Shown here: positions 1 to 64,000 of the stretch, in pieces | How the letters are laid out: every line of letters begins with the position of its first letter | Position numbering within the stretch: the first letter of the stretch is position 1 | Source: Gimibacter soli | Lineage (GTDB): Bacteria > Pseudomonadota > Alphaproteobacteria > Sphingomonadales > Kordiimonadaceae | Assembly (NCBI RefSeq): GCF_028463845.1 | Contig: NZ_CP116805.1 | Coordinates: 310,001-374,000, forward strand | Reading direction: 5' to 3' | DNA: 64,000 bases | Program-made: the position numbers and the translations under genes | Notes under the pieces: generated by a model | The model's input: the letters and a program-made list of their open reading frames with translations, nothing else | Told to the model about the DNA's origin: nothing | Database searches by the model: none

Positions 1-23
1 TGGGATGGCCTGAGATCAATCTA

Positions 24-530
24 TCAGCAGGTTCTCCCGCCTGCCCCATTGTAATATCCCTTTGAAAACCGGCAGTATTGGTCCGCAGTACCGGTCTCGA
101 TCATGGCGCGGCTCACGTCGCGGCCGTCCGCCAAATAACAGCGACCGACCGTGCGATTGTAGCTCTCGCCCATGTCGTCACAGGTCACAAAGGAGCGGCC
201 AACAATAACTTCAAGGGCCGCTGTGGCAGCTGGTCCTTCCGCAGTATCCCGTTCCGGGGCATCAAGACCCCAAAGCCGGATCCTGCGACCGTCCGCAAGG
301 ACAAACGTGTCACCATCGATCACGCGCTCGACGTGTCCCGATAGGGCGCCATTTGTGCCTGCAGCAGCATCTGAATCAGTTGAGGTATAGAATCGGTCAG
401 TGGCTACCGCTGCAAAGATGAGGACAAGCACAAGGAGGGGCTGGCGCGATAAACGTCGCAGCGTGCTTTGTTTACTCGTCGTGGCCCGTTTGCGGGGCCG
501 GCGCGGAGGCAATGGATGCAAGGTGGCCAT
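24..530 (-). CDS. Membrane-anchored thermonuclease-like (SNase fold) protein
   Basis: 168 residues. A basic N-terminus (about 1-30) is followed by one hydrophobic segment (about 31-44), so the protein is probably exported or anchored with its C-terminal domain outside the cytoplasm. The rest is a staphylococcal-nuclease-like domain: VIDGDTF, RLWGLDAPE and NRTVGRC supply the family's Asp, Asp/Glu and Arg catalytic positions, so an active Ca-dependent DNA/RNA endonuclease is plausible. Four cysteines in the second half could form disulfides. AGGGA lies about 10 bases before the ATG. It is the last gene before the window edge, on the same strand as the ATPase/nitrilase pair but separated by about 150 bp, so a link to that unit is only possible. 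Confidence 0.85.
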   Translation of the reverse strand: MATLHPLPPRRPRKRATTSKQSTLRRLSRQPLLVLVLIFAAVATDRFYTSTDSDAAAGTNGALSGHVERVIDGDTFVLADGRRIRLWGLDAPERDTAEGPAATAALEVIVGRSFVTCDDMGESYNRTVGRCYLADGRDVSRAMIETGTADQYCRFSKGYYNGAGGRTC

Positions 531-682
531 ATGACAAGTCCCTGCCTATAGGCTATTCGCTCAACCGCAGACACGATCTGAGAACGCCAAATAAAAGACG
601 TGAGCTAACTTCAGAATAATGTCTTGCGCTTTCCAGAAAACGTCTATCTTTGAAGCAGCACCTGTTTTGGATTGCACCGCTG

Positions 683-3600
683 CTAATCAGACTTTCGCGA
701 TAATGTGAACTTCCGAAACTCACCGTCTCCAAGAAAATCGAACTTCCGTTCGAACAGTGTCGCAAGTTTGTCATTAGCTGTAGCAAAGAAAATTTGACGA
801 CGGCCTGTAATGGCTATTTCGCGCAGGTAATCGAAAAACGAAAGTGAGTTCAAATCGTCAACATGCGCGATTGGGTCGTCAATCAACATAACCGGCGGCG
901 CTACTGTGAGTTGGCTGTTTTGAGCTAGAAAAAGTGACAACCCAAATGCGGCACGCTGTCCGGTGCTAATTTCGGTCAGTTTGGATTGGCACCTGTCACT
1001 CTTGCGGACCAAGGTCGCAAGCGAGGAACCCAACCCTGAGAATTCCCGCGGAGCGTGGATAGCAGAAAATATTGACTCGATCGCAGTACGGTTAAGCTGA
1101 AGTGTGGACTCCATCGCGGCCTTGAGTGAGTGGCCTTGCCTTATCTTGTTGAGGGCCTTTTGGGCTGTTGCAAAACGATCGATGCGTTGCGAAAGCTTCG
1201 TCAATTGCTCACTTAGTTGTTCCTTGCGCGCTCGCGCCTCCGATTGGATCTTATCAGCCTGCCTTTCACGAGCCGATGCTGCCTGCGTCTCAGCGGCCAC
1301 GCTGCGAACGGATTCCCCCGCAACGATGAATTCTGAAATAGGGTGATCGCCGGGCCATGGAATGGACTCACGAAATCCATCGAGCCGCGAAAGGATTGAT
1401 TCAGTCTTGGAGAGCTGTTCTTTGGTCTTGAGAAGGACAGGTCTAATCTCGTCTGCGCTTAGCGCGGCCCCCAGCCGATCCCGCAATGAGACTTGGAGTT
1501 CCGCCGCCTCCTTCGACAATAATTCGAGTTGTTCGGATGTCGTCGATATCTGCTCTTGGATTGACGACACCAACTGATCCGCAGCCTTGTGGGAAAGGTG
1601 CTCGAGAGGAAACCCAAGGTCATTCATTCGAGAGACGAGCCGATCCATTTCCTCGAGAGAAAGACCGGCATTGTCGAGATCTTCGATTTTCTGCGTCAGA
1701 GTTTGGAGGCGAGCCCGGGATGATGCCAAGCTTTCACTTATGCCCAAGGCTTGGGCCGCAGCTTCCCCTATCGTCAACTCCACCTTCTGGTCTGAGCGCT
1801 CGCAAAATTCGCGCAACCGAAGCAAGGCCGTTTCAACTCGTTTCGCATCATTGAGAGCGGCCTCCTGATTCTCTATCTGATTGAGGAGTGATCGCCCGAG
1901 CGGTTCAAGGTGAGCGTCCAAACCTCTGCTCATGTGGTTGGCCAACTCGCCCGGTTCGAACTGTGTATGGCACAGCGGGCATTCATCCGGATTGGTGGCG
2001 CGGTCTAGTATGGCTGCGGCAAGTTGCCGCAATTGCTGCGTCAGGTTTTCCGATTCATCTCTCAGCTTGGCGAAATTGGCATATTCAGCCTTTGTCGCTG
2101 CAAGCGCCGACTCTGCGATCACACGCTTTCGAGTTGCGGCCCGCTCAGAGATGGCCACGACTTCATCCTTCTCAAGTCCAGCAAGGATTTCGAAATGCTC
2201 GGCTTCGAACCCTGCTACCCTCATAGAACTAAACGTGATGGTGTCGTTCAGCTTACGACGCTCTGCGCTGAGGTTGGCCACGCCAGCGTCGATAAAACGC
2301 TGAGCTTGAACTCCTAGCTCCAAAGCCTGTTTCGCGCTGCTCAGTACGCGAGTTAGCCGTAGATGCTGACCTGTAGCCTTTTCAAGCCGGTCGATTTCGG
2401 GTGTGACTTCATTGACAAGCGCGATGGTATTTTGGTGGTAATTGACAAGGGCATCATATGTGACCGGTGAGCCAGCCCAATGAATTTCAACAGCTTGCTG
2501 GGCGATGGCGATCGCTTCCGCGAGCCCTCCGACAAATTTTTCCGTCGAATCCTCATCCACATCCGGTTCGAGGTGCCAGTGATGGCGGGCGATCATCTCA
2601 AATAAGCGTGTTCGAAGTGAATCCGATTGGTGCCGTTCATCCGCAGAGTCGCTGAGTTGTTTCTCTATCCGCGAAAGCTCGGACCTGATTTGGTCTTGGG
2701 TGGATCGGAGGTCTTTTAATCTGACTTTGACACCATCGCTTACGCGCTCGATATCTCGCCAAATCTTCGAAGCATCAGGGCCAACGAGGAGTTTGGATAG
2801 ATCTTCTTCCACGTGGTCGGCCGATTCGGAAAGGCTAACTGCAGCGTCAGTGTCGAGAAAATTGAATTGAGCAAAGCTCTTGTACAAATTATTGGTTTTG
2901 ATCTCGAACTGCCCATACCATGCGAGATTGCGCTCACGAAAGTCTTGTGGCGTCCGGCTGGACACCGCCCGCTCCTCGGTTCCATCCGCCAAGACGGCTT
3001 TTAGCTCGTATTGAGTATTGAGGTCGGGATTTCGCTTGGTTCGACCACAGTAGAATAGCTCTATCGCTTCAAGAAGAGAAGTCTTGCCAGAAGCGTTCGG
3101 ACCGAAGATCAGGTTCACGGCACCAAAGTCATAGGTTCGGCGGAGGGGGAACTGTCGATAACGCTTTAGTTCAAGTGAACGAAGCGATTGAGCTGATTTG
3201 GCGAAACGCCTGCGCGGCGGCTCGGCTGCTTTGCGACCCTCTGGGGAGTTAACTTCAATCTTTTTCAGTCGAGTTGGGAGATCATCATCGCTAAGGATCG
3301 CCCCTTGGATGCCAGCTTCCGTTAGAATATTGATCCAAGCCGACAAAACGTTCTCTTGTCGTTTGTTCTCAGTGGCCGTAACGATGGGAGGGTTAAGGAT
3401 TTCCTCAAGATTTCCTTCCGGAATTACGAATTTGCGCGCATATGATCTATCGTTTTCAATGAGTTCCTTCGCTCGCTGCGCTTCGGCGAGAGCGAGTTCC
3501 TCGTTGGTTCTCAAGAAGTACAGATAATTGCTCCACTGAAGACTTTTCCTGCCTTCAAAATACCGTTTCCCTATGACTTCGTCCTGATAGCGGTTCAAAT

Positions 3601-3763
3601 CATGGAGGCTATTCGGAAGCTCGTGCGCGATGTCGAGATAGTAGACCGCAAAGGGGCAAGCTTCGGCGCTTCTGGTGAAACGGATAACAGAGTCATTGAC
3701 TTGTTCTGCGCCCGGGAATTGGCGCTCGATGCGTTCCCGAAGGTCGCCCATATTAATGGTCAT
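683..3763 (-). CDS. Rad50/SMC-like ATPase with zinc hook and extra N-terminal domain
   Basis: 1026 residues. After about 200 residues that I do not recognise comes an ABC head: Walker A GPNASGKT (221-228), long coiled coils, a CPLC zinc-hook motif (595-598) at the tip, an STGQR signature (933-937) and Walker B LIDDP (960-964) followed by a D-loop-like HVDD. This is the Rad50/SbcC/RloC layout: the hook dimerises two molecules through Zn and the heads sense or process DNA. The ATG overlaps the stop of the upstream nitrilase-like gene (ATGA), so the two are translationally coupled and probably made in fixed ratio. The gene is not SbcC, because no SbcD nuclease is next to it and the N-terminal extension is atypical. 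Lamassu LmuB is the closest functional analogy I can offer; assignment to that family is inference. Confidence 0.85.
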   Translation of the reverse strand: MTINMGDLRERIERQFPGAEQVNDSVIRFTRSAEACPFAVYYLDIAHELPNSLHDLNRYQDEVIGKRYFEGRKSLQWSNYLYFLRTNEELALAEAQRAKELIENDRSYARKFVIPEGNLEEILNPPIVTATENKRQENVLSAWINILTEAGIQGAILSDDDLPTRLKKIEVNSPEGRKAAEPPRRRFAKSAQSLRSLELKRYRQFPLRRTYDFGAVNLIFGPNASGKTSLLEAIELFYCGRTKRNPDLNTQYELKAVLADGTEERAVSSRTPQDFRERNLAWYGQFEIKTNNLYKSFAQFNFLDTDAAVSLSESADHVEEDLSKLLVGPDASKIWRDIERVSDGVKVRLKDLRSTQDQIRSELSRIEKQLSDSADERHQSDSLRTRLFEMIARHHWHLEPDVDEDSTEKFVGGLAEAIAIAQQAVEIHWAGSPVTYDALVNYHQNTIALVNEVTPEIDRLEKATGQHLRLTRVLSSAKQALELGVQAQRFIDAGVANLSAERRKLNDTITFSSMRVAGFEAEHFEILAGLEKDEVVAISERAATRKRVIAESALAATKAEYANFAKLRDESENLTQQLRQLAAAILDRATNPDECPLCHTQFEPGELANHMSRGLDAHLEPLGRSLLNQIENQEAALNDAKRVETALLRLREFCERSDQKVELTIGEAAAQALGISESLASSRARLQTLTQKIEDLDNAGLSLEEMDRLVSRMNDLGFPLEHLSHKAADQLVSSIQEQISTTSEQLELLSKEAAELQVSLRDRLGAALSADEIRPVLLKTKEQLSKTESILSRLDGFRESIPWPGDHPISEFIVAGESVRSVAAETQAASARERQADKIQSEARARKEQLSEQLTKLSQRIDRFATAQKALNKIRQGHSLKAAMESTLQLNRTAIESIFSAIHAPREFSGLGSSLATLVRKSDRCQSKLTEISTGQRAAFGLSLFLAQNSQLTVAPPVMLIDDPIAHVDDLNSLSFFDYLREIAITGRRQIFFATANDKLATLFERKFDFLGDGEFRKFTLSRKSD

Positions 3764-5610
3764 CCCTGCCTCCCGATATCAAATTCTGAACGATCTGCTG
3801 TCTTGTCGATCCTAGTGTAGTTATGTGTGCCATAGACTACGAACTGGTCATTCTCGTCACGATACCAAACTGCCAGTCGCTGGCGAGACTGGAGACTTTC
3901 GTCCAGATTGGAAGACCTCCTTTGAAGGAATTCGGCTATCCTTTTCGTTGTGGCCTCCACCTGTTTGAGATTCGCATCTTCGCCCAGGTAGACGACGGTA
4001 GCTTTGAGGCCTTGCCCGGAGACTACGTTTTGATGTGGGGCGTCGGGCGACCAATGCAGGTGGAATCCTTCCCGCAAGTCGGCCAATGCAGGAGGAATTT
4101 TCGCATCGTCTTGCAGTATATCCCAAAGATGGCCGCAACGCTTGAGGCGAGCGGTTCTAAATTCGCATGCGCTCTGGTCGCTATCCTGACAGAACGTGAG
4201 CCTATAGATGATCTCGGAGGTATCAATACGGCAAGAATCCAGATTGGACACTTTGTGCCAATCGTCTGTTTCATCGATCTTACCCGCGCAAAGAGCCATT
4301 ACGCGTTCTGCTGCAAAGGGGTTTTGATCGGATATTTGTTGGATATCGTGCTTGGCGCTTCCGGCCTCACCGACAATGGCGGAGAAGCCGTCTTTCACAG
4401 CCATTTGTTCGGCCCAGGCACCCGAATCATTATCCCAGATGGAAACTCTTGCAATTTGTGGACCTCGCCTGCGTGAGCTGACAGCGGGAACCCCGACATG
4501 CGCTACTTTGGTCGCATTTACGAGATACGTCGCTGGCTGGTAATTAAAGAAGAGGGCATGGACGTATAATGGTTGAAGCCATGTATAGTAGAGGCCGAGT
4601 TTGTGGTTTGCGTGGAGCGTTTCATCCCGGATGTCGAACTTGTCTGGTTTCAAATACCAGGCCGAACCAGAAATATTTTGCCAATTGATCTCGTTGCCGC
4701 CAATCCTTATGCGGATATCGCTAGCCCAGTTAAGGCAAATAAGTTCGGTGGCGTCTCCCTGAAATTGCAGCAATTTGTCCCGATATCGCCGGAACTGATC
4801 CTGTCGTGGCTTAGGGTTAAGCTGTATGTGGAGAACCATCCCACGGTCGTAGATGGCCTGAGCGTCTGCGTCATAAAAGGCTAAGGCATCGGAACAGATC
4901 AGAGAGACGAAGCTTATCTCCTGTCCGGCAAAGCCGCCAAACCTGTAAATGCGCGTACCACGCTGCATCCCATTGACCTCGAAATGATCCTGATCGGCCA
5001 TAGGATGCGTCTTAAACTGGATTAGGACGACAAGTTTCGTTTCCTCTTGGTTTTGCTGAACAGGAGCAAGAAAGATATAAGCGAGAGGATCGAGAAAGCG
5101 ATCAGGATCGGGTTCTAGCCCTTCGTAGAGCAAGGTAGCATGCGGTTCGAGTTCAGCTTTTAGCGCATCGAGCTCAGCATGCGATATGCTCTCGCATCCA
5201 AGGGCCCAAAGCCGCTCGGCTTCAGGCGTTTGTCCGGCTTTGATTGCTTCGGACAAGACCTCCCAGGGCATCGCATATTCTGGAGTCGCTATAAGATCCG
5301 GCTGGGTGGCGCAGGCGTCGGTGAGAAACCGGCCAAATTGAGCTCTCGCCAGATCACGATCAAAGTTACGCACTCCCGCATCGTCTACCTCTAAGACACC
5401 TTGAGGCTGCATCAAGAGGACCTTGTAATTGTCGACGTTTGGAATCAGAGCGCGGAGGGTTGGCGTATCGAGACCCTCGGTTTGCAAGATTTGATGAACA
5501 TGCGCTATTTCCATACCTGCGGCAGCACCTAGCAAAGCTTCAAATTCGTCCCTAGTGGCATATGGCGATGGACCTAGCCTATCATCACTAAACGCATCTA
5601 AATAGTTCAA
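3760..5610 (-). CDS. Nitrilase-superfamily (C-N hydrolase) domain protein, partner of the Rad50-like ATPase
   Basis: 616 residues. Residues about 60-300 match the nitrilase fold: ATPEYAMPW holds a candidate Glu111, QFKTHP a candidate Lys200, and SLICSD a candidate Cys239. Their order and spacing (89 and 39 residues) fit the Glu-Lys-Cys triad of the family. The remaining 300 residues carry no motif I recognise. Known nitrilases cleave nitriles, amides or NAD-like substrates; a nitrilase domain is also present in DRT type 1 antiphage reverse transcriptases, whose chemistry is unclear. The gene precedes the Rad50-like ATPase with a 4-base overlap. The assigned start is a TTG with no clear Shine-Dalgarno; an in-frame ATG exists at codon 33. 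I read it as the effector or regulator of a two-gene system; this is inference. Confidence 0.72.
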   Translation of the reverse strand: MNYLDAFSDDRLGPSPYATRDEFEALLGAAAGMEIAHVHQILQTEGLDTPTLRALIPNVDNYKVLLMQPQGVLEVDDAGVRNFDRDLARAQFGRFLTDACATQPDLIATPEYAMPWEVLSEAIKAGQTPEAERLWALGCESISHAELDALKAELEPHATLLYEGLEPDPDRFLDPLAYIFLAPVQQNQEETKLVVLIQFKTHPMADQDHFEVNGMQRGTRIYRFGGFAGQEISFVSLICSDALAFYDADAQAIYDRGMVLHIQLNPKPRQDQFRRYRDKLLQFQGDATELICLNWASDIRIRIGGNEINWQNISGSAWYLKPDKFDIRDETLHANHKLGLYYTWLQPLYVHALFFNYQPATYLVNATKVAHVGVPAVSSRRRGPQIARVSIWDNDSGAWAEQMAVKDGFSAIVGEAGSAKHDIQQISDQNPFAAERVMALCAGKIDETDDWHKVSNLDSCRIDTSEIIYRLTFCQDSDQSACEFRTARLKRCGHLWDILQDDAKIPPALADLREGFHLHWSPDAPHQNVVSGQGLKATVVYLGEDANLKQVEATTKRIAEFLQRRSSNLDESLQSRQRLAVWYRDENDQFVVYGTHNYTRIDKTADRSEFDIGRQG

Positions 5611-5625
5611 CGTGTGGTAGTTTTA

Positions 5626-5638
5626 GTGATTAAATCAC
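5626..5638. promoter_or_regulatory. Palindrome just upstream of the nitrilase/ATPase operon
   Basis: GTGATTAAATCAC is a perfect 6-1-6 inverted repeat lying 16 bases before the start codon of the operon on the minus strand. Size, AT-rich centre and position suit a dimeric repressor site. No regulator gene of that operon is adjacent; the nearest DNA-binding protein is the HTH protein at 6334-6636. Confidence 0.4.
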
Positions 5639-5821
5639 CGTATCCAATGACCAGTGTAAAATCAATGCGCAGCCGTCCTTTCGCCACAAGTTCACCACAG
5701 ACGAGAGCAGTCTCAGTCAGTCTTTGGCGGATTTCTGCGGATTAGCGGCAAACCGATTTTGCGGCAAGAAAGAGGGCATCTACTCTCCTTTGGCTGTGAC
5801 ATATTCCAGTAACCACACGTT
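5639..5821. other. Non-coding left flank of the putative replication origin
   Basis: No supported gene. Around 5725-5770 the tetramer GCGG recurs four times in about 45 bases (GCGGATT twice, GCGGCAA twice), perhaps degenerate protein-binding sites. I see no consensus DnaA box here. Confidence 0.35.
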
Positions 5822-5963
5822 GTTGATGCGGGAAAAGATGCCTTCTATCCGCTTCCAGCGGCATTCACCCCTTTTCCCCGCATCAACACCCTTCTCCACC
5901 GCTCGCCCTCAAGGCGAAGCAGTGGAGAAATTCATTATTGATCCTAACAGGATCATAATGAAT
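5822..5963. repeat. Three consecutive long hairpins beside the iterons (putative single-strand initiation or origin structures)
   Basis: Hairpin 1 (5822-5887) pairs GTTGATGCGGGAAAAG with CTTTTCCCCGCATCAAC, one bulge, with further nested pairing (CCGCT/AGCGG) inside. Hairpin 2 (5892-5929) pairs TTCTCCAC..GC..GCC with its complement, one mismatch and one bulge. Hairpin 3 (5930-5963) pairs ATTCATTAT(T)GATCCT with AGGATCATAATGAAT across a 3-base loop. They abut, followed by AT-rich DNA and the iterons. IncQ plasmids such as RSF1010 have stem-loop initiation sites (ssiA, ssiB) for their primase next to the iterons, which is the natural comparison. Function here is inferred. Confidence 0.6.
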
Positions 5964-6022
5964 CTTAGAGAGAGAGCGATACTTGAAATATACTATATAA
6001 TTCAACATGTTGTATTTTATCT

Positions 6023-6112
6023 GCGGAACACTGATTGGCAAAAGCGGAACACTGATTGGCAAAAGCGGAACACTGTTTGGCAAAAGCGGAACACTGTTTG
6101 GCAAAAGCGGAA
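6023..6112. repeat. Iteron array: four 21-bp direct repeats plus a partial fifth
   Basis: Four head-to-tail units start at 6023, 6044, 6065 and 6086; each begins GCGGAACACTG, has ATT (first two) or TTT (last two), and ends GGCAAAA. A truncated unit, GCGGAA, follows at 6107. Exact tandem spacing of two helical turns beside AT-rich DNA (5964-6022) and upstream of a helicase/primase cassette is typical of initiator-binding iterons at a plasmid origin. Because 21 is divisible by three, the array also reads as a fake heptad-repeat peptide. Confidence 0.8.
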
Positions 6113-6268
6113 GCATCTCTTTGCCGGCCATTTACTAGGGCATGCGAAAAATATTTTTCAAATGAAAAATCCGCAGAATTCCGCCACTTCTTATCAATGA
6201 GTGTTGCGTATAATATATCTAGCACGCGAATGTTGTTGACTCTGTGATTATTTCATAGTATGTCATGA

Positions 6269-6296
6269 TTGACCGCTAGCATGCCATGTGCATAAT
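6269..6296 (+). promoter_or_regulatory. Sigma-70 promoter for the replication cassette
   Basis: TTGACC (6269-6274), 16-base spacer, CATAAT (6291-6296): five of six matches in each box. Transcription would begin near 6303, about 30 bases before the ATG at 6334. It is one of the best-matching promoters in the window. Confidence 0.6.
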
Positions 6297-6333
6297 ATGA
6301 CCTCATAGTTACACCACTTTGAGGACGTATGTC

Positions 6334-6636
6334 ATGATCCCCCAACATCTTCGAACAATCGGTATCGACGAGCTCGCAAAAATTCTTGCGCTCGAGCCGA
6401 GGACAATTCAGAGGCGCCTGACCGAGATGCCCGACCGCCTGCCAACCCCCATTCGCGCAACCTCAGGTCAACCCGTTCGCTGGCGAGTAGACGTCGTCGA
6501 TGAATGGGTAAAGGCGCAGGAATCTGCCACTTATATCGGCCTTCGCGAGCGCTGCCGCAAGACGGCGATTGGTGCAAAGCGGATCTCGAAAATGACGCCC
6601 GAAGAGCGCGTCGCCCGCGGCTTCCAGGCAGCATAA
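6334..6636 (+). CDS. Small helix-turn-helix protein (AlpA/excisionase-like), putative replicon regulator
   Basis: 100 residues from the ATG at 6334, chosen because GAGG lies 9 bases upstream; a TTG at 6319 would add five residues but has no ribosome binding site. Residues about 6-30 (GIDELAKILALEPRTIQRRL) form a winged-HTH of the AlpA/MerR-like class, then a WRVDVVDEWV helix usual in AlpA-type proteins, and a basic C-terminus. Lying between the iterons and the initiator gene, it suits a copy-control repressor, comparable in place to small repressors upstream of repA-repC in IncQ plasmids. An excisionase role is the alternative, since the region ends at a tRNA gene. Confidence 0.65.
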   Translation: MIPQHLRTIGIDELAKILALEPRTIQRRLTEMPDRLPTPIRATSGQPVRWRVDVVDEWVKAQESATYIGLRERCRKTAIGAKRISKMTPEERVARGFQAA

Positions 6637-6646
6637 TCGAAAGAAA

Positions 6647-6681
6647 AAGACCCGCAAGCTGTTGGCGCAGCAGCGGGTCTT
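6647..6681 (-). terminator. Stem-loop after the HTH gene, U-tract on the minus strand
   Basis: AAGACCCGC (6647-6655) pairs perfectly with GCGGGTCTT (6673-6681), with GCTG/CAGC pairing inside the loop. The T-rich run (complement of GAAAGAAAAA) lies on the minus-strand exit side, so as a terminator it would stop leftward transcripts. On the plus strand it might act as an attenuator or a message-stabilising hairpin between the HTH and initiator genes. Confidence 0.4.
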
Positions 6682-6779
6682 GTGGATCAATTAGCGCGAT
6701 CTCGGCGCGACAAAAAGATCTAGCCACAGATTGATCTTACTGTCGGGAGGCCGATTGCGCAATAAAAAAGCGACGATTC

Positions 6780-7535
6780 ATGGCCATCCCAAACTTTGAA
6801 TTTGCTCTAATCCCGCAGAAACTTGCGCTTGAGAACAGCTTTTTGTCCTGTGGCCGCCGCCGCGGACTAAAGCCCAATCACCTTCGACTTTTCCTGTATC
6901 TGATGTCAGCCTCTCAAGCTGCCTCTATGCCCTTCAATCGGCTCGAATATGAGATTTCGGTAAGCTCCATTTTTTGCAAGATGGGCCTGAAAGGGAGATA
7001 CAGCACATCGCAGATTCTTTTTATGATTGCACCCCTCAACTCGTTGCTGATCAACGATGAGCCTGCCCTGGAAATATCGTTCCACCCCTCATCCGCCGGC
7101 CATAGTCGATTTACTGTTTCCCTCTCCCCAGCCCTATCCGCGGTAGTGGTTGGCCATCGCGGCGAAGACGGAAAAGCACTGCCCCGAGGGCCAGAGCATG
7201 CTTTCACAAAAATTCCCCTCAAATGTGTCAATGCATTGCGCGATCTGTCGCTCCTTCTGCTCGTCCGCGCTGCAGCACGCGGCCACTGGAAGCCAAGTCT
7301 CGAAACGCTCGATTCCCTCCTTTTCGCTGCCCCTGCTGCGCCCCTTGGGTCGCGAGGCCAGCGGCGCAGAAATGCTGCGATCAGGGCGGCTGTAGCAGGC
7401 CTCGAGAATAGCGGCAGTGACATCTACATGGCTCAAACCTCTGAAAATCAATTCGAAAAGATTGAACGTCCGAACTCCAAGAAGGCCGAAACGCCGAGAC
7501 TAAAACTAGTAAGGAGTTTTAAAAATGCAGCGTGA
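6780..7535 (+). CDS. Probable plasmid-type replication initiator (RepC-like)
   Basis: 251 residues, cytoplasmic, basic. I do not recognise a named family by motif. Two segments look like winged-helix initiator cores: about 22-75 (HLRLFLYLMSASQA followed by an SxxxF.KMGLKG helix) and about 140-200 (ALRDLSLLLLVRAAARGHW followed by SLETLDSLL, resembling a second winged helix). It lies 670 bp past the iterons and overlaps the helicase gene by 11 bases, the place RepC holds relative to RepA in IncQ-type replicons, though the order here is initiator first. The iterons are its expected binding target. Function rests mainly on context. Confidence 0.55.
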   Translation: MAIPNFEFALIPQKLALENSFLSCGRRRGLKPNHLRLFLYLMSASQAASMPFNRLEYEISVSSIFCKMGLKGRYSTSQILFMIAPLNSLLINDEPALEISFHPSSAGHSRFTVSLSPALSAVVVGHRGEDGKALPRGPEHAFTKIPLKCVNALRDLSLLLLVRAAARGHWKPSLETLDSLLFAAPAAPLGSRGQRRRNAAIRAAVAGLENSGSDIYMAQTSENQFEKIERPNSKKAETPRLKLVRSFKNAA

Positions 7536-8490
7536 TCCGATCATCCTCGACGCCCTGTTTCCGCATCGAATTGCGGATGCATTTTCTCGACGTATTGATC
7601 TTGCAAAACTCGCTGAAATTGGCCCAACCCCGATCGATTTTGTCCTGCCAGGATTTGCGAGAAAAACGGTCGGTGTGATGGCCGGCAAGACCGGCGTGGG
7701 TAAAAGCTGGGCCGTACTCCAGCTTGCGATCTCAAAAGCTGTCGGTCTCGACTTATGGGGCATATTTCCGGCCGGTGTAGACGACCCTAAGCCGGGCGCA
7801 GTTCTGTATGTTGCCCTCGAGGATCCGATCGAGGTGATTGAGCAACGACTGCACACCCTATGGAATCATATTCAGTGGCAGATGTCAGATGAGCAGAAAT
7901 GTCTATATCACTTGAACTTGCATATAATTTGCGAAGATCGGGGCGTTACTCTGTTTGAAACAGCTCGTGAACGTGGGCAGGTCGCGCCCACACTGTATTT
8001 CGATCGTTTCGAGAAGGTCGTAGCTGAGATCAAGCCTGATCTCACAATAATTGATACAATGTCGCAGGCCGCCGCTGGAATTGACGAGAATTCTTCCGGC
8101 GAAATGAGTCACTTTCTGCAGCAAGCCCGCGCTTTCGTCCATCGTCAGTCGACATCTCTGCTACTCCTCGCTCACGTTGTGAAAGGTGATGTTGCAGACC
8201 TGATCGATGCACTCCGCGGATCGAGCGCGATCTCGAGCAACACTAGATTGATGCTGCACCTGGGGAAGTTGAATGAACGGGAAATCGAGGAGCTAGATAT
8301 CGATCCCTCCGCTGCGGCCCAGCTTGTCAAATTTACATTCGTCAAAACGAATTTCGACCGACTGTCTGGCATGTCGACAATCCTCAACAAGGCGATGAAC
8401 GGCGTCCTAAAATTCTTCGATCGCCATCCAATCCCACGGCTGCCGTCTGCCCGACACGACCGGTTTGCGCACCGTCGTCATAGGTCATAG
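7525..8490 (+). CDS. repA: RepA-type hexameric replicative helicase (RecA-like AAA_25)
   Basis: 321 residues. Walker A GKTGVGKS (54-61), an ALED motif with candidate catalytic Glu99, Walker B LTIIDT with Asp177, and LLLLAHVVKG as the sensor strand: the layout of RSF1010 RepA and related small hexameric 5'-3' helicases that open the origin without DnaB. Length is close to RepA (about 280) with an extra basic tail of about 30 residues rich in Arg and His. AAGGAG stands before the ATG, and the start overlaps the initiator stop by 11 bases, implying coupled expression. DnaB-loading by a host protein would not be needed if it works as in IncQ plasmids. Confidence 0.75.
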   Translation: MQRDPIILDALFPHRIADAFSRRIDLAKLAEIGPTPIDFVLPGFARKTVGVMAGKTGVGKSWAVLQLAISKAVGLDLWGIFPAGVDDPKPGAVLYVALEDPIEVIEQRLHTLWNHIQWQMSDEQKCLYHLNLHIICEDRGVTLFETARERGQVAPTLYFDRFEKVVAEIKPDLTIIDTMSQAAAGIDENSSGEMSHFLQQARAFVHRQSTSLLLLAHVVKGDVADLIDALRGSSAISSNTRLMLHLGKLNEREIEELDIDPSAAAQLVKFTFVKTNFDRLSGMSTILNKAMNGVLKFFDRHPIPRLPSARHDRFAHRRHRS

Positions 8491-8502
8491 TGGAGGTCGC
8501 TA

Positions 8503-9432
8503 ATGGCCAGAATTCCAGAAAATCTGATCGACCGGGCTATGCAGACAGATATGTTGTCCATTCTGCAGTATTTCAACGTCGCGCCAGACCCTAACGATCG
8601 CAAGCGATATAAAACGCTGGACAAGTCAAATCATATAAAAATTGAAAATGATGTCTGGGTCGACTTCAATCAGCCCGGCCGGCCAGGCAAAAAGAACGCT
8701 GGCGGGCGCGGACCGATATCACTGTTCCAACATCTTGCAGCAGTCGACTTTACGACAGCCGTGCATGACCTGGCTGGCACACCCCTACCTCATCCCTCCA
8801 AAGAATTCCTGACACAGAGAAAGCGGGCACATGATCTCAATGCGCCCAAATTCTTCCCTCCCCGTCTCAACAGGTCAGTCCTTCCCGCTGCCCTGGATTG
8901 GCTAGTAAGCGTGCGCGGCATCCAGCCTAATTTTGTGAACCGCATGATCGCAGCCGGGAAGATCATCCCAGCTCAATCTAAGTCGCTTGGCCCGGTAATT
9001 TGCTTTCCAATGACAAGTCCGACAGGCGAAATAGTGGGTGCCGAGGTTATCCTGCTCACTCCGCCTTCAGGCATGAAAAACAAGCAGGTTTGGGGTGGGG
9101 CTGCCGCGAAATCCTCCGGCCGTTTCGCGCTTGAATCCGGGAAAAATGGCCCAAACGTACTGGTTGAGTCTGCAGTCGACGGCCTATCGTATTTTCAAAT
9201 GTACGAATCAGACCGACAGTTCCAAGTGCTCAGCATAGCTGGCAGGCCATCCCTTCCCCTCGCCTGGGTTGAGCCCGGTCGTTCACTTATCTGCGCGACC
9301 GACGCAGATGCAGCCGGTGATGAACTCTACATGAAGATTGCCGAACATCACCCCCTCCGCGCGCGCGAGACACCCCCCACTGGCAAAGACTGGAACGACC
9401 ATCTGAAAAATCAGAAAATCCCGATGGGTTAA
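8503..9432 (+). CDS. TOPRIM primase-like protein (DUF3991/Toprim_2 type)
   Basis: 309 residues. The N-terminal 110 residues carry a basic DNA-binding-like segment; residues about 125-210 resemble the DUF3991 linker (DWLVSVRGI, GPVICFPMTSPTGEIVG); residues about 218-300 are a TOPRIM domain with Glu222 in VESAVDG, DADAAGD (Asp267, Asp269) and the terminal GKDWND motif seen in mobile-element primases. It probably makes primers for this replicon. GGAGG precedes the ATG by 7 bases and the gene follows the helicase after 12 bp. RSF1010 uses the unrelated RepB' primase, so this is a different solution in the same genetic position. Confidence 0.7.
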   Translation: MARIPENLIDRAMQTDMLSILQYFNVAPDPNDRKRYKTLDKSNHIKIENDVWVDFNQPGRPGKKNAGGRGPISLFQHLAAVDFTTAVHDLAGTPLPHPSKEFLTQRKRAHDLNAPKFFPPRLNRSVLPAALDWLVSVRGIQPNFVNRMIAAGKIIPAQSKSLGPVICFPMTSPTGEIVGAEVILLTPPSGMKNKQVWGGAAAKSSGRFALESGKNGPNVLVESAVDGLSYFQMYESDRQFQVLSIAGRPSLPLAWVEPGRSLICATDADAAGDELYMKIAEHHPLRARETPPTGKDWNDHLKNQKIPMG

Positions 9433-9484
9433 GCGCAGTGGTGCGGGCGGGGGTTGTCGGCGGGTGCAGGGCCACCCTTGTGGC

Positions 9485-9510
9485 ACCCCAGATCCTCCTG
9501 GATCTGGGGT
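9485..9510. repeat. Perfect 11-bp hairpin downstream of the primase gene
   Basis: ACCCCAGATCC and GGATCTGGGGT surround a TCCT loop, 53 bases after the primase stop codon. No U-tract follows on either strand, so an intrinsic terminator is unlikely to be its only role. A single-strand origin, or an mRNA 3' hairpin, are options. It sits in a GC-rich 230-bp non-coding stretch that also holds the oriT candidate. Confidence 0.5.
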
Positions 9511-9585
9511 CAAGGGCCTACGGCCCGATGCCCGGAACCGGCAGACAAGGCCTCCCCAAAAGGTTCCGGGCGGCCCTATAGGGAC

Positions 9586-9625
9586 GTCTGGAAGGGGGCC
9601 GACCCCTAACACGGTGCGCCCTATC
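9586..9625. other. Candidate origin of transfer (RSF1010/MOBQ-like nic region)
   Basis: TAACACGGTGCGCCCT (9607-9622) resembles the RSF1010-family nic region, in which TAAGTGCGCCCT is the conserved core: GTGCGCCCT is identical, but the distance to TAA is longer here. A short inverted repeat, AGGGG..CCCCT (about 9593-9607), lies directly upstream, as MobA-type relaxases require. CCCTATAGGG, a 10-bp palindrome, is just further left (9574-9583). No relaxase gene is in view, so transfer would need one in trans or beyond the window. Confidence 0.45.
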
Positions 9626-9663
9626 AAATCTGAAAATGCAGCGTTGTGATTGACGTGTTATAA

Positions 9664-9891
9664 ATGCGGTCAGAAAAGAAGGCCGTATACATGATCAAGA
9701 AAACGCTCGACCAGATGAGCCGTGAAATCGAAGCCCGGCGGGCAACCGCCGAGATCGATTGTGATCGCCCGATTGCCAATTCCGGCCTGCGCAGAACCGA
9801 GCGGAAACGGATTATCTTGCAAGATATGACGAACCGCTTCCCCGACGCGGCCATCAAAAGCAACTACGTACCCGGTGCGCCCAAATTTTAA
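9664..9891 (+). CDS. Small basic hypothetical protein next to the oriT candidate
   Basis: 75 residues from the ATG at 9664, or 66 from the ATG at 9691, which has the better upstream GAAGG. Charged and helical (SREIEARRATAEI, RRTERKRIILQDM), Arg/Lys-rich, no membrane segment. I do not recognise it. Its place beside the oriT candidate would suit a relaxosome accessory or a copy-control factor, but nothing in the sequence proves this. Confidence 0.45.
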   Translation: MRSEKKAVYMIKKTLDQMSREIEARRATAEIDCDRPIANSGLRRTERKRIILQDMTNRFPDAAIKSNYVPGAPKF

Positions 9892-9892
9892 T

Positions 9893-10033
9893 GGGTTATC
9901 AGGTATCAGATAACCCCATACCTGATATGGGCTTATCTAGTATCAGGTATCTCATATCTGATACTTTCTGGGTAGGTACGCTGATAGAAAGCAAGGAGAT
10001 ACCTGATATCAGGTATCCAGATACCTGATTCTA
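9893..10033. repeat. Array of overlapping palindromes built on TATCAGGTAT
   Basis: In about 140 AT-rich bases: GGGTTATC..GATAACCC (9893-9916), CCCATA..TATGGG (9915-9931), AGTATCAG..CTGATACT (9939-9965), the perfect 18-bp palindrome ATACCTGATATCAGGTAT (9999-10016) and another ATACCTGAT (10021-10029). The shared decamer TATCAGGTAT/ATACCTGATA occurs in both orientations. This is a protein-binding array: arm-type integrase/excisionase sites, a partition centromere or a second origin element. It lies between the replicon genes and the tRNA 3' end. From 10034 to 10154 I see only short repeats of GGCTACCT. Confidence 0.65.
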
Positions 10034-10154
10034 CAAAATCCCAAACCTACATTTCTCAGGAAATCATTAGCCAAGAGTCATATCAATGGCTACCTATTGG
10101 CTACCTGTAGCTAACAGGTTGATTTCGGAAAATCTTCTAAGTCATTGAAAGAAA

Positions 10155-10231
<77 letters not shown>

Positions 10232-10590
10232 ATGGCCGATTCGTTTGTCGGCGCGGACACTATACGGTTCGTATGCCTTGCGCAAGCGCCAAGGCGGGAC
10301 TCGGGCCGGGTGGCGGGCTCGATTCGACGGCCGATTTACGCTGCGCCGCAGCATTTGTCACCACCGCCTCAGCCGGCATCAACTTTTTATATCCATATAT
10401 TTCAATGCGTTGAATGAATTTTTCTGGAATCGATAAAATTTGAATCATTCAGTTACCGGCCCTTAAGAAGGTTAACGGTAAAAGCTCGCCAACGCCGGAC
10501 GGGACCCAAGTGGTTCCGATTAGTACCCCGGACCGGCTCAATAAGAACATCTGACTGACGTAACAATTCGTTTCCATGAAGGACTGACTG
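10232..10590 (+). promoter_or_regulatory. Non-coding spacer with a probable promoter for the TonB-C gene
   Basis: No gene supported. TTGAAT (10410-10415), 16 bases, GATAAA (10432-10437) is the best promoter match; transcription near 10444 would give a leader of about 145 nt. GAAGGA stands 7 bases before the ATG at 10591. The stretch marks the return to chromosomal content. Confidence 0.35.
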
Positions 10591-10959
10591 ATGATCGCCA
10601 AATTCAAAAACATCGCCACCGTTGCTGTTGCTGCCGCTCTTCTCGGCTCGACCGTTTCGTTTGCTGCTGCCGCCAAGGACATGAACGACTGGCGCCGTGA
10701 AGTGGTTTCCGAAATCTCGAAAAAGCAGACCTACCCCCGTTCGGCTCTCTCGGCTGAAATCGAAGGCAAGGCAAAGGTCCGCCTGACCGTGGCTCCCGAT
10801 GGTGCGATCACCGCTAGCGAAATCATTGAGCCGACTGGCCAGCAAGTTCTCGACGACGAGATCCCGCAACTGATCAACCGTCTGAACCCGCTGCCGTCGC
10901 TGCCGGAAGGCCAAGCTGCGCTGACCTTCGTTCTGCCGCTGACCTGGTCGCTCGACTAA
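10591..10959 (+). CDS. Secreted TonB C-terminal-domain protein
   Basis: 122 residues. A signal peptide (about 1-28, cleaved near SFAAAA-KD) precedes one TonB_C-like domain: YPRSALSAEIEGKAKVRLTVAPDGAI is the typical strand-turn core, followed by LDDEIPQLINRLNPLPSLPEG. No proline-rich spacer and no ExbB/ExbD neighbours, so this is not a classical energy transducer but one of the short periplasmic TonB-C proteins of unknown role. It is monocistronic and ends at a strong terminator. Confidence 0.75.
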   Translation: MIAKFKNIATVAVAAALLGSTVSFAAAAKDMNDWRREVVSEISKKQTYPRSALSAEIEGKAKVRLTVAPDGAITASEIIEPTGQQVLDDEIPQLINRLNPLPSLPEGQAALTFVLPLTWSLD

Positions 10960-10984
10960 TCATCAGTCGTTCCGAGTATATCTG

Positions 10985-11018
10985 ACGGCCCCCGGTGTCT
11001 CGGGGGCCGTTTTCTTTT
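10985..11018 (+). terminator. Intrinsic terminator of the TonB-C gene
   Basis: ACGGCCCCCG, loop GTGTCT, CGGGGGCCGT followed by TTTTCTTTT. It separates the plus-strand gene from the convergent nadB. Confidence 0.9.
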
Positions 11019-11047
11019 GTGCGGGGTTCGGGAAAGAGGTGTTGTCG

Positions 11048-12676
11048 TCAGGCGACGCGTTCGGAAACCGCGCGGCCGAAAGGCACCAGCACCGAATCAA
11101 CGGCATGCGACATGGTCTCGGGATAATCCGCCGTGAAATGCAGGCCGCGTGATTCTTTCCGGATCATGGCGGAGCGCACGATAAGGTCAGCAACCGTGAC
11201 AAGGTTGCGGAGCTCCAGAAGGTCCGCCGTTACCCGGAAGTTGCCATAATAGTCCTGGATTTCGGTCTGCAACAGATCAACCCGCCGCTTGGCGCGCGAC
11301 AGGCGCTTGTCGGTGCGCACGATGCCCACATAATCCCACATGAAGCGGCGGAGCTCGGCCCAATTGTGGGTCACCACCACTTCCTCGTCCGAATCCGTCA
11401 CCTTGCTTTCGTCCCAGTCGCGGGCCTGGCCCGGCGGGGGCAGGTCATCGAAGCGGGCAAGGATGTCGTCAGCGGCTGCACGGCCATAGACAAGGCATTC
11501 CAGAAGACTGTTCGAGGCCATGCGGTTGGCGCCGTGCAGGCCGGTGTGGGCGCATTCACCCACAGCATAGAGCTGGTCGAGATCGGTCCTTGCCGTGAAA
11601 TCGACCATCACGCCGCCGCAGGTATAGTGTGCGGCCGGCACCACGGGGATGCGGTCCTTCGTGATATCGATCCCGAAGGTGCGGCAATGCCGGTAAATGG
11701 TCGGGAAATGCGACAGGATGAAATCGGGCTCGCGGTGGGTGATATCCAGCCACACGCAGGGCTGGCCGCGGCGTTTCATCTCGCTGTCGATCGCGCGAGC
11801 GACGATATCGCGCGGCGCCAGTTCCTCGCGCGGGTCATAGTGCGGCATGAAACGACTACCGTCGGCGTTCCTGAGAACCGCCCCCTCGCCCCGCATCGCT
11901 TCGGTGATCAGGAAGGTCTTGGCCTCGGGGTGATAAAGGCAGGTCGGGTGGAACTGGTTGAATTCCATATTGGCGACCCGGCAGCCGGCCCGCCACGCCA
12001 TGGCGATGCCGTCGCCCGTGGCGCCGTCAGGGTTCGAGGAATAGAGATAGACCCGGCTTGAGCCACCGGTCGCGAGGATCGTGGCGCGCGCCGTGAAGGT
12101 CTCCACCCGGTTCTTGCCGCGGTTGAGCACATAAACACCGTGCGCCTGATCGTTATAAGGCGCCTTCGATTTCAGGTGGCGGTTGGTGATCACATCAATC
12201 GCCATATGATCGGTGAAAAGGTCGATATTGGGCTCGGCCATCACCCGCTCGATGAGCGTGCCCTGCACCGCCGCCCCCGTGGCGTCGGCCGCATGGATGA
12301 TGCGGCGGTGGCTGTGGCCGCCTTCGCGCGTCAGGTGATAATCGTAGCCGTCTTCAACGCTGCCATCGGCCTTGTCGAACGCCACGCCAAACTCGATCAG
12401 TTCCTCGATGGCCTCGCGGCCGCGTTCCACCACGAAGCGCACGGCGGCCTCGTCGCAGAGCCCGGCACCGGCGATGAGCGTGTCGTCGATATGGGACTGG
12501 ATCGTGTCGGTTTTCTCCAGCACCGCCGCGATACCGCCCTGTGCCCAATTGGTGGAGCCCGCATCAAGCTCGTTTTTCGAGATCACCGCGATGCGCATGT
12601 GTCGCGCCAGATGCAGCGCGGCGGTAAGGCCTGCCGCCCCCGTGCCGACAATCACCACATCATAGGTGCGTCTCAT
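11048..12676 (-). CDS. nadB: L-aspartate oxidase
   Basis: 542 residues, full length. Oxidises L-aspartate to iminoaspartate with FAD, the first step of NAD biosynthesis. FAD-binding GTGAAG (11-16) at the N-terminus, the [11 protein letters not shown] motif, the active-site region [28 protein letters not shown] and the RGEGAVLRN flavoprotein segment are present, with the helical C-terminal domain carrying the RDKRLSRA-type motif ([12 protein letters not shown]). The ATG overlaps the stop of the ABC ATPase gene by four bases, an unusual pairing. nadA and nadC are not in the window. Confidence 0.95.
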
Positions 12677-13620
12677 GCTGCTTCCCCGCTCTGGCGGCGC
12701 GTCAGCTGCAGGAAGATATCCTCAAGGTCTGTCTCGCGCGTCGAGATATCAACGATGGTCAGTCCTGCCTTCTGCACAGCCGCAAGCACCGCGCCCACAT
12801 TGGCGACCGACTGGTTGAGCTGCACAGTCACGCCGTGATCGCCGTTGAGGCTGGCGTCAAAGGCCGCGAGGCTGCCGGGCACTTCGGAAAGCGTCTCGGC
12901 GACCATGATGGTCACCTGCTTCTCGTCGATGCGTTTCAGGAGTTGCTTTGTCGGCTCGCAGGCCACCACTTCGCCGTGGTTGATGATGGCGATGGTGTCG
13001 CAAAGCTCTTCGGCTTCCTCGAGATAATGGGTGGTCAGCACGATGGTGGTGCCGCGCGCATGCAGTTCGCGCACATAATCCCAAAGCTGCTGGCGAAGCT
13101 CGATATCCACGCCCGCCGTCGGCTCATCAAGGATCAGGATCGGCGGGGTATGTACCATCGCCTTGGCAACCAGCAGGCGGCGCTTCATACCACCCGAAAG
13201 GGTGCGGGAATAAGCGTCGCGCTGTTCCCAGAGATGCACGGCCTTCAGGAGTTCCTCGGTGCGACGGTCGGCTTGCGGCACGCCGTACATGCCGGCCTGC
13301 ACCTCGAGCATCTCGCGCGGGGTGAAGAAGGCATCGAAGGTCAGTTCCTGCGGCACCACGCCGATATTGGCGCGGGCATTCCTGGGATCTTCCTCGATAT
13401 CATAGCCCCACACGCGCGCGGTGCCGGCGGTCTTGTTCACGAGGCCCGCGAGAATATTGATCGTGGTCGACTTGCCGGCGCCGTTCGGCCCCAAAAGCCC
13501 GAACATGGAACCGCGGGGAATATTGAGGTCGATACCCTTCAGGGCGACCTTGGGCTGGCTGCCCTTGCGGCCCCGGTACGCCTTTGTCAGGCCTTTCAGT
13601 TCGATGGCATTCTCGATCAC
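12673..13620 (-). CDS. ABC transporter ATP-binding protein (ABC-2/DrrA type)
   Basis: 315 residues from GTG at 13620, chosen because GAGGA lies six bases upstream; a longer reading to 13785 lacks conserved sequence. Walker A GPNGAGKS (44-51), Q-loop GVVPQE, signature LSGGMKRR, Walker [13 protein letters not shown]-loop TTHYLEE. The C-terminal 85 residues are the accessory domain of DrrA/CcmA-like exporters. No permease is adjacent; it is co-transcribed with nadB instead, so its membrane partner must be elsewhere and the substrate is unknown. Confidence 0.9.
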
Positions 13621-13799
13621 GTCGCTGTCCTCTGGGTCAATTCTTGGATGCTTAAGATTCCCCTTACCCTGAAGCGGTACCAGATGGCGCCGGTAGCGGT
13701 CAATTGCGCCGGACATGCGCCGGGCGGCCTTCGCGTGCTTGTGAAGGCGGGAAGCCTTGTTTATATAGGGGCAAAGCCAGCGCAATGTAAGGTGACGCC

Positions 13800-13982
13800 A
13801 TGTCTGTAGACGCTCCTGAAATCAAGCATGTGAACACGAAAACCGTAGCCTGCGACGGCGACGAGGGCCCGCTCGGCCATCCGCGCGTCTATCTGACGAT
13901 GAACGAAGACGGCCAGGTTGAATGCCCTTACTGCGACCGCCTCTTCATCCTTGACGGCGAACCTGTCGACGATCACCACTGA
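13800..13982 (+). CDS. Zinc-finger CHCC-type small protein (NDUFS6-like)
   Basis: 60 residues. Cys18, His27, Cys42 and Cys45 match the zf-CHCC domain of the complex I accessory subunit NDUFS6 and its short bacterial relatives. The stop overlaps the polA start by one base (TGATG), so translation is coupled. In alphaproteobacteria such proteins are thought to be complex I assembly or accessory factors; that is family knowledge, not shown here. Confidence 0.85.
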   Translation: MSVDAPEIKHVNTKTVACDGDEGPLGHPRVYLTMNEDGQVECPYCDRLFILDGEPVDDHH

Positions 13983-16756
13983 TGGCTGAAACGCCTCATC
14001 TCTATCTGATCGACGGATCGGGCTATATCTTCCGCGCCTATCACGCCCTGCCGCCGATGACGCGGCCGGACGGCACGCCGGTTGGCGCGGTGTTCGGCTT
14101 TTCGAACATGCTGTTCAAGCTTATCCAGGATCTGGCCGACGGCGAGAAGCCGAGCCATCTGGCCGTGATCTTCGATGCCGCGCGCAAGACCTTCCGCTCG
14201 GAAATCTATCCGGAATACAAGGCCCACCGCCCGCCGGCGCCCGAGGATCTGGTGCCGCAATTTTCGATCATCCGCGATGCGGTGAAAGCCTTTGGCGTGC
14301 CCGCGATCGAGATGGAAGGCTATGAGGCCGACGATATCATCGCGACCTACGCCAAGCAGGCAGCCGACAAAGGCTTCAAGGTCACCATCGTTTCTTCGGA
14401 CAAGGACCTGATGCAGCTCGTGAACGAGCAGGTCACCATGTTCGACAGCATGAAGAACAAGCGGATCGATTACACAGGCGTCGTCGAGAAATTCGGTGTG
14501 GGGCCGGACCGCGTGGTCGATGTGCAATCGCTGTGTGGCGACAGCGTCGATAACGTGCCCGGTGTGCCGGGGATCGGCATCAAGACAGCCGCCCAGCTGA
14601 TCACCGAATATGGCGACCTCGATACGCTTCTCGAACGCGCAGGTGAGATCAAGCAGCCGAAGCGCCGCGAAACCCTTCTCGAGAATGCCGACAAGGCCCG
14701 TATGAGCCGCGAACTGGTGCGGCTGGTGAACGATGCGCCCGTGCCCTTCGGCCTTGATGACCTGACGGTCCGTGAGCCCGAGCCCGGCCCACTTCTCGCC
14801 TTCATCGACGAGCAGTCCTTCCGCTCGCTGAAGGTGAAGGTGCAGCATCATTATGCTGGCTTCCTTGATGACAGCCCGACCGTCGATCCGGTGAGCGAGG
14901 CTGTCACGGTCGAGAAAGCCACCTACAGCTGCATCACTGAGATGGCCGATCTCGAGGCATGGATTGTCCGCATCATGGCTGCCGGTCAGGTAACTGTTGA
15001 TACCGAGACCACGTCGCTGGATGTGATGCAGGCCGACCTTGTCGGTATCTCGCTCTCCATCGTGCCGGGTGAAGCCTGCTATATCCCCGTGGGCCATACG
15101 GGCGACGGTGACGGCATGTTTGCCGAACGTCCCCACCAGCTCGATAAGGCCGAGGTGCTGAAGCGCCTGAAGCCGGTGCTGGAAGACCCGTCGATCCTGA
15201 AGATCGGCCAGAATCTGAAATACGATATCTCGATCTTCGCGCGGCAAGGTATCGATGTGGCGCCGATCGACGACACGATGCTGATGTCTTACGCGCTCGA
15301 ATCCGGCCTGCACGGGCATGGCATGGACGAGCTTTCGGGCCTCCATCTCGATCACACGCCCATATCCTTCAAGGATGTGGCGGGAACCGGCAAGTCGCAG
15401 GTGACCTTCGACAAGGTGACGCTTGAAAAAGCGACCGACTATGCGGCTGAAGACGCCGATATCACCGGTCGCCTGTGGCGCATCCTGAAGCCACGCCTTG
15501 CATCCGAACAGGTGATGGGCGTTTACGAGCGGCTCGAGCGCCCGCTGGTGCCCGTGCTTTCCGCGATGGAACGCGAAGGCATCCGGGTTGACGTCCCGGC
15601 ACTGAAAAGCCTGTCGAACGAGTTTGCAGCCTCGATCCAGAAGCTTGACGAGGAAATCCAGAAGCTCGCCGGGCGGCCCTTCAATGTGCAGAGCCCGAAG
15701 CAGCTGGGTGAAATCCTTTTCGAGGATATGGGCCTCAAGGGCGGCAAGAAATCATCGAAAACCGGCGCCTGGGGCACCGGCGCCGATGTGCTTGAGGCCC
15801 TTGCCGCTGAAGGCCATACGTTGCCTGAGAAGGTGCTCGAGTATCGCCAGTTCGCGAAGCTGAAAAGCACCTACACGGATTCGCTCGTCAATGATGTGAA
15901 CCCGGAAACCGGCCGCATTCATACGAGCTATCATCTGGCTTCCACCACCACGGGGCGGCTGTCGTCAAACGATCCGAACCTGCAGAATATCCCGATCCGG
16001 TCGGAAGAAGGCCGCAAGATCCGCCGCGCCTTCATCGCAGAGAAGGGCTGCAAGCTCCTCTCCGCCGACTATAGCCAGATCGAACTTCGCATCCTCGCCC
16101 ATATCGCCGATATCCCGGCGCTGAAGAAAGCCTTCGCCGACGGGATCGACATTCACGCCATGACGGCTTCCGAAGTATTCGGCACGCCGATCGAGGGCAT
16201 GGACCCGATGGTGCGCCGGCAGGCCAAGGCCATCAACTTCGGCATCATCTATGGCATTTCGGCCTTCGGGCTTGCCCGCCAGCTCGGGATCGAGCGGTCG
16301 GACGCGCAGAAATATATCGAAGCCTATTTCGAGCGCTTCCCCGGCATCCGCGCCTATATGGACAATACCATCGCTGCCGCCAAAGAGTCGGGCTATGTGA
16401 CCACCCTTTTCGGCCGCAAATGCCATATCGCGGCGCTCCGAGACAAGAACCCGATGCACCGCGCCTTCGGCGAGCGGGCAGCGATCAACGCCCCCATCCA
16501 GGGCACTGCAGCCGACGTCATCCGCCGCGCCATGATCCGCATGCCGCAGGCGCTGGTGGACGCTGGCCTGACGGACGTGAAAATGCTCCTTCAGGTGCAT
16601 GACGAACTGGTGTTCGAAGCGCCCGAAGCCCGGGTTGACGCGGCCATTCCGGTGATCCGCACGGTGATGGAAGGGGCAGCCGCCCCGGCGATTGAGCTGA
16701 GCGTACCGCTTGATGTGGATGTGGGCTCAGGCGACAACTGGGAAGAGGCGCACTGA
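13982..16756 (+). CDS. polA: DNA polymerase I
   Basis: 924 residues, all three domains. 5' nuclease (about 1-290; LIDGSGYIFRAYHA, EADDIIATYA, GDSVDNVPGVPGIG), 3'-5' exonuclease with an intact DTET motif near residue 340 (proofreading retained), and polymerase with motif A LLSADYSQIELRILAH (about 694), motif B RRQAKAINFGIIYG and motif C QVHDELVFEAP (about 872). Fills gaps in repair and removes Okazaki primers. It overlaps the zf-CHCC gene by one base and ends exactly against the convergent neighbour without a spacer. Confidence 0.97.
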   Translation: MAETPHLYLIDGSGYIFRAYHALPPMTRPDGTPVGAVFGFSNMLFKLIQDLADGEKPSHLAVIFDAARKTFRSEIYPEYKAHRPPAPEDLVPQFSIIRDAVKAFGVPAIEMEGYEADDIIATYAKQAADKGFKVTIVSSDKDLMQLVNEQVTMFDSMKNKRIDYTGVVEKFGVGPDRVVDVQSLCGDSVDNVPGVPGIGIKTAAQLITEYGDLDTLLERAGEIKQPKRRETLLENADKARMSRELVRLVNDAPVPFGLDDLTVREPEPGPLLAFIDEQSFRSLKVKVQHHYAGFLDDSPTVDPVSEAVTVEKATYSCITEMADLEAWIVRIMAAGQVTVDTETTSLDVMQADLVGISLSIVPGEACYIPVGHTGDGDGMFAERPHQLDKAEVLKRLKPVLEDPSILKIGQNLKYDISIFARQGIDVAPIDDTMLMSYALESGLHGHGMDELSGLHLDHTPISFKDVAGTGKSQVTFDKVTLEKATDYAAEDADITGRLWRILKPRLASEQVMGVYERLERPLVPVLSAMEREGIRVDVPALKSLSNEFAASIQKLDEEIQKLAGRPFNVQSPKQLGEILFEDMGLKGGKKSSKTGAWGTGADVLEALAAEGHTLPEKVLEYRQFAKLKSTYTDSLVNDVNPETGRIHTSYHLASTTTGRLSSNDPNLQNIPIRSEEGRKIRRAFIAEKGCKLLSADYSQIELRILAHIADIPALKKAFADGIDIHAMTASEVFGTPIEGMDPMVRRQAKAINFGIIYGISAFGLARQLGIERSDAQKYIEAYFERFPGIRAYMDNTIAAAKESGYVTTLFGRKCHIAALRDKNPMHRAFGERAAINAPIQGTAADVIRRAMIRMPQALVDAGLTDVKMLLQVHDELVFEAPEARVDAAIPVIRTVMEGAAAPAIELSVPLDVDVGSGDNWEEAH

Positions 16757-17632
16757 TCAGCGTGTCTCTTCTTCCCTGACCGCCGCTTCGAAATCGCGCC
16801 GGGCGTCTTCATCGAGCCAGTCGGTATAGTAACCGTGAATCTCCGCCCGGATGGCGGGATCAGCGATCAGCCGGTTCATCTCGTCTGCCATTTGCCGTCC
16901 AAGAGGGCCGCCCGAACAGGCGAAGCCGCCGGGCTTGGTGATCGGCTCGCCTTTCACGGCGAAGGACACAAGCTCGCCGCCGGGCACAGCGGCGTCCCCG
17001 TTCAATGACTGGTAATAGATTTCGGCGGCAAGGCCGAAGGCGAAGTCGATGCGGTCATGCCGCAAAAGATCCGAGAAACGGTCATTCGGGATCAGCACCC
17101 GCAGCCGGCCTTCGGGGTCAGATTCCGTGCGCTCCTCGATGAAGCGCTGGATGAGAGTGCTGTAGAAACGCTGCCCCACATAGCCCGCGACGAGGCGTTT
17201 GTCTGCCGCCAGTGCCATCAGGTCGACATGATTATCGGCACCGAGATAAGGCGCCAGCATGGGGCGCTTGGCTCGGATCGTGACCAGCCGGTTGACGAGA
17301 ACCGGATAGAAGGAATCGCTGTAAACGAGGACATTTTCCCGTTCCGGCGTGCGCAGAAGGCCGCCGGTGCAAATGCCATCACGCACCTGCATGGTGGCAA
17401 ACATGCGCACCACCGAACTTGCTACATCTTCATGGCGGTAGCCGGGCATGGACCGTTTGAACAGCGCGATGATCCGGTCGACATAGCCCGTACCCTTGCC
17501 GTCGCCCTCAAGGATCATGGCGGGCGGCACATCAACATAATACCACTGGGCCAAGGGCCGGTCATCGGCCACAGCCGCCCGACCGGTGAAAGCCGGGGCC
17601 AGAAGCAGTATCAGGATAAGCAAGTGTCGCAT
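16757..17632 (-). CDS. Periplasmic solute-binding-like protein (TIGR02285 type)
   Basis: 291 residues. Signal peptide (about 1-22, LLLAPAFTGRAAVA) then a type II periplasmic-binding fold: PPAMILEGDGKGTGYVDRI, an ICTGGLLRTPERE strand, a long middle segment and a FAFGLAAEIYYQ strand. Related proteins are called extracellular solute-binding or conserved TIGR02285 proteins; ligand unknown and no permease adjacent. A hairpin covering its ribosome binding site lies immediately upstream. Confidence 0.65.
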   Translation of the reverse strand: MRHLLILILLLAPAFTGRAAVADDRPLAQWYYVDVPPAMILEGDGKGTGYVDRIIALFKRSMPGYRHEDVASSVVRMFATMQVRDGICTGGLLRTPERENVLVYSDSFYPVLVNRLVTIRAKRPMLAPYLGADNHVDLMALAADKRLVAGYVGQRFYSTLIQRFIEERTESDPEGRLRVLIPNDRFSDLLRHDRIDFAFGLAAEIYYQSLNGDAAVPGGELVSFAVKGEPITKPGGFACSGGPLGRQMADEMNRLIADPAIRAEIHGYYTDWLDEDARRDFEAAVREEETR

Positions 17633-17633
17633 C

Positions 17634-17677
17634 GTCTGCCCTTTCGCCCCGTTTTACCGCAGATAAAAAGGGCAGAC
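17634..17677 (-). promoter_or_regulatory. Hairpin overlapping the ribosome binding site of the solute-binding gene
   Basis: GTCTGCCCTTT (17634-17644) pairs perfectly over 11 bp with AAAGGGCAGAC (17667-17677). On the minus-strand message the distal arm contains AAAGGG, the Shine-Dalgarno, two bases short of the ATG spacing optimum, so folding would hide it. A further GGGCAGAC lies at 17687-17694. It could alternatively be the terminator of pit, but no T-run follows. Confidence 0.45.
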
Positions 17678-17695
17678 AATCAAAGCGGGCAGACT

Positions 17696-19171
17696 TCAGC
17701 CAAAGAAGGTGCGGGCGCCGAGGTACAGAACAGCGGCAAGCGAGGCCGAAAGCGGCACCGTGATGATCCAGGCGGCAGCGATATTCATCGCCTGCTTGCG
17801 GCGTACCAGACGACGCTTTTCCTTCTTCTCGGCCTTGGCGGCCACCTTTTCAGGCGTCGTGATCTTCGACAGTTCGCGGGCGTTGCCATTGGCCTTGTTG
17901 GCCAGATATTCGCGCAGGAACCCAACGCCGAACACACCGCCAACGGCGATATGGGTCGAGGAAACAGGCATGCCGAGCGCCGAGGCCGCAATCACCGTGA
18001 TAGCCGCCGACAGGGCCACGCAGAAGGCGCGCATCTGGTTCAGCTTGGTGATCTCGCCGCCAACGGTACGGATCAGCTTTGGGCCAAACAGCAGAAGACC
18101 GATCGAAATGCCGATGGCGCCGATCACCATCACCCACAGGGGCAACGACACTTTGCCAGCGGCAGACGCGCCCGATTCGGCTGCGTTCACGATAGCGGCG
18201 AGCGGCCCCACGGCATTCGCCACATCGTTGGCACCGTGCGCGAAGGAAAGAAGGGCTGCCGAACAGACAAGCGGTACACGGAAGAGAAGCGACACGGACT
18301 TCTTGCGGTTCTCAAGGCCGAGCGCCCGATGTGCCACATAAGGCCGCATCACAGCCCAGGAAGCGACTGCAATGGCAAGGCCGGTGGCCCAGACAATCGG
18401 CGCTTCCGGCTTCCAGAGATGCTTCAGGCCCTTGGAGACCAGATAGACCGTGAAGGTGCCCGCCATGATGGCAACAAGGATCGGCACCCATTTTTTGGAA
18501 GCAGCGATCTTGTCTTCCTTCTCGACGATCACCAGCTTGACGAACCGCAGGAAGGCGGCAGCGATAACCCCGCCAAGGATCGGCGAAATGACCCAGCTCG
18601 CGGCTATGCCCCCCATCACCGGCCAGTTGACCATGCCAAAGCCTGCAGCCGCGATACCGGCCCCCATCACACCGCCAACGATGGAGTGGGTGGTGGAGAC
18701 AGGCGCGCCAAGCCAGGTGGCGAGATTGAGCCAGAGTGCCGCGGCCAGAAGCGCCGCCATCATGGCCCAGATGAAGGTGATGCCATCGGCGAAGGCGGTG
18801 GGCGAGATGATATCCTTCGAGATGGTGGAGACCACGTCCCCGCCCGCGAGGAGCGCACCGGCGGCTTCAAACACGGCAGCAATGACAAGCGCGCCCGCCA
18901 TGGTGAGCGCCTTGGAGCCCACCGCCGGCCCGACGTTGTTAGCCACATCGTTGGCGCCGATATTCATCGCCATATAGGCGCCGATCACAGCCGCCGCGAT
19001 GATGAAATAGCTGATATGGCTGCCGATATGCACTTGCGTGGCATAGAGGAAGACGAGAACGACGAAGAAGAGCGCGAGGCCCAGCTTCATGAGGCCGCCT
19101 TGCTCGGCCGCGACAGCCTGTTGCACCTTCGCGACCCGCGCGACCTCACGGTCGACCTTGTCCAGTTCCAT
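17696..19171 (-). CDS. pit: Inorganic phosphate transporter, Pit family
   Basis: 491 residues from ATG 19171, chosen for GAGGAG eight bases upstream; a GTG at 19186 would overlap that site. Twelve or so membrane segments. Two inverted PHO4 halves carry the signatures NIGANDVANNVGPAVG (about 85) and HGANDVANAVGPLAAI (about 315), and paired STTHS/SSTHI motifs. Low-affinity H+-driven phosphate (metal-phosphate) uptake. No PhoU-like partner gene is adjacent, though such an upstream gene is common in bacteria. Confidence 0.93.
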   Translation of the reverse strand: MELDKVDREVARVAKVQQAVAAEQGGLMKLGLALFFVVLVFLYATQVHIGSHISYFIIAAAVIGAYMAMNIGANDVANNVGPAVGSKALTMAGALVIAAVFEAAGALLAGGDVVSTISKDIISPTAFADGITFIWAMMAALLAAALWLNLATWLGAPVSTTHSIVGGVMGAGIAAAGFGMVNWPVMGGIAASWVISPILGGVIAAAFLRFVKLVIVEKEDKIAASKKWVPILVAIMAGTFTVYLVSKGLKHLWKPEAPIVWATGLAIAVASWAVMRPYVAHRALGLENRKKSVSLLFRVPLVCSAALLSFAHGANDVANAVGPLAAIVNAAESGASAAGKVSLPLWVMVIGAIGISIGLLLFGPKLIRTVGGEITKLNQMRAFCVALSAAITVIAASALGMPVSSTHIAVGGVFGVGFLREYLANKANGNARELSKITTPEKVAAKAEKKEKRRLVRRKQAMNIAAAWIITVPLSASLAAVLYLGARTFFG

Positions 19172-19317
19172 ATGTCCGCTCCTCACCCCTGGCGTCGTGC
19201 CGGGCGGTTATACCATTTGGGCGGTCTGTAACAAAAGTGACATTAAAATGTAAGGATTCTTTTGGGCTGCAAACGGCCTGGTTTCCAACCCCTTGAAATG
19301 GAAGGATGACGCCTGCG

Positions 19318-19758
19318 TCACATCGGGCGGATCAGCGCCTGTTTCACCAGTACATTCACTTTGTCCGGCCCCAGCCGTCGTTCGGCATAGGGGGTGAGAT
19401 AGGCCACCACGAGGTCAGGGTCGATGGGCCGGTCCACCCGGAAAACCTGCCGGGCCATTTCCATGCCCGCCGCCGCGAAATCGCCCTCGATCTGGCGAAG
19501 GCGCTCCGTGATCTGCGCGCTGTCATGGGCCGGGTCCTTGACCTCAAGGACCAGCTCAAGCGTCACAACGCCGATCACCCGGCCCTTGTTGAGGACAGAG
19601 AGATAGATCGGGGCGAGGTCGATATAGGGCTGCGGCGCTTCTTCGGCCTTTTCGGCGGCCCACACCGGCAGGGGCGCGATCATGACTGCAGGCAGGCACA
19701 GTGCGACCGCCAGTGCCACGCGCCGCCATGATCCGATCATCCCGTACCCTTCACTCAT
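19318..19758 (-). CDS. Secreted or membrane-anchored hypothetical protein, FliL-like region
   Basis: 146 residues. Signal peptide or anchor (about 8-33). The rest (PYIDLAPIYLSVLNKGRVIGVVTLELVLEVKD..., ending DKVNVLVKQALIRPM) has strand-strand-helix spacing similar to the stomatin-like fold of FliL, but the resemblance is weak and no flagellar motor genes are adjacent. Start uncertain: ATG 19758 has AGGA nine bases upstream, and ATG 19740 has GAAGGG. The FlaEY-like neighbour at 20196 gives slight support for a flagellar link. Confidence 0.5.
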   Translation of the reverse strand: MSEGYGMIGSWRRVALAVALCLPAVMIAPLPVWAAEKAEEAPQPYIDLAPIYLSVLNKGRVIGVVTLELVLEVKDPAHDSAQITERLRQIEGDFAAAGMEMARQVFRVDRPIDPDLVVAYLTPYAERRLGPDKVNVLVKQALIRPM

Positions 19759-19761
19759 CAA

Positions 19762-19994
19762 CCAGCGTCCTGTTCACTAAGGAAGGCCTATCCTAGACCA
19801 GAAACATGAGTGGCGGCCAGACCCAGTTGGTTCGTCCGCAGCACGATATCGTCAATGCATATTGCAATTATATTTGCATTTTGCATTTACATTATATTGC
19901 ATAATGCGAAATTCAACCCTGAGGTAGTGACCAGATTGGAGGATGGCTTTTTATAACCCTCTGTTTTTCATGGCGTAAATCCGGAAACGCCGGA
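19762..19994. other. Intergenic region with AT-rich TTGCAT cluster
   Basis: No gene. Between 19855 and 19908, ATGCAT, TTGCAA and three TTGCAT occur in 54 AT-rich bases, likely a regulatory or bent-DNA region in front of the leftward gene at 19758. ATCCGG and CCGGAT (19979-19995) form a perfect inverted repeat around AAACG, touching the sigma-54 candidate. Confidence 0.4.
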
Positions 19995-20010
19995 TTGGCA
20001 CAGCACTTGT
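19995..20010 (+). promoter_or_regulatory. Candidate sigma-54 promoter
   Basis: TTGGCAC AGCAC TTGT: the -24 GG and the ten-base spacing to the -12 element fit the sigma-54 consensus, with T instead of C in the -12 dinucleotide. It predicts transcription from about 20021-20022, exactly where the small RNA stem begins. Confidence 0.45.
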
Positions 20011-20020
20011 AATGATAGAA

Positions 20021-20163
20021 GTGCCTCCCGCGCCGGGGCTCGAAGCAGGGAAAACTCGACCCCCAATCGTACTCCTGTTTCTGCGCCGGCCGGGAGGCAC
20101 GCAGTCAGCCTTCTGAAAGAAAAGCCGCTTCGTGAGACACCCCGAAGCGGCTTTCTCTTTTTT
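20021..20163 (+). ncRNA. Candidate structured small RNA with its own terminator
   Basis: About 143 nt. GTGCCTCCCG (20021-20030) pairs perfectly with CGGGAGGCAC (20091-20100); inside, CCGG/CCGG and GAAGCAGG/CCTGTTTC (one G-U) extend the stem to a loop of about 24 nt. Twenty bases later comes a strong hairpin terminator (20121-20154, AAAGCCGCTTCG/CGAAGCGGCTTT) with TCTCTTTTTT. No credible ORF lies inside. It does not carry the conserved features of SRP RNA, RNase P or tmRNA; the elongated helix recalls 6S RNA only superficially. Confidence 0.55.
20121..20163 (+). terminator. Terminator of the small RNA, likely bidirectional
   Basis: 12-bp stem AAAGCCGCTTCG/CGAAGCGGCTTT followed by TCTCTTTTTT on the plus strand. 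On the minus strand the complement ends CTTTTCTTTC, so it can also stop the FlaEY-like transcript, whose stop codon lies at 20196. Confidence 0.85.
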
Positions 20164-20195
20164 GCGCCCACCAGGGCTGCAATCCTGAAGAATTG

Positions 20196-23100
20196 TCAGA
20201 AGAAGAAGCTCGTCGGGCTCGCGATCGTTGACGATTGCAACCGGTTCAGCGCGTCCTGATAATTGGCAATCTTGGCCGTCAGGTAGGCGGGCGCCTGCCC
20301 GATGTTGGCATTCTTTTTCGAATCTTCCAGAAGCTGCGCCTTGATCGGATCGTACTCCAGCGACCGGAAAGCCCGCTGTACCGTCGAAATGGCGCTATCC
20401 ATAAGGCCCAGCACATATTTGGCCGCCTTCTTGTCACCGATATTGAGCGCGCCATCGAGCTTCAGCGCATAGGCGCCGCCAAGGTTGAACGGGTTGGCCG
20501 GATCGGGTTCGACCTCATCCTGGTCGATGCCGAGCGCTTCATTCTTCGGCAGCAGCTTGCCTGGCGTCAGGCCGATCCGCTCCAGAAGGTCCTGGTCGCC
20601 CTTGCCGGCGATCAGGTCAATCGTCGCATTCTTGGCTTCAAGCTTCAGCTTGGCGCCCTCGCTGGAGGTCGAGACACTTACCGTCAGCTTGCTGAAGGCG
20701 GCGATACGAATCTTGCGGGCGATATCGTTGAAATCATCACCCTCAGAAAGGGTGATCTTTTTCTTCGTGCCGCCATCGACCGAGATATAGAAATAGTCGC
20801 CAGCGCGCGCCGATGTCTGCGTCTGCAGGTCGCGCTTCTGGTCCTCGAGGATCGTGCCTTGCGGCAGGCCGAGCGTTTCCAGCACGCTGTTGCCCTTGGT
20901 GGTGAAGGCCACACCGCCAACGGTCGATCGCGCCAGTTGCTCGCCAAACTGCTGGGTATCTTCAACCGCGCCCGTGGCGGCATCGATCCGCGTCACGAAG
21001 CCATCGTAGGAGCCTGTCTTGTTTTCGCCCGCGATGGTCCCGGCGGTTGAGCCCGCCACATAGACCTTGCCGCCCGAGACAGCCACATCGGCGAGCCGGT
21101 CGGTGCCGCTGGTGCCGATATAGGTGGTATAGTCAGCAGAGAGCGAGCCACCGCCATCGGTGACCTTGGCAACAAACCCGTCATAGCCGCCAGCGAGGCT
21201 GCCGTTCTGCGTCGCCGAACCGCCAGCGGTCAGCGCCGAGGTGGTGGTGCCGACGAGATACACGTCGTTGCCGTCAACCCTCAGACCCTCGACCGAGCCG
21301 CCGGTGCCAAGATAGCCGAAATCGACCGTATCGATGACCGAGAAATCGGTGGCGCTCAGCTTGCGGACAACGGCATTGCCGCCTTCTTCCGCAGCGATCA
21401 GGATATTGCCGTCAGCCGAGACCGCCACACCCTTGACGCTTTCGTTCGAGCTGGTGCCATAAACAGCAGAAGCGAGCTTGGTGCCCGTGTCGCCGTCAAG
21501 CTTCAGGAGAAGGCCGTCCTTGCCGCCCGAGAAGCCCGAAGTGGCGCTGATGCCGGACTTCGTATAGCCCCCAAGGATGATGTCGCCCGCAGCATCGACA
21601 GCGAGGGACAGACCGCTCGTCTCCCCTGCCGTATCCAGCTGGTAACGGAAAATCTCGTCGCCGCGCTTCGAAAGCTTGGTGACAAAGGCATCGGTGCCGC
21701 TGATCACATCTTTCGTGGAAAGCGCGCTGTTGGTCTGCCCGGCGATAATCACATTGTCTTCGCCGTCGATGGTGATCGCATAGCCCGAGGCACTGTCTGC
21801 GGCACCCAGAAGCCGTGAGAAGACCACATTGCCGGTGCTGTCAAACTTGGTGAGGAAGACATCCTGCGTATCGGCCGCATTGATCTGGTGACCGAAGCTG
21901 CCGGTCGTTGTGCCGATCACATAGACATTGCCTTCGCTGTCCGTGGCGATCTTGGAAGCAGACGTGTCGGCGCTGACGCGATTCTTGGCGTCGACATTGG
22001 TGATCGAGGTCGCGTCTTCGTCCTCGGCCTCCGCCTCTTCCGCGGCCGCATCCTCGCCGATCACATCGGCGCGGCTTTCGGCCAGCATCTTGTCGCGCAT
22101 TGCCTTGATCCTGGGGTCGATATCTTCGTCTTCCTCATCGGACACGAGGCCCTTGAACTCGGTGCCGCCAAGATCGACGCCCGAGAAGGAGAAGGTATCG
22201 TCCACCGAGATGGTACCAGTCAGGTTGTTCAGCTCCGTCACCCGGCTGGTGATTGCAAAAGCATCATCAAGCTGCGAAACGGCCGAAGACACATAAAGCG
22301 TCGGCTCATTTACCGCTGCCTCGAACTTCGCATCCTCAAGGATCGTGCCTTTCACGCGAATGGCATAGTCGCCGGTACGGCTGTCCTGCGCCGCCACAAA
22401 GCGCGTGGTATATTTGGAAACCGGATTGCCCTCGCCGTCCACCAAGGGGTTACCCAGCTCGTCCTCGCCCTGCAGCGCTTCGATCTTCGAGTTGATCAGA
22501 TCGGTCACCGCCTTCAGCGAAAGCGTGCCGCTGATCTCTGAAAGGTCAACGGTGAAGGTATCGCTATCCAGCTGATTGCCCGCCACGCTGTTCTTTGACA
22601 GCGTCACGGTGAAAACTTCATTGCCGGTCAGGCCTACAACCGCATCGGTCGCGGTCTCGGCGACGGGCTTGCCGTCATATTCCGAGGCGTTCTTGCCAAG
22701 GCGCGTCGTCGTCTCTGTCTTGTATTGCTTGTCGCCAAGGAACAGGTCGAGATTGTTGAGCGACGTGGAAGAGAGATAATCCCGCACTTCGGTGAGGCCG
22801 GATTTGAAAAGCGCATCGAGCTGCGCAATCGTCGAGGATGTCGTCGACTTCTGCGAGGCATATTCCGCCAGCACCCGAAGGTTATTCAGCGCCTTGTAGA
22901 GCACGAAAGTCGCCTGCTGGTCGGGGTCGTTTGCCAGACCCTTGATATCTGAATCCTTCAGGTTGATGAAGGAATTCAGGCCACGCACCTCGCGCACCTG
23001 CTGCTCCAACGAGCGCGGCGTTTCGGCATTTTCCCACGGCGGAGTGGTGAGCGTATTGGTGGGGACGCGCTGGTTGAGCTTGGCGCGATCTTCGCTAGAG

Positions 23101-23282
23101 AGGCTGTTGAGCGCAATCTGGGTGAGCTTGGCATCATTGACGGCAGAGAGAAGCGAGGTCGAAATGCCAACAATCGTCGGCCGGAAGGATTGTGCATTCC
23201 CGCCGAACAGGCCACCTGACCCGCTGATATTTCCAAAAAACGCCACTTTTCGCGCCTTCTGCTTTCCGCCCTTCAGGGCCAC
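20196..23282 (-). CDS. FlaEY-like beta-propeller protein (SBBP repeats)
   Basis: 1028 residues, acidic. N-terminal helical part (about 1-190, rich in Asn, Leu and Ser as in flagellin-associated proteins), beta-sandwich segments with VFTVTLSKNS-type strands (about 220-390), an acidic linker (about 395-450, EEDEDID and EAEDEDA), then at least six repeats of about 55 residues of the form GNVYVIGTTTGSFG ... DVFLTKFDSTGNVVFSRLLG (about 455-780), an SBBP beta-propeller, and a helical C-terminus. This layout matches proteins annotated as regulatory protein FlaEY, linked to flagellin expression in Caulobacter. The start is GTG with a poor ribosome site; no other flagellar genes are near. Confidence 0.6.
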   Translation of the reverse strand: MALKGGKQKARKVAFFGNISGSGGLFGGNAQSFRPTIVGISTSLLSAVNDAKLTQIALNSLSSEDRAKLNQRVPTNTLTTPPWENAETPRSLEQQVREVRGLNSFINLKDSDIKGLANDPDQQATFVLYKALNNLRVLAEYASQKSTTSSTIAQLDALFKSGLTEVRDYLSSTSLNNLDLFLGDKQYKTETTTRLGKNASEYDGKPVAETATDAVVGLTGNEVFTVTLSKNSVAGNQLDSDTFTVDLSEISGTLSLKAVTDLINSKIEALQGEDELGNPLVDGEGNPVSKYTTRFVAAQDSRTGDYAIRVKGTILEDAKFEAAVNEPTLYVSSAVSQLDDAFAITSRVTELNNLTGTISVDDTFSFSGVDLGGTEFKGLVSDEEDEDIDPRIKAMRDKMLAESRADVIGEDAAAEEAEAEDEDATSITNVDAKNRVSADTSASKIATDSEGNVYVIGTTTGSFGHQINAADTQDVFLTKFDSTGNVVFSRLLGAADSASGYAITIDGEDNVIIAGQTNSALSTKDVISGTDAFVTKLSKRGDEIFRYQLDTAGETSGLSLAVDAAGDIILGGYTKSGISATSGFSGGKDGLLLKLDGDTGTKLASAVYGTSSNESVKGVAVSADGNILIAAEEGGNAVVRKLSATDFSVIDTVDFGYLGTGGSVEGLRVDGNDVYLVGTTTSALTAGGSATQNGSLAGGYDGFVAKVTDGGGSLSADYTTYIGTSGTDRLADVAVSGGKVYVAGSTAGTIAGENKTGSYDGFVTRIDAATGAVEDTQQFGEQLARSTVGGVAFTTKGNSVLETLGLPQGTILEDQKRDLQTQTSARAGDYFYISVDGGTKKKITLSEGDDFNDIARKIRIAAFSKLTVSVSTSSEGAKLKLEAKNATIDLIAGKGDQDLLERIGLTPGKLLPKNEALGIDQDEVEPDPANPFNLGGAYALKLDGALNIGDKKAAKYVLGLMDSAISTVQRAFRSLEYDPIKAQLLEDSKKNANIGQAPAYLTAKIANYQDALNRLQSSTIASPTSFFF

Positions 23283-23484
23283 TCACCCGGCAATTCTTGC
23301 CGATATGGACATTCTTGCCCACCGAATATTCTCAAGCCATCCAAACGACTCGGAAAAATCCGGCAAATTCTGCCGCCAGATTGCATTCCAGCGGTTTTCA
23401 CCCTACATCTTTGCAAGATGCGTGACAGAATCCTTCGGGCTGTCAGCACCACCATAACGGAAAAGGCGCAGGGAGGCGAGGCCG

Positions 23485-23787
23485 ATGACGGCAATTTTCA
23501 TGCTGATTGATACCGTTCTGTATCTCTACAGCACAGCACTCATCATCTGGGTGATCATGAGCTGGCTCGTTTCCTTCGGCGTGATCAACAGCTACCAGCC
23601 CTTCGTGCGCACCGTCATGGCCTTCTTCGACGCCATCACCGCACCGATCCTGAACCCGATCCGGCGCATCATCCCGAACGTTGGCGGCTTCGATATCTCG
23701 CCGATCATCCTGCTGTTGCTGATCCATTTCCTGCGAGTCCTTTTTGCCACATCAGTAGCGCCAATGTTTGGGGTCTATGGTTGGTAA
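23485..23787 (+). CDS. YggT family membrane protein
   Basis: 100 residues with two hydrophobic segments (about 8-28 and 68-92) and the YggT signature NPIRRIIPNVGGFDISPIILLLLIHFL. The family is widespread and linked to osmotic or division-site functions without firm biochemistry. It overlaps the downstream DUF167 gene by 11 bases, the common yggT-yggU pair. Confidence 0.9.
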   Translation: MTAIFMLIDTVLYLYSTALIIWVIMSWLVSFGVINSYQPFVRTVMAFFDAITAPILNPIRRIIPNVGGFDISPIILLLLIHFLRVLFATSVAPMFGVYGW

Positions 23788-24121
23788 CGGCGTCCTCAAG
23801 GCAGTGGACGGCGGGCTGACCCTCGCCGTGCGCCTGACGCCGAAGGCTGCCGCCGAGCGGATTGATGGCTGGATCAGCGACGACGCCGGCAACACCCGCC
23901 TGAAGGTGGCCGTGACCGCCGTCCCTGAAAACGGCAAGGCGAACGCCGCGCTCATCAGGTTTCTCGCCAAAAAACTCAAGTTGCCGAAAACAGCCGTAAG
24001 GCTTATAGGGGGCGACATATCGCGGCAGAAACTCTTGCTTCTTGAAGGCCCCGCCGATGCGGCAGGCCGCGCCGCGTTCCAGGAAGAAATCACCGCCCGG
24101 CTGGCCGAGCTTGCCCCTTGA
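23777..24121 (+). CDS. DUF167 (YggU) family protein
   Basis: 114 residues. LAVRLTPKAAAERIDG...LKVAVTAVPENGKANAALIRFLAKKLKLPKTAVRLIGGDISRQKLL is the DUF167 core. Function unknown. ATG 23777 lies inside the yggT 3' end; a TTG at 23768 is the alternative start. folD follows after 33 bp. Confidence 0.9.
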   Translation: MVGNGVLKAVDGGLTLAVRLTPKAAAERIDGWISDDAGNTRLKVAVTAVPENGKANAALIRFLAKKLKLPKTAVRLIGGDISRQKLLLLEGPADAAGRAAFQEEITARLAELAP

Positions 24122-24154
24122 GCCCCTGACCGGCACCAGAACGGGAGCCCGCCC

Positions 24155-25048
24155 ATGACCGCCAGCATCATCGATGGCAAAGCCTTTGCCGAAAAAGTCC
24201 GCGCCGGTGTCGCGGCGGACGTTTCCGCCCTCAAGGCCAAACACGGTGTCACCCCCGGCCTCGCTGTCGTGATCGTGGGCGAAGACCCGGCAAGCCAGGT
24301 CTATGTGAAAAACAAGGTGAAGCAGACCGCCGACACCGGCATGAACAGCTTCCATTTCGAACTGCCCGCCGATACGAGCGAAGCCGACCTTCTGGCCCGC
24401 GTCGAGGCGCTGAATGCCGACCCTGCCGTGAACGGCATCCTTGTGCAGCTGCCGCTCCCCAAACAGATCGACGAAGCCAAGGTGATCGCCGCCATCGACC
24501 CCGCCAAGGATGTGGACGGCTTCCATGTGGTGAACTCCGGGCTTCTGGCGACCGGTGGCCGCGGCCTTGTGCCCTGCACGCCGCTTGGCTGCCTTCTGAT
24601 GCTGCAGGATGCACTCGGCGATCTTTCAGGCCTCAAGGCCGTCGTCGTTGGCCGCTCGAACATCGTCGGCAAGCCTATGGCGCAACTGCTGCTGGATGCC
24701 AACTGCACTGTGACCATCGCCCACAGCCGCACGAAAGACCTGCCCGGTGAAGTGAAAGCCGCCGATATCGTTGTCGCCGCCGTTGGCCGCCCCGAGATGA
24801 TCAAGGGCGACTGGATCAAGCCCGGCGCCACCGTCATCGACGTTGGCATCAACCGTATCGCGGCGCCCGAGAAGGGCGAAGGCAAGACCCGCCTTGTGGG
24901 CGACGTCGCCTATGACGAAGCCGCAACTGTCGCCGGGCGTATCACGCCGGTGCCGGGCGGCGTGGGGCCAATGACCATCGCCTGCCTTCTTCGTAACACC
25001 GTTACGGCCACCTGCCGCCAGCACAGGCTTGACCCGAAAGCGATCTGA
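24155..25048 (+). CDS. folD: Bifunctional methylenetetrahydrofolate dehydrogenase/cyclohydrolase
   Basis: 297 residues. Interconverts 5,10-methylene-, methenyl- and 10-formyl-tetrahydrofolate with [18 protein letters not shown] holds the catalytic Lys region, [11 protein letters not shown] and DVDGFH the substrate site, [17 protein letters not shown] the Rossmann loop, and [14 protein letters not shown] the C-terminal signature. Probably co-transcribed with yggT-yggU. Confidence 0.96.
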
Positions 25049-25103
25049 CGCCACCCTGTGGCGCAGTTCAGCCCAACTTCATCAGGAATAACGGGTTTTC
25101 GCC

Positions 25104-25727
25104 ATGCTTGACGCGTTTGTAACCGCTTTCATCACGCTTTTCATCATTGTGGACCCGGTGGCCATCGCGCCCGTGTTCGCGAGCCTCACGCAGGACGCGC
25201 CGAAGGATCACCAGCGCCGGATGGCGATCAAGGGTGTGGTCGTCGCGACCGGCATCCTTTTCTTCTTCGCGCTTGTGGGCAAACCCTTCCTTGGCGCCAT
25301 GGGCATTTCGATGGACGGCCTGCGCGTCGCTGGCGGCATCATGCTTTTCATCATCGCGCTTGAAATGGTGATGGAGAAGCGCTTTGAGCGTAAGGAAGAA
25401 AGCGCCCACAAGATGGAAGACTATTTCGAGGATATCTCGGTCTTTCCGCTTGGCCTGCCGCTTCTTGCTGGGCCCGGCTCCATCGCCACCGTCATGCTTC
25501 TGATGACCAACGTGGAAGGCGATTTCCCGGGGCAGATCATGGTCTATCTGGCGCTTGGCCTCACCATGCTGATCACGCTCGGCTTCCTGTTTGCGGCCGG
25601 CAAGGTGATGCGCGTGCTTGGCCCCTCGGTCAATGGTGTGATCACCCGCGTGCTTGGTATCATTCTGGCTGCCATGGCTGGCCAGTTCGTCCTCGATGGC
25701 CTGAAAAACACCTTCTTCGGCGCCTGA
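25104..25727 (+). CDS. MarC family integral membrane protein
   Basis: 207 residues, six membrane segments. FIIVDPVAIAPVFASLT at the N-terminus, GGIMLFIIALEMV and LPLLAGPGSIATVML are UPF0056/MarC signatures. Despite the name, family members have no proven role in antibiotic resistance. It follows folD by 55 bp. Confidence 0.92.
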   Translation: MLDAFVTAFITLFIIVDPVAIAPVFASLTQDAPKDHQRRMAIKGVVVATGILFFFALVGKPFLGAMGISMDGLRVAGGIMLFIIALEMVMEKRFERKEESAHKMEDYFEDISVFPLGLPLLAGPGSIATVMLLMTNVEGDFPGQIMVYLALGLTMLITLGFLFAAGKVMRVLGPSVNGVITRVLGIILAAMAGQFVLDGLKNTFFGA

Positions 25728-25767
25728 CGCCGCTTCAACCCTCCCCGAGAAGAAACTGGAGTTCACG

Positions 25768-27426
25768 GTGAAACAGCTACCCCTTCTTGCCACGGCGCTT
25801 TTCGCGCTTGCCGCCTGCGATACCGAAAGCGAGGCGCCCACGTCGGCCCCTTATCTGATCAATGAAGCGGCCTACAAGGACAGCGTTGCCACCCTGTCGT
25901 CCGACGAGTTCGGCGGCCGCGGCCCGGCGACCCCCGGCGAGGACAAGACGGTGGAATTCATCGCGAAAGCCTTTGCCGAAGCCGGCCTGAGACCCGCGAA
26001 CAATGGCAGCTACGAGCAGCAGGTACCGCTCGTTTCCATCGAAGCGCTGGGCGCGCCGATGCTGTCCGTCGCCGGCGGCAACGAGCCGCTCGCCCTCGCC
26101 TACCGCGCCGATCAGGTGATCTGGACCCGCCGCGAGCAGGAATCGGTGGCGGTCAGCGACGCCGAGCTCGTGTTTGTCGGCTATGGCATCAACGCGCCGG
26201 AGCGGAACTGGAACGATTATGAAGGCGTCGACATGGCCGGCAAGATTGCCGTCATTCTTGTCAACGATCCGGGCTTCGCAACCGGCGACGCCAAGCTCTT
26301 CAACGGCAAGGCCATGACCTATTATGGCCGCTGGGACTACAAGTTTGACGAAGCCGCCCGCCAGGGTGCCATCGGCGCCATCCTTGTTCATGAAACTGCC
26401 CCTGCCGCCTATGGCTGGGTAACGGTCGACAGCAGCTGGACCGGCGCCAAGTTCGGCCTCGTGCGCGAAGACAAGGGCGCCTCGCTTTCCGCCTTCGAAA
26501 GCTGGATCACCACCGAATCCGCCGACAAGCTGTTCGCCGCTGCAAGCCTTGACCGCCGCGCCCTTGAAGCGGCGGCCCTGAAGCCCGGCTTCAAGGCCGT
26601 GCCGATGAACCTCACCGCCTCGACCGAGTTTTCGAACAAGGTGGACCACGTGACCTCGCGCAACGTGGCGGGGGTCGTCGAGGGCAGCGAGAAGCCGGAC
26701 GAATATTTCGTCTATATGGCGCACTGGGACCATCTCGGCACCGATCCCTCGATCGATGGCGACGGCATCTATAATGGTGCGCTCGACAATGCCACCGGCA
26801 CCGCGGGCCTCATCGAGCTTGCCCGTTCCTTCGCCGGCGCACGTGAAAAGCCGAAACGGTCGGTTCTCTTCCTTGCTGTCACGGCGGAAGAACAGGGCCT
26901 TCTAGGCTCGGCCTATTATGCGGCCCATCCGCTCGTCCCGCTTGCCAAGACGGTTGCCGGACTCAATATGGACGGCATCAACAATTTCGGCCGCACGAAG
27001 GATGTCACCGTCACCGGTTACGGCAATTCGGAACTCGACGGCCTTCTTGCCAAAGTCGCTGAAAAACAGGGCCGCGTGATCGTACCCGACGCACACCCCG
27101 AGCACGGCGGCTTCTACCGGTCAGACCATTTCTCGCTGTCGAAATTCGGCGTACCGATGATCTACCCCGGCAGCGGCACCGACCATGTGGAACGCGGCAA
27201 GGCCTATGTGGCGGCTGTCGAGGAAGCCTTCCTGCGCGATCATTATCACGCGGCCTCCGACGAACTGACGGAAGACTGGGTGTTTGACGGCGCGATCGAG
27301 GACCTGACGCTTTATTACGATTTCGGCCGCTCGATCACCGATACCGGCATCTGGCCGGCATGGAACGAAGGCACCGAGTTCAAGGCTGCCCGCGAGGCCA
27401 GCCTGAAGGGCGCGGGGCAGGACTGA
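25768..27426 (+). CDS. M28-family zinc aminopeptidase, predicted lipoprotein
   Basis: 552 residues. Starts at GTG with GGAG six bases upstream. Lipobox LAAC with Cys17 predicts a lipid anchor. A PA domain (about 130-250) is inserted before the peptidase core. Zinc ligands and catalytic Glu of the M28 family: AHWDH, GALDNATG, TAEEQG, NMDG and GTDH. Likely degrades peptides in the periplasm or at the outer membrane for nutrition. Confidence 0.92.
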   Translation: MKQLPLLATALFALAACDTESEAPTSAPYLINEAAYKDSVATLSSDEFGGRGPATPGEDKTVEFIAKAFAEAGLRPANNGSYEQQVPLVSIEALGAPMLSVAGGNEPLALAYRADQVIWTRREQESVAVSDAELVFVGYGINAPERNWNDYEGVDMAGKIAVILVNDPGFATGDAKLFNGKAMTYYGRWDYKFDEAARQGAIGAILVHETAPAAYGWVTVDSSWTGAKFGLVREDKGASLSAFESWITTESADKLFAAASLDRRALEAAALKPGFKAVPMNLTASTEFSNKVDHVTSRNVAGVVEGSEKPDEYFVYMAHWDHLGTDPSIDGDGIYNGALDNATGTAGLIELARSFAGAREKPKRSVLFLAVTAEEQGLLGSAYYAAHPLVPLAKTVAGLNMDGINNFGRTKDVTVTGYGNSELDGLLAKVAEKQGRVIVPDAHPEHGGFYRSDHFSLSKFGVPMIYPGSGTDHVERGKAYVAAVEEAFLRDHYHAASDELTEDWVFDGAIEDLTLYYDFGRSITDTGIWPAWNEGTEFKAAREASLKGAGQD

Positions 27427-27432
27427 GCAACG

Positions 27433-27521
27433 GTCTTCGAGACGCGCCTTCGCCGCTCCTCAGACCGAACGGACTATGCTTCCGTTCGTCCTGAGGAACC
27501 CGGAAGGGTGTCTCGAAGGAC
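27433..27521. repeat. Long imperfect palindrome, interspersed-repeat type (REP-like)
   Basis: Outer arms GTCTTCGAGAC and GTCTCGAAGGAC, inner arms CCTCAGACCGAACGGA and TCCGTTCGTCCTGAGG (two mismatches), loop CTATGCT. The consensus with TTCGAGAC and CTCCTCAGGA resembles intergenic palindromes scattered through many alphaproteobacterial genomes. It lies between convergent genes and could fold in both transcripts. Confidence 0.65.
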
Positions 27522-27540
27522 GCCGCGCTGATCCAAAGGT

Positions 27541-28467
27541 TCAGAGAAGACTCAGAAGCACCACAAGCGTGATGGCCGAAAGGCCGGTGGAGATCAGGAC
27601 GGTGCTGGCGGTACGCCGCGGCGCCGTCTGGTAGCGGGCGGCGATGGTATAGGGGATGATCCCCGTGGGCAGGGCCGCCATCACCGTCGCCACGCCGACC
27701 CAGAGGGGCGGCAAATCCAGCACAAAATGCAGCATTGCATAAACCGCGACCGGCAGGCCGAGGAGCTTCAGCGCCGTGGCTGTCAGCGCCGGGCGCAGGT
27801 CACCGGCGATGCTGACGCCCGCGAGCGAAAGGCCGCCCGCAAAGAGCCCAACAGGGGCCGCAGACGCGCCGAACAGGCCGGTCAACCGGTCGAGCCATGC
27901 CGGCACAGGGATTTCAAGCCCTGTCCAGACAAGGGCGGTGCCGAGCGCCATCAGGATAGGGTTTGAAACCACACTGATCGCCGTCGCCCGGATCATCGCG
28001 GGTGACACCGCACCCGCCTTCGCGCGTTCCATCACAAGCGTTGTGGCGGTGACAAGCGTGAGCGAATGGAAGGCAAGGATCATCAGGTAAAGCCGCACGC
28101 CTTCAACGCCGAACTGGCCTTCGATGATGGGGTAGCCGATGAACATGCCGTTCGCGAAGCAAACGGACAGGGCAAACACCCCCTGCTCGGCCAGATTGCT
28201 GCCGAAGGTGAAGCGGGTGATGAACATCGAGGCGATATAGACAAGCGCCAGCGTGCCGTAATAGCCGCCAACCATCAGCATCTCGTGCCCGCCCGGCAGG
28301 GGCCTGACGGCAATCGAATGGAAAAGCAGGCAAGGCACGGCGATGAGCATCACATAGCGCATCAGCGCGGGCGTGACGCTTTCGTCAAACAGCCCGCGCC
28401 GGCCAAGCCCGTAGCCGAGCATCATCGCGAGAAAAACCGGCGCGATGATGGTCAGGATCCCGGCCAT
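27541..28467 (-). CDS. AEC-family transporter (auxin efflux carrier type)
   Basis: 308 residues with about ten membrane segments in two five-helix halves: VFLAMMLGYGLGRRGLF, ALSVCFANGMFIGYPI (the N-half crossover with Asn-Gly), AAPVGLFAGGLSL and GVATVMAALPTGIIPYTIA. Bacterial members export or take up small organic acids such as malate or malonate. No enzyme gene nearby identifies the substrate. Confidence 0.88.
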   Translation of the reverse strand: MAGILTIIAPVFLAMMLGYGLGRRGLFDESVTPALMRYVMLIAVPCLLFHSIAVRPLPGGHEMLMVGGYYGTLALVYIASMFITRFTFGSNLAEQGVFALSVCFANGMFIGYPIIEGQFGVEGVRLYLMILAFHSLTLVTATTLVMERAKAGAVSPAMIRATAISVVSNPILMALGTALVWTGLEIPVPAWLDRLTGLFGASAAPVGLFAGGLSLAGVSIAGDLRPALTATALKLLGLPVAVYAMLHFVLDLPPLWVGVATVMAALPTGIIPYTIAARYQTAPRRTASTVLISTGLSAITLVVLLSLL

Positions 28468-28476
28468 GCTGTGTTG

Positions 28477-29694
28477 TTACCCCTTCAGCGTGCCGCGCTG
28501 CTTCAGGAGCTTCAGGCGGAGCGCATTCAGCTTGATGAAGCCGGCTGCGTCGCGCTGGTCGTAAACCGCATCTTCCTCGAAGGTGACGTGGGCGAGCGAA
28601 TAGAGGCTGAAGGGGCTCTTGCGACCAACAATCGTGGCCGAACCCTTGTAGAGCTTCAGTCGCACGGTGCCGGTGACAAACTCCTGGCTCTTGTCGATCA
28701 GGGCCTGCAGCATCTCGCGCTCCGGGCTGAACCAGAAGCCGTTGTAGATGAGCTCGGCATAGCGCGGCATGATCTCGTCCTTCAGGTGCGACGAGCCCTT
28801 GTCGAGCGTGACCTGTTCGATGCCACGGTGAGCCATCAGGAGGATGGTGCCGCCGGGGGTTTCGTAAATGCCGCGCGACTTCATGCCGACAAAACGGTTT
28901 TCAAGGAGATCGAGACGGCCAATGCCATGCTTGCCGCCAAGCTCGTTGAGTTTGGTCAGAAGCGTCGCCGGGCTCATCTTCACGCCGTCGATGGCGACGG
29001 GATCACCCTTTTCGAACTCGACTTCCACATATTCGGGCGTATCGGGGGCAGCTTCCGGCGAAACCGTGCGGCTATAGACGAACTCTTCCGCCTCTTCCCA
29101 CGGGTTTTCCAGCGCCTTGCCCTCGCTCGAGGTATGCAGGAGGTTGGCGTCGACCGAGAAGGGCGCTTCGCCGCGCTTGTCCTTGGCGATCGGAATCTGG
29201 TTCTTTTCAGCAAACTCGATGAGCTTGGTGCGGCTCGTCAGGTCCCACTCGCGCCAGGGGGCGATCACCTTGATGCGCGGGTTGAGGGCATAATAGCCGA
29301 GCTCGAAACGGACCTGGTCGTTCCCCTTGCCGGTGGCGCCATGGCACACGGCATCGGCGCCCACCATCTCGGCGATTTCGATCTGGCGCTTGGCAATCAG
29401 CGGCCGGGCAATCGAGGTGCCGAGGAGGTAAAGACCTTCGTACAGCGCGTTGGCGCGGAACATCGGGAACACGAAATCGCGGACAAATTCCTCGCGCAGG
29501 TCTTCGATGAAAATTTCCTTGATGCCGAGAAGTTCGGCTTTCTTGCGCGCGGGCTCCAGCTCTTCACCCTGCCCGAGGTCAGCCGTGAAGGTCACGACCT
29601 CGCAGCCATAGGTGGTCTGCAGCCATTTGAGAATGATCGAGGTGTCGAGGCCGCCCGAATAGGCGAGGACAACTTTCTTGATCTTGTCCGACAT
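28477..29694 (-). CDS. argG: Argininosuccinate synthase
   Basis: 405 residues, full length. Joins citrulline and aspartate with ATP in arginine biosynthesis. ATP pyrophosphatase P-loop AYSGGLDTS (10-18), the [10 protein letters not shown] motif near residue 120, and EGKALENPW and YETPGG segments. It is 9 bp from the downstream transporter stop, on the same strand, which may share its transcript. Confidence 0.97.
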
Positions 29695-29799
29695 TGGTGG
29701 GGAACTCCCGGAATGAAAGTATGTAAGCGGTGCGCGAGTATAGCGGCGCTTCGGGGTCGGTCAATCGCTTTAAACGGCTATTTTCCTACCATTTCGGCC

Positions 29800-30351
29800 C
29801 TATTTCGGCACCGCCCACACCAGATAACGCCCCTTGCCACCCGCCGTGATCGCATCGAACGGAAAACAGGTGACAAGAAGAAGCCCGGCCTCGTCCCCGC
29901 CGCCCGGCACATAAAGCGCGTCTTCGTTTGCCACCCAGTGTCGTTCGACCCGCCATTCGCGGGTGTGTCCGCCCGGTTCCGCCGTCACGATCCGGTCGCC
30001 TTCGATAAGGCGGCCAAGGGCAGCGAAATGGGTGTCCCGGTGACCAAACACCAGATGCGCCGCCCCCATGCGCTGGTGCACGGGGCCAAAGGCCAGCGCG
30101 CGCATCGTGGCGCCTTCAAGCACGAACCGGTCAAGCCCCACGGCTGGGGCTGTCAGGTGCCAGCGCGGGGTGGCATCGGCCCACGGCCACGGTTTTTCCG
30201 GCTTGCCCGTTTCCGCCGAGCGTTCGAAGGCCGCTTCGATCAGTACTGGGGCAGCGAAGGCCTTGGCAGCAATGAGCCCGGCCCTGCCCCCTTCGACAAG
30301 CGCGACGAGGGCCAGGGCCCCCGCCGCCGCACCATAAAGCCAGCGCTTCAT
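29800..30351 (-). CDS. Proteobacterial class sortase
   Basis: 183 residues from ATG 30351, which overlaps the stop of the target gene (ATGA); a longer start to 30387 adds unlikely sequence. An N-terminal membrane anchor (about 5-25) precedes the sortase fold with His104 (FGHRDTHF), Cys162 (TCFPF) and Arg175 (GKGRYLVWA), the complete catalytic triad. It matches the sortase type that occurs in marine proteobacteria as a dedicated partner of one VIT/VWA protein. Confidence 0.9.
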   Translation of the reverse strand: MKRWLYGAAAGALALVALVEGGRAGLIAAKAFAAPVLIEAAFERSAETGKPEKPWPWADATPRWHLTAPAVGLDRFVLEGATMRALAFGPVHQRMGAAHLVFGHRDTHFAALGRLIEGDRIVTAEPGGHTREWRVERHWVANEDALYVPGGGDEAGLLLVTCFPFDAITAGGKGRYLVWAVPK

Positions 30352-32339
30352 GCCGTCCGCCGCCGGGCGAGGGCATAGAAGAAGCATGCAGCCAGCAGGG
30401 CAAGGAAGGCAGCATAGGCGTGAAGGCCAAGGCCCGCCGCCGTTTTCGGCCCGAAGAACTGCTTGGCACTGGTGCCTTCGGGCAGGTTGCCTTCAGCGAC
30501 CTGACGGTCCAGCCCTTCCTTCTCCGGCCGGCTGATCTTTTCCTCCACCGCCACGAAGCTCGTGTAGGGGGTGAGAAGCCGGTGTTCGAGCGCGATATCG
30601 ACAATCGCCTGCCGGTTGGCATTGATTTCGCGCCGGATGGCGGCATCGTCCATCAGCCCTTCGACCTTGCGCCGTGCCCAGAGGCTGGCGATACCCTGCC
30701 CCTTCTCGGCACTCGCCGGATCAAGGCTCACTTGCCATGGCCGTCCGGCACCGTCCGTGCCCTTCAGGACAAGCGGGCCGCTGCCGCCGGCCTTCAGCGC
30801 AAACACAACGGGACGGGTGCCATAAAGATCGGGCAATGCCGCCGGCGCCATGTCTGCCCCCTTGCCATCGAGCACAAGACCGGTGAGCGAGGGCCGCGCC
30901 ATGTCGGCATAAAGCGCCTTCATGGCGTCCGCCGCCCTCGTCAGGTCATCGATCTGGATATGGATGCCCCGGCCCATTTCGGCGGCCTTGCGCATGAACC
31001 AGCCGTTGGGCGCGGGGCCAACGCCGACTGTGAAGAGCCGCGCCTTGCCTGCCCCGGCCTTCACCTGCGCGAACAGGGCAGCTTCATCGCCCACGGCCCC
31101 GTCGGTGAGGAAAAGGATCTGGCGCAGGGTCTCGCCCTCGCCGGTTTCATTCAGCGCGGCGGCAAGGGCCGGCGCCATCTCGGTGCCGCCGTTGGCACTA
31201 AGCCCCATCACCCATTCTTTCGCCTTGTGCAGCGTTTCAGGGGTAGCGGTGCGCAGTGACCCGAACAGCGGATGGTTGTTGCTTTCAAAGGCGATGATAT
31301 CGAACCGGTCCTCAGGTGCCATCAGGTCGAGCCCGGACAGTAGCGCCACCTTGGCTTCCATGATCGACCGCCCGCTCATCGAGCCCGAGATATCGATCAC
31401 GAAGGTCACATCGCGCGGCGGCACAGCACGCGGGGCATCGCCGCGGGGCGGCAGCACAAGGCCCAGAAGATAGCTTTCCTCGCCCCTCGTTTCGCGGAAG
31501 AGCATGGCGGAGGGCATTTCGCCCGCCCGGTAACGCCAGTTGAGGATCAGGTCGCGGTTCGCGGGCTCGGCACCTGCCGCGAGCTCTGCCTTCAGCTGCT
31601 TGCCTTCACCGGTGATATTCAGCTTGTGCGACGGGCTTTCAAGCGCATCGATCGCATGGGGCGCGGTGAAGCGCGCGTGGAAGCTGGTGGGGTTGGCCTT
31701 GCCGTCCGCCGAATAAAAGACTTCGCCTTCAAAAAAACGATCCGCCACACGCGGGGTGGCTTTCGCTTCCGCATGATAGCGCGGGGTGATGGCCTGCGGC
31801 AGCCGCCAGCTGAAGGTATCGCCCTCCACGCTTGCCATCGACTGCAGGCCGATTTCCACCGTTACGTCGCCATGCGGCGGGATATTACCGACGAGGGTGG
31901 CGAAGATATTCGGCCGGTATTCCCTCAGCAGGGCGGCTTTCTTGCCGGCCCGGACGGCTTCGTTATAGGTGCGCTGGGCTTCTTCTTTTTCCTTGATGGT
32001 GCCGATGATGCGCCGGTCACCGACCGTCAGCACCATCGTATCGACCGCTGCATTATCGGGGAGCGGGAAACGGAAAAGCCCCTCGCTCCAGAAATCGCTG
32101 TCGTTCCTGAAGGTTTGTTTCACCGTCAGCCGTACAATGGGTCCGGAGACTTCGGCCCCGATATCACTTGAAACCATCAGGGCGGGGCGGGTGACCGCCG
32201 GCTTGCCTTCGGGCTCCATCGCGCGGATTTCCATCCCGGCATTGGGGACGACATTGGTGGCAGCCTGACCAGGCGAGAAGCCAGCTGCGACGGAGAAGAA
32301 GAATAAACAAAGGAAACGCACGACTGGGCCGGTTTGCAT
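30348..32339 (-). CDS. Sortase target protein with VIT and VWA domains
   Basis: 663 residues. Signal peptide (about 1-27), VIT domain (about 40-165), VWA domain starting near 310 with an intact metal site DISGS (316-320), and a C-terminal membrane segment (about 639-657) ending RRRTA. The canonical LPXTG signal is not present: GPKTA (630-634) stands where it should be, keeping only Pro and Thr, and LPEGT (619-623) is about 16 residues before the helix. Coupled to the sortase gene by a 4-base overlap. Confidence 0.9.
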   Translation of the reverse strand: MQTGPVVRFLCLFFFSVAAGFSPGQAATNVVPNAGMEIRAMEPEGKPAVTRPALMVSSDIGAEVSGPIVRLTVKQTFRNDSDFWSEGLFRFPLPDNAAVDTMVLTVGDRRIIGTIKEKEEAQRTYNEAVRAGKKAALLREYRPNIFATLVGNIPPHGDVTVEIGLQSMASVEGDTFSWRLPQAITPRYHAEAKATPRVADRFFEGEVFYSADGKANPTSFHARFTAPHAIDALESPSHKLNITGEGKQLKAELAAGAEPANRDLILNWRYRAGEMPSAMLFRETRGEESYLLGLVLPPRGDAPRAVPPRDVTFVIDISGSMSGRSIMEAKVALLSGLDLMAPEDRFDIIAFESNNHPLFGSLRTATPETLHKAKEWVMGLSANGGTEMAPALAAALNETGEGETLRQILFLTDGAVGDEAALFAQVKAGAGKARLFTVGVGPAPNGWFMRKAAEMGRGIHIQIDDLTRAADAMKALYADMARPSLTGLVLDGKGADMAPAALPDLYGTRPVVFALKAGGSGPLVLKGTDGAGRPWQVSLDPASAEKGQGIASLWARRKVEGLMDDAAIRREINANRQAIVDIALEHRLLTPYTSFVAVEEKISRPEKEGLDRQVAEGNLPEGTSAKQFFGPKTAAGLGLHAYAAFLALLAACFFYALARRRTA

Positions 32340-32521
32340 GGCCGCCTCCTATGGCTGAGGGGTGGGTGAGGCTGGCATCATCAAAGGCACTTGTGCCGGG
32401 CGCAGGGCGGGCTGATGGCAGCCGCGTGATCAATTGCGGCAGGCCGGGGGCAAGGCGCAAATCCCCTGAAGCTTTGACGACCAGTGATACCGGCGTTAAG
32501 AGAGACCGAACGGAGGTGCCG

Positions 32522-33268
32522 ATGACTGAGCCCGATACCGGCCCGATACTGAACCCCGCACTGGACGGGGCCGCCCTCGCGCGCCTTTATGGTGCGGCAG
32601 GACGCCTGCATATCGCCGGGATCATGACCGAGCCCTCGGCCAAGGCCCTGCATGACGTGATCGCGACCTTCGCTGACTGGAACCTAAGCCTGCGCAAGGG
32701 GGACGGCGATCACAGCATCCCGCCCGAACAGCGCCGGCACATGAGCGCCGACCAGATGGCGACGCTGCGGCGGCTCATCGACATGTCGGCCACACAGGGC
32801 TTCCAGTATCTTTTCGAGAATTACCCCATATATGACGCCTGCCACGCAGGCATCGCACCACCCGCCTTCCGGCAGCTGTTTGATTTTTTGAACGGCGAGG
32901 CTTTCCTTGGCCTGATGCGGCAGATAACCGGCCACAGCGATATCGGCTTCGCGGACGCGCAGGTCACCCGGTTTACCGCTGGTGACTTCCTCACCACCCA
33001 CGATGATGATGTGGACGGCAAGGACCGCCGTGCGGCCTATGTCCTGAACCTGACGCCCAGCTGGCGGGCGGACTGGGGCGGCATCCTCCAGTTCCTTGAT
33101 GGTGACGGGCATGTCGAGGCCGGCTTCGTGCCGTCTTTCAATGCCCTCAACCTGTTTTCCGTTCCGAAGCTGCATGCCGTGAGTCAGGTCTCGACCTTCT
33201 CGCCGGGCGCGCGGCTTTCGGTCACCGGCTGGCTGCGCGCCGGCAAGGACCCGGGACCTGCCCAATGA
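32522..33268 (+). CDS. 2-oxoglutarate/Fe(II) dioxygenase (prolyl hydroxylase-like)
   Basis: 248 residues from ATG 32522 with GGAGG six bases upstream. Jelly-roll core with iron ligands His160 and Asp162 (THDDD) and His218 (LHAVSQV), and Arg231 for 2-oxoglutarate in a RLSVTGW strand. It resembles the Tpa1/ofd1 and P4H-like group that hydroxylates Pro residues on proteins. The stop overlaps the start of the sulfotransferase-like gene (ATGA), so both probably act on one product. Confidence 0.85.
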   Translation: MTEPDTGPILNPALDGAALARLYGAAGRLHIAGIMTEPSAKALHDVIATFADWNLSLRKGDGDHSIPPEQRRHMSADQMATLRRLIDMSATQGFQYLFENYPIYDACHAGIAPPAFRQLFDFLNGEAFLGLMRQITGHSDIGFADAQVTRFTAGDFLTTHDDDVDGKDRRAAYVLNLTPSWRADWGGILQFLDGDGHVEAGFVPSFNALNLFSVPKLHAVSQVSTFSPGARLSVTGWLRAGKDPGPAQ

Positions 33269-34575
33269 GTACCGATATGACTGCACACTTCCCTGCCCCG
33301 CCCCGCCTGACACGCCCGAAGCTGAAGCGCGCCTTCGTGCATATCGGCACAACAAAGACGGGAACGAGCAGCATCCAGCAGCGGCTTTTCCGCAACCGCG
33401 ACAATCTGCAGGGCGCCGGCATCCTCTATCCGGCCAACGAAGCCAACCATGTTTTCTTCGCTTCCGCTTTCCGGCTGGAGCCGACCGAAATTTCCAACAA
33501 CCTGCGCGAAGGGCTGGGGCAGCCGACGGTGCTTGCCCGCCATATCGAGCGGGAGTTTGAAAAACTGGCGGCGGAGCTTGATGCCTTCACCGGCGACACG
33601 CTTGTCATCTCCAGCGAATTCCTGTGCGACACGCCCGAGGAAGGTTGCACCGCCATGGCGGCATGGCTTCATGCGGTGGCTGAGGAAATTACCATCGTTT
33701 GCTATATCCGCCATCCGGTTTTCCACGCCATTTCATCGGCACAGCAGGTGATCCGCAGTGGCCTGAGGACACTGGAACAGACGGAAGACGAGCTCTATTT
33801 CTACAGCCCGTCGAACATCCTGCCCCGCTTCATCGATGCCTTTGGCCGCCCGCGCGTTCTTGTCCGCCCGTTCGAACGGGAGGCCCTTAAGGACGGCGAC
33901 GTTGTTACGGACTTTCTGGGGATCGTCGGGGAGGATGCAGCCATCCTCACCAATGACGCCCCCGAGGAAGCAAACCCGGCCATGAGCCTTGAAGCCGCGC
34001 TCATTGCCGACGCGCTGATGCAGAAGGAAGCCTACCGTCAGGACGGCGACTGGAACCCCAACCGGGCACGGTCGCATGGGTTCAACCTCATTCCCGGTTC
34101 GCCCTTTTCCTTCAGCAAGGCCGCCTACAAGCGCCTGACCCAGAAGGCGGCGCCCGACCTGCGTTACCTGAAGAAGGTGTTCGGGGTCACTTTCGCCAAG
34201 CTGCCGCCGAAAAGCATCAAGGACCCGAAGCCGGCATGGGGACCGGAAACCATCGAAGGGCTTGCCGACCATATCAACAAGCTGGCGCTTGAGGGCCAGC
34301 ACGCGCGGGCCAAGGTGTTTTTCCTGAATGCGCGGGAAGCCATGCGCAACGGCAACCGGCAGAAAGCCATGCTCGGCGTGCAACGGGCGCTGGTCTTAAA
34401 GCCCGAATTCCCGCAAGCCGCGATGCTGCTGTGCCGGCTGTTGCGTGCGGCTGGCCGCCTTGATGAAGCCATCACGCAGGCAAAGCGCCAGATCGAGCTT
34501 CGCCCCGATTTCGAGCCGATGCAGCTTCTGCTTGCCCGGCTGGAAGCCAATGAGGGCGAGGAGGACGCCGGCTGA
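33265..34575 (+). CDS. Sulfotransferase-like protein with C-terminal TPR-like repeats
   Basis: 436 residues. GTTKTGTSS (28-36) is the 5'-phosphosulfate-binding loop and YIRHPVFHAISSAQQ the 3'-phosphate motif of PAPS-dependent sulfotransferases, so transfer of sulfate to a sugar, lipid or peptide is likely. Residues about 350-430 are two tetratricopeptide-like helix pairs (MRNGNRQKAMLGVQRALVLKPEFPQ, AGRLDEAITQAKRQIELRPDF). Coupled to the upstream dioxygenase. Confidence 0.75.
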   Translation: MSTDMTAHFPAPPRLTRPKLKRAFVHIGTTKTGTSSIQQRLFRNRDNLQGAGILYPANEANHVFFASAFRLEPTEISNNLREGLGQPTVLARHIEREFEKLAAELDAFTGDTLVISSEFLCDTPEEGCTAMAAWLHAVAEEITIVCYIRHPVFHAISSAQQVIRSGLRTLEQTEDELYFYSPSNILPRFIDAFGRPRVLVRPFEREALKDGDVVTDFLGIVGEDAAILTNDAPEEANPAMSLEAALIADALMQKEAYRQDGDWNPNRARSHGFNLIPGSPFSFSKAAYKRLTQKAAPDLRYLKKVFGVTFAKLPPKSIKDPKPAWGPETIEGLADHINKLALEGQHARAKVFFLNAREAMRNGNRQKAMLGVQRALVLKPEFPQAAMLLCRLLRAAGRLDEAITQAKRQIELRPDFEPMQLLLARLEANEGEEDAG

Positions 34576-34579
34576 CCGG

Positions 34580-35809
34580 TCAGCCGGTAACCCAGCCAAG
34601 CGCGCTGTCGGACGCTTCCATATGCGGCACATCGGCAGCAGCCGCTGCTGCCTCGCGGTCACGCTCGGCGCGTGACTTTTTCTCGGATGCGGACTTGAGC
34701 TGGCCACATGCCGCCATGATATCGCGCCCACGCGGGGTACGGATCGGCGCCGAGATACCGCCCTCGTAAACGATATCCGAAAAGCGCTGGATCTGCGCCC
34801 ATTCCGAACATTCATAGTCGCTGCCCGGCCACGGGTTGAACGGAATAAGGTTCACCTTGGCCGGCAGCTTGTATTTGCGGATAAGGCGGACGAGTTCTTT
34901 CGCATCCGCATCGCTGTCGTTGATGCCTTTCAGCATCGTATATTCGAACGTGATGCGGCGGGCATTGTGGGCGCCGGGGTAATTGGCGCAGGCGGTGAGC
35001 ACCTGTTCCAGATTATATTTCTTGTTGATCGGCATGATGTCCGAGCGCACGTCATCGCGCACCGCATGGAGGCTGACGGCGAGGTTCACGCCGATTTCCT
35101 GCCCCGCGCGTTCCATGTGCGGCACTACGCCTGAGGTGGAAAGCGTGATGCGGCGGCGGGAAAGCTGGATGCCTTCCTCGTCCATCACGATCTCCAGCGC
35201 CTTCTTGACGTTGTCGAAATTATAAAGCGGCTCGCCCATACCCATCATCACGATGTTGGTGACCCGGCGGCCTTCGGTGGGATTTTCCCACTCGCCAAGG
35301 TCATCGCGCGCCACCATGAGCTGGGCGACGATCTCGGCAGCTGTCAGGTTGCGCACCAGCTTCATTGTGCCGGTATGGCAGAATTTGCAATTGAGCGTGC
35401 AGCCGACCTGGCTGGACACACAAAGCGTGCCGCGGTCTTCCTCGGGGATATAAACCGTCTCGGCTTCGTTGCCGTCGGCGAAACGGATCAGATATTTGCG
35501 GGTGCCGTCGTTCGAATACTGGGCTTCCACCACTTGCGGCCGGTCGATCACGAAATGATCCGCCATCAGGGCGCGCACGTCTTTCGACACGTTGGTCATG
35601 ACCTCGAACGAGGTGACCCCGCGGTGATACAGCCAGTGCCACACCTGCGTGGTGCGCATCTTGATCTGCTTTTCGGGAACGCCGATCTCGGCGAGGGCAA
35701 GCTTCAGGTCCTCACGGTCGAAACCGAGGATATTGCGCTTGCCTTCCTTGAGGGCGGGATCGGCACGGTCGGCCACAATGGGCTCGACCCCGGACGGGAT
35801 CTGCATCAT
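34580..35809 (-). CDS. rlmN: 23S rRNA/tRNA adenine C2-methyltransferase, radical SAM
   Basis: 409 residues from ATG 35809 (AGGAGA just upstream; a longer reading to 35875 is not conserved). Iron-sulfur ligands Cys137, Cys141 and Cys144 in CTLNCKFC, the [13 protein letters not shown] motif and RRITLSTSG. Methylates A2503 of 23S rRNA and A37 of some tRNAs, supporting translation fidelity. Convergent with the sulfotransferase gene, four bases apart. Confidence 0.95.
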
Positions 35810-35982
35810 CTTCTCTCTCCTGCCTTTCAGACACGTCGGGTCTTCCAGGGCGCTTCGGGCACAGGGGCGTTCCACCCCCGCGCGGGTTCTTAAGGTGCGG
35901 GCGGCTTATACGCCTGAGCGGGCGGATTGTAAAGACGTGGCTCCGTCGATACTGTCTACGCGCAATCAATTGGAGTGAAGCG

Positions 35983-36702
35983 ATGAAATCTGCCGCTATC
36001 GCAGCCTTTGCAACCATCTTGATTCAACATGCTGTTTCAGCGCAGCAGGACGCTCAAGTGGAAGTTCGCCAAGCCACAGCTGACGAATTGGACCTAGTGC
36101 TAGGGCAAACGTTCGGCGGCAGCGCAGCAGGCTTTCATGCAGTTGAATCAAATGTCAAAGAGTTCAGAGATCAAAAGCTTATTGAGCTTGTCGTGAAAGC
36201 CAATCCCTATCGGTCGAGCAAAATTGCCTGCCGAATGAAAGAGAGTAGGATATATTTTAATAAACAGGGTCAAATTACAAAAATAGATAAGATTGACTAT
36301 ACTAGAATTTCTCTATCAGAAATTGACGACTGTAGCGTCAAAACGAATTGGTTCTACATTGATGGAGGAATATCTGATCAAGAAGTAAAATATACGATTG
36401 ATGAATTCATAAAAGTCGTCGGGAAAATGGACAAGCGTGAATTCTGTGATGCCTTATTAGATAAAGACCAAAAATCATTCGTCGGTAACCTGTGCGACTT
36501 CAACTGGGAACAGTTCAAAGATGTGGATAGCTCCCAGATATTCGGTGTCCACTGGGCCAAGCCAAAATCAGACAATTCTTCGTGCCGTGGGATTGAGATT
36601 AGCGCAGGTGTTCCCAACAGCTACTGGACTATTTATATCGAACCATGTGGAAGTGAGCAGGCTCCTTTCAGCAATTTCCGGGTGCACGTTCACATAGTCT
36701 AA
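35983..36702 (+). CDS. Secreted orphan protein in low-GC DNA
   Basis: 239 residues. Signal peptide cleaved near HAVSA-QQ. Mature part mixed alpha/beta with six cysteines. I recognise no family. Codon use (AAA, ATA, TTA, AAT frequent) is much more AT-rich than both neighbours, which marks a recent horizontal acquisition; no mobile-element ends are visible. The upstream ribosome site is weak (GAGTG). Downstream the region 36703-36785 shows nothing. Confidence 0.7.
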   Translation: MKSAAIAAFATILIQHAVSAQQDAQVEVRQATADELDLVLGQTFGGSAAGFHAVESNVKEFRDQKLIELVVKANPYRSSKIACRMKESRIYFNKQGQITKIDKIDYTRISLSEIDDCSVKTNWFYIDGGISDQEVKYTIDEFIKVVGKMDKREFCDALLDKDQKSFVGNLCDFNWEQFKDVDSSQIFGVHWAKPKSDNSSCRGIEISAGVPNSYWTIYIEPCGSEQAPFSNFRVHVHIV

Positions 36703-36785
36703 GCCTAGGAAAGGGCGAGGGGCCACGGCGAACGCATTCTTCAACGCACCGAAGCCCAATAGCCGCTCAATAATATCCAGTAGAT

Positions 36786-37982
36786 TTATTCTGCAGCACT
36801 CTCCGGCAGGTAGCCAGAGATCGGCTCCCTTCGTGCCTCTCGCCCAAACACACCAAACAGCGGGCGGAGGAGCGGGAAGGGGCGGATCAGGTAATGATAG
36901 CCGAGCCCGCAGCCGAGCGTGGTGACGGCGACAAGCGCGGTGAATTCGACAGGGGCCGAGAAGCCGTAACCCGACAGCCAGACGGCGGCGATAACGATGA
37001 TTGTCTGGTGCAGGATATAATAGGGGAAGACCGCACGGGTGAAATAACCGAGCATCGGGTGCGGACGGTTGAGATAGGCCTGCGCAAGACCCAGCAGGCT
37101 GAGGATCGCGGCCCACGCATAGATGACCCGCGCCGCACGGGCGATGGCAATAGCCGTGTCATGCCCCGGCATCAGCGCATCCCAGTTGGCCCAGACCGGC
37201 GTGAGCATGGCGCCAAGTGCGATGGCGACACAGAGGCAGGCGCGCCACGACCGGGCAATCACCCGCCAGAAGGCGTCACTTTTGGCGACCAGAATGCCAT
37301 AAGCGAAGATCATGAAATAGTTGGCATGGGCGTTCCAGTCATCCACCAGCGCATGGGTTGTCGGGAACCATTCATCGAGCGTGAAGCGGAAAAGGATGAA
37401 GGGCAGTGCGGGCAGGAGAAGGATGCCGCCCCTGTCCATCCATGCCTCGAAACGCCCGCCTTCAAGCTTTGCCGCAATACTGCGGAACACCGGCATCAGG
37501 GCAATCGCAATCAGCGAATAAACAAGCAGATAGACGACATACCAGAGATGGTTCCATGTCGGCACGATGACGCTGAAACCCTTATCGGCGCTTAAATACC
37601 GCGCCCAGAAATCGAGATAGCCGGGGGTGATCTCGCCCTTCGCCAGAAGCTCGAAATAGGATTGCGGGGTCACGATCACCGCCATCCCGAAAACAACCGG
37701 CACAAGGAGCCGGACAATACGTTTGCGGGCGAAGATGGCGGCAGGTGCCTTGTCTGCGGCGAAGCGAAGGGCGACGCCCGAAATGAAGAAAAGCAGCGAC
37801 AGGCGCCACGGATTGAGAAGCATCATCGCGGGCTCGGCCCAAGGGCCGGCGTGCGGGCTTTTGACGTGCCAGCCCCACGTCACATAATACATGCCGATAT
37901 GATAGAAGATCAGCAGGCCGAAGGCGATGACGCGCAGCCAATCGAGATCATAGCGACGCGGGGGGTTGGTGATGGCTGTCAT
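36786..37982 (-). CDS. Acyltransferase-3 family membrane protein
   Basis: 398 residues, ten or so membrane segments. YDLDWLRVIAFGLLIFYHIGMY holds the family's Arg and His (YDxDWLR...H) and YYILHQTIIV the last-helix His. Such proteins O-acylate surface sugars or glucans (OPG, LPS). Divergent from the LytTR regulator gene across a short region with three phased repeats, suggesting control by it. Confidence 0.88.
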   Translation of the reverse strand: MTAITNPPRRYDLDWLRVIAFGLLIFYHIGMYYVTWGWHVKSPHAGPWAEPAMMLLNPWRLSLLFFISGVALRFAADKAPAAIFARKRIVRLLVPVVFGMAVIVTPQSYFELLAKGEITPGYLDFWARYLSADKGFSVIVPTWNHLWYVVYLLVYSLIAIALMPVFRSIAAKLEGGRFEAWMDRGGILLLPALPFILFRFTLDEWFPTTHALVDDWNAHANYFMIFAYGILVAKSDAFWRVIARSWRACLCVAIALGAMLTPVWANWDALMPGHDTAIAIARAARVIYAWAAILSLLGLAQAYLNRPHPMLGYFTRAVFPYYILHQTIIVIAAVWLSGYGFSAPVEFTALVAVTTLGCGLGYHYLIRPFPLLRPLFGVFGREARREPISGYLPESAAE

Positions 37983-38067
37983 GGCTCGGGGCTCCTTGTT
38001 TTTTGCACGGAGCCTGCCTTCGATGCTTCATCGTCGCCACCATCCGGGGGTGAACGTCATCGCCGCC

Positions 38068-38132
38068 GGGACAAGTGGTAAGGCCCATAGCTACCCTTGG
38101 GACAAACGGTATCGCCTTCGGGACAAGCGGTA
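38068..38132. promoter_or_regulatory. Three phased direct repeats in the acyltransferase/LytTR divergent region
   Basis: GGGACAA(G/A)(T/C)GGTA occurs at 38068-38080, 38099-38111 and 38120-38132. Spacings of 31 and 21 bases are three and two helical turns, putting all copies on the same face. LytTR domains bind short direct repeats about two turns apart, so these are credible operator sites of the adjacent regulator. Confidence 0.6.
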
Positions 38133-38189
38133 GGATACCCGCGCCATAAGGCTTTGCGGGGCGTGCGGCGCGGCGCTAGACTGCCCGCC

Positions 38190-39017
38190 ATGATGAAACA
38201 TCTGGCAAAGGGCTATCTGGATCACTTCCGCCGGCACAAGGGCTTTGTGCTGGCCGTGATTGCCATTACCGGCGTTTTTCTGGTGGTGAATGCGAACACG
38301 ATGGTGAGCGACTATGAAAGCATCGGCCAGCCCATCGACTGGCGCAAACCGGTGCTTTACGAATTCACCAGTGCGCTTGCCATCCTGATCATGCTGCCCG
38401 GCATCATCGCCACGGGGGAACGCTGGCCGCCGCGCCGCACGAGCTGGTGGCGGCACCTGCCCGTCTATCTTGCCAGCACCATCGCCTTTTCCGCCGGGCA
38501 CATAACCCTGATGGTGCTGATGCGCATGGCGGCGTTTCCGCTGCTGTTCGAGGGCAGCTATGACTTTTTCTACCGGGGCCTCGGCGCGCTACCTTATGAA
38601 TTCTGGAAAGATGCCCGCACCTTCGTGCTGCTGTTCGGCGGTTTCATCCTGTTTGGCGACGCGCTGAAGGCTGCGGCACAGCGGAGCGGCGGCCTGCCGA
38701 TCGAGCTGAAAAGCGGCGCGACCCGCATCCTTCTCGACCCCGCCGATTTTCTGTTCGCCAAGGGTGCCGCCAACTATGCCGAAATCACCAGCGGTTCGGG
38801 CGAAAGCCTTGCGCGCATCACGCTATCCGAGCTGCAGGAAAAACTGGCCGCCGAGGGGGTGCCCGCGGTGCGTATCCACCGGTCCTATATCGTCAACCGC
38901 GCGGCAATCCGCACCATCGACCCCATCGCCGGGGGCGACATGAAGCTGACGCTGAAAGACGGGCGCACCCTGCGCGCCAGCCGGCGCTACAGGGCCGAGC
39001 TTGAAACTTCTCAGTAA
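38190..39017 (+). CDS. LytTR-domain transcription regulator with membrane sensor
   Basis: 275 residues from ATG 38190. Four membrane segments (about 17-37, 60-80, 95-120, 150-170) followed by a LytTR DNA-binding domain (about 180-270; FLFAKGAANYAEI, RIHRSYIVNRAAIRTI, LKDGRTLRASRRYR). Single-component membrane regulators of this type have no receiver domain. Probably controls the divergent acyltransferase and itself. Overlaps the convergent IalB-like gene by seven bases at the 3' end. Confidence 0.85.
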   Translation: MMKHLAKGYLDHFRRHKGFVLAVIAITGVFLVVNANTMVSDYESIGQPIDWRKPVLYEFTSALAILIMLPGIIATGERWPPRRTSWWRHLPVYLASTIAFSAGHITLMVLMRMAAFPLLFEGSYDFFYRGLGALPYEFWKDARTFVLLFGGFILFGDALKAAAQRSGGLPIELKSGATRILLDPADFLFAKGAANYAEITSGSGESLARITLSELQEKLAAEGVPAVRIHRSYIVNRAAIRTIDPIAGGDMKLTLKDGRTLRASRRYRAELETSQ

Positions 39018-39541
39018 CCGCAGGCCTTGCTGATTGCCTTGAAGGCGGCGGTGAAGCCGGACAGCGAATAGGTATCGGTGGTTTTGGTGCCGCGCGACGA
39101 CATGCCTTCAACCGTGAGGCTGGAGCCGCGCTGCATGGCCGCCACGATCCGGCCGTCATCGGCGGCATCATAGGCCCAGGCGCCGTTGCCATCGACAAAG
39201 AGCTTGAAGCTCGTTTTGCCGTCGACCGTGAATTTCACATCCTGCCCCGGTTTCAGCGGATAGCCGACCACGGCATTCACCTCGCCCTTCCGTTTCTGGC
39301 CGGGCATGTGGGAAATGGTGATGTAGATATCGCCGCGCCGCGCGCCGGATTTGGAAACAGCGCTCTTTTTCGGCACCGAGATCATGTAGCAGGTCTTGGA
39401 TTTGCCGCTGACATGCGTCAGCGCGTCCCAGTCGCGATAACTGCCGAGGATGTCGCGCTTTCCCTGGGCCGTGGCCGGCATCGCCGCCGTGGTCACAAGG
39501 GTTGCCAGCATCGCCAGCGCGGACATCATACGCATCGTCAT
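39011..39541 (-). CDS. Invasion-associated locus B (IalB) family protein
   Basis: 176 residues from ATG 39541. Signal peptide cleaved near PATAQG. The mature part has the IalB arrangement: DWDALTHVSGKSKTCYMISVPKK, then strands and a C-terminal GFTAAFKAISKACGY with two cysteines that probably form a disulfide. The family is common in alphaproteobacteria, mostly without a virulence link. An AAAGG site precedes the start. Confidence 0.85.
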   Translation of the reverse strand: MTMRMMSALAMLATLVTTAAMPATAQGKRDILGSYRDWDALTHVSGKSKTCYMISVPKKSAVSKSGARRGDIYITISHMPGQKRKGEVNAVVGYPLKPGQDVKFTVDGKTSFKLFVDGNGAWAYDAADDGRIVAAMQRGSSLTVEGMSSRGTKTTDTYSLSGFTAAFKAISKACGY

Positions 39542-39623
39542 TCGCCTTTCTTTGAACAATCCCGGAGGGCTCCCTGCCCCACCCTTATTACGTCTTTGCG
39601 TGGCGGACAAGGCCCCGCCCCAA

Positions 39624-40232
39624 TTAACCCTTCGAGCGCTCCACTATGTTGCGCCCGATGCTCGTCTTCACCCCGTCCTCGCGCACGATGCGCCCGCCAT
39701 GGACATGGGCGCCGCGATCCTCCACCGGCTGTCCCGTCATCACCGGGCGTTCGGCAAAACCGCCAAGCAGGCGGGCGCGGTCATACATCACGATGGCCCC
39801 GGCCGTGGCCACATTCAGGCTGAAGGCCGTGGGGATGCGGATAAGCGCACTGCAGCGCGCCACCGTCTCGGGGCTCAGGCTCGTGCGTTCACCGCCGAGG
39901 ATATAGATAGCCTGTGTGGGATGGCGGAATTCGGGCAGCGCCACGCTTTCATCGGTCATTTCAATGCCGACAAGCTGGCACCCTTGCGGCATCGGCACGT
40001 CATCCAGCGTATCGAAGCTGTAAAAGGGGATCTGCTGCCACGATTTCGATGTATCGGTGAAGGGCACGGTCACCGGCTCACCCGTATCGGCGCGCACCTT
40101 GGGCCGCACCGCAAAAGCGAAGGCGGCGCCAAAGGCGTGGCCCGTGCGGATCAGGTTGCCGATATTGCCTTCCTTCGACGCACCCTCGATACCGATGCCG
40201 AAATAGCCGCGCATCAGCAGCGCTTTCCCCAT
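39624..40232 (-). CDS. TrmH/SpoU-type RNA 2'-O-methyltransferase
   Basis: 202 residues. SPOUT-fold motifs: EGASKEGNIGNLIRTGHAFGA (motif 1), IYILGGERTSLSPE (motif 2) and IRIPTAFSLNVATAGAIVMYD (motif 3, the knot). Methylates ribose 2'-O in a tRNA or rRNA; no separate RNA-binding domain is present. Start at ATG 40232 or ATG 40214 (MRGYFG). Confidence 0.88.
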   Translation of the reverse strand: MGKALLMRGYFGIGIEGASKEGNIGNLIRTGHAFGAAFAFAVRPKVRADTGEPVTVPFTDTSKSWQQIPFYSFDTLDDVPMPQGCQLVGIEMTDESVALPEFRHPTQAIYILGGERTSLSPETVARCSALIRIPTAFSLNVATAGAIVMYDRARLLGGFAERPVMTGQPVEDRGAHVHGGRIVREDGVKTSIGRNIVERSKG

Positions 40233-40394
40233 GCCATCGGGGCATTGTTGGCGTTGCGTCTCGTCTGGCTCTGGCGCATAAAGGGCATCCTTTGGGCGGT
40301 GGTTCCTGTTTTTCTAGCCGCAAAGGGCGCTTGGGGGCAAGGCTGCCGGTCCGGGCGCACGTTGAGACGACAGTTGATGAAAGAGACAGCCGGT

Positions 40395-40970
40395 ATGAGC
40401 GAGGCGAAATCCACCAACCTTTGGCGCAAGATTCTGACCGACTTCGGGCCGCTGATCCTTTTCTTCGTGGCCTTCAAGTTCGGCGGCATCATGGTGGCGA
40501 CCGGCGTCTTCATGGCCTCGATGGTGGTGGCGATCATCGCGTCGAAGCTTCTGGATGGCAAAATCCCGCCGATGCTGTGGGTCACCTTCGCCATCGTCAT
40601 CGTTATGGGGTCGCTGACGCTTTACCTGAACGACGAAACCTTCGTGAAGATGAAGCCGACCATCGTGAACGGCATCTTTGCTGTCATCCTTTTCTTCGGG
40701 CTTGTCACCGGGCGGCCACTTCTGAAGACCGTGCTTGCCTCGGGCTTTCCTCCGCTTGCCGAGCGCGGCTGGACCCTGATGACCCGCAACTGGGCCTTCT
40801 TCTTTGTCGCGATGGCGGCGATCAATGAAGCCGTCTGGCGCACGCAATCGACCGATACGTGGGTGGATTTCAAGACCTTCGGCTTCCTGCCGCTGACCTT
40901 CCTGTTCGCGATCAGCCAGGCGCCGATCCTGAACAAATATCAGATCAAGGAAGACGGCGAAGAGGCGTAA
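40395..40970 (+). CDS. yciB: Inner-membrane septation protein A (YciB/IspZ)
   Basis: 191 residues from ATG 40395, with GAGA nine bases upstream; ATG 40377 is an equal alternative. Five membrane segments; FGPLILFFVAFKFGGI, FGLVTGRPLLKTVL and NEAVWRTQSTDTWVDFKTFGFLPLTFLF are family signatures. Supports cell-envelope integrity and division. The 162 bases between the TrmH start and this gene hold no other gene. Confidence 0.92.
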   Translation: MSEAKSTNLWRKILTDFGPLILFFVAFKFGGIMVATGVFMASMVVAIIASKLLDGKIPPMLWVTFAIVIVMGSLTLYLNDETFVKMKPTIVNGIFAVILFFGLVTGRPLLKTVLASGFPPLAERGWTLMTRNWAFFFVAMAAINEAVWRTQSTDTWVDFKTFGFLPLTFLFAISQAPILNKYQIKEDGEEA

Positions 40971-40973
40971 GCC

Positions 40974-41513
40974 TCAGACATTCTCCCAACCCGGCGGGTT
41001 GGTGAAGGGGGCAAAGTCGTCCCGGCCAGCGATTTCCTGAAAATGCCCGAGCGCCCAATGCACGCTCGGGAAGGCAAGATCATCCCACGGGATATCGGCG
41101 AGCGTGAAAAGGCCAACCTCAAGGCTTTCAGGGCCGGGCTCAATCGCCGCATCTGTCAGCCGCGCCCGGTAAAACATCTGCACCTGGCTGATGCGCTTCA
41201 CCGTGTAAACGCCCAGAAGATCGACAATCTCGATCTTCGCGCGGGCTTCTTCCCATGCTTCGCGCATCGCGCCTTCAGCCGGGGTTTCGTGCATTTCAAG
41301 GAAACCGGCCGGCAGGGTCCAGCGGCCCTTCTGCGGATGGATCGCGCGGCGGCACAGAAGGATGCTGTCGCCGTGCGTGACAACCGCACCCGCAATGATC
41401 TTGGGATTTTCATAAGCGATGAAACCGCAATCGCTGCAGACGAGACGTTCCATCTCATCGCCGTCCGGCACCTTGCGTGTGAAATTGACGGGCGTTCCGG
41501 GGGGCGCTGCCAT
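40974..41513 (-). CDS. NUDIX hydrolase with N-terminal zinc ribbon
   Basis: 179 residues. A possible zinc ribbon shows only one CxxC (CSDCGF, about 25-30), so metal binding is uncertain. The Nudix box is [21 protein letters not shown], with the core Glu residues but Ala instead of the usual Gly after REXXEE. Cleaves a nucleoside diphosphate linked to another group; NADH or ADP-ribose are usual substrates for the ribbon-containing type. Convergent with yciB. Confidence 0.85.
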
Positions 41514-41521
41514 GCTGCCGG

Positions 41522-41851
41522 TCAGACCCGGATATCGATGATCTGGCCAAGCGGCTGGCGCCGCTCTTCTTCCTGTTTGGCGGAAACGCGGCCAAGCGGT
41601 GCTTCGCGCGTCGAGGTACCCGTCAGGGCCTGCACCTTCTGCTTGGCGGCCTGCAGCTCGTCTTCACTTGAAAGCTTGTCGCGCGCAACAAGCGCACGGC
41701 CAGAGCCATCCTGCTTCGCCCCGTCATAAGGCGTGCGGACGGTGCTGCGGGCCGCGGTACGGTCCTGCGCATTCTGGTCTGTCTGGATCTGTCCCTGCAG
41801 CTGACGTTGGAGCTGTGCTTGCAACTGCAGCGGGGTCTGATCGACTTTCAT
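41522..41851 (-). CDS. Hypothetical Gln-rich soluble protein
   Basis: 109 residues from ATG 41851 (GAGG about ten bases upstream). Gln-rich N-terminus ([16 protein letters not shown]), charged middle and a conserved-looking C-terminal GQIIDIRV. No membrane segment or signal. I do not recognise it; start and reality are moderately supported by codon pattern and by its fit between the NUDIX gene and ccmI. Confidence 0.5.
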
Positions 41852-41968
41852 CGGAAGAAGACCTCGGTTCAACCCTCTTTTCGGGGGATGAGGGCCGTTC
41901 GGGCCCATCTTGTGCGGTCGCTTTTGCTGCCGTGATTCCCGGGCCGGGGCAAAGTGCCCTGCCGTGGC

Positions 41969-43078
41969 TCAAGGCTCTCCGGATTCCTGCAATTTGTCAA
42001 GAAGCGCGCGCAAGGATGCCGCATCTTCGCCCGAAACTGCCGCTATTCCCTTCTCCAGAACGGCAATTGCGGCGGCGCGATCACCAAGGGTGAGTCGCGC
42101 GCGGGCCAGCATCATCCATCCTGCCGGGTCATTCGGGGCCGACTCGAGCCGCGCTTCAAGCCGCGCCACCATGCTTTCGATGAAGGCCTGCCGCTCCTCT
42201 TCGCTCATCTGCGCGAAGGCGGCAACAGCATCGTCGGTCACCGCAGGCGGGCGAGCGCCAAGCTCACGCAGGCGAGCAAGCGCCGCTTCGCGGTAAGGGC
42301 CGGGGCGGTCCACACCGTCGACAATCGCCTCGAAGCGCGAAATGGCCGTTGCCTGATCACCGCCCTGCAACGCCGCGAGCCCGCGATAGTAGAAAACCGC
42401 CGGATGGCCGGGGACATCCTTTTCAATTTCATTCAGCACCAGCTCGGCCGCTGGCGACACCTGCCCCTGCACAAGCGCCGTCAGGGCTTCAAGCTCATGC
42501 AGGCGCCATACATTGGGGCCAGCGGGCTCCATATCGGCGCGGCGGGCAAAAGCATCGGCGGCGGTGCCGAAGTCACCGATGGTGGCCGACACCTGCCCCA
42601 GGAATTCAAGCGCTTTGGGATCATCCGGGTCGGTTTTCAGCCTTTCCCTGATCCGCGCGATGGCCTCGGCATAGGTCGGCTCGCCCGGCATCAGCGGCTG
42701 GTCCACCAGTCGTTCGCGTTCGGGGATCGCGGCAGGCAGCGTCGGGGCGCCAACGCGCGCATACAGGGCCGCAGCCCCTGCCACCATCACAACACCAAGC
42801 GCCAGCTGGAAGCGCCAGCCAGTTGCCTTCGACGGCAAAGCCGTGGCTGCCGACCCGCCGTCCGCCATTTTCAGCAGGCGGCGTTCGATCTCCACTTCGG
42901 CGGCCTTCGCGGCGTCAGCGTCAATCAGGCCGCTTGCCACATCTGCCTTCAGCCCGGCGATCTGCGCCTTATAGTGTGCCAGCGGATCGGGCATGGCGTT
43001 CGCGGCCTGTGCACGAACCGGCCACAGAAGGAAAAGGGCAGCGACCAGCGCAAGCCCGGCGCAAAGGAACCAGATCAT
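41969..43078 (-). CDS. ccmI: c-type cytochrome biogenesis protein CcmI
   Basis: 369 residues. Two membrane segments (about 4-20 and 110-128) flanking a cytoplasmic loop, then periplasmic TPR-like repeats (about 145-290; PDDPKALEFLGQVSATIGDFGTAADAFARRAD). Holds apocytochrome c for haem ligation with CcmF and CcmH. Last gene of the ccm operon, overlapping ccmH by four bases. Confidence 0.9.
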   Translation of the reverse strand: MIWFLCAGLALVAALFLLWPVRAQAANAMPDPLAHYKAQIAGLKADVASGLIDADAAKAAEVEIERRLLKMADGGSAATALPSKATGWRFQLALGVVMVAGAAALYARVGAPTLPAAIPERERLVDQPLMPGEPTYAEAIARIRERLKTDPDDPKALEFLGQVSATIGDFGTAADAFARRADMEPAGPNVWRLHELEALTALVQGQVSPAAELVLNEIEKDVPGHPAVFYYRGLAALQGGDQATAISRFEAIVDGVDRPGPYREAALARLRELGARPPAVTDDAVAAFAQMSEEERQAFIESMVARLEARLESAPNDPAGWMMLARARLTLGDRAAAIAVLEKGIAAVSGEDAASLRALLDKLQESGEP

Positions 43079-43551
43079 CCGCGCGGCTCCTTCCCGTTCG
43101 CCTCAGCGGCTTCAAGAAGCGCTTTCAGCCTGGCTTCCTCGTCCGCACTTAAGGGCGGTGGCGGGGCAGCCCGGCGGCGCATCAGGATACCGGCGGCAAC
43201 AAGAAGCAGAATGAGAAGCGGCGAGCCCCAGAGGATCAGCGTGCGACCGGCGACCGGCGGCTTCAACAGCACCCAGTCGCCGTAGCGTTCCACAAGATAG
43301 ACCTTCACAGCATCGGTATCGTCGCCCGCCGCCATGCGCTCGCGGATCAGAACACGTAGGTCCCGCGCGAGGTCGGCGTCCGAATCCTCGATCGACTGGT
43401 TCTGGCAAACAAGGCAGCGGACTTCTTTCATCAGCTCGCGCGCCTCGGCTTCTTTGGCCGGGTCATCAAGCGGCACTTCGTCCACATCCACGCCGTAAGC
43501 TGGGAGGGCAAAGGTCGCGACAAGCATCAGGCGGGCAAGGAGATGTTTCAC
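43075..43551 (-). CDS. ccmH: Cytochrome c maturation protein CcmH (CycL type)
   Basis: 158 residues. Signal peptide, redox pair Cys46 and Cys49 in VRCLVCQNQSI, and one membrane segment (about 105-125). Reduces the apocytochrome CXXCH disulfide. It is the short form without fused CcmI, matching the separate ccmI gene. Overlaps both neighbours by four bases. Confidence 0.94.
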   Translation of the reverse strand: MKHLLARLMLVATFALPAYGVDVDEVPLDDPAKEAEARELMKEVRCLVCQNQSIEDSDADLARDLRVLIRERMAAGDDTDAVKVYLVERYGDWVLLKPPVAGRTLILWGSPLLILLLVAAGILMRRRAAPPPPLSADEEARLKALLEAAEANGKEPRG

Positions 43552-44084
43552 CGGGCGGCCTCCACAGCGGGCAGGACACGGGTTTCAAGCGCGTCCCCGA
43601 CAACCGGGCCCCAGTGACGGTAACGCACCATGCCTTCGCCGTCGATCACGAAGGTTTCGGGCACGCCCGACACGCCCCATTCGATGCCTGCGCGGCCACT
43701 TTCGTCCAGCACGACTTTATCGTAAGGATTTCCAAGTTCTTCGAGAAATGCCCGCGCGGCGGCTGGCTTGTCCTTGTAGGCGATGCCGATGATCTGCACC
43801 TTGTGCTCGCCCGCCAATGCCATCAGGCTTTCATGCTCGGCCCGGCAGGGCACACACCAGCTGGCGAAGAAATTGACTATGACCGGCACCCCGCGCTTGA
43901 GGTCAGCGGGGGTGAGCGGCTCACCGCCTGGCTCCAGCGCATAAAGCGTTAGTGCCGGTGCCGCACGGCCCACAAGCACGCTATCGATTTCGGCGGGGTT
44001 GCGATCACCCATCAGCATCGCGCCCATCAGCACGACGAGGGCGACAAAGGCCGCGAGCGGCAGGAAAACCCAGGGGCCTTTCAT
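43548..44084 (-). CDS. ccmG: Thiol:disulfide oxidoreductase CcmG/DsbE
   Basis: 178 residues. N-terminal anchor (about 5-25) and a thioredoxin fold with WCVPC (Cys77, Cys80) and the conserved GVSGVPETFVIDGEG cis-Pro loop. Supplies reducing power to CcmH. Confidence 0.95.
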   Translation of the reverse strand: MKGPWVFLPLAAFVALVVLMGAMLMGDRNPAEIDSVLVGRAAPALTLYALEPGGEPLTPADLKRGVPVIVNFFASWCVPCRAEHESLMALAGEHKVQIIGIAYKDKPAAARAFLEELGNPYDKVVLDESGRAGIEWGVSGVPETFVIDGEGMVRYRHWGPVVGDALETRVLPAVEAAR

Positions 44085-46054
44085 GCCGTCTTCTCCCGCG
44101 CGGCGGCCGCACCCACCCGTGCCCGGCGGTCACTCAGCGACAGCAGCCCGCCCGCCATCATCATCAGCGCGCCGAGCCAGAGGCCCGAAATCGCCGGTTT
44201 GAAATAAAGCCTCAGCGACCAGCGACCATCCGCCACCACAGGGCCGATGGCCTCGCCGATCACGGCATACAGATCCCCCGTCACCAGCGGACGGATGGCG
44301 GCTTCGGTGGTTTCCATCACCGGATCGCCGAAGGTGCGGTCTTCGGGGGTCAGCACGGTCACAAGGTCACCGTCCTTGCGGACCGTAAGCGTGCCGCGCA
44401 CGGCGGCATAGTTGGGACCAGCGACCGGCTCTACCTTGTCGAGCGTGAATTCAAAGCCGCCCACCATCGCCGTTTCGCCGGGCGACAGGACGGTCAGCGT
44501 TTCGCTCGTCCAGGCTTCGCTGATGGTGATTGCCAGCACCAGCACGCCAAGCCCCATATGGGCGAGCGCCATGCCAAGCGCAGCGCGCGGCAAACGTACG
44601 AGCCGTCGGAGGCCCGCGACAGGCCCTTCGAAGAAGCGGACCCGCTGCAAGATTTCAAGCTTGGCGGAAGCAATCAGCCAAAGCCCGAGCGCGAGGCCGA
44701 AGGCGCTCATCACATAGCCGCCGGCAGTTGCCCAGATGGTGCCGACGAACACAACAGCCGCGACGATCAGTGCCGGCAGCAGCAGCCGGAAGGCGCGCGA
44801 CAGGCGCCCGCGTTTCCACGCAAGCAAGGGCCCAAGGCCAAGGGCAACGATCAGCGGGCTCATCAGCACAAGTGCGGCATAATCGAAGAAGGGCGCGCCG
44901 ACCGATATCTGCGCCCCGCCCGCGGCTTCGACAAAGAGCGGATAGAGCGTGCCGATGAGCACGACCGCCGCGAAGGTGGCGAGGAGGATATTATTGAGGA
45001 CAAGCGCGCTTTCGCGGCTGACGAGCCCGAAGAGCCCACCGGGGGCGAGCGACGGCGCCCGCATCGCGAATAGCGTCAGCGAGGCACCCACAACAACCGC
45101 GAGGAAACCAAGGATGAAGATGCCCCGTGCGGGATCCACCGCGAAGGCATGCACGCTGGTGATGACGCCCGAGCGCACAAGGAAGGTGCCAAGGAGCGAG
45201 AAAGAGAAAGCAACAATCGCCAGAAGGATCGTCCAGCTTTTGAGCGCGTCGCGCTTTTCCACCACGATGGCGGAATGCAGAAGGGCGGTCGCCGCGAGCC
45301 ATGGCATGAAGCTGGCGTTTTCGACCGGGTCCCAGAACCACCAGCCGCCCCAGCCGAGCTCATAATAGGCCCACCATGAACCGAGCGCGATGCCGCCAGT
45401 GAGGAAGATCCAGGCCGTCAGAGTCCAGGGCCGCACCCAGCGCGCCCACATCGGGGTCACTTCACGCTCGATCAGTGCGGCGACCGCAAAGGAGAAGGCG
45501 ACAGAAAGGCCGACATAGCCGAGATAGAGCATCGGTGGATGGAAGGCGAGGCCGGGGTCCTGCAGCAGCGGATTGAGACCGTTACCTTCAAGCGGCGCCG
45601 GCGACAGGCGCTCGAACGGGTTCGACGTCACCAGAATGAACAGGAGGAAACCAAGCGACAGCAGCGCCTGCACCGACAGCACCCGTGCGCGGAAAACAAG
45701 CGGCAGCTTGCGCCCGAACAGCGAAATGAGGCTGGCGAACAGGGTAAGGATCAGCACCCAGAGGAGGAGGCTGCCTTCATGGTTGCCCCATGTGCCCGCC
45801 ACCTTATAGAGCATCGGCTTGGCCGTGTGACTGTTGGCTGCGACAACTTTCAGCGAAAAGTCAGAAACGATAAAGCCATGCATGAGGGCGGCGAAGGCGA
45901 TTGCCACCATCAGGAACTGGGCGACAGCGAAGCGGTCGGCGAGTGCAATGAGGCTCATGTCCCGGCGCTTCAGGCCCACGGGCGGCACGATGCCTGCCAT
46001 CAGGGCCAGAATGGTGGCGATGACGAGCGCGAAATGGCCGGCTTCAGCGATCAT
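44081..46054 (-). CDS. ccmF: Haem lyase subunit CcmF
   Basis: 657 residues, about fifteen membrane segments. The Trp-rich WWD haem-handling motif is GWGGWWFWDPVENASFMPWL; periplasmic His residues and HSAIVVEKR follow. Attaches haem to apocytochrome c together with CcmH and CcmI. Overlaps ccmE and ccmG by four bases. Confidence 0.96.
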   Translation of the reverse strand: MIAEAGHFALVIATILALMAGIVPPVGLKRRDMSLIALADRFAVAQFLMVAIAFAALMHGFIVSDFSLKVVAANSHTAKPMLYKVAGTWGNHEGSLLLWVLILTLFASLISLFGRKLPLVFRARVLSVQALLSLGFLLFILVTSNPFERLSPAPLEGNGLNPLLQDPGLAFHPPMLYLGYVGLSVAFSFAVAALIEREVTPMWARWVRPWTLTAWIFLTGGIALGSWWAYYELGWGGWWFWDPVENASFMPWLAATALLHSAIVVEKRDALKSWTILLAIVAFSFSLLGTFLVRSGVITSVHAFAVDPARGIFILGFLAVVVGASLTLFAMRAPSLAPGGLFGLVSRESALVLNNILLATFAAVVLIGTLYPLFVEAAGGAQISVGAPFFDYAALVLMSPLIVALGLGPLLAWKRGRLSRAFRLLLPALIVAAVVFVGTIWATAGGYVMSAFGLALGLWLIASAKLEILQRVRFFEGPVAGLRRLVRLPRAALGMALAHMGLGVLVLAITISEAWTSETLTVLSPGETAMVGGFEFTLDKVEPVAGPNYAAVRGTLTVRKDGDLVTVLTPEDRTFGDPVMETTEAAIRPLVTGDLYAVIGEAIGPVVADGRWSLRLYFKPAISGLWLGALMMMAGGLLSLSDRRARVGAAAAREKTA

Positions 46055-46536
46055 CGGCCCACCGTCTCTGCCGCTGTGGCAACACCTTCGGGGTGCGTGC
46101 AGGCGGCGGCATTCTTCGGCATGGTGCCCGGCGGCGCATAGTTTTCGTCATGCTTGGCAAGCACCGTATCGGCGACAAACAGCCCGGCCGTATCGAAGGT
46201 GCCTTCGGTCACCACGCCCTGCCCCTCACGGAACAGGTCCGGCAGGATGCCGCGGAAGCTGACCTTCACATCGGCCACACAGTCGGTCACGGTGAAAAGG
46301 TTGGTCACGCCGTCATCACCCCGGTGGAAGCTGCCGGTGGCGACAAGGCCACCGAGCTTCAGCCGGTCACCCGGCTTCACGTCATGTTCGGCAATATCGC
46401 TCGGCTGCACGAACAAGCTGAGGCTGTTGGAGCCGAGCGCATACAGCACGAGGCCGGTGGCAAGCCCGAGCGTGACAAGCCCGGCGGTGAGCACCACTAG
46501 GCGCTGGCTTTTTCGCGTTGTCAGGCCCTTCGCCAT
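46051..46536 (-). CDS. ccmE: Haem chaperone CcmE
   Basis: 161 residues. N-terminal anchor (about 11-33), then an OB-fold domain. His129 with Tyr133 (HDENY) is the covalent haem site, the classical HXXXY variant rather than the CXXXY form. The stop overlaps ccmF. Confidence 0.95.
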   Translation of the reverse strand: MAKGLTTRKSQRLVVLTAGLVTLGLATGLVLYALGSNSLSLFVQPSDIAEHDVKPGDRLKLGGLVATGSFHRGDDGVTNLFTVTDCVADVKVSFRGILPDLFREGQGVVTEGTFDTAGLFVADTVLAKHDENYAPPGTMPKNAAACTHPEGVATAAETVGR

Positions 46537-46710
46537 TCAGTTTTCCTCACCTTCGGCCATGATCCGTTCGCGCAGGCGCGCCACATCGGCAGCGGCCTGC
46601 CGCGCGGCCCGGCGCGTGCGCAGCCAGAGGCCGGCAAGTGCGACTGTCACTATAGCATAGGACGCCCAGACGAAGACGGCATAACCGCCCATATCGAGGA
46701 AGTCGGCCAT
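46537..46710 (-). CDS. ccmD: Haem exporter protein CcmD
   Basis: 57 residues, starting MADFLDMGGYAVFVWASYAIV. One membrane helix and a basic, coiled tail (RTRRAARQAAADVARLRER), the usual CcmD form. Assists release of holo-CcmE from CcmC. Its stop is directly adjacent to the ccmE start; it is short enough to be missed by length filters. Confidence 0.92.
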   Translation of the reverse strand: MADFLDMGGYAVFVWASYAIVTVALAGLWLRTRRAARQAAADVARLRERIMAEGEEN

Positions 46711-46712
46711 GG

Positions 46713-47432
46713 TCAGATCCCCCTCAGCGACTGGCGCATCACGGCGGCCTTGCGGCGGTCGATTTCCAGCTTCATGCGGATGAGGAATATCCAGACGAAA
46801 TAGGCCTGAAAGGCAAGCGCCATGATGAAAAGCGGGGTCAGCATGCTGCCATCGATGGTGGAGCCGCCCATGCGCATCACGCTGGCGGGCTGATGGAGCG
46901 TGTTCCACCAGTCGACCGAGAATTTGATGATCGGGATATTCACGACACCGACAAGCGCGAGGATCGATGCGGCGCGGCCCGCCTTTTCCTCATCCTCGAT
47001 CGCGCGGTCGAGCGCCATATAGCCGAGATAGAGGAAGAACAGCACGAGCACCGAGGTAAGCCGCCCGTCCCACACCCAGAAGGTGCCCCACATAGGCTTG
47101 CCCCAGAGGCTGCCAGTGACAAGCGCGAGGGCTGTGAAGGTAGCGCCAATCGGGGCTGCAGCCCGGCCCGCCAGCTGGGCCAGCGGATGGCGCCACACCA
47201 GCGCCGTGAAGGCAGCACCCGCCATCACCATATAGGTGAACATCGACATCCAGGCAGCGGGCACATGCAGATACATGATCCGCACGCTTTCGCCCTGCTG
47301 GTAATCCGGCGGGCTGGCAACCAGTGCGAGCCAGAGGCCGGGAATGAGCGCCAGTATAGTCACCCACCGGGCCCAGGGCAGGATCCGGTCGGCAAGGGCG
47401 CCGAAGCGCGCGGGATTGGCATACTTGTGCAT
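46713..47432 (-). CDS. ccmC: Haem exporter protein CcmC
   Basis: 239 residues with six membrane segments and the WWD-type motif WGKPMWGTFWVWDGRLTSVLV plus His in HVPAAWMS and HQPAS. Loads haem onto CcmE. Three bases separate it from ccmD. Confidence 0.95.
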   Translation of the reverse strand: MHKYANPARFGALADRILPWARWVTILALIPGLWLALVASPPDYQQGESVRIMYLHVPAAWMSMFTYMVMAGAAFTALVWRHPLAQLAGRAAAPIGATFTALALVTGSLWGKPMWGTFWVWDGRLTSVLVLFFLYLGYMALDRAIEDEEKAGRAASILALVGVVNIPIIKFSVDWWNTLHQPASVMRMGGSTIDGSMLTPLFIMALAFQAYFVWIFLIRMKLEIDRRKAAVMRQSLRGI

Positions 47433-47487
47433 GCGCTTTACCTACATTCCCCGCGTGGCTGCGGCAAGTGCGACATCATGTCTCGCC

Positions 47488-48156
47488 TCATTCAAGCGAA
47501 AGCCGGATCGCGGCGGCGGCGGCCAGCGGCGCAACGGCGAGCGAGACAAGCGTGACCGCCCCGAGCATGGCAAGGTGCGGCAGCGGATCGGCGAAACCGG
47601 CGGCGGCTTCCACCGCACCGGTCGCAAAAATCAGCACCGGCACATAAAGGGGCAGCACCAGAAGCGCCATCAGCGCCCCGCCCCGCCGTACGGCAACGGT
47701 GAGCGCCGCGCCAATCGCGCCGATCAGGCTGAGGGCGGGTGTGCCGACAAAAAGCGTGATGACAAGCATGCCATAGGCCTTGTCCGGCAGGTTCATCAGG
47801 ATGCCAAGGAACGGGGTGACCAGCACCAGGGGCACAAGGGTCGCCAGCCAGTGCGCCAGCACCTTGGCCGTCACCACGAAACCGAGCGGCAGGGGCGACA
47901 GGGCAAGATCATCAAGACTGCCGTCTTCATAATCGGCCTGAAAAAGCCGGTCGAGCGACAGGAGCGAGGCGAGAAGCGCGAAAAGCCAAAGCATGCCGGG
48001 CGCAATGCGGGCGAGCGTCTGGGGGGCCGGGCCAATCGCGAAGGCCGTCAGCGTGACCGCCATCAGGAAGAAGGCGAGGCCGAGCGCTGCCGATCCGCCC
48101 TGCGACCAGGCCAGCGCCATATCGCGCCGCACGATGGCGAAGAAGCTGCTGCTCAT
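47488..48156 (-). CDS. ccmB: Haem exporter permease CcmB
   Basis: 222 residues, six membrane segments; LFALLASLLSLDRLFQADYEDGSLDDLALSPLPL is the CcmB signature. With CcmA forms the ABC module that drives CcmE-haem release. Overlaps ccmA by four bases; the 55-bp gap to ccmC is the largest in the operon. Confidence 0.94.
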   Translation of the reverse strand: MSSSFFAIVRRDMALAWSQGGSAALGLAFFLMAVTLTAFAIGPAPQTLARIAPGMLWLFALLASLLSLDRLFQADYEDGSLDDLALSPLPLGFVVTAKVLAHWLATLVPLVLVTPFLGILMNLPDKAYGMLVITLFVGTPALSLIGAIGAALTVAVRRGGALMALLVLPLYVPVLIFATGAVEAAAGFADPLPHLAMLGAVTLVSLAVAPLAAAAAIRLSLE

Positions 48157-48830
48157 ACCCAGCCCTCCGCGTAGCTGACCCGGCGGGGGGCGTGGGCATC
48201 CATATCGAGCCGGTCGCCTTCTGCGGCAATCGGATCGTGGCTTGCCGCGATCACCATGCCACCACGGGCGCGGTGATCGGCAATCAGGGCTTCAAGTGCT
48301 GCGCGGTTATCGGTATCGAGCCCGACGGTCGGCTCGTCCATCAGCCACAGCGGGCGCGGGGCGAGGCAGAAGCGCATGAGCGCCGCCCGGTGGCGCTGCC
48401 CGCTTGAAAAGCAGCGGATGGGCTCATCCAAGAGATTGACCATGCCGAAACGTTTCGCAGCCGCCACCAGCAAGTCGTCCGGCACATCGTGCCCCATGAT
48501 GGCGGCCCAGTGGCGACAGGCGGCAGCCAGCGTTTCCACCGGCTTCAGGCCGAACTGGTGCCCCTGATAAATGAGCAAGCCTTGTGCTGCAAGATCGCCG
48601 GGGGCCAGCCGCGCCTCCCCCCACGAAAGATGCCCGCCGACCGGTGGCAATAACCCGGCGATAGCGCGAATGAGTGTGGATTTGCCGCTGCCGTTCCGTC
48701 CGGCCAGCAGCAGAAAGCCGCCGGGCGCAAGCGTGAAGGAGACACCCTCGAACACGCGGCGGCCACCGCGCACCGCCGAAAGGCCTTCGGCGGCAAGGGT
48801 TGCAGGCATGGTGGCAAGGGGTAGGTTCAT
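48153..48830 (-). CDS. ccmA: Haem exporter ATP-binding protein CcmA
   Basis: 225 residues. Walker A GRNGSGKST, the family loop QGLLIYQGHQFGLKPVETL, an FSSGQRHR signature and WLMDEPTVGLD Walker B. First gene of the ccmABCDEFGHI operon, all read leftward from here with overlaps, so one promoter upstream near 48831-48964 probably serves all nine. Confidence 0.94.
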   Translation of the reverse strand: MNLPLATMPATLAAEGLSAVRGGRRVFEGVSFTLAPGGFLLLAGRNGSGKSTLIRAIAGLLPPVGGHLSWGEARLAPGDLAAQGLLIYQGHQFGLKPVETLAAACRHWAAIMGHDVPDDLLVAAAKRFGMVNLLDEPIRCFSSGQRHRAALMRFCLAPRPLWLMDEPTVGLDTDNRAALEALIADHRARGGMVIAASHDPIAAEGDRLDMDAHAPRRVSYAEGWV

Positions 48831-48964
48831 GGCGGCACGCTAGCCGCAAGTGCAGAAACTGGCAAGGATTTGGCGAAGGCTCGCGACCAGCAGTCAGAAG
48901 TTTGCCCTTGCAGGCAGGCGCCGCGCTTTCTAGCTTCGGGCAAAGCCTTTCCGGGAACAAGGGC

Positions 48965-50434
48965 ATGGAAACAGGCACAGCATTATCGGGCGATCCGGTC
49001 GCCGGCGGGATCCTTGTCACGCTGGGTGGCCTTGGCGCGCTTGTGATGGCAAGCGTGCATATCCTGCGCACGCGGGATGATGTGCGCTCGGCCGCCGCAT
49101 GGCTCGGCATCGTCTGGCTTGTGCCTGTTGTAGGCCTTCTTCTGTATCTGTTGTTCGGGATCAACCGGATCCAGCGCCGCGCCGTGATCGAGCGCCGCAA
49201 GCGCGGCCTCGCCCCGCGCACCACGGGCCCGACTGACCTCGAAGGCTTGACACTCGCCGACCTTTTGCCCGGTGCCCGCCAGCGCTGGCAGGCCCATGAC
49301 CGGCTCGCCGCCCGTGTCAGCCGCCAGCCGCTGACCACCGGCAACCGTATCTTGCCGCTAATCGGCGGGCGGGCGGCCTATGCCGAAATGATCGCGGCCA
49401 TCGACCGCGCCGAGCGCACGGTGGCGCTGACCACCTATATCTTTCAGGCCGATGCCGCCGGCCGCCGTTTCGTCGCTGCCCTGTCGCGCGCCAAGGCGCG
49501 GGGTGTGGAAGTGCGGGTGCTGGTCGATGCTGTCGGCAACCTTTATGGCTTCAAGCCGGTCACCGGCCTTCTGAAACGCCGGGGCGTGCCGGTTGCGGCC
49601 TTCAATCCGGCGCGCTTCTCGTGGCGGATTGCCTTCTTCAATCTCAGGACCCACCGCAAGCTGCTGATCGTTGATGGTGCCACGGGCTTTGCCGGCGGCA
49701 TGAATATCCGGCGCGATCATCTGGAAGGACGGGACGGCCAGCCGAAGGTGATGGACACCCATTTCCGGCTGGACGGGCCGATTGTCGCGCAGCTCACCGA
49801 AGCCTTTGCCGATGACTGGGCCTTTTCGACCGGTGAAGTACTGGAGGATGCCTGGTATCCACCCGCCGAACCTGCCGAAGCGGGGCATGAGACCGCCCGC
49901 GCCATCGCCGACGGGCCCGACGCACGCATGCCCCGTACAGCCACGATCCTTGAAAGCGCTATTGCTTCGGCGCGGCGCCGCGTGCTGATCGTCACCCCCT
50001 ATTTCCTGCCACCGGCTGGCCTGACCGAAGCCTTGCGGCTTGCTGCCCTGCGCGGGGTGGAGGTCGAGATCGTGGTGCCGTGGAAGAACAACCTGCCGCT
50101 TTTCAACATGACAATGCTCGCCGGCATCGCGCCCATTCTGGCAAGCGGTTGCCGCCTGCATCTGGTGCCCGGGCCGTTTGATCATTCGAAGCTGACGGTG
50201 ATTGACGGCACATGGGCGCTGGTTGGCTCGTCCAACTGGGACGCGCGCTCGCTGCGGCTGAATTTCGAGTTCAATGTGGAAGCTTACGGCGCCGAGCTGG
50301 CCGCAATCCTTGAAAAACGGATCGACAGCCGCATCGAAGGCGCCAAACAGATGACGCTTGCCGACCTCAAGGCCCGGCCGGTGACGGCACGGGCTCTCGG
50401 TCGCGTTCTGTGGCTGATGAGCCCTTACCTGTAG
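48965..50434 (+). CDS. cls: Cardiolipin synthase (phospholipase D family)
   Basis: 489 residues from ATG 48965. Two N-terminal membrane segments, then two HKD motifs: HRKLLIVDGATGFAGGMN and HSKLTVIDGTWALVGSSN. Condenses phosphatidylglycerol to cardiolipin. Divergent from the ccm operon. Confidence 0.92.
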   Translation: METGTALSGDPVAGGILVTLGGLGALVMASVHILRTRDDVRSAAAWLGIVWLVPVVGLLLYLLFGINRIQRRAVIERRKRGLAPRTTGPTDLEGLTLADLLPGARQRWQAHDRLAARVSRQPLTTGNRILPLIGGRAAYAEMIAAIDRAERTVALTTYIFQADAAGRRFVAALSRAKARGVEVRVLVDAVGNLYGFKPVTGLLKRRGVPVAAFNPARFSWRIAFFNLRTHRKLLIVDGATGFAGGMNIRRDHLEGRDGQPKVMDTHFRLDGPIVAQLTEAFADDWAFSTGEVLEDAWYPPAEPAEAGHETARAIADGPDARMPRTATILESAIASARRRVLIVTPYFLPPAGLTEALRLAALRGVEVEIVVPWKNNLPLFNMTMLAGIAPILASGCRLHLVPGPFDHSKLTVIDGTWALVGSSNWDARSLRLNFEFNVEAYGAELAAILEKRIDSRIEGAKQMTLADLKARPVTARALGRVLWLMSPYL

Positions 50435-50437
50435 GCT

Positions 50438-50977
50438 TTATTCCGCCGCTTGCTGTTCGCCCGCCGGCAGGAAACGGCCCTTGCGGGCTTCGATCTCGGC
50501 AAGCAGCCCTTTTTCGAGCCCCAGCCGAAACAGGATTTCGGCAATCAGGAAGGCGGGCGCCATGAAAATCTGGGTGAGGTTGGTGAAAAGCGCCGGACGG
50601 CGGCCTTCGAAATAATGACCGACAAACTGGATGATCCAGCCCACCACAAAGAGGACAGCGAAGCTTTTGACCGCAAAGCCGGTGCCATAGCCCGCCAGAT
50701 GCTCGGCGCCGTAAAGAAGCGCGCCATAGAGAAGCACGGCAACGATGCCAACAAGCGGCGCCATCAGCACATAATAAAGCAGCAGCAAGCCGATCATCAG
50801 CCCGGCGAGCGTCAGGGCGCCGACCTCGAATTCCACAAGGCGCACTGGCGCCATCAGCACCATCAGCGAAAAGACGATCATCGGCACGCCCAGATGATGG
50901 GTCGCCTCGTTGCGCTTGTCGCGGTGATAGGCCGCATACATGGCAAGCTGATCCAAGAACCATTCACGCATCATCAT
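50438..50977 (-). CDS. Mpo1-like (DUF962) membrane protein
   Basis: 179 residues, four or five membrane segments with His motifs HRDKRNEATHHLGVP (about 18-32) and FVGHYFEGRRPAL that in yeast Mpo1 bind iron for alpha-oxidation of 2-hydroxy fatty acids. Ends four bases after the convergent cls gene. Confidence 0.85.
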   Translation of the reverse strand: MMMREWFLDQLAMYAAYHRDKRNEATHHLGVPMIVFSLMVLMAPVRLVEFEVGALTLAGLMIGLLLLYYVLMAPLVGIVAVLLYGALLYGAEHLAGYGTGFAVKSFAVLFVVGWIIQFVGHYFEGRRPALFTNLTQIFMAPAFLIAEILFRLGLEKGLLAEIEARKGRFLPAGEQQAAE

Positions 50978-51029
50978 CCCTCCCCAGATATGGACACGGG
51001 GGCAAGGCTAGGCGCGGGGCGGCTGCGAA

Positions 51030-52220
51030 TCAAGCTTTCTCGGCGGCCTTTGGCAAGCTGAGCGCCAGGATCAGATAGCCAAGAAGGCCCGAGGCAAGCG
51101 AACCGACGACGATGCCGAGGCGCTCGTCGACAATCGCATCAAGGGCTGCCTGCTCGAACGCCAGCGAGCCGATGAAAAGGCTCATGGTGAAGCCGACGCC
51201 GGCGAGCACCGAAACCCCATAGAAGGACCCCCTGTTCGATCCTTCCGGCAGTTTAGCGAGGCCGAGGAGAATGCCAAGCCCGCAAAAGGCGACGATACCC
51301 AGCTGCTTTCCGACAAAAAGCCCGGCAGCGATGCCAACCGGAATGGGGTGCAGCAAGGCATCAAGCCCGAGCCCCGCAAAGGCGATACCGCCGTTACAAA
51401 AGGCAAACACGGGCAGGATCACATAGGCGACCGCCGCATGCAGGTCTTCCTCGAGGTCCCGCAAGGGGGAATGCTCGGGGTCGGCCGGATTGTTGATCGG
51501 GATGAAGAAGGCGAGTACCACACCTGCAAGCGTGGCGTGAACCCCGGATTTCAGGAGCCCGATCCACATCACGGCACCCGCCACGAAATAAAGGCTGCGC
51601 GACATCACACCGAACCGGTTGAGGCAGAAAAGCACGGCCACCATCAGGGTCGCGACCGCAAGCGCGGTGAGTGAAATCTGGCTCGTATAGAAAAAGGCGA
51701 TGATCAGGATGGCGCCAAGGTCATCGAAAATGGCAAGCGAGGTGAGAAACACCTTGAGGGCGAGCGGCACCCGGCTGCCGAACAGCGCGAGGATACCAAG
51801 CGCGAACGCAATATCCGTCGCCGCCGGGATGGCCCAGCCCTGCAGGGCAACCGGGTCGTGCCAGTTGAAAAAGGCATAAAGGCCCGCCGGCACCACCATG
51901 CCACCAATGGCGCCCAGAAGCGGCAGGATGATGGCGCGGCGATCGGCCAGCTCGCCTTCAACGAATTCTCGCTTCAATTCGAGCCCGACGAGCAGGAAGA
52001 AAACAGCCATCAGCCCGTCATTCACCCAAAGAAGAAGTGGTTTATGGATGGCAAGTGCGCCCACCTGCACGGCAACGGGTGTATCGAGAAGGAGGCCATA
52101 AGCGGGTGCGAGCGGCGAGTTGGCAGCGATCATGGCGAGCACCGCGGCCCCCATGAGGAGAAGACCCGCTGTCTGTTCCTGTTTCAGGAATGCCTGCAGG
52201 AATGCCGCCGCCGATTTCAT
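51030..52220 (-). CDS. nhaA: Na+/H+ antiporter NhaA
   Basis: 396 residues, twelve membrane segments. The ion-site pair is IFDDLGAILIIAFFY, with a conserved WVNDGLMAVFFLLVGLELKRE and DIAFALGILALFG. Exports Na+ (or Li+) for H+, fitting a saline habitat. Confidence 0.95.
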   Translation of the reverse strand: MKSAAAFLQAFLKQEQTAGLLLMGAAVLAMIAANSPLAPAYGLLLDTPVAVQVGALAIHKPLLLWVNDGLMAVFFLLVGLELKREFVEGELADRRAIILPLLGAIGGMVVPAGLYAFFNWHDPVALQGWAIPAATDIAFALGILALFGSRVPLALKVFLTSLAIFDDLGAILIIAFFYTSQISLTALAVATLMVAVLFCLNRFGVMSRSLYFVAGAVMWIGLLKSGVHATLAGVVLAFFIPINNPADPEHSPLRDLEEDLHAAVAYVILPVFAFCNGGIAFAGLGLDALLHPIPVGIAAGLFVGKQLGIVAFCGLGILLGLAKLPEGSNRGSFYGVSVLAGVGFTMSLFIGSLAFEQAALDAIVDERLGIVVGSLASGLLGYLILALSLPKAAEKA

Positions 52221-52314
52221 CCGATCTCCCTCCGTCCAGAAAATATGTCACCGCCATGTGGGGACATCGGGTTGCCTTGCCAAGAGGATGATACGCGAAT
52301 TTCGACACTATGGT

Positions 52315-54057
52315 TCAGGCGGCGACCCGGTTTCGACCCGATTGTTTGGCGCGGTACAGGGCCTTGTCAGCGACGCTCAGAAGCTCGTCAACGTTCGCGG
52401 CGCTATTGTCGGGGAAGCTGGCAATGCCGATACTGATCGTCACCTGCAGCGGCAAGCCGTGTTCAGAGGTCATGTTGGCGCGCTCGATGCTGAAACGCAG
52501 GCGTTCAGCCAGCACTTCGGCTTGCGTCGCACCGGTCTCCGGCATCAGGACAGCAAACTCCTCGCCCCCGATGCGGCCGAGAATATCGGTGGACCGCAGC
52601 AGTTTTGCGGCAATCGATGCCACCGCCTTGATCACGATATCGCCCGTCGGGTGGCCGTAACTGTCGTTGACCGCCTTGAAATGGTCGATATCGAAAATCA
52701 TCAGGCTGAGCGGCCGGCCATACCGCTTGGCCTGCAGGAAAGATTCGGTCGCGCGCTCATTGAAATAGCGGCGGTTGAAACTGCCTGTCATTGCGTCGGT
52801 ATTGGCAAGGGCCTGCAGCTTTTCCTCATAAACGATGCGATCCCGGATATCGCGAAGGGCACATACATTCAGGCTTTTACCGTCGAATTCGGTTTCGCCC
52901 GCTTTGATCTCCACCGGGATGATTGTGCCATCTAGCGCCCGGGCATTCATAGGGACGGCATCGGCGTCGGCACCCGTATAGGCAACGCCATTGACCTCCG
53001 GCACGCCAATGTCGCCGGGCAGGATCAGATGAATCGAACACCCGACCAACGTCTTGCCGTCGTTCGAGAAAAGCTTGTTCGCGGCCTGGTTTGCTTCATG
53101 AATGAGGCCCTTCGCATCATAGACCATGATAGCCGCACGCGACGTGTTGAGGATGACCTGCAGTTTCCGGCGGTTCGCATGCATCTCGCGGTGCACGGCC
53201 TGGAACCGGTAAAGCACGATGCCGCTGAGCAAGGCCACCGCATTCGCGATCAGCGTCAGGAAAGTAAGCCAGCTGTCGCCTTTGCTGGCCGCAAGAGCCG
53301 GCTGGACCGAGATTTCCCACCGCCCCCCCGCCACATCCATGCTGGGCGGCATCACCTTTGGCTGAAACAGGTTCTGGTCACCCCAGATCGGCGAAATCTG
53401 CCCGTCGTCACCACTCACCGCCCGAAGCGCGAATTTCACGTCACGTGCTGCCGGCGAACGCGCAACGCCCACTGCCAGTTCCTTGATATCGATCACGAGG
53501 CTGATGATACCCCAATAGTCGCCGCTCTCTAGGAACACCGGCGTTCTGGCAACAAGGCCAATCCCCCCTTGGACTAGCGGCAGCGGCCCCGAGATAACTG
53601 TGGTGCGCGACGCAATGGCGCGCTGAACCTGCGGCCACTGGGTTGAAATATCGGGATAATAGATGCCGATAGCACCTTCGTTGCCCTCAAGGGGATAGAC
53701 ATAATCAAGCCGGTTATCGGGCGCCACGCCGATATTCCGGATATAGCGCCCAGCGCGGAAAACACCCTGCATGGCGGCATGCAGGTCTTCCCGGTTTACA
53801 TCATCGACAGAGGCGATATAGGCAACAAGACCCGTAGAGAGATAGACGTTGGATTTAAGTTCCGTTTCAAACTTCGACAGGATCGCCACACCGGCGCTGT
53901 TAGCTGTGTTTTGCTCCTGCAGACGGGTCCGTTCCCGTTCGCTGCTCGCCAGCGTGTTCACGAGCACCGCAAGCGCAAGCCAAAGGACGAGTGAGGGGAC
54001 AAAGCGCAAGGCCGTCCGTATCCAGCGTCTTGTTTTCACTTTTCCGATCACTAACAA
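52315..54057 (-). CDS. CHASE-PAS-GGDEF diguanylate cyclase
   Basis: 580 residues. Membrane helix (about 18-37), periplasmic CHASE domain (about 45-260), second helix (about 270-290), PAS (about 300-410) and GGDEF with catalytic GGEEF (497-501). An intact inhibitory I-site RSTD (488-491) lies five residues before it, so product inhibition is expected. No EAL domain. Makes c-di-GMP in response to a periplasmic ligand. Start is a weak TTG; GTG codons at 54051 or 54039 are options. Confidence 0.88.
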   Translation of the reverse strand: MLVIGKVKTRRWIRTALRFVPSLVLWLALAVLVNTLASSERERTRLQEQNTANSAGVAILSKFETELKSNVYLSTGLVAYIASVDDVNREDLHAAMQGVFRAGRYIRNIGVAPDNRLDYVYPLEGNEGAIGIYYPDISTQWPQVQRAIASRTTVISGPLPLVQGGIGLVARTPVFLESGDYWGIISLVIDIKELAVGVARSPAARDVKFALRAVSGDDGQISPIWGDQNLFQPKVMPPSMDVAGGRWEISVQPALAASKGDSWLTFLTLIANAVALLSGIVLYRFQAVHREMHANRRKLQVILNTSRAAIMVYDAKGLIHEANQAANKLFSNDGKTLVGCSIHLILPGDIGVPEVNGVAYTGADADAVPMNARALDGTIIPVEIKAGETEFDGKSLNVCALRDIRDRIVYEEKLQALANTDAMTGSFNRRYFNERATESFLQAKRYGRPLSLMIFDIDHFKAVNDSYGHPTGDIVIKAVASIAAKLLRSTDILGRIGGEEFAVLMPETGATQAEVLAERLRFSIERANMTSEHGLPLQVTISIGIASFPDNSAANVDELLSVADKALYRAKQSGRNRVAA

Positions 54058-54211
54058 CAGCGGCTTCCCATCGCACGTCGGGCGGAAAATTCACAAGATG
54101 CTATGTTTGCACAAGATTCTTCAATAAACGTTAATCATGTTGGCTGAAGGCGTGACATGGTCCTGCACCGATATGGGGCAGCCAGAATGATCGCCAGATT
54201 GCGGGAAATAT

Positions 54212-54288
54212 TGGTGACCCCGACAGGATTCGAACCTGTGGCCCCCAGATTAGGAATCTGGTGCTCTATCCAGCTGAGCTACGGGGCC
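54212..54288 (-). tRNA. tRNA-Arg (anticodon CCT)
   Basis: 77-nt cloverleaf: acceptor GGCCCCG/CGGGGTC with one G-U, anticodon stem CCAGA/TCTGG with loop TTCCTAA (anticodon CCT), T arm GGTTCGAATCC and encoded CCA at 54212-54214. No element-like DNA lies at its 3' end, unlike the CCG tRNA. Confidence 0.95.
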
Positions 54289-54410
54289 CCATTGCCATGA
54301 AGCCGAGGGTCCGTTTACCCTGATCGGGTTCGGGCGTCAACCGCGCCCACCCGGCAGGACGCCAGCGTCCCGCAGGGCTTTCAGCCGGAACCGACAGGGA
54401 GAGACGTTCC

Positions 54411-54887
54411 ATGATCTACAGAAAAGCCGGCCGTCTGGCCATCGCCGCCGCAGGCGCACTGTTCTTCGCCGCACCCGCCGCCACCTGCTTCGACGATTCG
54501 GTCAATCTCGTGCCGGAAGCCACCGCCAGCGGCGGCAAGCTGCACTATTATCCGAACGCCGAACAGCTGGGTGCCCTTTTTGCCCGCCCCAACGCCGTTA
54601 AAAGTGCCGAAGACGGACAGACCACAGAAGACCTGATGGTTTTCATCTCGAAGGGTCGGCAGGTTGACCTCGGCTTCTATGACGCCACTGCATCGCGCTG
54701 GGATATCGATCATTATAGCGTCGACGAATTCATGTATTTCCTTGAAGGCGGCGTCACGCTCACCGGAGCTGATGGCAGCGTGACCGAGGTGAAGGCAGGC
54801 GACGCCGTTTTCATCGAAAAAGGCTGGAAAGGCGTTTGGGAAACAAGCGGATACCGAAAAATCTATGTGATTTACCAGAATGAGTGA
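54411..54887 (+). CDS. Secreted cupin-domain protein
   Basis: 158 residues. Signal peptide (about 1-24) then a single cupin of the DUF861 type: DHYSVDEFMYFLEGGVTLTGADGSV and AGDAVFIEKGWKGVWET, where the His/Glu metal positions are partly kept (the usual HxH is absent; Glu is present). Periplasmic cupins of this form are rare enough to note. Sits directly upstream of the CHASE4 kinase (50 bp), so a ligand-binding helper for that sensor is possible. Confidence 0.75.
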   Translation: MIYRKAGRLAIAAAGALFFAAPAATCFDDSVNLVPEATASGGKLHYYPNAEQLGALFARPNAVKSAEDGQTTEDLMVFISKGRQVDLGFYDATASRWDIDHYSVDEFMYFLEGGVTLTGADGSVTEVKAGDAVFIEKGWKGVWETSGYRKIYVIYQNE

Positions 54888-54936
54888 GTAAGCTCCCGTT
54901 CAGCAGTGTCCCACGGTCGGCGAGGCAAGGTTTTCA

Positions 54937-56496
54937 ATGGAATTCCGCAGACTGGTCATTCCCGTCTTTCTGGCGATCGGTCTTTCCGTCGCCTCGTTGA
55001 TGGTGACGGTGATCTATCTGGCAAGTGAAGAGGACGAGATCGCCCTGCAGAATGAGGGACGCTCGCTGAAGCTTGCTGTTGGCAACCTGCGGTCCGAATT
55101 CGAAGCCCTTGCCGAAGACTATGCCTGGTGGGACGATTTCGTCATCAACACCTTGATCGAGTACGACAAGGGCTGGATCGACCGCAACGTTGGCGCCACG
55201 GTCGACGGCACCCTGCATGTGGATAGTGTGCTGATCGTCGGCTATGCCGGCGCCGACCTTGGCACCTATATCCCGGCCGGTATGCCGAGCCGCCAGGCCT
55301 GGATGCAATCGACAGCCGGGCGGGTCATTCTTGCCATTGCGCGCAATTCTGCCCTGCCAACCCGCAGCGGTTTTGTCCGGATCGCAGATGAGTTGTATCT
55401 TGTTGTCGTGTCCCCTGTCCTGCCTGTCTCTGAAATGCCGTCATGGCAGGAACTGCCCCCTGACAGGCATGCCACGCTCGTCATGGTTCGCGCCATGCGG
55501 GCGGAGGACTGGAGTAACGTAGGCGGGGGCGCCAATATCGATAACCTCAGGCTTGATGACGGCAACTTCAACCAAACTGAACATGTGTTGTACGGCATCG
55601 ACGATGCACCGATTGCCAGCCTGACCTGGGTCCCGCGAGAGCCGGGCCGGCGCATGCTTCTGAATGCGGCGACCCCCACGGTGACACTGCTGGTCCTCCT
55701 GGGGATTGTTGTAGCGCTTTTCGTGCGCCGTGCATCGGCGCTTGTGGACCAGCTTGAATTGGCAAGCAGGGGAAAATCGGATTTTCTGGCCTCCATGAGC
55801 CATGAAATCCGCACGCCGATGACCGCGATCCTCGGTTTTACCGATCTGCTGAAGTCCGAAGCCTTCGGGCCGCTTGGCAGCGAGAAGAACCGCGAATATC
55901 TGGGGCTTGTCGCCGAAAGCGGCCAGCATCTTCTGGCCATCATCAATGATATTCTGGACCTTTCGAAGCTTGAGGCCGGACGTTTCGAGCTCTCGCCCGA
56001 TCAGGTCGACCCATCCGAGATTGTGGAAGCCGTGCTTGGCATGTTCGAAGCTGCTGCCCGTACGAAAGAAATCACCTTCGAGGAAAGGTGTGAATTCGCC
56101 CAGATCGAATCCGACGCCCGCGTGATGCGACAGGTGCTGATCAATGTGGTGTCCAACGCCCTGAAATTCACACCCACAGGCGGCACCATCAGCATCGCGG
56201 GAGAGCTGACCAGCACCCGCTATGCCATCACGGTCACCGATACCGGCTATGGCATGTCGGACGAGGATCTTTCCCGCGCCATGGAGATTTTCGGGCAGGC
56301 GGACGATATCCGGGTGCGCCGCCAGCAGGGCACCGGGCTTGGTTTGCCGCTTGTACAGCGCTTCATGCAGCTGATGGGCGGATCGCTCGATATCCAGTCG
56401 CGGGTCGGTGAGGGCACGATCGTGCGCCTGAACTTCCCGCTCGCCGGGCTGCCGCGCAAGGGCAAACGCCCGAAAATGACCAAGACAGAAGGCTGA
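54937..56496 (+). CDS. CHASE4-type sensor histidine kinase
   Basis: 519 residues. Membrane helix (about 8-29), CHASE4-like periplasmic domain with DYAWWDD (61-67), second helix (about 245-264), HisKA with His289 (MSHEIRTPMTAILG) and HATPase with N, G1 (DTGYGMS) and G2 (GTGLGLPL) boxes. No receiver domain and no adjacent response regulator, so its partner is elsewhere. The SNase-like gene follows after one base. Confidence 0.9.
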   Translation: MEFRRLVIPVFLAIGLSVASLMVTVIYLASEEDEIALQNEGRSLKLAVGNLRSEFEALAEDYAWWDDFVINTLIEYDKGWIDRNVGATVDGTLHVDSVLIVGYAGADLGTYIPAGMPSRQAWMQSTAGRVILAIARNSALPTRSGFVRIADELYLVVVSPVLPVSEMPSWQELPPDRHATLVMVRAMRAEDWSNVGGGANIDNLRLDDGNFNQTEHVLYGIDDAPIASLTWVPREPGRRMLLNAATPTVTLLVLLGIVVALFVRRASALVDQLELASRGKSDFLASMSHEIRTPMTAILGFTDLLKSEAFGPLGSEKNREYLGLVAESGQHLLAIINDILDLSKLEAGRFELSPDQVDPSEIVEAVLGMFEAAARTKEITFEERCEFAQIESDARVMRQVLINVVSNALKFTPTGGTISIAGELTSTRYAITVTDTGYGMSDEDLSRAMEIFGQADDIRVRRQQGTGLGLPLVQRFMQLMGGSLDIQSRVGEGTIVRLNFPLAGLPRKGKRPKMTKTEG

Positions 56497-56497
56497 G

Positions 56498-57265
56498 GTG
56501 GTCACAATCATCGTCGCACTTCTCGCCGTCCTTGGCCTTTCCGGCCTGCCGGAGGGCCTGACGTCTTGTGGCGGTGGCCGGGTAACAATGATCACAAGCG
56601 GCGATCAGCTCACACTTGAAGACGGCACCAAGGTTCGCCTCGCCCATATCCTTGCGCCCCGTGTCGCAGCGCCCAAAAGCCCCCATGAGGACTGGCCGCA
56701 CGCAAAGGTCGCGAAAGCAGCGCTTGAACGGCTGGCCCTTGAAAGAACCGTATCCCTTCACTGTGAAAGCAATCGACCCGACCGGCACGGCGCACTTGTC
56801 GCCCATGTGGTGCAGGACGGTGAATGGCTGCAGGCCCGACTGGTAGCGGAGGGCGCGGCTTTCGCCTACGCCCGCCCCGGTGAGAAGATCTCGGTTCCCG
56901 CGCTCATCGATATGGCAAACACCGCCCGCGACGCCAAGGCCGGCCTCTGGTCGCTGCGGGCCTATGCGCCAACGAGCGCTGAGAATGCGGGTAGTGTAAC
57001 GGGCCGGTTCGCACTGGTCGAAGGAACGGTCCTGAAGGCCGCAAAGGCCGGCGACAGGCTCTATCTGAATTTCGGTGAGGATTACCGACGCGACTTCACA
57101 GTCGAAATCCCCAAACGGCTGGCGGAGCGCATGGCGGCCATTGGCAATGATCCGCTTGCGCTCACCGGGCGCAAGGTGCGGGTCACCGGTTTTGTCGACT
57201 GGAAAGGCGGGCCGCACATTGCGCTCACCCACCCCGACCAGCTGGAAACTTTACCTCCGGAATGA
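56498..57265 (+). CDS. Degenerate thermonuclease (SNase-fold) family protein
   Basis: 255 residues from GTG 56498. N-terminal hydrophobic segment, then an SNase fold (about 28-150). Compared with SNase, the catalytic positions are changed: IDAPE reads ILAPR (Asp40 to Leu52, Glu43 to Arg55) and DKYGR reads DRHGA (Arg87 to Ala). Asp36 and Arg47 remain. Nuclease activity is therefore doubtful. Residues about 165-250 form a second beta domain. One base after the kinase gene, same strand. Confidence 0.8.
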   Translation: MVTIIVALLAVLGLSGLPEGLTSCGGGRVTMITSGDQLTLEDGTKVRLAHILAPRVAAPKSPHEDWPHAKVAKAALERLALERTVSLHCESNRPDRHGALVAHVVQDGEWLQARLVAEGAAFAYARPGEKISVPALIDMANTARDAKAGLWSLRAYAPTSAENAGSVTGRFALVEGTVLKAAKAGDRLYLNFGEDYRRDFTVEIPKRLAERMAAIGNDPLALTGRKVRVTGFVDWKGGPHIALTHPDQLETLPPE

Positions 57266-57267
57266 AA

Positions 57268-57303
57268 CAAGGCCCGGCCCCAATGAAGGGATGCCGAGCC
57301 TTG
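57268..57303 (-). terminator. Terminator of carD (minus strand)
   Basis: CAAGGC.CGGC...GCCG.GCCTTG hairpin between the converging SNase-like and carD genes. The minus-strand exit has a short TTGTTTCATT tract, so it mainly serves carD. Confidence 0.5.
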
Positions 57304-57332
57304 CTCAGGAGTAAAGCTATGTCTGCCTTATA

Positions 57333-57836
57333 TCAGGCAGCCAGTTCCTTTTCGAGGCGCACGATGGCGGCTGCCTCGTCGATATCCTCAACAGCGGCAA
57401 GTTCGCGTGCCAGACGACCAAGGGCCGCTTCATAGATCTGGCGCTCGCTGTAGGACTGTTCGGGCTGGTCGGCACCGCGGTGCAGGTCGCGCACCACTTC
57501 GGCGATCGACACAAGGTCGCCCGAATTGATCTTGGCTTCGTATTCTTGGGCGCGGCGGCTCCACATGGTCCGCTTTACCTTGGCCTTGCCCTTCAGCGTC
57601 GTGAAGGCTTCCTTCAGGGTCGCTTCGGACGACAGGCGGCGCATGCCACTGCCATCAGCCTTGTTGGTCGGCACACGCAGGGTCATCCGTTCTTTTTCGA
57701 AGCGGATCACATAAAGCTCCAGCTTCATGCCTGCGATTTCCTGGCTTTCCAGCTCGACGATGCGGCCAACGCCATGTTTCGGATAGACGATATAATCACC
57801 CACAGCAAAGGGATGCTTACTCGGTTTGCTTGCCAT
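57333..57836 (-). CDS. carD: CarD/CdnL transcription regulator
   Basis: 167 residues from ATG 57836. N-terminal RNA-polymerase-interaction domain (FAVGDYIVYPKHGVGRIVELE, RMTLRVP) and helical C-terminal DNA-binding part (about 75-167, KVKRTMWSRRAQEYEAKI with the promoter-wedge Trp). Binds RNA polymerase beta and stabilises open complexes, notably at rRNA promoters. Confidence 0.94.
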   Translation of the reverse strand: MASKPSKHPFAVGDYIVYPKHGVGRIVELESQEIAGMKLELYVIRFEKERMTLRVPTNKADGSGMRRLSSEATLKEAFTTLKGKAKVKRTMWSRRAQEYEAKINSGDLVSIAEVVRDLHRGADQPEQSYSERQIYEAALGRLARELAAVEDIDEAAAIVRLEKELAA

Positions 57837-58098
57837 AACGGTAATCAGTCCTTTTCCATTATACTGTGCGGCGCTCTCGGTGCCGGGGCAGTTTCCTGCA
57901 GTACGGCGCCTTAGGCCGCCGGGTGGATGTCCCGCGATGCTCCACCCGCAGAGGCATCGCCACCCTTGACCGGACTCTGGAACCAAAGCCAGGCATTCGA
58001 GCGACGACTTTATGTTTGATTGATGGCACGGACCATCGTGACCCGGGCCGTGAATTGGCTTTAGGGCACTATCGCGGGGGATTGTAACACAAGTTCAA
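57837..58098. other. Promoter region upstream of carD
   Basis: About 260 bp without a supported gene before the fdxA terminator. No strong sigma-70 boxes or repeats seen. Confidence 0.3.
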
Positions 58099-58125
58099 CA
58101 AAAAAAGTAGCCCCCGCAGGGGCTA
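58099..58125 (-). terminator. Terminator of fdxA
   Basis: TAGCCCC, loop of four, GGGGCTA; on the minus strand a run of seven T follows. It ends the leftward fdxA transcript 102 bases after its stop codon. Confidence 0.85.
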
Positions 58126-58226
58126 TTCTTCAAAAAATTCGCAGAATTCCGGGGCTCACGGCGGATTCTGTGCAGTGCAACAGAGATGGCCGCGAATAGT
58201 CCTTGCGAGTCAAGCGGCTACAGGAA

Positions 58227-58562
58227 TCAGCTGCCCTGGCCGGGTTTCGGGGACAGGAGATCTTTCTTGCCCGGCTTGCCCTTCCAGTCTTCCGCATCGG
58301 CAGGCGCATCGCCTTTCACCGTGATATTCGGCCAGTCTTCGGAATATTTGGCATTGAGCTCCAGCCATTCCTCAAGGCCGTCCTCGGTATCGGGCAGGAT
58401 CGCCTCGGCCGGGCACTCGGGCTCGCACACACCGCAGTCAATGCATTCATTGGGATTGATGACGAGCATGTTCTCGCCTTCATAGAAGCAGTCGACAGGA
58501 CAAACCTCGACGCAATCCATGAATTTGCAATTGATGCAGGCCTCGGTAACGACATAGGCCAT
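58227..58562 (-). CDS. fdxA: Ferredoxin FdxA (7Fe)
   Basis: 111 residues. Cys9, Cys17 and Cys50 suit the 3Fe-4S site, and Cys21, Cys40, Cys43 and Cys46 the 4Fe-4S site (CVEVCPVDC and [12 protein letters not shown]); Cys12 and Cys25 are extra. C-terminal acidic extension as in the FdxA family. Small electron carrier with strong own terminator. Confidence 0.93.
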
Positions 58563-58660
58563 TGGTGTCTCCTATTCCTCAATCGGCTGCGCGCTCAAAT
58601 AGTTCAATGCGGTTTAGCGCAAAAAAGCATGCGCCCGCAACGGCCTTTTCACCGGAACAC

Positions 58661-59050
58661 TCAGTCGTCACCCGCGCGCAGGCGGTCCATCGCGCGGCGC
58701 TCGGCCTTTGTGGGGCGCCCTGTACCGGCATCCCGGGCCGCGACAGGCGCCGGAATATCGGGGTCATCGCGCTTCGGGGGTGGCGGGCTCAGGTCCTCAT
58801 ACAGGGCTTGGGCTTCCGGGGCCGGGCCACGGCGGACCCCCAGCTCCAGCACCTTGACCGTGAAGAGGCGTTCGCCGCGTGCGAAGGTGAGGATATCGCC
58901 AACCTTGACGGTGGCCGCCGCCTTCGCAACATGGCCGCCATTGAGCCGCACCTTGTGGCCGCGGCACGCCTCGGCGGCCAGGCTGCGCGACTTGAAAAAG
59001 CGCGCAAACCAGAGCCATTTGTCGAGCCGGAGGCTGGTACCGTCAGCCAT
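58661..59050 (-). CDS. S4-domain RNA-binding protein (Hsp15-like)
   Basis: 129 residues. S4 fold LRLDKWLWFARFFKSRSLAAEACRGHKVRLNGG at the start, basic C-terminal tail (PTKAERRAMDRLRAG). Similar to HslR, which recycles stalled 50S subunits carrying nascent chains. Nine bases downstream of the SUV3-like helicase gene, likely one operon. Confidence 0.88.
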   Translation of the reverse strand: MADGTSLRLDKWLWFARFFKSRSLAAEACRGHKVRLNGGHVAKAAATVKVGDILTFARGERLFTVKVLELGVRRGPAPEAQALYEDLSPPPPKRDDPDIPAPVAARDAGTGRPTKAERRAMDRLRAGDD

Positions 59051-59059
59051 CGAGGGGGC

Positions 59060-61915
59060 CTATTTCTTGCGGGAAAGCTGGTCCTTGAGCCCGGCGAGTG
59101 CCGCGAAGGGCGAATCAGGGTCCATCGGCTTTTCCGGACGGGCTTCACGTTTGGGGCCGCGATGGTCGCCGCGCGGCTTGCCGCCCCGCTCGTTCCGCTC
59201 GCCTTTGGGGCCGCCGCGATGCTCACCGCCACCATGACGCTTGCCACCCGGGTTCGGTTTGCCGCCACCACGCTTGCGGTCACCGCCTTCAGGACGGGGA
59301 CGACGCGCCGGTGCCCAGTGGAAGACATAGCGTTCAACCATTTCAGGCTCGGCACCCGCAGCCACCGCTTCAGCAGGCACCTCAGCCGGTACTTCGACCG
59401 GCGCAGCGTCTTCGGCCACAGCCGGAGCCGCTTCTTCGCCTTCAGCAACAGGGGCAGCTTCCGCCTCAGCCGCCACGGGGGCCGCCTTCGGCACCACGGG
59501 CAGGGAGCGAATCTCGTGACCGTAACCGATAGCCTGCATGACAGCGGCGAAATCTTCGCCCGACAGGCCGACAAGGCCCATGATTTCGGGCGTGACTTCG
59601 AACCAGTCACCCGCAGAGCCGAGCGGACGCACGGCATCGGCCAGGCGTTCCATCATGTCCATGCGGACGGCTTTTTTGCCGGCAAGGCGGAAACCGCCGA
59701 GATTGTAGAAATCGACCGGGGCTGTTGCTTCGGCCTCAACCCACACCATGCCCGGCGTCGGGATCGGCGGCAGGGCAGCCTGACCCGTTTTCATCGCCCA
59801 CATCATCAGGCGCAGCTCGGTGGCGTGCGGCTTCAGGAGGAGCGGCATGTAAAGGCTGAAGGCGCCGATGCGGATGCCGAAACGGCGCAGACCCTTGCGG
59901 GCATCCTGATCCAGCGACTTGAGATCGGAAGCCACATCAGCGCGGCTCAGTACGCCGAAACCTTCAACGAGGCGGTAAGCGATACCGCGCACCGTGCCCG
60001 AAAGCGCTTCGGCGCCTTCCGGAGCCTCGATTTCGCCGTTCAGTTCACGGGCAAGATTGACCAGCGGACCGAGCTTGTCGGTCACCCGCTCATCAAGCCA
60101 TTCCTGCGTCTTCGACAGCACGAGATCGGCATTGTCGCCGTCCAGAAGGACATCGCGCGCCAGTTTTGCCCGCGGCGCGAACATCGCACCCGAATCATGA
60201 ACCGTCGCAACGACCGCCCCTTCCCACAAGAGGCGCGGGAAAGCGAGGCCTTCGGAAAAGTCGAGGGAAAGCGTCTTGTAGCCTACATTGGCAAAGAGCT
60301 TGGCCCGGCGGGTCATCTCGGCGCCGAGGGCTGCTTGCGCTGCCGCTTCGAGGGTGCGCTGATCGCTCCCTGCTGCACCCGGTTCCGCCTTGAAGGAGAA
60401 GCCATGAAGTTCGCCGATGTCATGTCCTTCGACAGACACCTGATTGGTCTCGTTATCGATGCTCACGCTGAGTTCGCCCCTTTGCCTGAGCGAGCGCATC
60501 AGGACGGCGGTGCGCCTGTCCACAAAGCGCTGGGTTAATTGTTCATGCAGGGCGTCGGAAAGTTTGTCTTCCACCCCGCGCGTCACATGGGCCCAATGGG
60601 CCGCGTCCGCGAGCCAGCTTTTCTTGTGGGAAATATAGGTCCACACCCGAATGCTGGCGATGCGACCGGCCAAGGTATCTATGTCGCCTACGATATTGTC
60701 AAGGCGCTTCACCTCCCGCGCGATCCAGTCATGCGGGATGGTACCGGTTTCCCCCATCAGGGCTTCATACAGTCGCCGCACCAGATGCAGGTGGTCATCC
60801 ATGTGAAGTTTGCGGAAATCCGGGACCTGACAGGCGTCCCAGAGCGCCCGGACAGCCGCCTCGCTCTTGGCGAGCCCGCTGATTGCCGGATCGGCCGCCA
60901 GCGCCTTCAGGGTGCGCACATCAACCGCATCATGGGCCCGCATCAGCCCTTCGATGCGCGGCGGCGCTTCAAGCGACCATGTCAGGGATTCGATTGAGGA
61001 AAAGTCGAGTCGGTGGTTGCGCCATACGATCCGGCGGACGGGTTCGAACGCGTGATCCTCGATCCGCGAGATCATGCCAGGGTCCATGCCATCGGTGCCG
61101 GAAAGCGTCGAGAAGGTGCCGTCTTTTTCAAACCGGCCAGCCCGACCGGCGATCTGGGCGGCCTCGGCGGGCGACAGGTGACGGAAGATGCGGCCATCGA
61201 ATTTGGTGAGCCCCGCGAAGGCCACATGGCCGATATCCATATTAAGGCCCATGCCGATGGCATCGGTGGCGATCAGATAATCGACCTCGCCCGACTGGTA
61301 CATGCCGACCTGCGCGTTGCGGGTGCGGGGGGAAAGGCCACCCATGACGATGGCAACCCCGCCCTTCTGGCGCCGGGCAAGCTCGGCAAGGCCGTACACA
61401 TCCGCCGCCGAAAAGCCGACGACGGCGGAGCGGCGCTGCAGCCGCTGCAGGCGCTGCGGCTTGGCGTAGGAAAGCGTCGACAGCCGGGGCCGGCTGATGA
61501 TTTCCGCGTCCGGCACCAGCTGCTGGATCAGCGGCCGCATGGTATCGGAGCCGAGAAGCAGCGTTTCCGATAGCCCGCGCGTATAAAGAAGGTGTTCGGT
61601 GAAAACATGGCCGCGCTCGGGGTCCGCCGCCATCTGGATCTCGTCGATCGCCACGAACTCGACCCCCGCATCGCGCGGCATGGCCTCGGCAGTACAGAGA
61701 AAATAGCGCGCGCCCTGCGGCACGATCCGCTCTTCGCCGGTCACAAGCGCCACGCGGGATTTGCCCTTGATCGCGACGACCCGGTCGTAAACCTCGCGCG
61801 CCAGAAGTCTCAGCGGAAAGCCCATGGCGCCCGAGGCGTGCGCCAGCATGCGTTCCACGGCATAGTGCGTCTTGCCGGTATTGGTGGGGCCAAGGACGGC
61901 CTTGATGATACTCAC
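59060..61915 (-). CDS. SUV3-like DExH RNA helicase with RGG-rich tail
   Basis: 951 residues. Motif I GPTNTGKT (9-16), motif II DEIQ (91-94), a second RecA domain with [13 protein letters not shown] and QIAGRAGR, then SUV3-type helical domains to about 800. The last 90 residues are low complexity and basic (GGG/RGG/KP-rich), an RNA-binding tail. Mitochondrial SUV3 works in RNA turnover; a similar role in RNA decay or ribosome work is inferred. Between residues about 815 and 850, an Ala/Glu/Pro-rich linker is repetitive. Confidence 0.88.
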
Positions 61916-62142
61916 GCTTCAGGCCCCTCACTGCCGTTCTTGTGGCTGATATAAGGGCGATTGCCCAGCGCGCCAAGCCCGCAGTGGCGCTTTTCGGCCC
62001 GGCAAATGGCAGGGCAACGCTTGACTCTTGGCCGCTTTTCTCGTATCCCCCGCGCACTGCTTGCTATCAATGGCGGGCAGATCATAACGATTCCCGGGTT
62101 TTGGGCTTTGCCCTCCCCGGCAGAAAAACAAGGATAACGATC
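61916..62142. other. Divergent spacer between the helicase and rpmB
   Basis: About 225 bp with no gene supported. AAGGA precedes the rpmB ATG by eight bases. No clear operator repeats. Confidence 0.35.
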
Positions 62143-62433
62143 ATGTCGCGCGTATGCGAACTTACCGGCAAGAAAGTAATGACCGGCAACAACGTGAGCC
62201 ACGCTCACAACAAAACCCGTCGCCGTTTCCTGCCGAACCTCGTGCAAGCTACCCTGATTTCCGATGCCCTCGGCCGTTCCGTGTCCCTGCGCATCTCGAC
62301 CCACGCCCTGCGTTCGGTCGAACACAATCATGGCCTCGACAACTTCCTCCTGAAGCAGCGCGATGCCAATCTCTCGCCCAAAGCCCAGAAGCTGAAGGCA
62401 GAGATCAAGAAGAAAGCCGCTGCTGCCGCCTGA
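62143..62433 (+). CDS. rpmB: 50S ribosomal protein L28
   Basis: 96 residues. [32 protein letters not shown] is the family core; basic throughout with Lys/Ala tail. Zinc-type CXXC pairs are absent (only Cys5), so this is the zinc-independent form. Own terminator downstream. Confidence 0.97.
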
Positions 62434-62465
62434 GGGGTCAGCGAAGCAAGGCTTCCGTAATGAAG

Positions 62466-62501
62466 CGCCGCGAGGGGAAACCTTCGCGGCGTTTTCATTT
62501 T
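62466..62501 (+). terminator. Terminator of rpmB
   Basis: CGCCGCGAGG and CCTTCGCGGCG around GGAAA, followed by TTTTCATTTT. Confidence 0.88.
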
Positions 62502-62525
62502 AGGGGTGAGGTGGCAGCCCGGTGC

Positions 62526-63566
62526 TCAGTCTTCGCGCAGGCGAAAGACAAGGAGGATCGTGCGCTGCAGGATGTTCAGATTGTCGTCTGAAATCATATA
62601 GACGATGGTGTTGCCGGCCTCATCGGTGCCGATATCAAGGCCTTCCATATTATCGACGGCGAGCGGCGGCACGAAGGTCGCCAGTTCTTCGCCTTCCATG
62701 GTGGCGCCCGGCTGGATCGTTTCGGCCTTGATGCGCACAAGCTTGGCGCCGATCCCGTCCATCTGGTTGAAACGGCGCATCAGCACAAGGATATCGCCGT
62801 TCGGCATCGTGGCTGCGTCGGTCGGCGCGTAATTGAGCGGCGGGCGGAAATAAAGCCGTTCGGTTGCCGTGGGGCCGATCAGGAAGGCGCGCAGGCGCCC
62901 TTCGGTATCCAGCCCGTTTTCAATGAAGGCCAGAAGCCGGGTGCGGTCCTGCATCCAGGCGATGGCTTCAAGCCCGCCATTATCGGACACACCCGCAAAA
63001 TCGAGCTTCTTCATGCGGTCCGGCCACCAGCTGGTGCCGCCGGGCTCGCTGATATATTCGATCCGGTGCAGCCCTTCATAACCGACGAGATAACCAAGCG
63101 GGGCGCGCACCACGCTTTCGGAATCGGCGGCCTTGTCGGAAAGTGCCGTCACATCGGGCCGCGGGCGCTGCCAGATGATCGCGGGATCGGTGAAGGGCGC
63201 GGCTTCGTTTGAGGGGTCAAAGAAAGCCTCGAGCCACAGCCCCTTGTCGCTGAGCGAGCGGAAACGGAAAGCGCCGCGCGGCGATGGGTCGATCAGCAAT
63301 GTCGAATAGCCGCCAAACTGCCAGTGCTCGGCCTTCAGGGTCCAGCCGGCGAGATAGTCGAGCTTGCCGACAGATTTGACCGACGGGTCCTTCGAATTCA
63401 GCGGGATCGGCGTGGTGACAAGATCGATCTTCTGGCCGAAGCTCCGGGTGATGGCGGGGCGTTCCTCGCGCGCCGCTACCTCGTCGCCCTTCATCAGCTT
63501 GCCGGCGACGGCGCCGACAGCGGCGACAAGCGCCAAACCGGCGATGGCAATATGACGCGCACTCAC
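62526..63566 (-). CDS. Phytase-like esterase-domain secreted protein
   Basis: 346 residues. N-terminal anchor or signal (about 5-24). The rest matches the phytase-like esterase domain (PF13449) pattern: [66 protein letters not shown] and [26 protein letters not shown]. Activity unknown. Its start overlaps the stop of cobT by four bases (ATGA), so it is coupled to a cobalamin-pathway gene. Confidence 0.8.
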
Positions 63567-64000
63567 CGCCGCATCGCTCCGCGCGGGGTGGGGACAACCT
63601 CCTCAAAAAGGGCGGCAAGCTGCTCTGTCATGGCTCCTCCAAGCTGTTCGGCATCCAGAATAGTCACAGCTCTTTGATAATATCGTGTCACATCGTGGCC
63701 GATACCAATCGCAATCAGTTCCACGGGCGAGCGTTCCTCGATCCAGCGGATCACCTGCCGCAGGTGCTTTTCAAGATAGGTGCCGCTGTTGGCCGAAAGC
63801 GTGCTGTCGTCCACCGGGGCACCATCCGAGATCACCATCAGGATGCGGCGGTCTTCGGGCCGGGCGATCAGGCGGTTATGCGCCCAGAGGAGCGCTTCAC
63901 CGTCGATATTCTCCTTCAGGAGCCCCTCGCGCATCATCAGGCCAAGGTTGCGGCGCGCCCGGCGGAGCGGCGTATCGGCCGTTTTATAAATGATGTGCCG
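63563..64000 (-). CDS. cobT: Cobaltochelatase CobT, C-terminal part (truncated by the window)
   Basis: 146 residues visible, reading open to the right edge. [37 protein letters not shown] and [17 protein letters not shown] are the VWA-type C-terminal domain of CobT. With CobN and CobS it inserts Co2+ into the corrin ring in aerobic B12 synthesis. The 5' part lies outside. Confidence 0.93.

Follow-up and report, generated by a model that had tools for sequence, protein, structure and literature searches.

The replication block at positions 5822-9432 of the window (the whole 64,000-nucleotide stretch analysed, G000:C1:310001-374000) occupies the right-hand end of an integrated element, which probably replicates transiently after excision by IncQ-like strand displacement with a divergent RepC-type initiator and a TOPRIM primase. 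Because the element carries its own IncQ-like copying kit, it probably multiplies for a time as a plasmid once off the chromosome. The sequence-only reading had placed hairpins, AT-rich DNA, iterons, a promoter-like site, an HTH gene, an initiator, a helicase and a primase in this block, and all are present as stated. Its description of the block as embedded in a chromosome-like contig holds in that the block is real, but the block belongs to the integrated element and not to the chromosomal backbone. The features are the following.

1-10150, unstranded: right third of the integrative element, recognised by 62-bp repeats at both ends, GC contrast and an element-free relative
5725-5743, plus strand: left copy of a 19-bp motif, TGGCGGATTTCTGCGGATT, which may be a single-strand initiation site or an operator
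5821-5888, unstranded: long hairpin (stretch 5812-5895: z -7.8 on the plus strand, -6.7 on the minus strand)
5892-5929, unstranded: second hairpin (stretch 5888-5935: z -5.9)
5935-6022, unstranded: AT-rich segment adjoining the iterons, 27% GC, candidate melting region
6023-6112, plus strand: iterons, 4.3 tandem copies of the 21-bp GCGGAACACTGATTGGCAAAA (period 21, 98% matches)
6168-6186, minus strand: right copy of the 19-bp motif, on the opposite strand to the left copy
6269-6296, plus strand: sigma-70-like promoter TTGACC-16-CATAAT (10/12) upstream of the HTH gene
6334-6636, plus strand: HTH protein, 100 aa from ATG, excisionase/AlpA-like or regulator
6647-6681, plus strand: hairpin between the HTH and initiator genes (stretch 6640-6700, z -3.7)
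6780-7535, plus strand: putative replication initiator, 251 aa, very divergent RepC-like (hhalign against RepC)
7525-8490, plus strand: RepA-type hexameric replicative helicase, 321 aa (PDB 1g8y, conserved motifs)
8503-9432, plus strand: DUF3991/TOPRIM (DnaG-type) primase, 309 aa (Pfam, full-length plasmid homologues)
9439-9534, unstranded: GC-rich structured DNA 3′ of the primase, weak candidate priming site, with a copy in a second element
10151-10212, minus strand: 62-bp att repeat, exact, overlapping the 3′ end of the tRNA-Arg(CCG) gene

The boundaries of the element are directly established. It spans 29,953 bp (G000:C1:290198-320150) and is bounded on both sides by exact 62-bp repeats of the 3′ region of the tRNA-Arg(CCG) gene, which rules out the block being a loose chromosomal segment; its part of the window has a GC content of 52% versus 62% in the flank, and a genome of the same genus (G064) has a single att copy and lacks the element. 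Besides the replication block, the element encodes an integrase, MobC/NikA, a relaxase-like protein with LPD7 and, standing alone, DotA/TraY; the integrase, relaxase-like and DotA reading frames are open. It is best read as an integrative mobilizable element (IME). The presence of both a site-specific integrase and att repeats bears out the earlier proposal that the replicon is able to integrate. The relaxase-like protein (619 aa, L016:1691-3550) adjoins MobC/NikA and has LPD7 as its sole Pfam domain, with no Pfam relaxase domain and no TOPRIM match; it matches 13 of 72,556 plasmid records, three of the matches being annotated relaxases (21%, E=8e-6) and those with better scores being hypothetical proteins from Paracoccus and Sulfitobacter (E to 2e-10). 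MobC/NikA, this protein and DotA/TraY are the transfer genes recognised among the scanned element proteins, small ORFs lying outside the scan, and make up an incomplete apparatus; no TraJ-type ATPase scored over the cut-off in the whole genome. In an Rfam search of window positions 5400-10300 the tRNA alone exceeded the gathering score.

The helicase is, by sequence, a relative of RSF1010 RepA. Its only PDB matches at E≤0.01 are 1g8y/1nlf/1olo (E=2.7e-18), as the proposal of an IncQ-like replicon with a RepA-type helicase would predict; it also matches the Pfam family AAA_25 (E=8e-26) and has the motifs common to five RepA-like proteins. Relatives are found in 790 of 72,556 plasmid records and 2 of 50,697 phage records, so that homologues are not confined to phage satellites or chromosomes; the same phage counts, with none for the initiator, led to rejection of a phage-satellite origin of the block. 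The HTH, initiator, helicase and primase genes are all open frames, the initiator and helicase genes overlapping by 11 nt and the helicase and primase genes being separated by 12 nt. A RepA gene or match adjoins an IncQ-type RepC in all nine plasmid records examined around RepA/RepC hits, a set that is not unbiased since six were picked through the helicase search and three through the RepC search, and those plasmids have RepA-RepC annotated as their replication system.

The 251-aa protein is probably a very divergent RepC, as judged by profile comparison. Against 11 RepC sequences hhalign gives a score of 28.6, compared with 14.4 ± 2.6 and a maximum of 23.5 for shuffles (0/200 as good), and the C-terminal half of the protein aligns in register with IncQ RepC over 132 columns, for which reason the earlier statement that the initiator is unrelated by motif is probably wrong. 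It ranks first against RepC among the unrelated ORFs of a 285-entry pool; the initiator itself accounts for two entries and profile RepCs for another two, leaving at most 281 controls that include non-coding or duplicated ones from overlapping sources. The notion of an initiator without relatives of any kind was dropped after the RepC alignment had beaten both the shuffles and the unrelated ORFs. The kinship is distant: the hhalign probability is low (1.3% with five RepCs, 11% with 11), and the HMMER E-value of 0.004 applies to one comparison only. Neither Pfam (E up to 10) nor NCBIfam gives a match for the protein; its best PHROG hit has E=0.4, and the Pfam RepC profile (PF06504), which three RepC-like proteins do match, fails to hit it even at E≤10. 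AlphaFold models of the whole protein and its C-terminal part (pLDDT 39.5 and 42.2) are too poor for a fold search. BLAST against plasmids, which the sequence-only reading had proposed, returned the helicase in the numbers given above and, with phage records included, no homologue of the initiator.

Both proteins are rare in the genomes sampled. The initiator at E≤0.001 and the helicase at E≤1e-12 are each found in one of 346 genomes of the order, namely their own, while weak initiator matches occur in five of 385 class genomes beyond it; of the two matches scanned against protein families, one is Rho (L026) and the other has no Pfam family (L037), and no helicase match turned up around the weak matches in stretches of 2.7-16 kb (L026, L027, L037, L038, L039). 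A scan of genome contigs with a two-sequence helicase alignment and two peptide patterns gave one relative, in Vibrio injensis (L040), among 147 pattern matches, and viral contigs scanned with the initiator, helicase, primase and iteron gave none. No close relative of the replication module was found in the plasmid, phage, viral-contig and genome-sample searches, the last with samples of 346, 385, 346, 385, 256 and 266 genomes at the stated E-values; as these are drawn from larger groups, the estimates of rarity are rough.

The DNA upstream of these genes is a candidate origin. The hairpins at 5821-5888 and 5892-5929 are each folded as well by 0/200 shuffles, and the iterons are flanked by the inverted 19-bp pair, with one copy on each strand. 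The two copies match in inverted orientation at 18 of 19 positions, which 0/200 shuffles reach, and the pattern occurs without mismatch at these two sites only in the whole 3.59-Mb genome. Neither copy forms a significant hairpin (z 0.39 and -0.47 on the motif strands), and the pair could instead be operators. Mechanical ORFs (≤158 aa) running across the iterons were not taken for genes. The IncQ-like 15-bp oriV sequence given in PMC7557826 is absent, at up to three mismatches, from the element part of the window, with five matches versus 2.3 expected by chance in the rest.

An unlikely alternative is an iteron-controlled theta-type replicon, in which the initiator would be a winged-helix protein with no particular kinship to RepC, the RepA-like helicase would act in its own replisome and the primase would prime the lagging strand at many sites. 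The gene order, which starts with the initiator, and the lack of hairpins at the 19-bp copies would suit it, iterons next to AT-rich DNA being equally typical of theta replicons as described for pPDL2 (PMC3516476). The RepC-like signal would likewise fit a general Rep3-type initiator, since RepC-like proteins show weaker Rep3 or RPA profile matches too; however, the initiator itself matches neither the Rep_3 nor the RPA Pfam profile up to E=10, and the constant pairing of RepA with IncQ-type RepC in the nine selected plasmids likewise speaks against it.

The primase differs from RepB′ as the sequence-only reading had proposed, and belongs to another superfamily: it matches Toprim_2 (E=2e-7) and, under the cut-off, DUF3991 (E=0.007), RepB′ is absent among its PDB matches, and Pfam scans of the element proteins name no RepB/RepB′ primase. 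The acidic residues of the TOPRIM motif are visible in its sequence. The gene lies about 11 kb from that of the relaxase-like protein. TOPRIM also accompanies RepA elsewhere: in the RepA-RepC plasmids pPNAP08 and pDSM14862_g it is fused to the relaxase, and these TOPRIM parts match the primase in blastp at E=4e-7 and, marginally, E=0.015, respectively; pAES1 too has such a fusion, its relaxase being MobV by annotation.

These three fusions also suit a reading that appears quite improbable, namely that the block is a mobilization-support module, the helicase and primase acting mainly on the transferred strand and the iterons regulating expression and not serving as an origin. A second element in the same genome (L057) points the same way: NikA, a relaxase-like protein, the structured DNA and a relative of the primase recur there, but the 19.9 kb examined showed neither helicase nor initiator nor iterons, so that the primase may serve transfer and not replication. 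The structured DNA at 9439-9534 is 78% identical over 97 nt to its copy there (G000:C1:2854713-2854808), and the central hairpin is retained in both in spite of base changes; the copies fold only modestly better than shuffles, with z -2.0 and -2.15 (5/200 and 6/200 shuffles equally good), and the sequence has no match among plasmids. A search of 266 genomes for such DNA, in which at most three candidates were scored per genome, with up to 27 flagged in those listed, confirmed the second copy. A module for mobilization would, however, leave the combination of RepA helicase, initiator and iterons unexplained, and RepA-RepC is what annotation names for replication on the nine plasmids. Least probable of all is a decayed replicon or a set of phage-satellite replication genes, now inactive, which the rarity of the helicase and initiator would suit, against the four open frames, the conserved helicase motifs, the visible TOPRIM acidic residues, the scarcity of the helicase in phage records and the open frames of the integrase, relaxase-like protein and DotA.

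In the IncQ mechanism, iterons are bound by RepC, DNA is unwound by RepA and priming by RepB takes place at ssi sites (PMC6925257), of which RSF1010 has one on each strand (PMC4434180). In the course of events that we infer for transient IncQ-like replication of the IME, the integrase would excise the element, and the resulting circle would place the replication module beside the integrase gene. The putative RepC-type initiator would then bind the 21-bp iterons and open the adjoining stretch of 27% GC, where the RepA-type hexameric helicase could load and unwind the DNA. The DUF3991/TOPRIM primase would replace RepB′, priming on the exposed single strands, with the inverted 19-bp pair as candidate sites and the structured DNA at 9439-9534 as a less probable one. 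Together, the three proteins would copy the element by strand displacement, saving the excised form from loss and supplying copies for helper mobilization with the relaxase-like protein and MobC, and the primase may additionally prime the transferred strand inside the recipient.

The overall likeness is to the IncQ plasmids (RSF1010; MOB-suite IncQ1/IncQ2 types such as pGXY040 and pTC-F14), with which the element shares a RepA hexameric helicase, a dedicated primase, mobilization genes, tandem iterons of about 20 bp with adjoining AT-rich DNA and probably a RepC-type initiator. In contrast to these plasmids, the primase is of the DUF3991/TOPRIM type and apart from the relaxase, the gene order is initiator-helicase-primase and not repA-repC, the initiator is beyond the reach of BLAST and Pfam, the element's part of the window shows no 15-bp oriV motif, and the element is integrated and has an integrase; unlike RSF1010 ssiA, the 19-bp copies lie outside significant hairpins. 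The element would seem to work in an IncQ-like manner yet departs from IncQ plasmids in several of the characters by which membership is judged. The plasmids pDSM14862_g (RepQ, Sulfitobacter indolifex) and pPNAP08 (Polaromonas) likewise combine a RepA helicase and a TOPRIM domain in one replicon, and the pDSM14862_g relaxase shares LPD7 with the relaxase-like protein; those are, however, free plasmids with a canonical RepC and TOPRIM fused to the relaxase. RepQ replication has been tested in an alphaproteobacterium (PMC9025767).

Among integrated elements, the overall plan is that of GIsul2 (RepA and RepC) and the IncP islands (RepA and a relaxase), described in a review as tyrosine-integrase islands with the few borrowed mating-pore genes TrbJ and TrbL and with RepA/RepC termed theta-type (PMC5704250). 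A comparable module in G384 has an integrase adjoining guaA, then RepA and a PF06504 RepC of the IncQ type (E=5e-155). The novelty of the proposed new small-replicon type able to integrate was overstated, since RepA/RepC IMEs of that review and the G384 module precede it; the integration itself is supported. The site is guaA in those islands and in G384 but tRNA-Arg here, and the pore gene is P-type in the islands but I-type (DotA/TraY) here; a TOPRIM primase and a divergent initiator further set the present element apart. The fuller reading is conceivable but doubtful: a strand-displacement replicon in which RepB′ has given way to a DnaG-type TOPRIM primase from a mobilization module, with new initiation sites of its own (at the inverted 19-bp pair, the structured DNA or both) and a new initiator family, would drive transient plasmid-like replication of an IME that has its own TraY-type pore protein and so matches the IncP islands as their I-type counterpart. 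Salmonella genomic island 1 (SGI1) is an IME that replicates after excision and has its own T4SS parts (PMC7826253, PMC5389848); the present element resembles it in having a T4SS part and, as proposed above, in replicating after excision, whereas SGI1 has an IncN2/N3-related RepA and TraN/H/G for IncC helpers in place of the IncQ-like module and lone DotA/TraY. The CCPol-MP/Cch2 module of SCCmec also places a helicase and a primase inside an integrated element (PMC7581432), but the enzyme types differ, its primase being based on an A-family polymerase and its helicase being 3′-5′.

If the proposed replication is correct, the strand-displacement replicon would be modular, with the helicase kept, the primase superfamily swapped and the initiator drifted past the range of BLAST, and replicon typing based on RepC or RepB would overlook such elements. 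The element would join SGI1, GIsul2 and the IncP islands, as their I-type counterpart, among the mobilizable islands in which a replicon is paired with a small number of borrowed mating-pore genes, and it supplies concrete candidate priming sites.

Promoter-like sites of the grade found before the HTH gene number six in 5600-6800 versus 1.5 in shuffles. The HTH protein matches HTH_17 under the Pfam cut-off (E=0.013) and phrog_66, 'excisionase and transcriptional regulator' (E=2.3e-6), and a relative adjoins the integrase of the second element (E=1.4e-5). The protein may be an excisionase instead of a repressor.

The putative replication block (window 5822-9432) forms the right-hand end of an element that has integrated into the genome. 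Its features and those used for comparison are listed below, with window positions unless a locus is named; L015, L016 and L057 are other stretches of the Gimibacter soli genome (G000), and L035 belongs to G384, another genome of the class.

L015:2421-3686, tyrosine integrase with an Arm-DNA-binding domain, just inside the left 62-bp copy
L015:4098-5888, protein of 596 aa whose C-terminal domain is a VRR-NUC nuclease, close to the integrase
L015:11370-12959, thrombospondin type 1 repeat protein of 529 aa, adjoining a subtilase-like protein (12979-13905)
G000:C1:302377-304866 (L015:14377 to L016:866), minus, DotA/TraY gene, TIGR04346 over the larger part (E=3e-51)
L016:1691-3550, 619-aa LPD7 protein, adjoining the MobC/NikA gene, no relaxase domain match
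L016:3547-4014, minus, MobC/NikA-like protein
L016:4395-5771, Y-family polymerase (ImpB/MucB/SamB)
683-5610, adjacent genes for a 1026-aa ATPase with LmuB-like matches and a 616-aa protein without any match
5725-5743 (plus) and 6168-6186 (minus), inverted pair of a 19-bp motif, 18/19 match
5821-5888, hairpin (z -7.8; as good in 0/200 shuffles)
5892-5929, hairpin (z -5.9; as good in 0/200 shuffles)
5935-6022, AT-rich segment, 27% GC
6023-6112, iterons, 4.3 copies of a 21-bp unit with 98% matches (TRF)
9439-9534 and L057:5714-5809, GC-rich DNA common to two elements, about 97 nt, 78% identical
10151-10212, 62-bp att repeat (3′ part of tRNA-Arg plus flank), exact second copy at G000:C1:290198-290259
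10155-10231, minus, tRNA-Arg(CCG) gene
L057 (G000:C1:2849000-2868900), second element, integrase beside tRNA-Leu(TAA)
L035:7923-13406, guaA, Arm-type integrase, RepA and PF06504 RepC (E=5e-155) in a row

The location follows from the att repeats, the integrase, the GC content of 52% across the 29,953-bp interval versus 62% for the window flank outside, and the state of the site in a genome of the same genus (G064). There the full 62-bp core is listed once, the right flank is continuous (92% over 1,859 bp), part of the left flank has a counterpart a short way off (91% over 852 bp), the DNA between that match and the core is unlike its G. soli counterpart, and neither the helicase nor the initiator has a match. 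The sequence-only reading had placed the replicon in a chromosome-like contig; the genome is a single contig of 3,591,784 bp, and the block belongs to DNA inserted in it.

The helicase (321 aa, AAA_25) has RSF1010 RepA as its only PDB match at E<=0.01 (1g8y, E=2.7e-18), in agreement with the RepA type first proposed, and the suggested search of plasmid databases returned relatives, every one below 60% identity, in 790 of 72,556 plasmid records (E<=1e-5) versus 2 of 50,697 phage records. An IncQ-type RepC adjoins the RepA gene or match in all nine plasmids read (pGXY040, pPNAP08, pDSM14862_g, pTC-F14, pCCK13698 and pKPC-b33e, found via the helicase, and pYR11, pF321-3 and pKPSH212, found via RepC). 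Other genomes of the class hold three helicase matches, two of which (L034, L035) adjoin Pfam RepC proteins; at the third, L036, no ORF of at least 150 aa aligned with RepC.

The same search with the 251-aa initiator came back empty (no hit at E<=1e-3 among 72,556 plasmid records), as did that of 50,697 phage records (E<=0.1), and among 346 genomes of the order it is matched only in G. soli itself. It has no Pfam match at E up to 10, while Pfam RepC is matched by the RepC-like proteins of L033, L034 and L035. Its description as unrelated by motif is nevertheless probably wrong: hhalign of 11 RepCs against the initiator scored 28.6 over 132 columns, above all 200 shuffles (mean 14.4, sd 2.6, max 23.5). 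Among 285 pooled ORFs only two RepCs that belong to the profile score higher, and the best ORF after the initiator has 24.5. MAFFT aligned RepC with its C-terminal half, HMMER gave E=0.004 in a single comparison, the hhalign probability was 11% with 11 RepCs and 1.3% with five, and AlphaFold was uninformative. In our judgement the initiator is probably a very divergent RepC.

The hairpins (5821-5929), AT-rich DNA and iterons claimed earlier were all found between the start of the 616-aa ORF (5610) and the HTH gene (6334), where no gene was accepted and mechanical ORFs of at most 158 aa cross the iterons. The 19-bp copies flank the iterons, one per strand, and lie outside the hairpins that are significant against shuffles. 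In 200 dinucleotide shuffles of 5611-6330 the best pair matched at 17 positions, reached once, and genome-wide the pattern fits exactly at these two places only, with two more at 2 mismatches. Two readings are equally favored: the copies are candidate ssi sites, arranged around the iterons as two ssi would be, or candidate operators shared by the outward-reading 616-aa ORF and HTH genes.

In the available text on IncQ plasmids, RepC binds the iterons, RepA unwinds, and each strand has one site, ssiA or ssiB, at which RepB starts priming (PMC6925257, PMC4434180), a scheme that the parts of the element would fit with a different primase. The TOPRIM type indeed lies in the replication cluster, as had been claimed, but, judged by domain matches, some plasmids already combine RepA and a TOPRIM protein, since the RepA-RepC plasmids pPNAP08 and pDSM14862_g carry a relaxase fused with a TOPRIM domain. 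DUF3991 is clear in the former fusion and sub-cut-off in the latter, and direct similarity to the primase is clear (E=4e-7) and marginal (E=0.015), respectively. In contrast to these fusions, the G. soli primase gene is free-standing inside the replication cluster.

The element is thus predicted to replicate like IncQ without being classed as such, because it differs in primase type, gene order and primase-relaxase fusion, and the conserved 15-bp oriV motif has no match in the element part of the window. The proposal of a new small-replicon type able to integrate is sustained as to integration with an integrase, but the overall kind is already known: IncP islands follow the same plan, and the guaA module of G384 strengthens this verdict. 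The review of GIsul2/IncP islands, in its available text, labels their replication proteins theta-type (PMC5704250), whereas the PF06504 RepC of that module suggests that at least GIsul2/IncP-like guaA islands carry IncQ-type proteins. New is the variant with I-type parts, and in the literature found, which covers few subscription papers, the combination of an IncQ-like integrated replicon with a DUF3991/TOPRIM primase is undescribed. Replication of RepQ plasmids in an alphaproteobacterium is reported (PMC9025767).

The LPD7 protein is taken for a putative relaxase. We call the element an IME, its relaxase being predicted, because no further conjugation or I-type T4SS part was recognised among its scanned proteins (exclusive of small ORFs) and no TraJ-type ATPase exceeds the cut-off in the genome; sub-cut-off matches to that family also occur in 13 of 14 control genomes. 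Among earlier examples of an IME with a replicon, SGI1 is the best tested; it is described as a 4-8-copy plasmid when its helper is present (PMC7826253, available text) and as supplying its own T4SS subunits (PMC5389848, likewise). The lone DotA/TraY, with 829 codons open when an upstream TTG is taken as start, may by analogy remodel the pore of an I-type helper, as SGI1 TraG and IncP-island TrbL are thought to do.

The second element encodes NikA, an HTH relative, a relaxase-like LPD7 protein (24% identical to that of the first, E=5e-25) and a primase relative (24%, E=2e-20) that itself matches no Pfam family at E<=0.01; helicase, initiator, RepC and iterons were not found in the 19.9 kb read. 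The two elements may thus share a unit for mobilization and priming, which in the first gained helicase, initiator and iterons, and for the same reason the primase may serve transfer. The shared GC-rich DNA keeps a central hairpin despite base differences, and in 266 genomes, with at most three candidates scored in each, it is matched full-length at these two places only and over 24-35 nt at three others. It has no Rfam family at 9439-9534, which is a weak candidate for a priming site, lowered by the weaker fold control (z -2.0 and -2.15; as good in 5/200 and 6/200 shuffles). L057 also holds CARF6-like candidate defence genes at 11751-12740 (E=1e-94) and, adjacent, 12718-14661.

The 1026-aa ATPase and 616-aa protein resemble cargo for defence or conflict; the IME also encodes staphylococcal-nuclease-like and Xre/MbcA-type antitoxin-like proteins and a metallophosphoesterase. 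Between a small ORF and the tRNA gene, repeated CAGGTATC/GATACCTG words are seen by eye at 9940-10035; close to the att repeat, they are possibly integrase arm sites.
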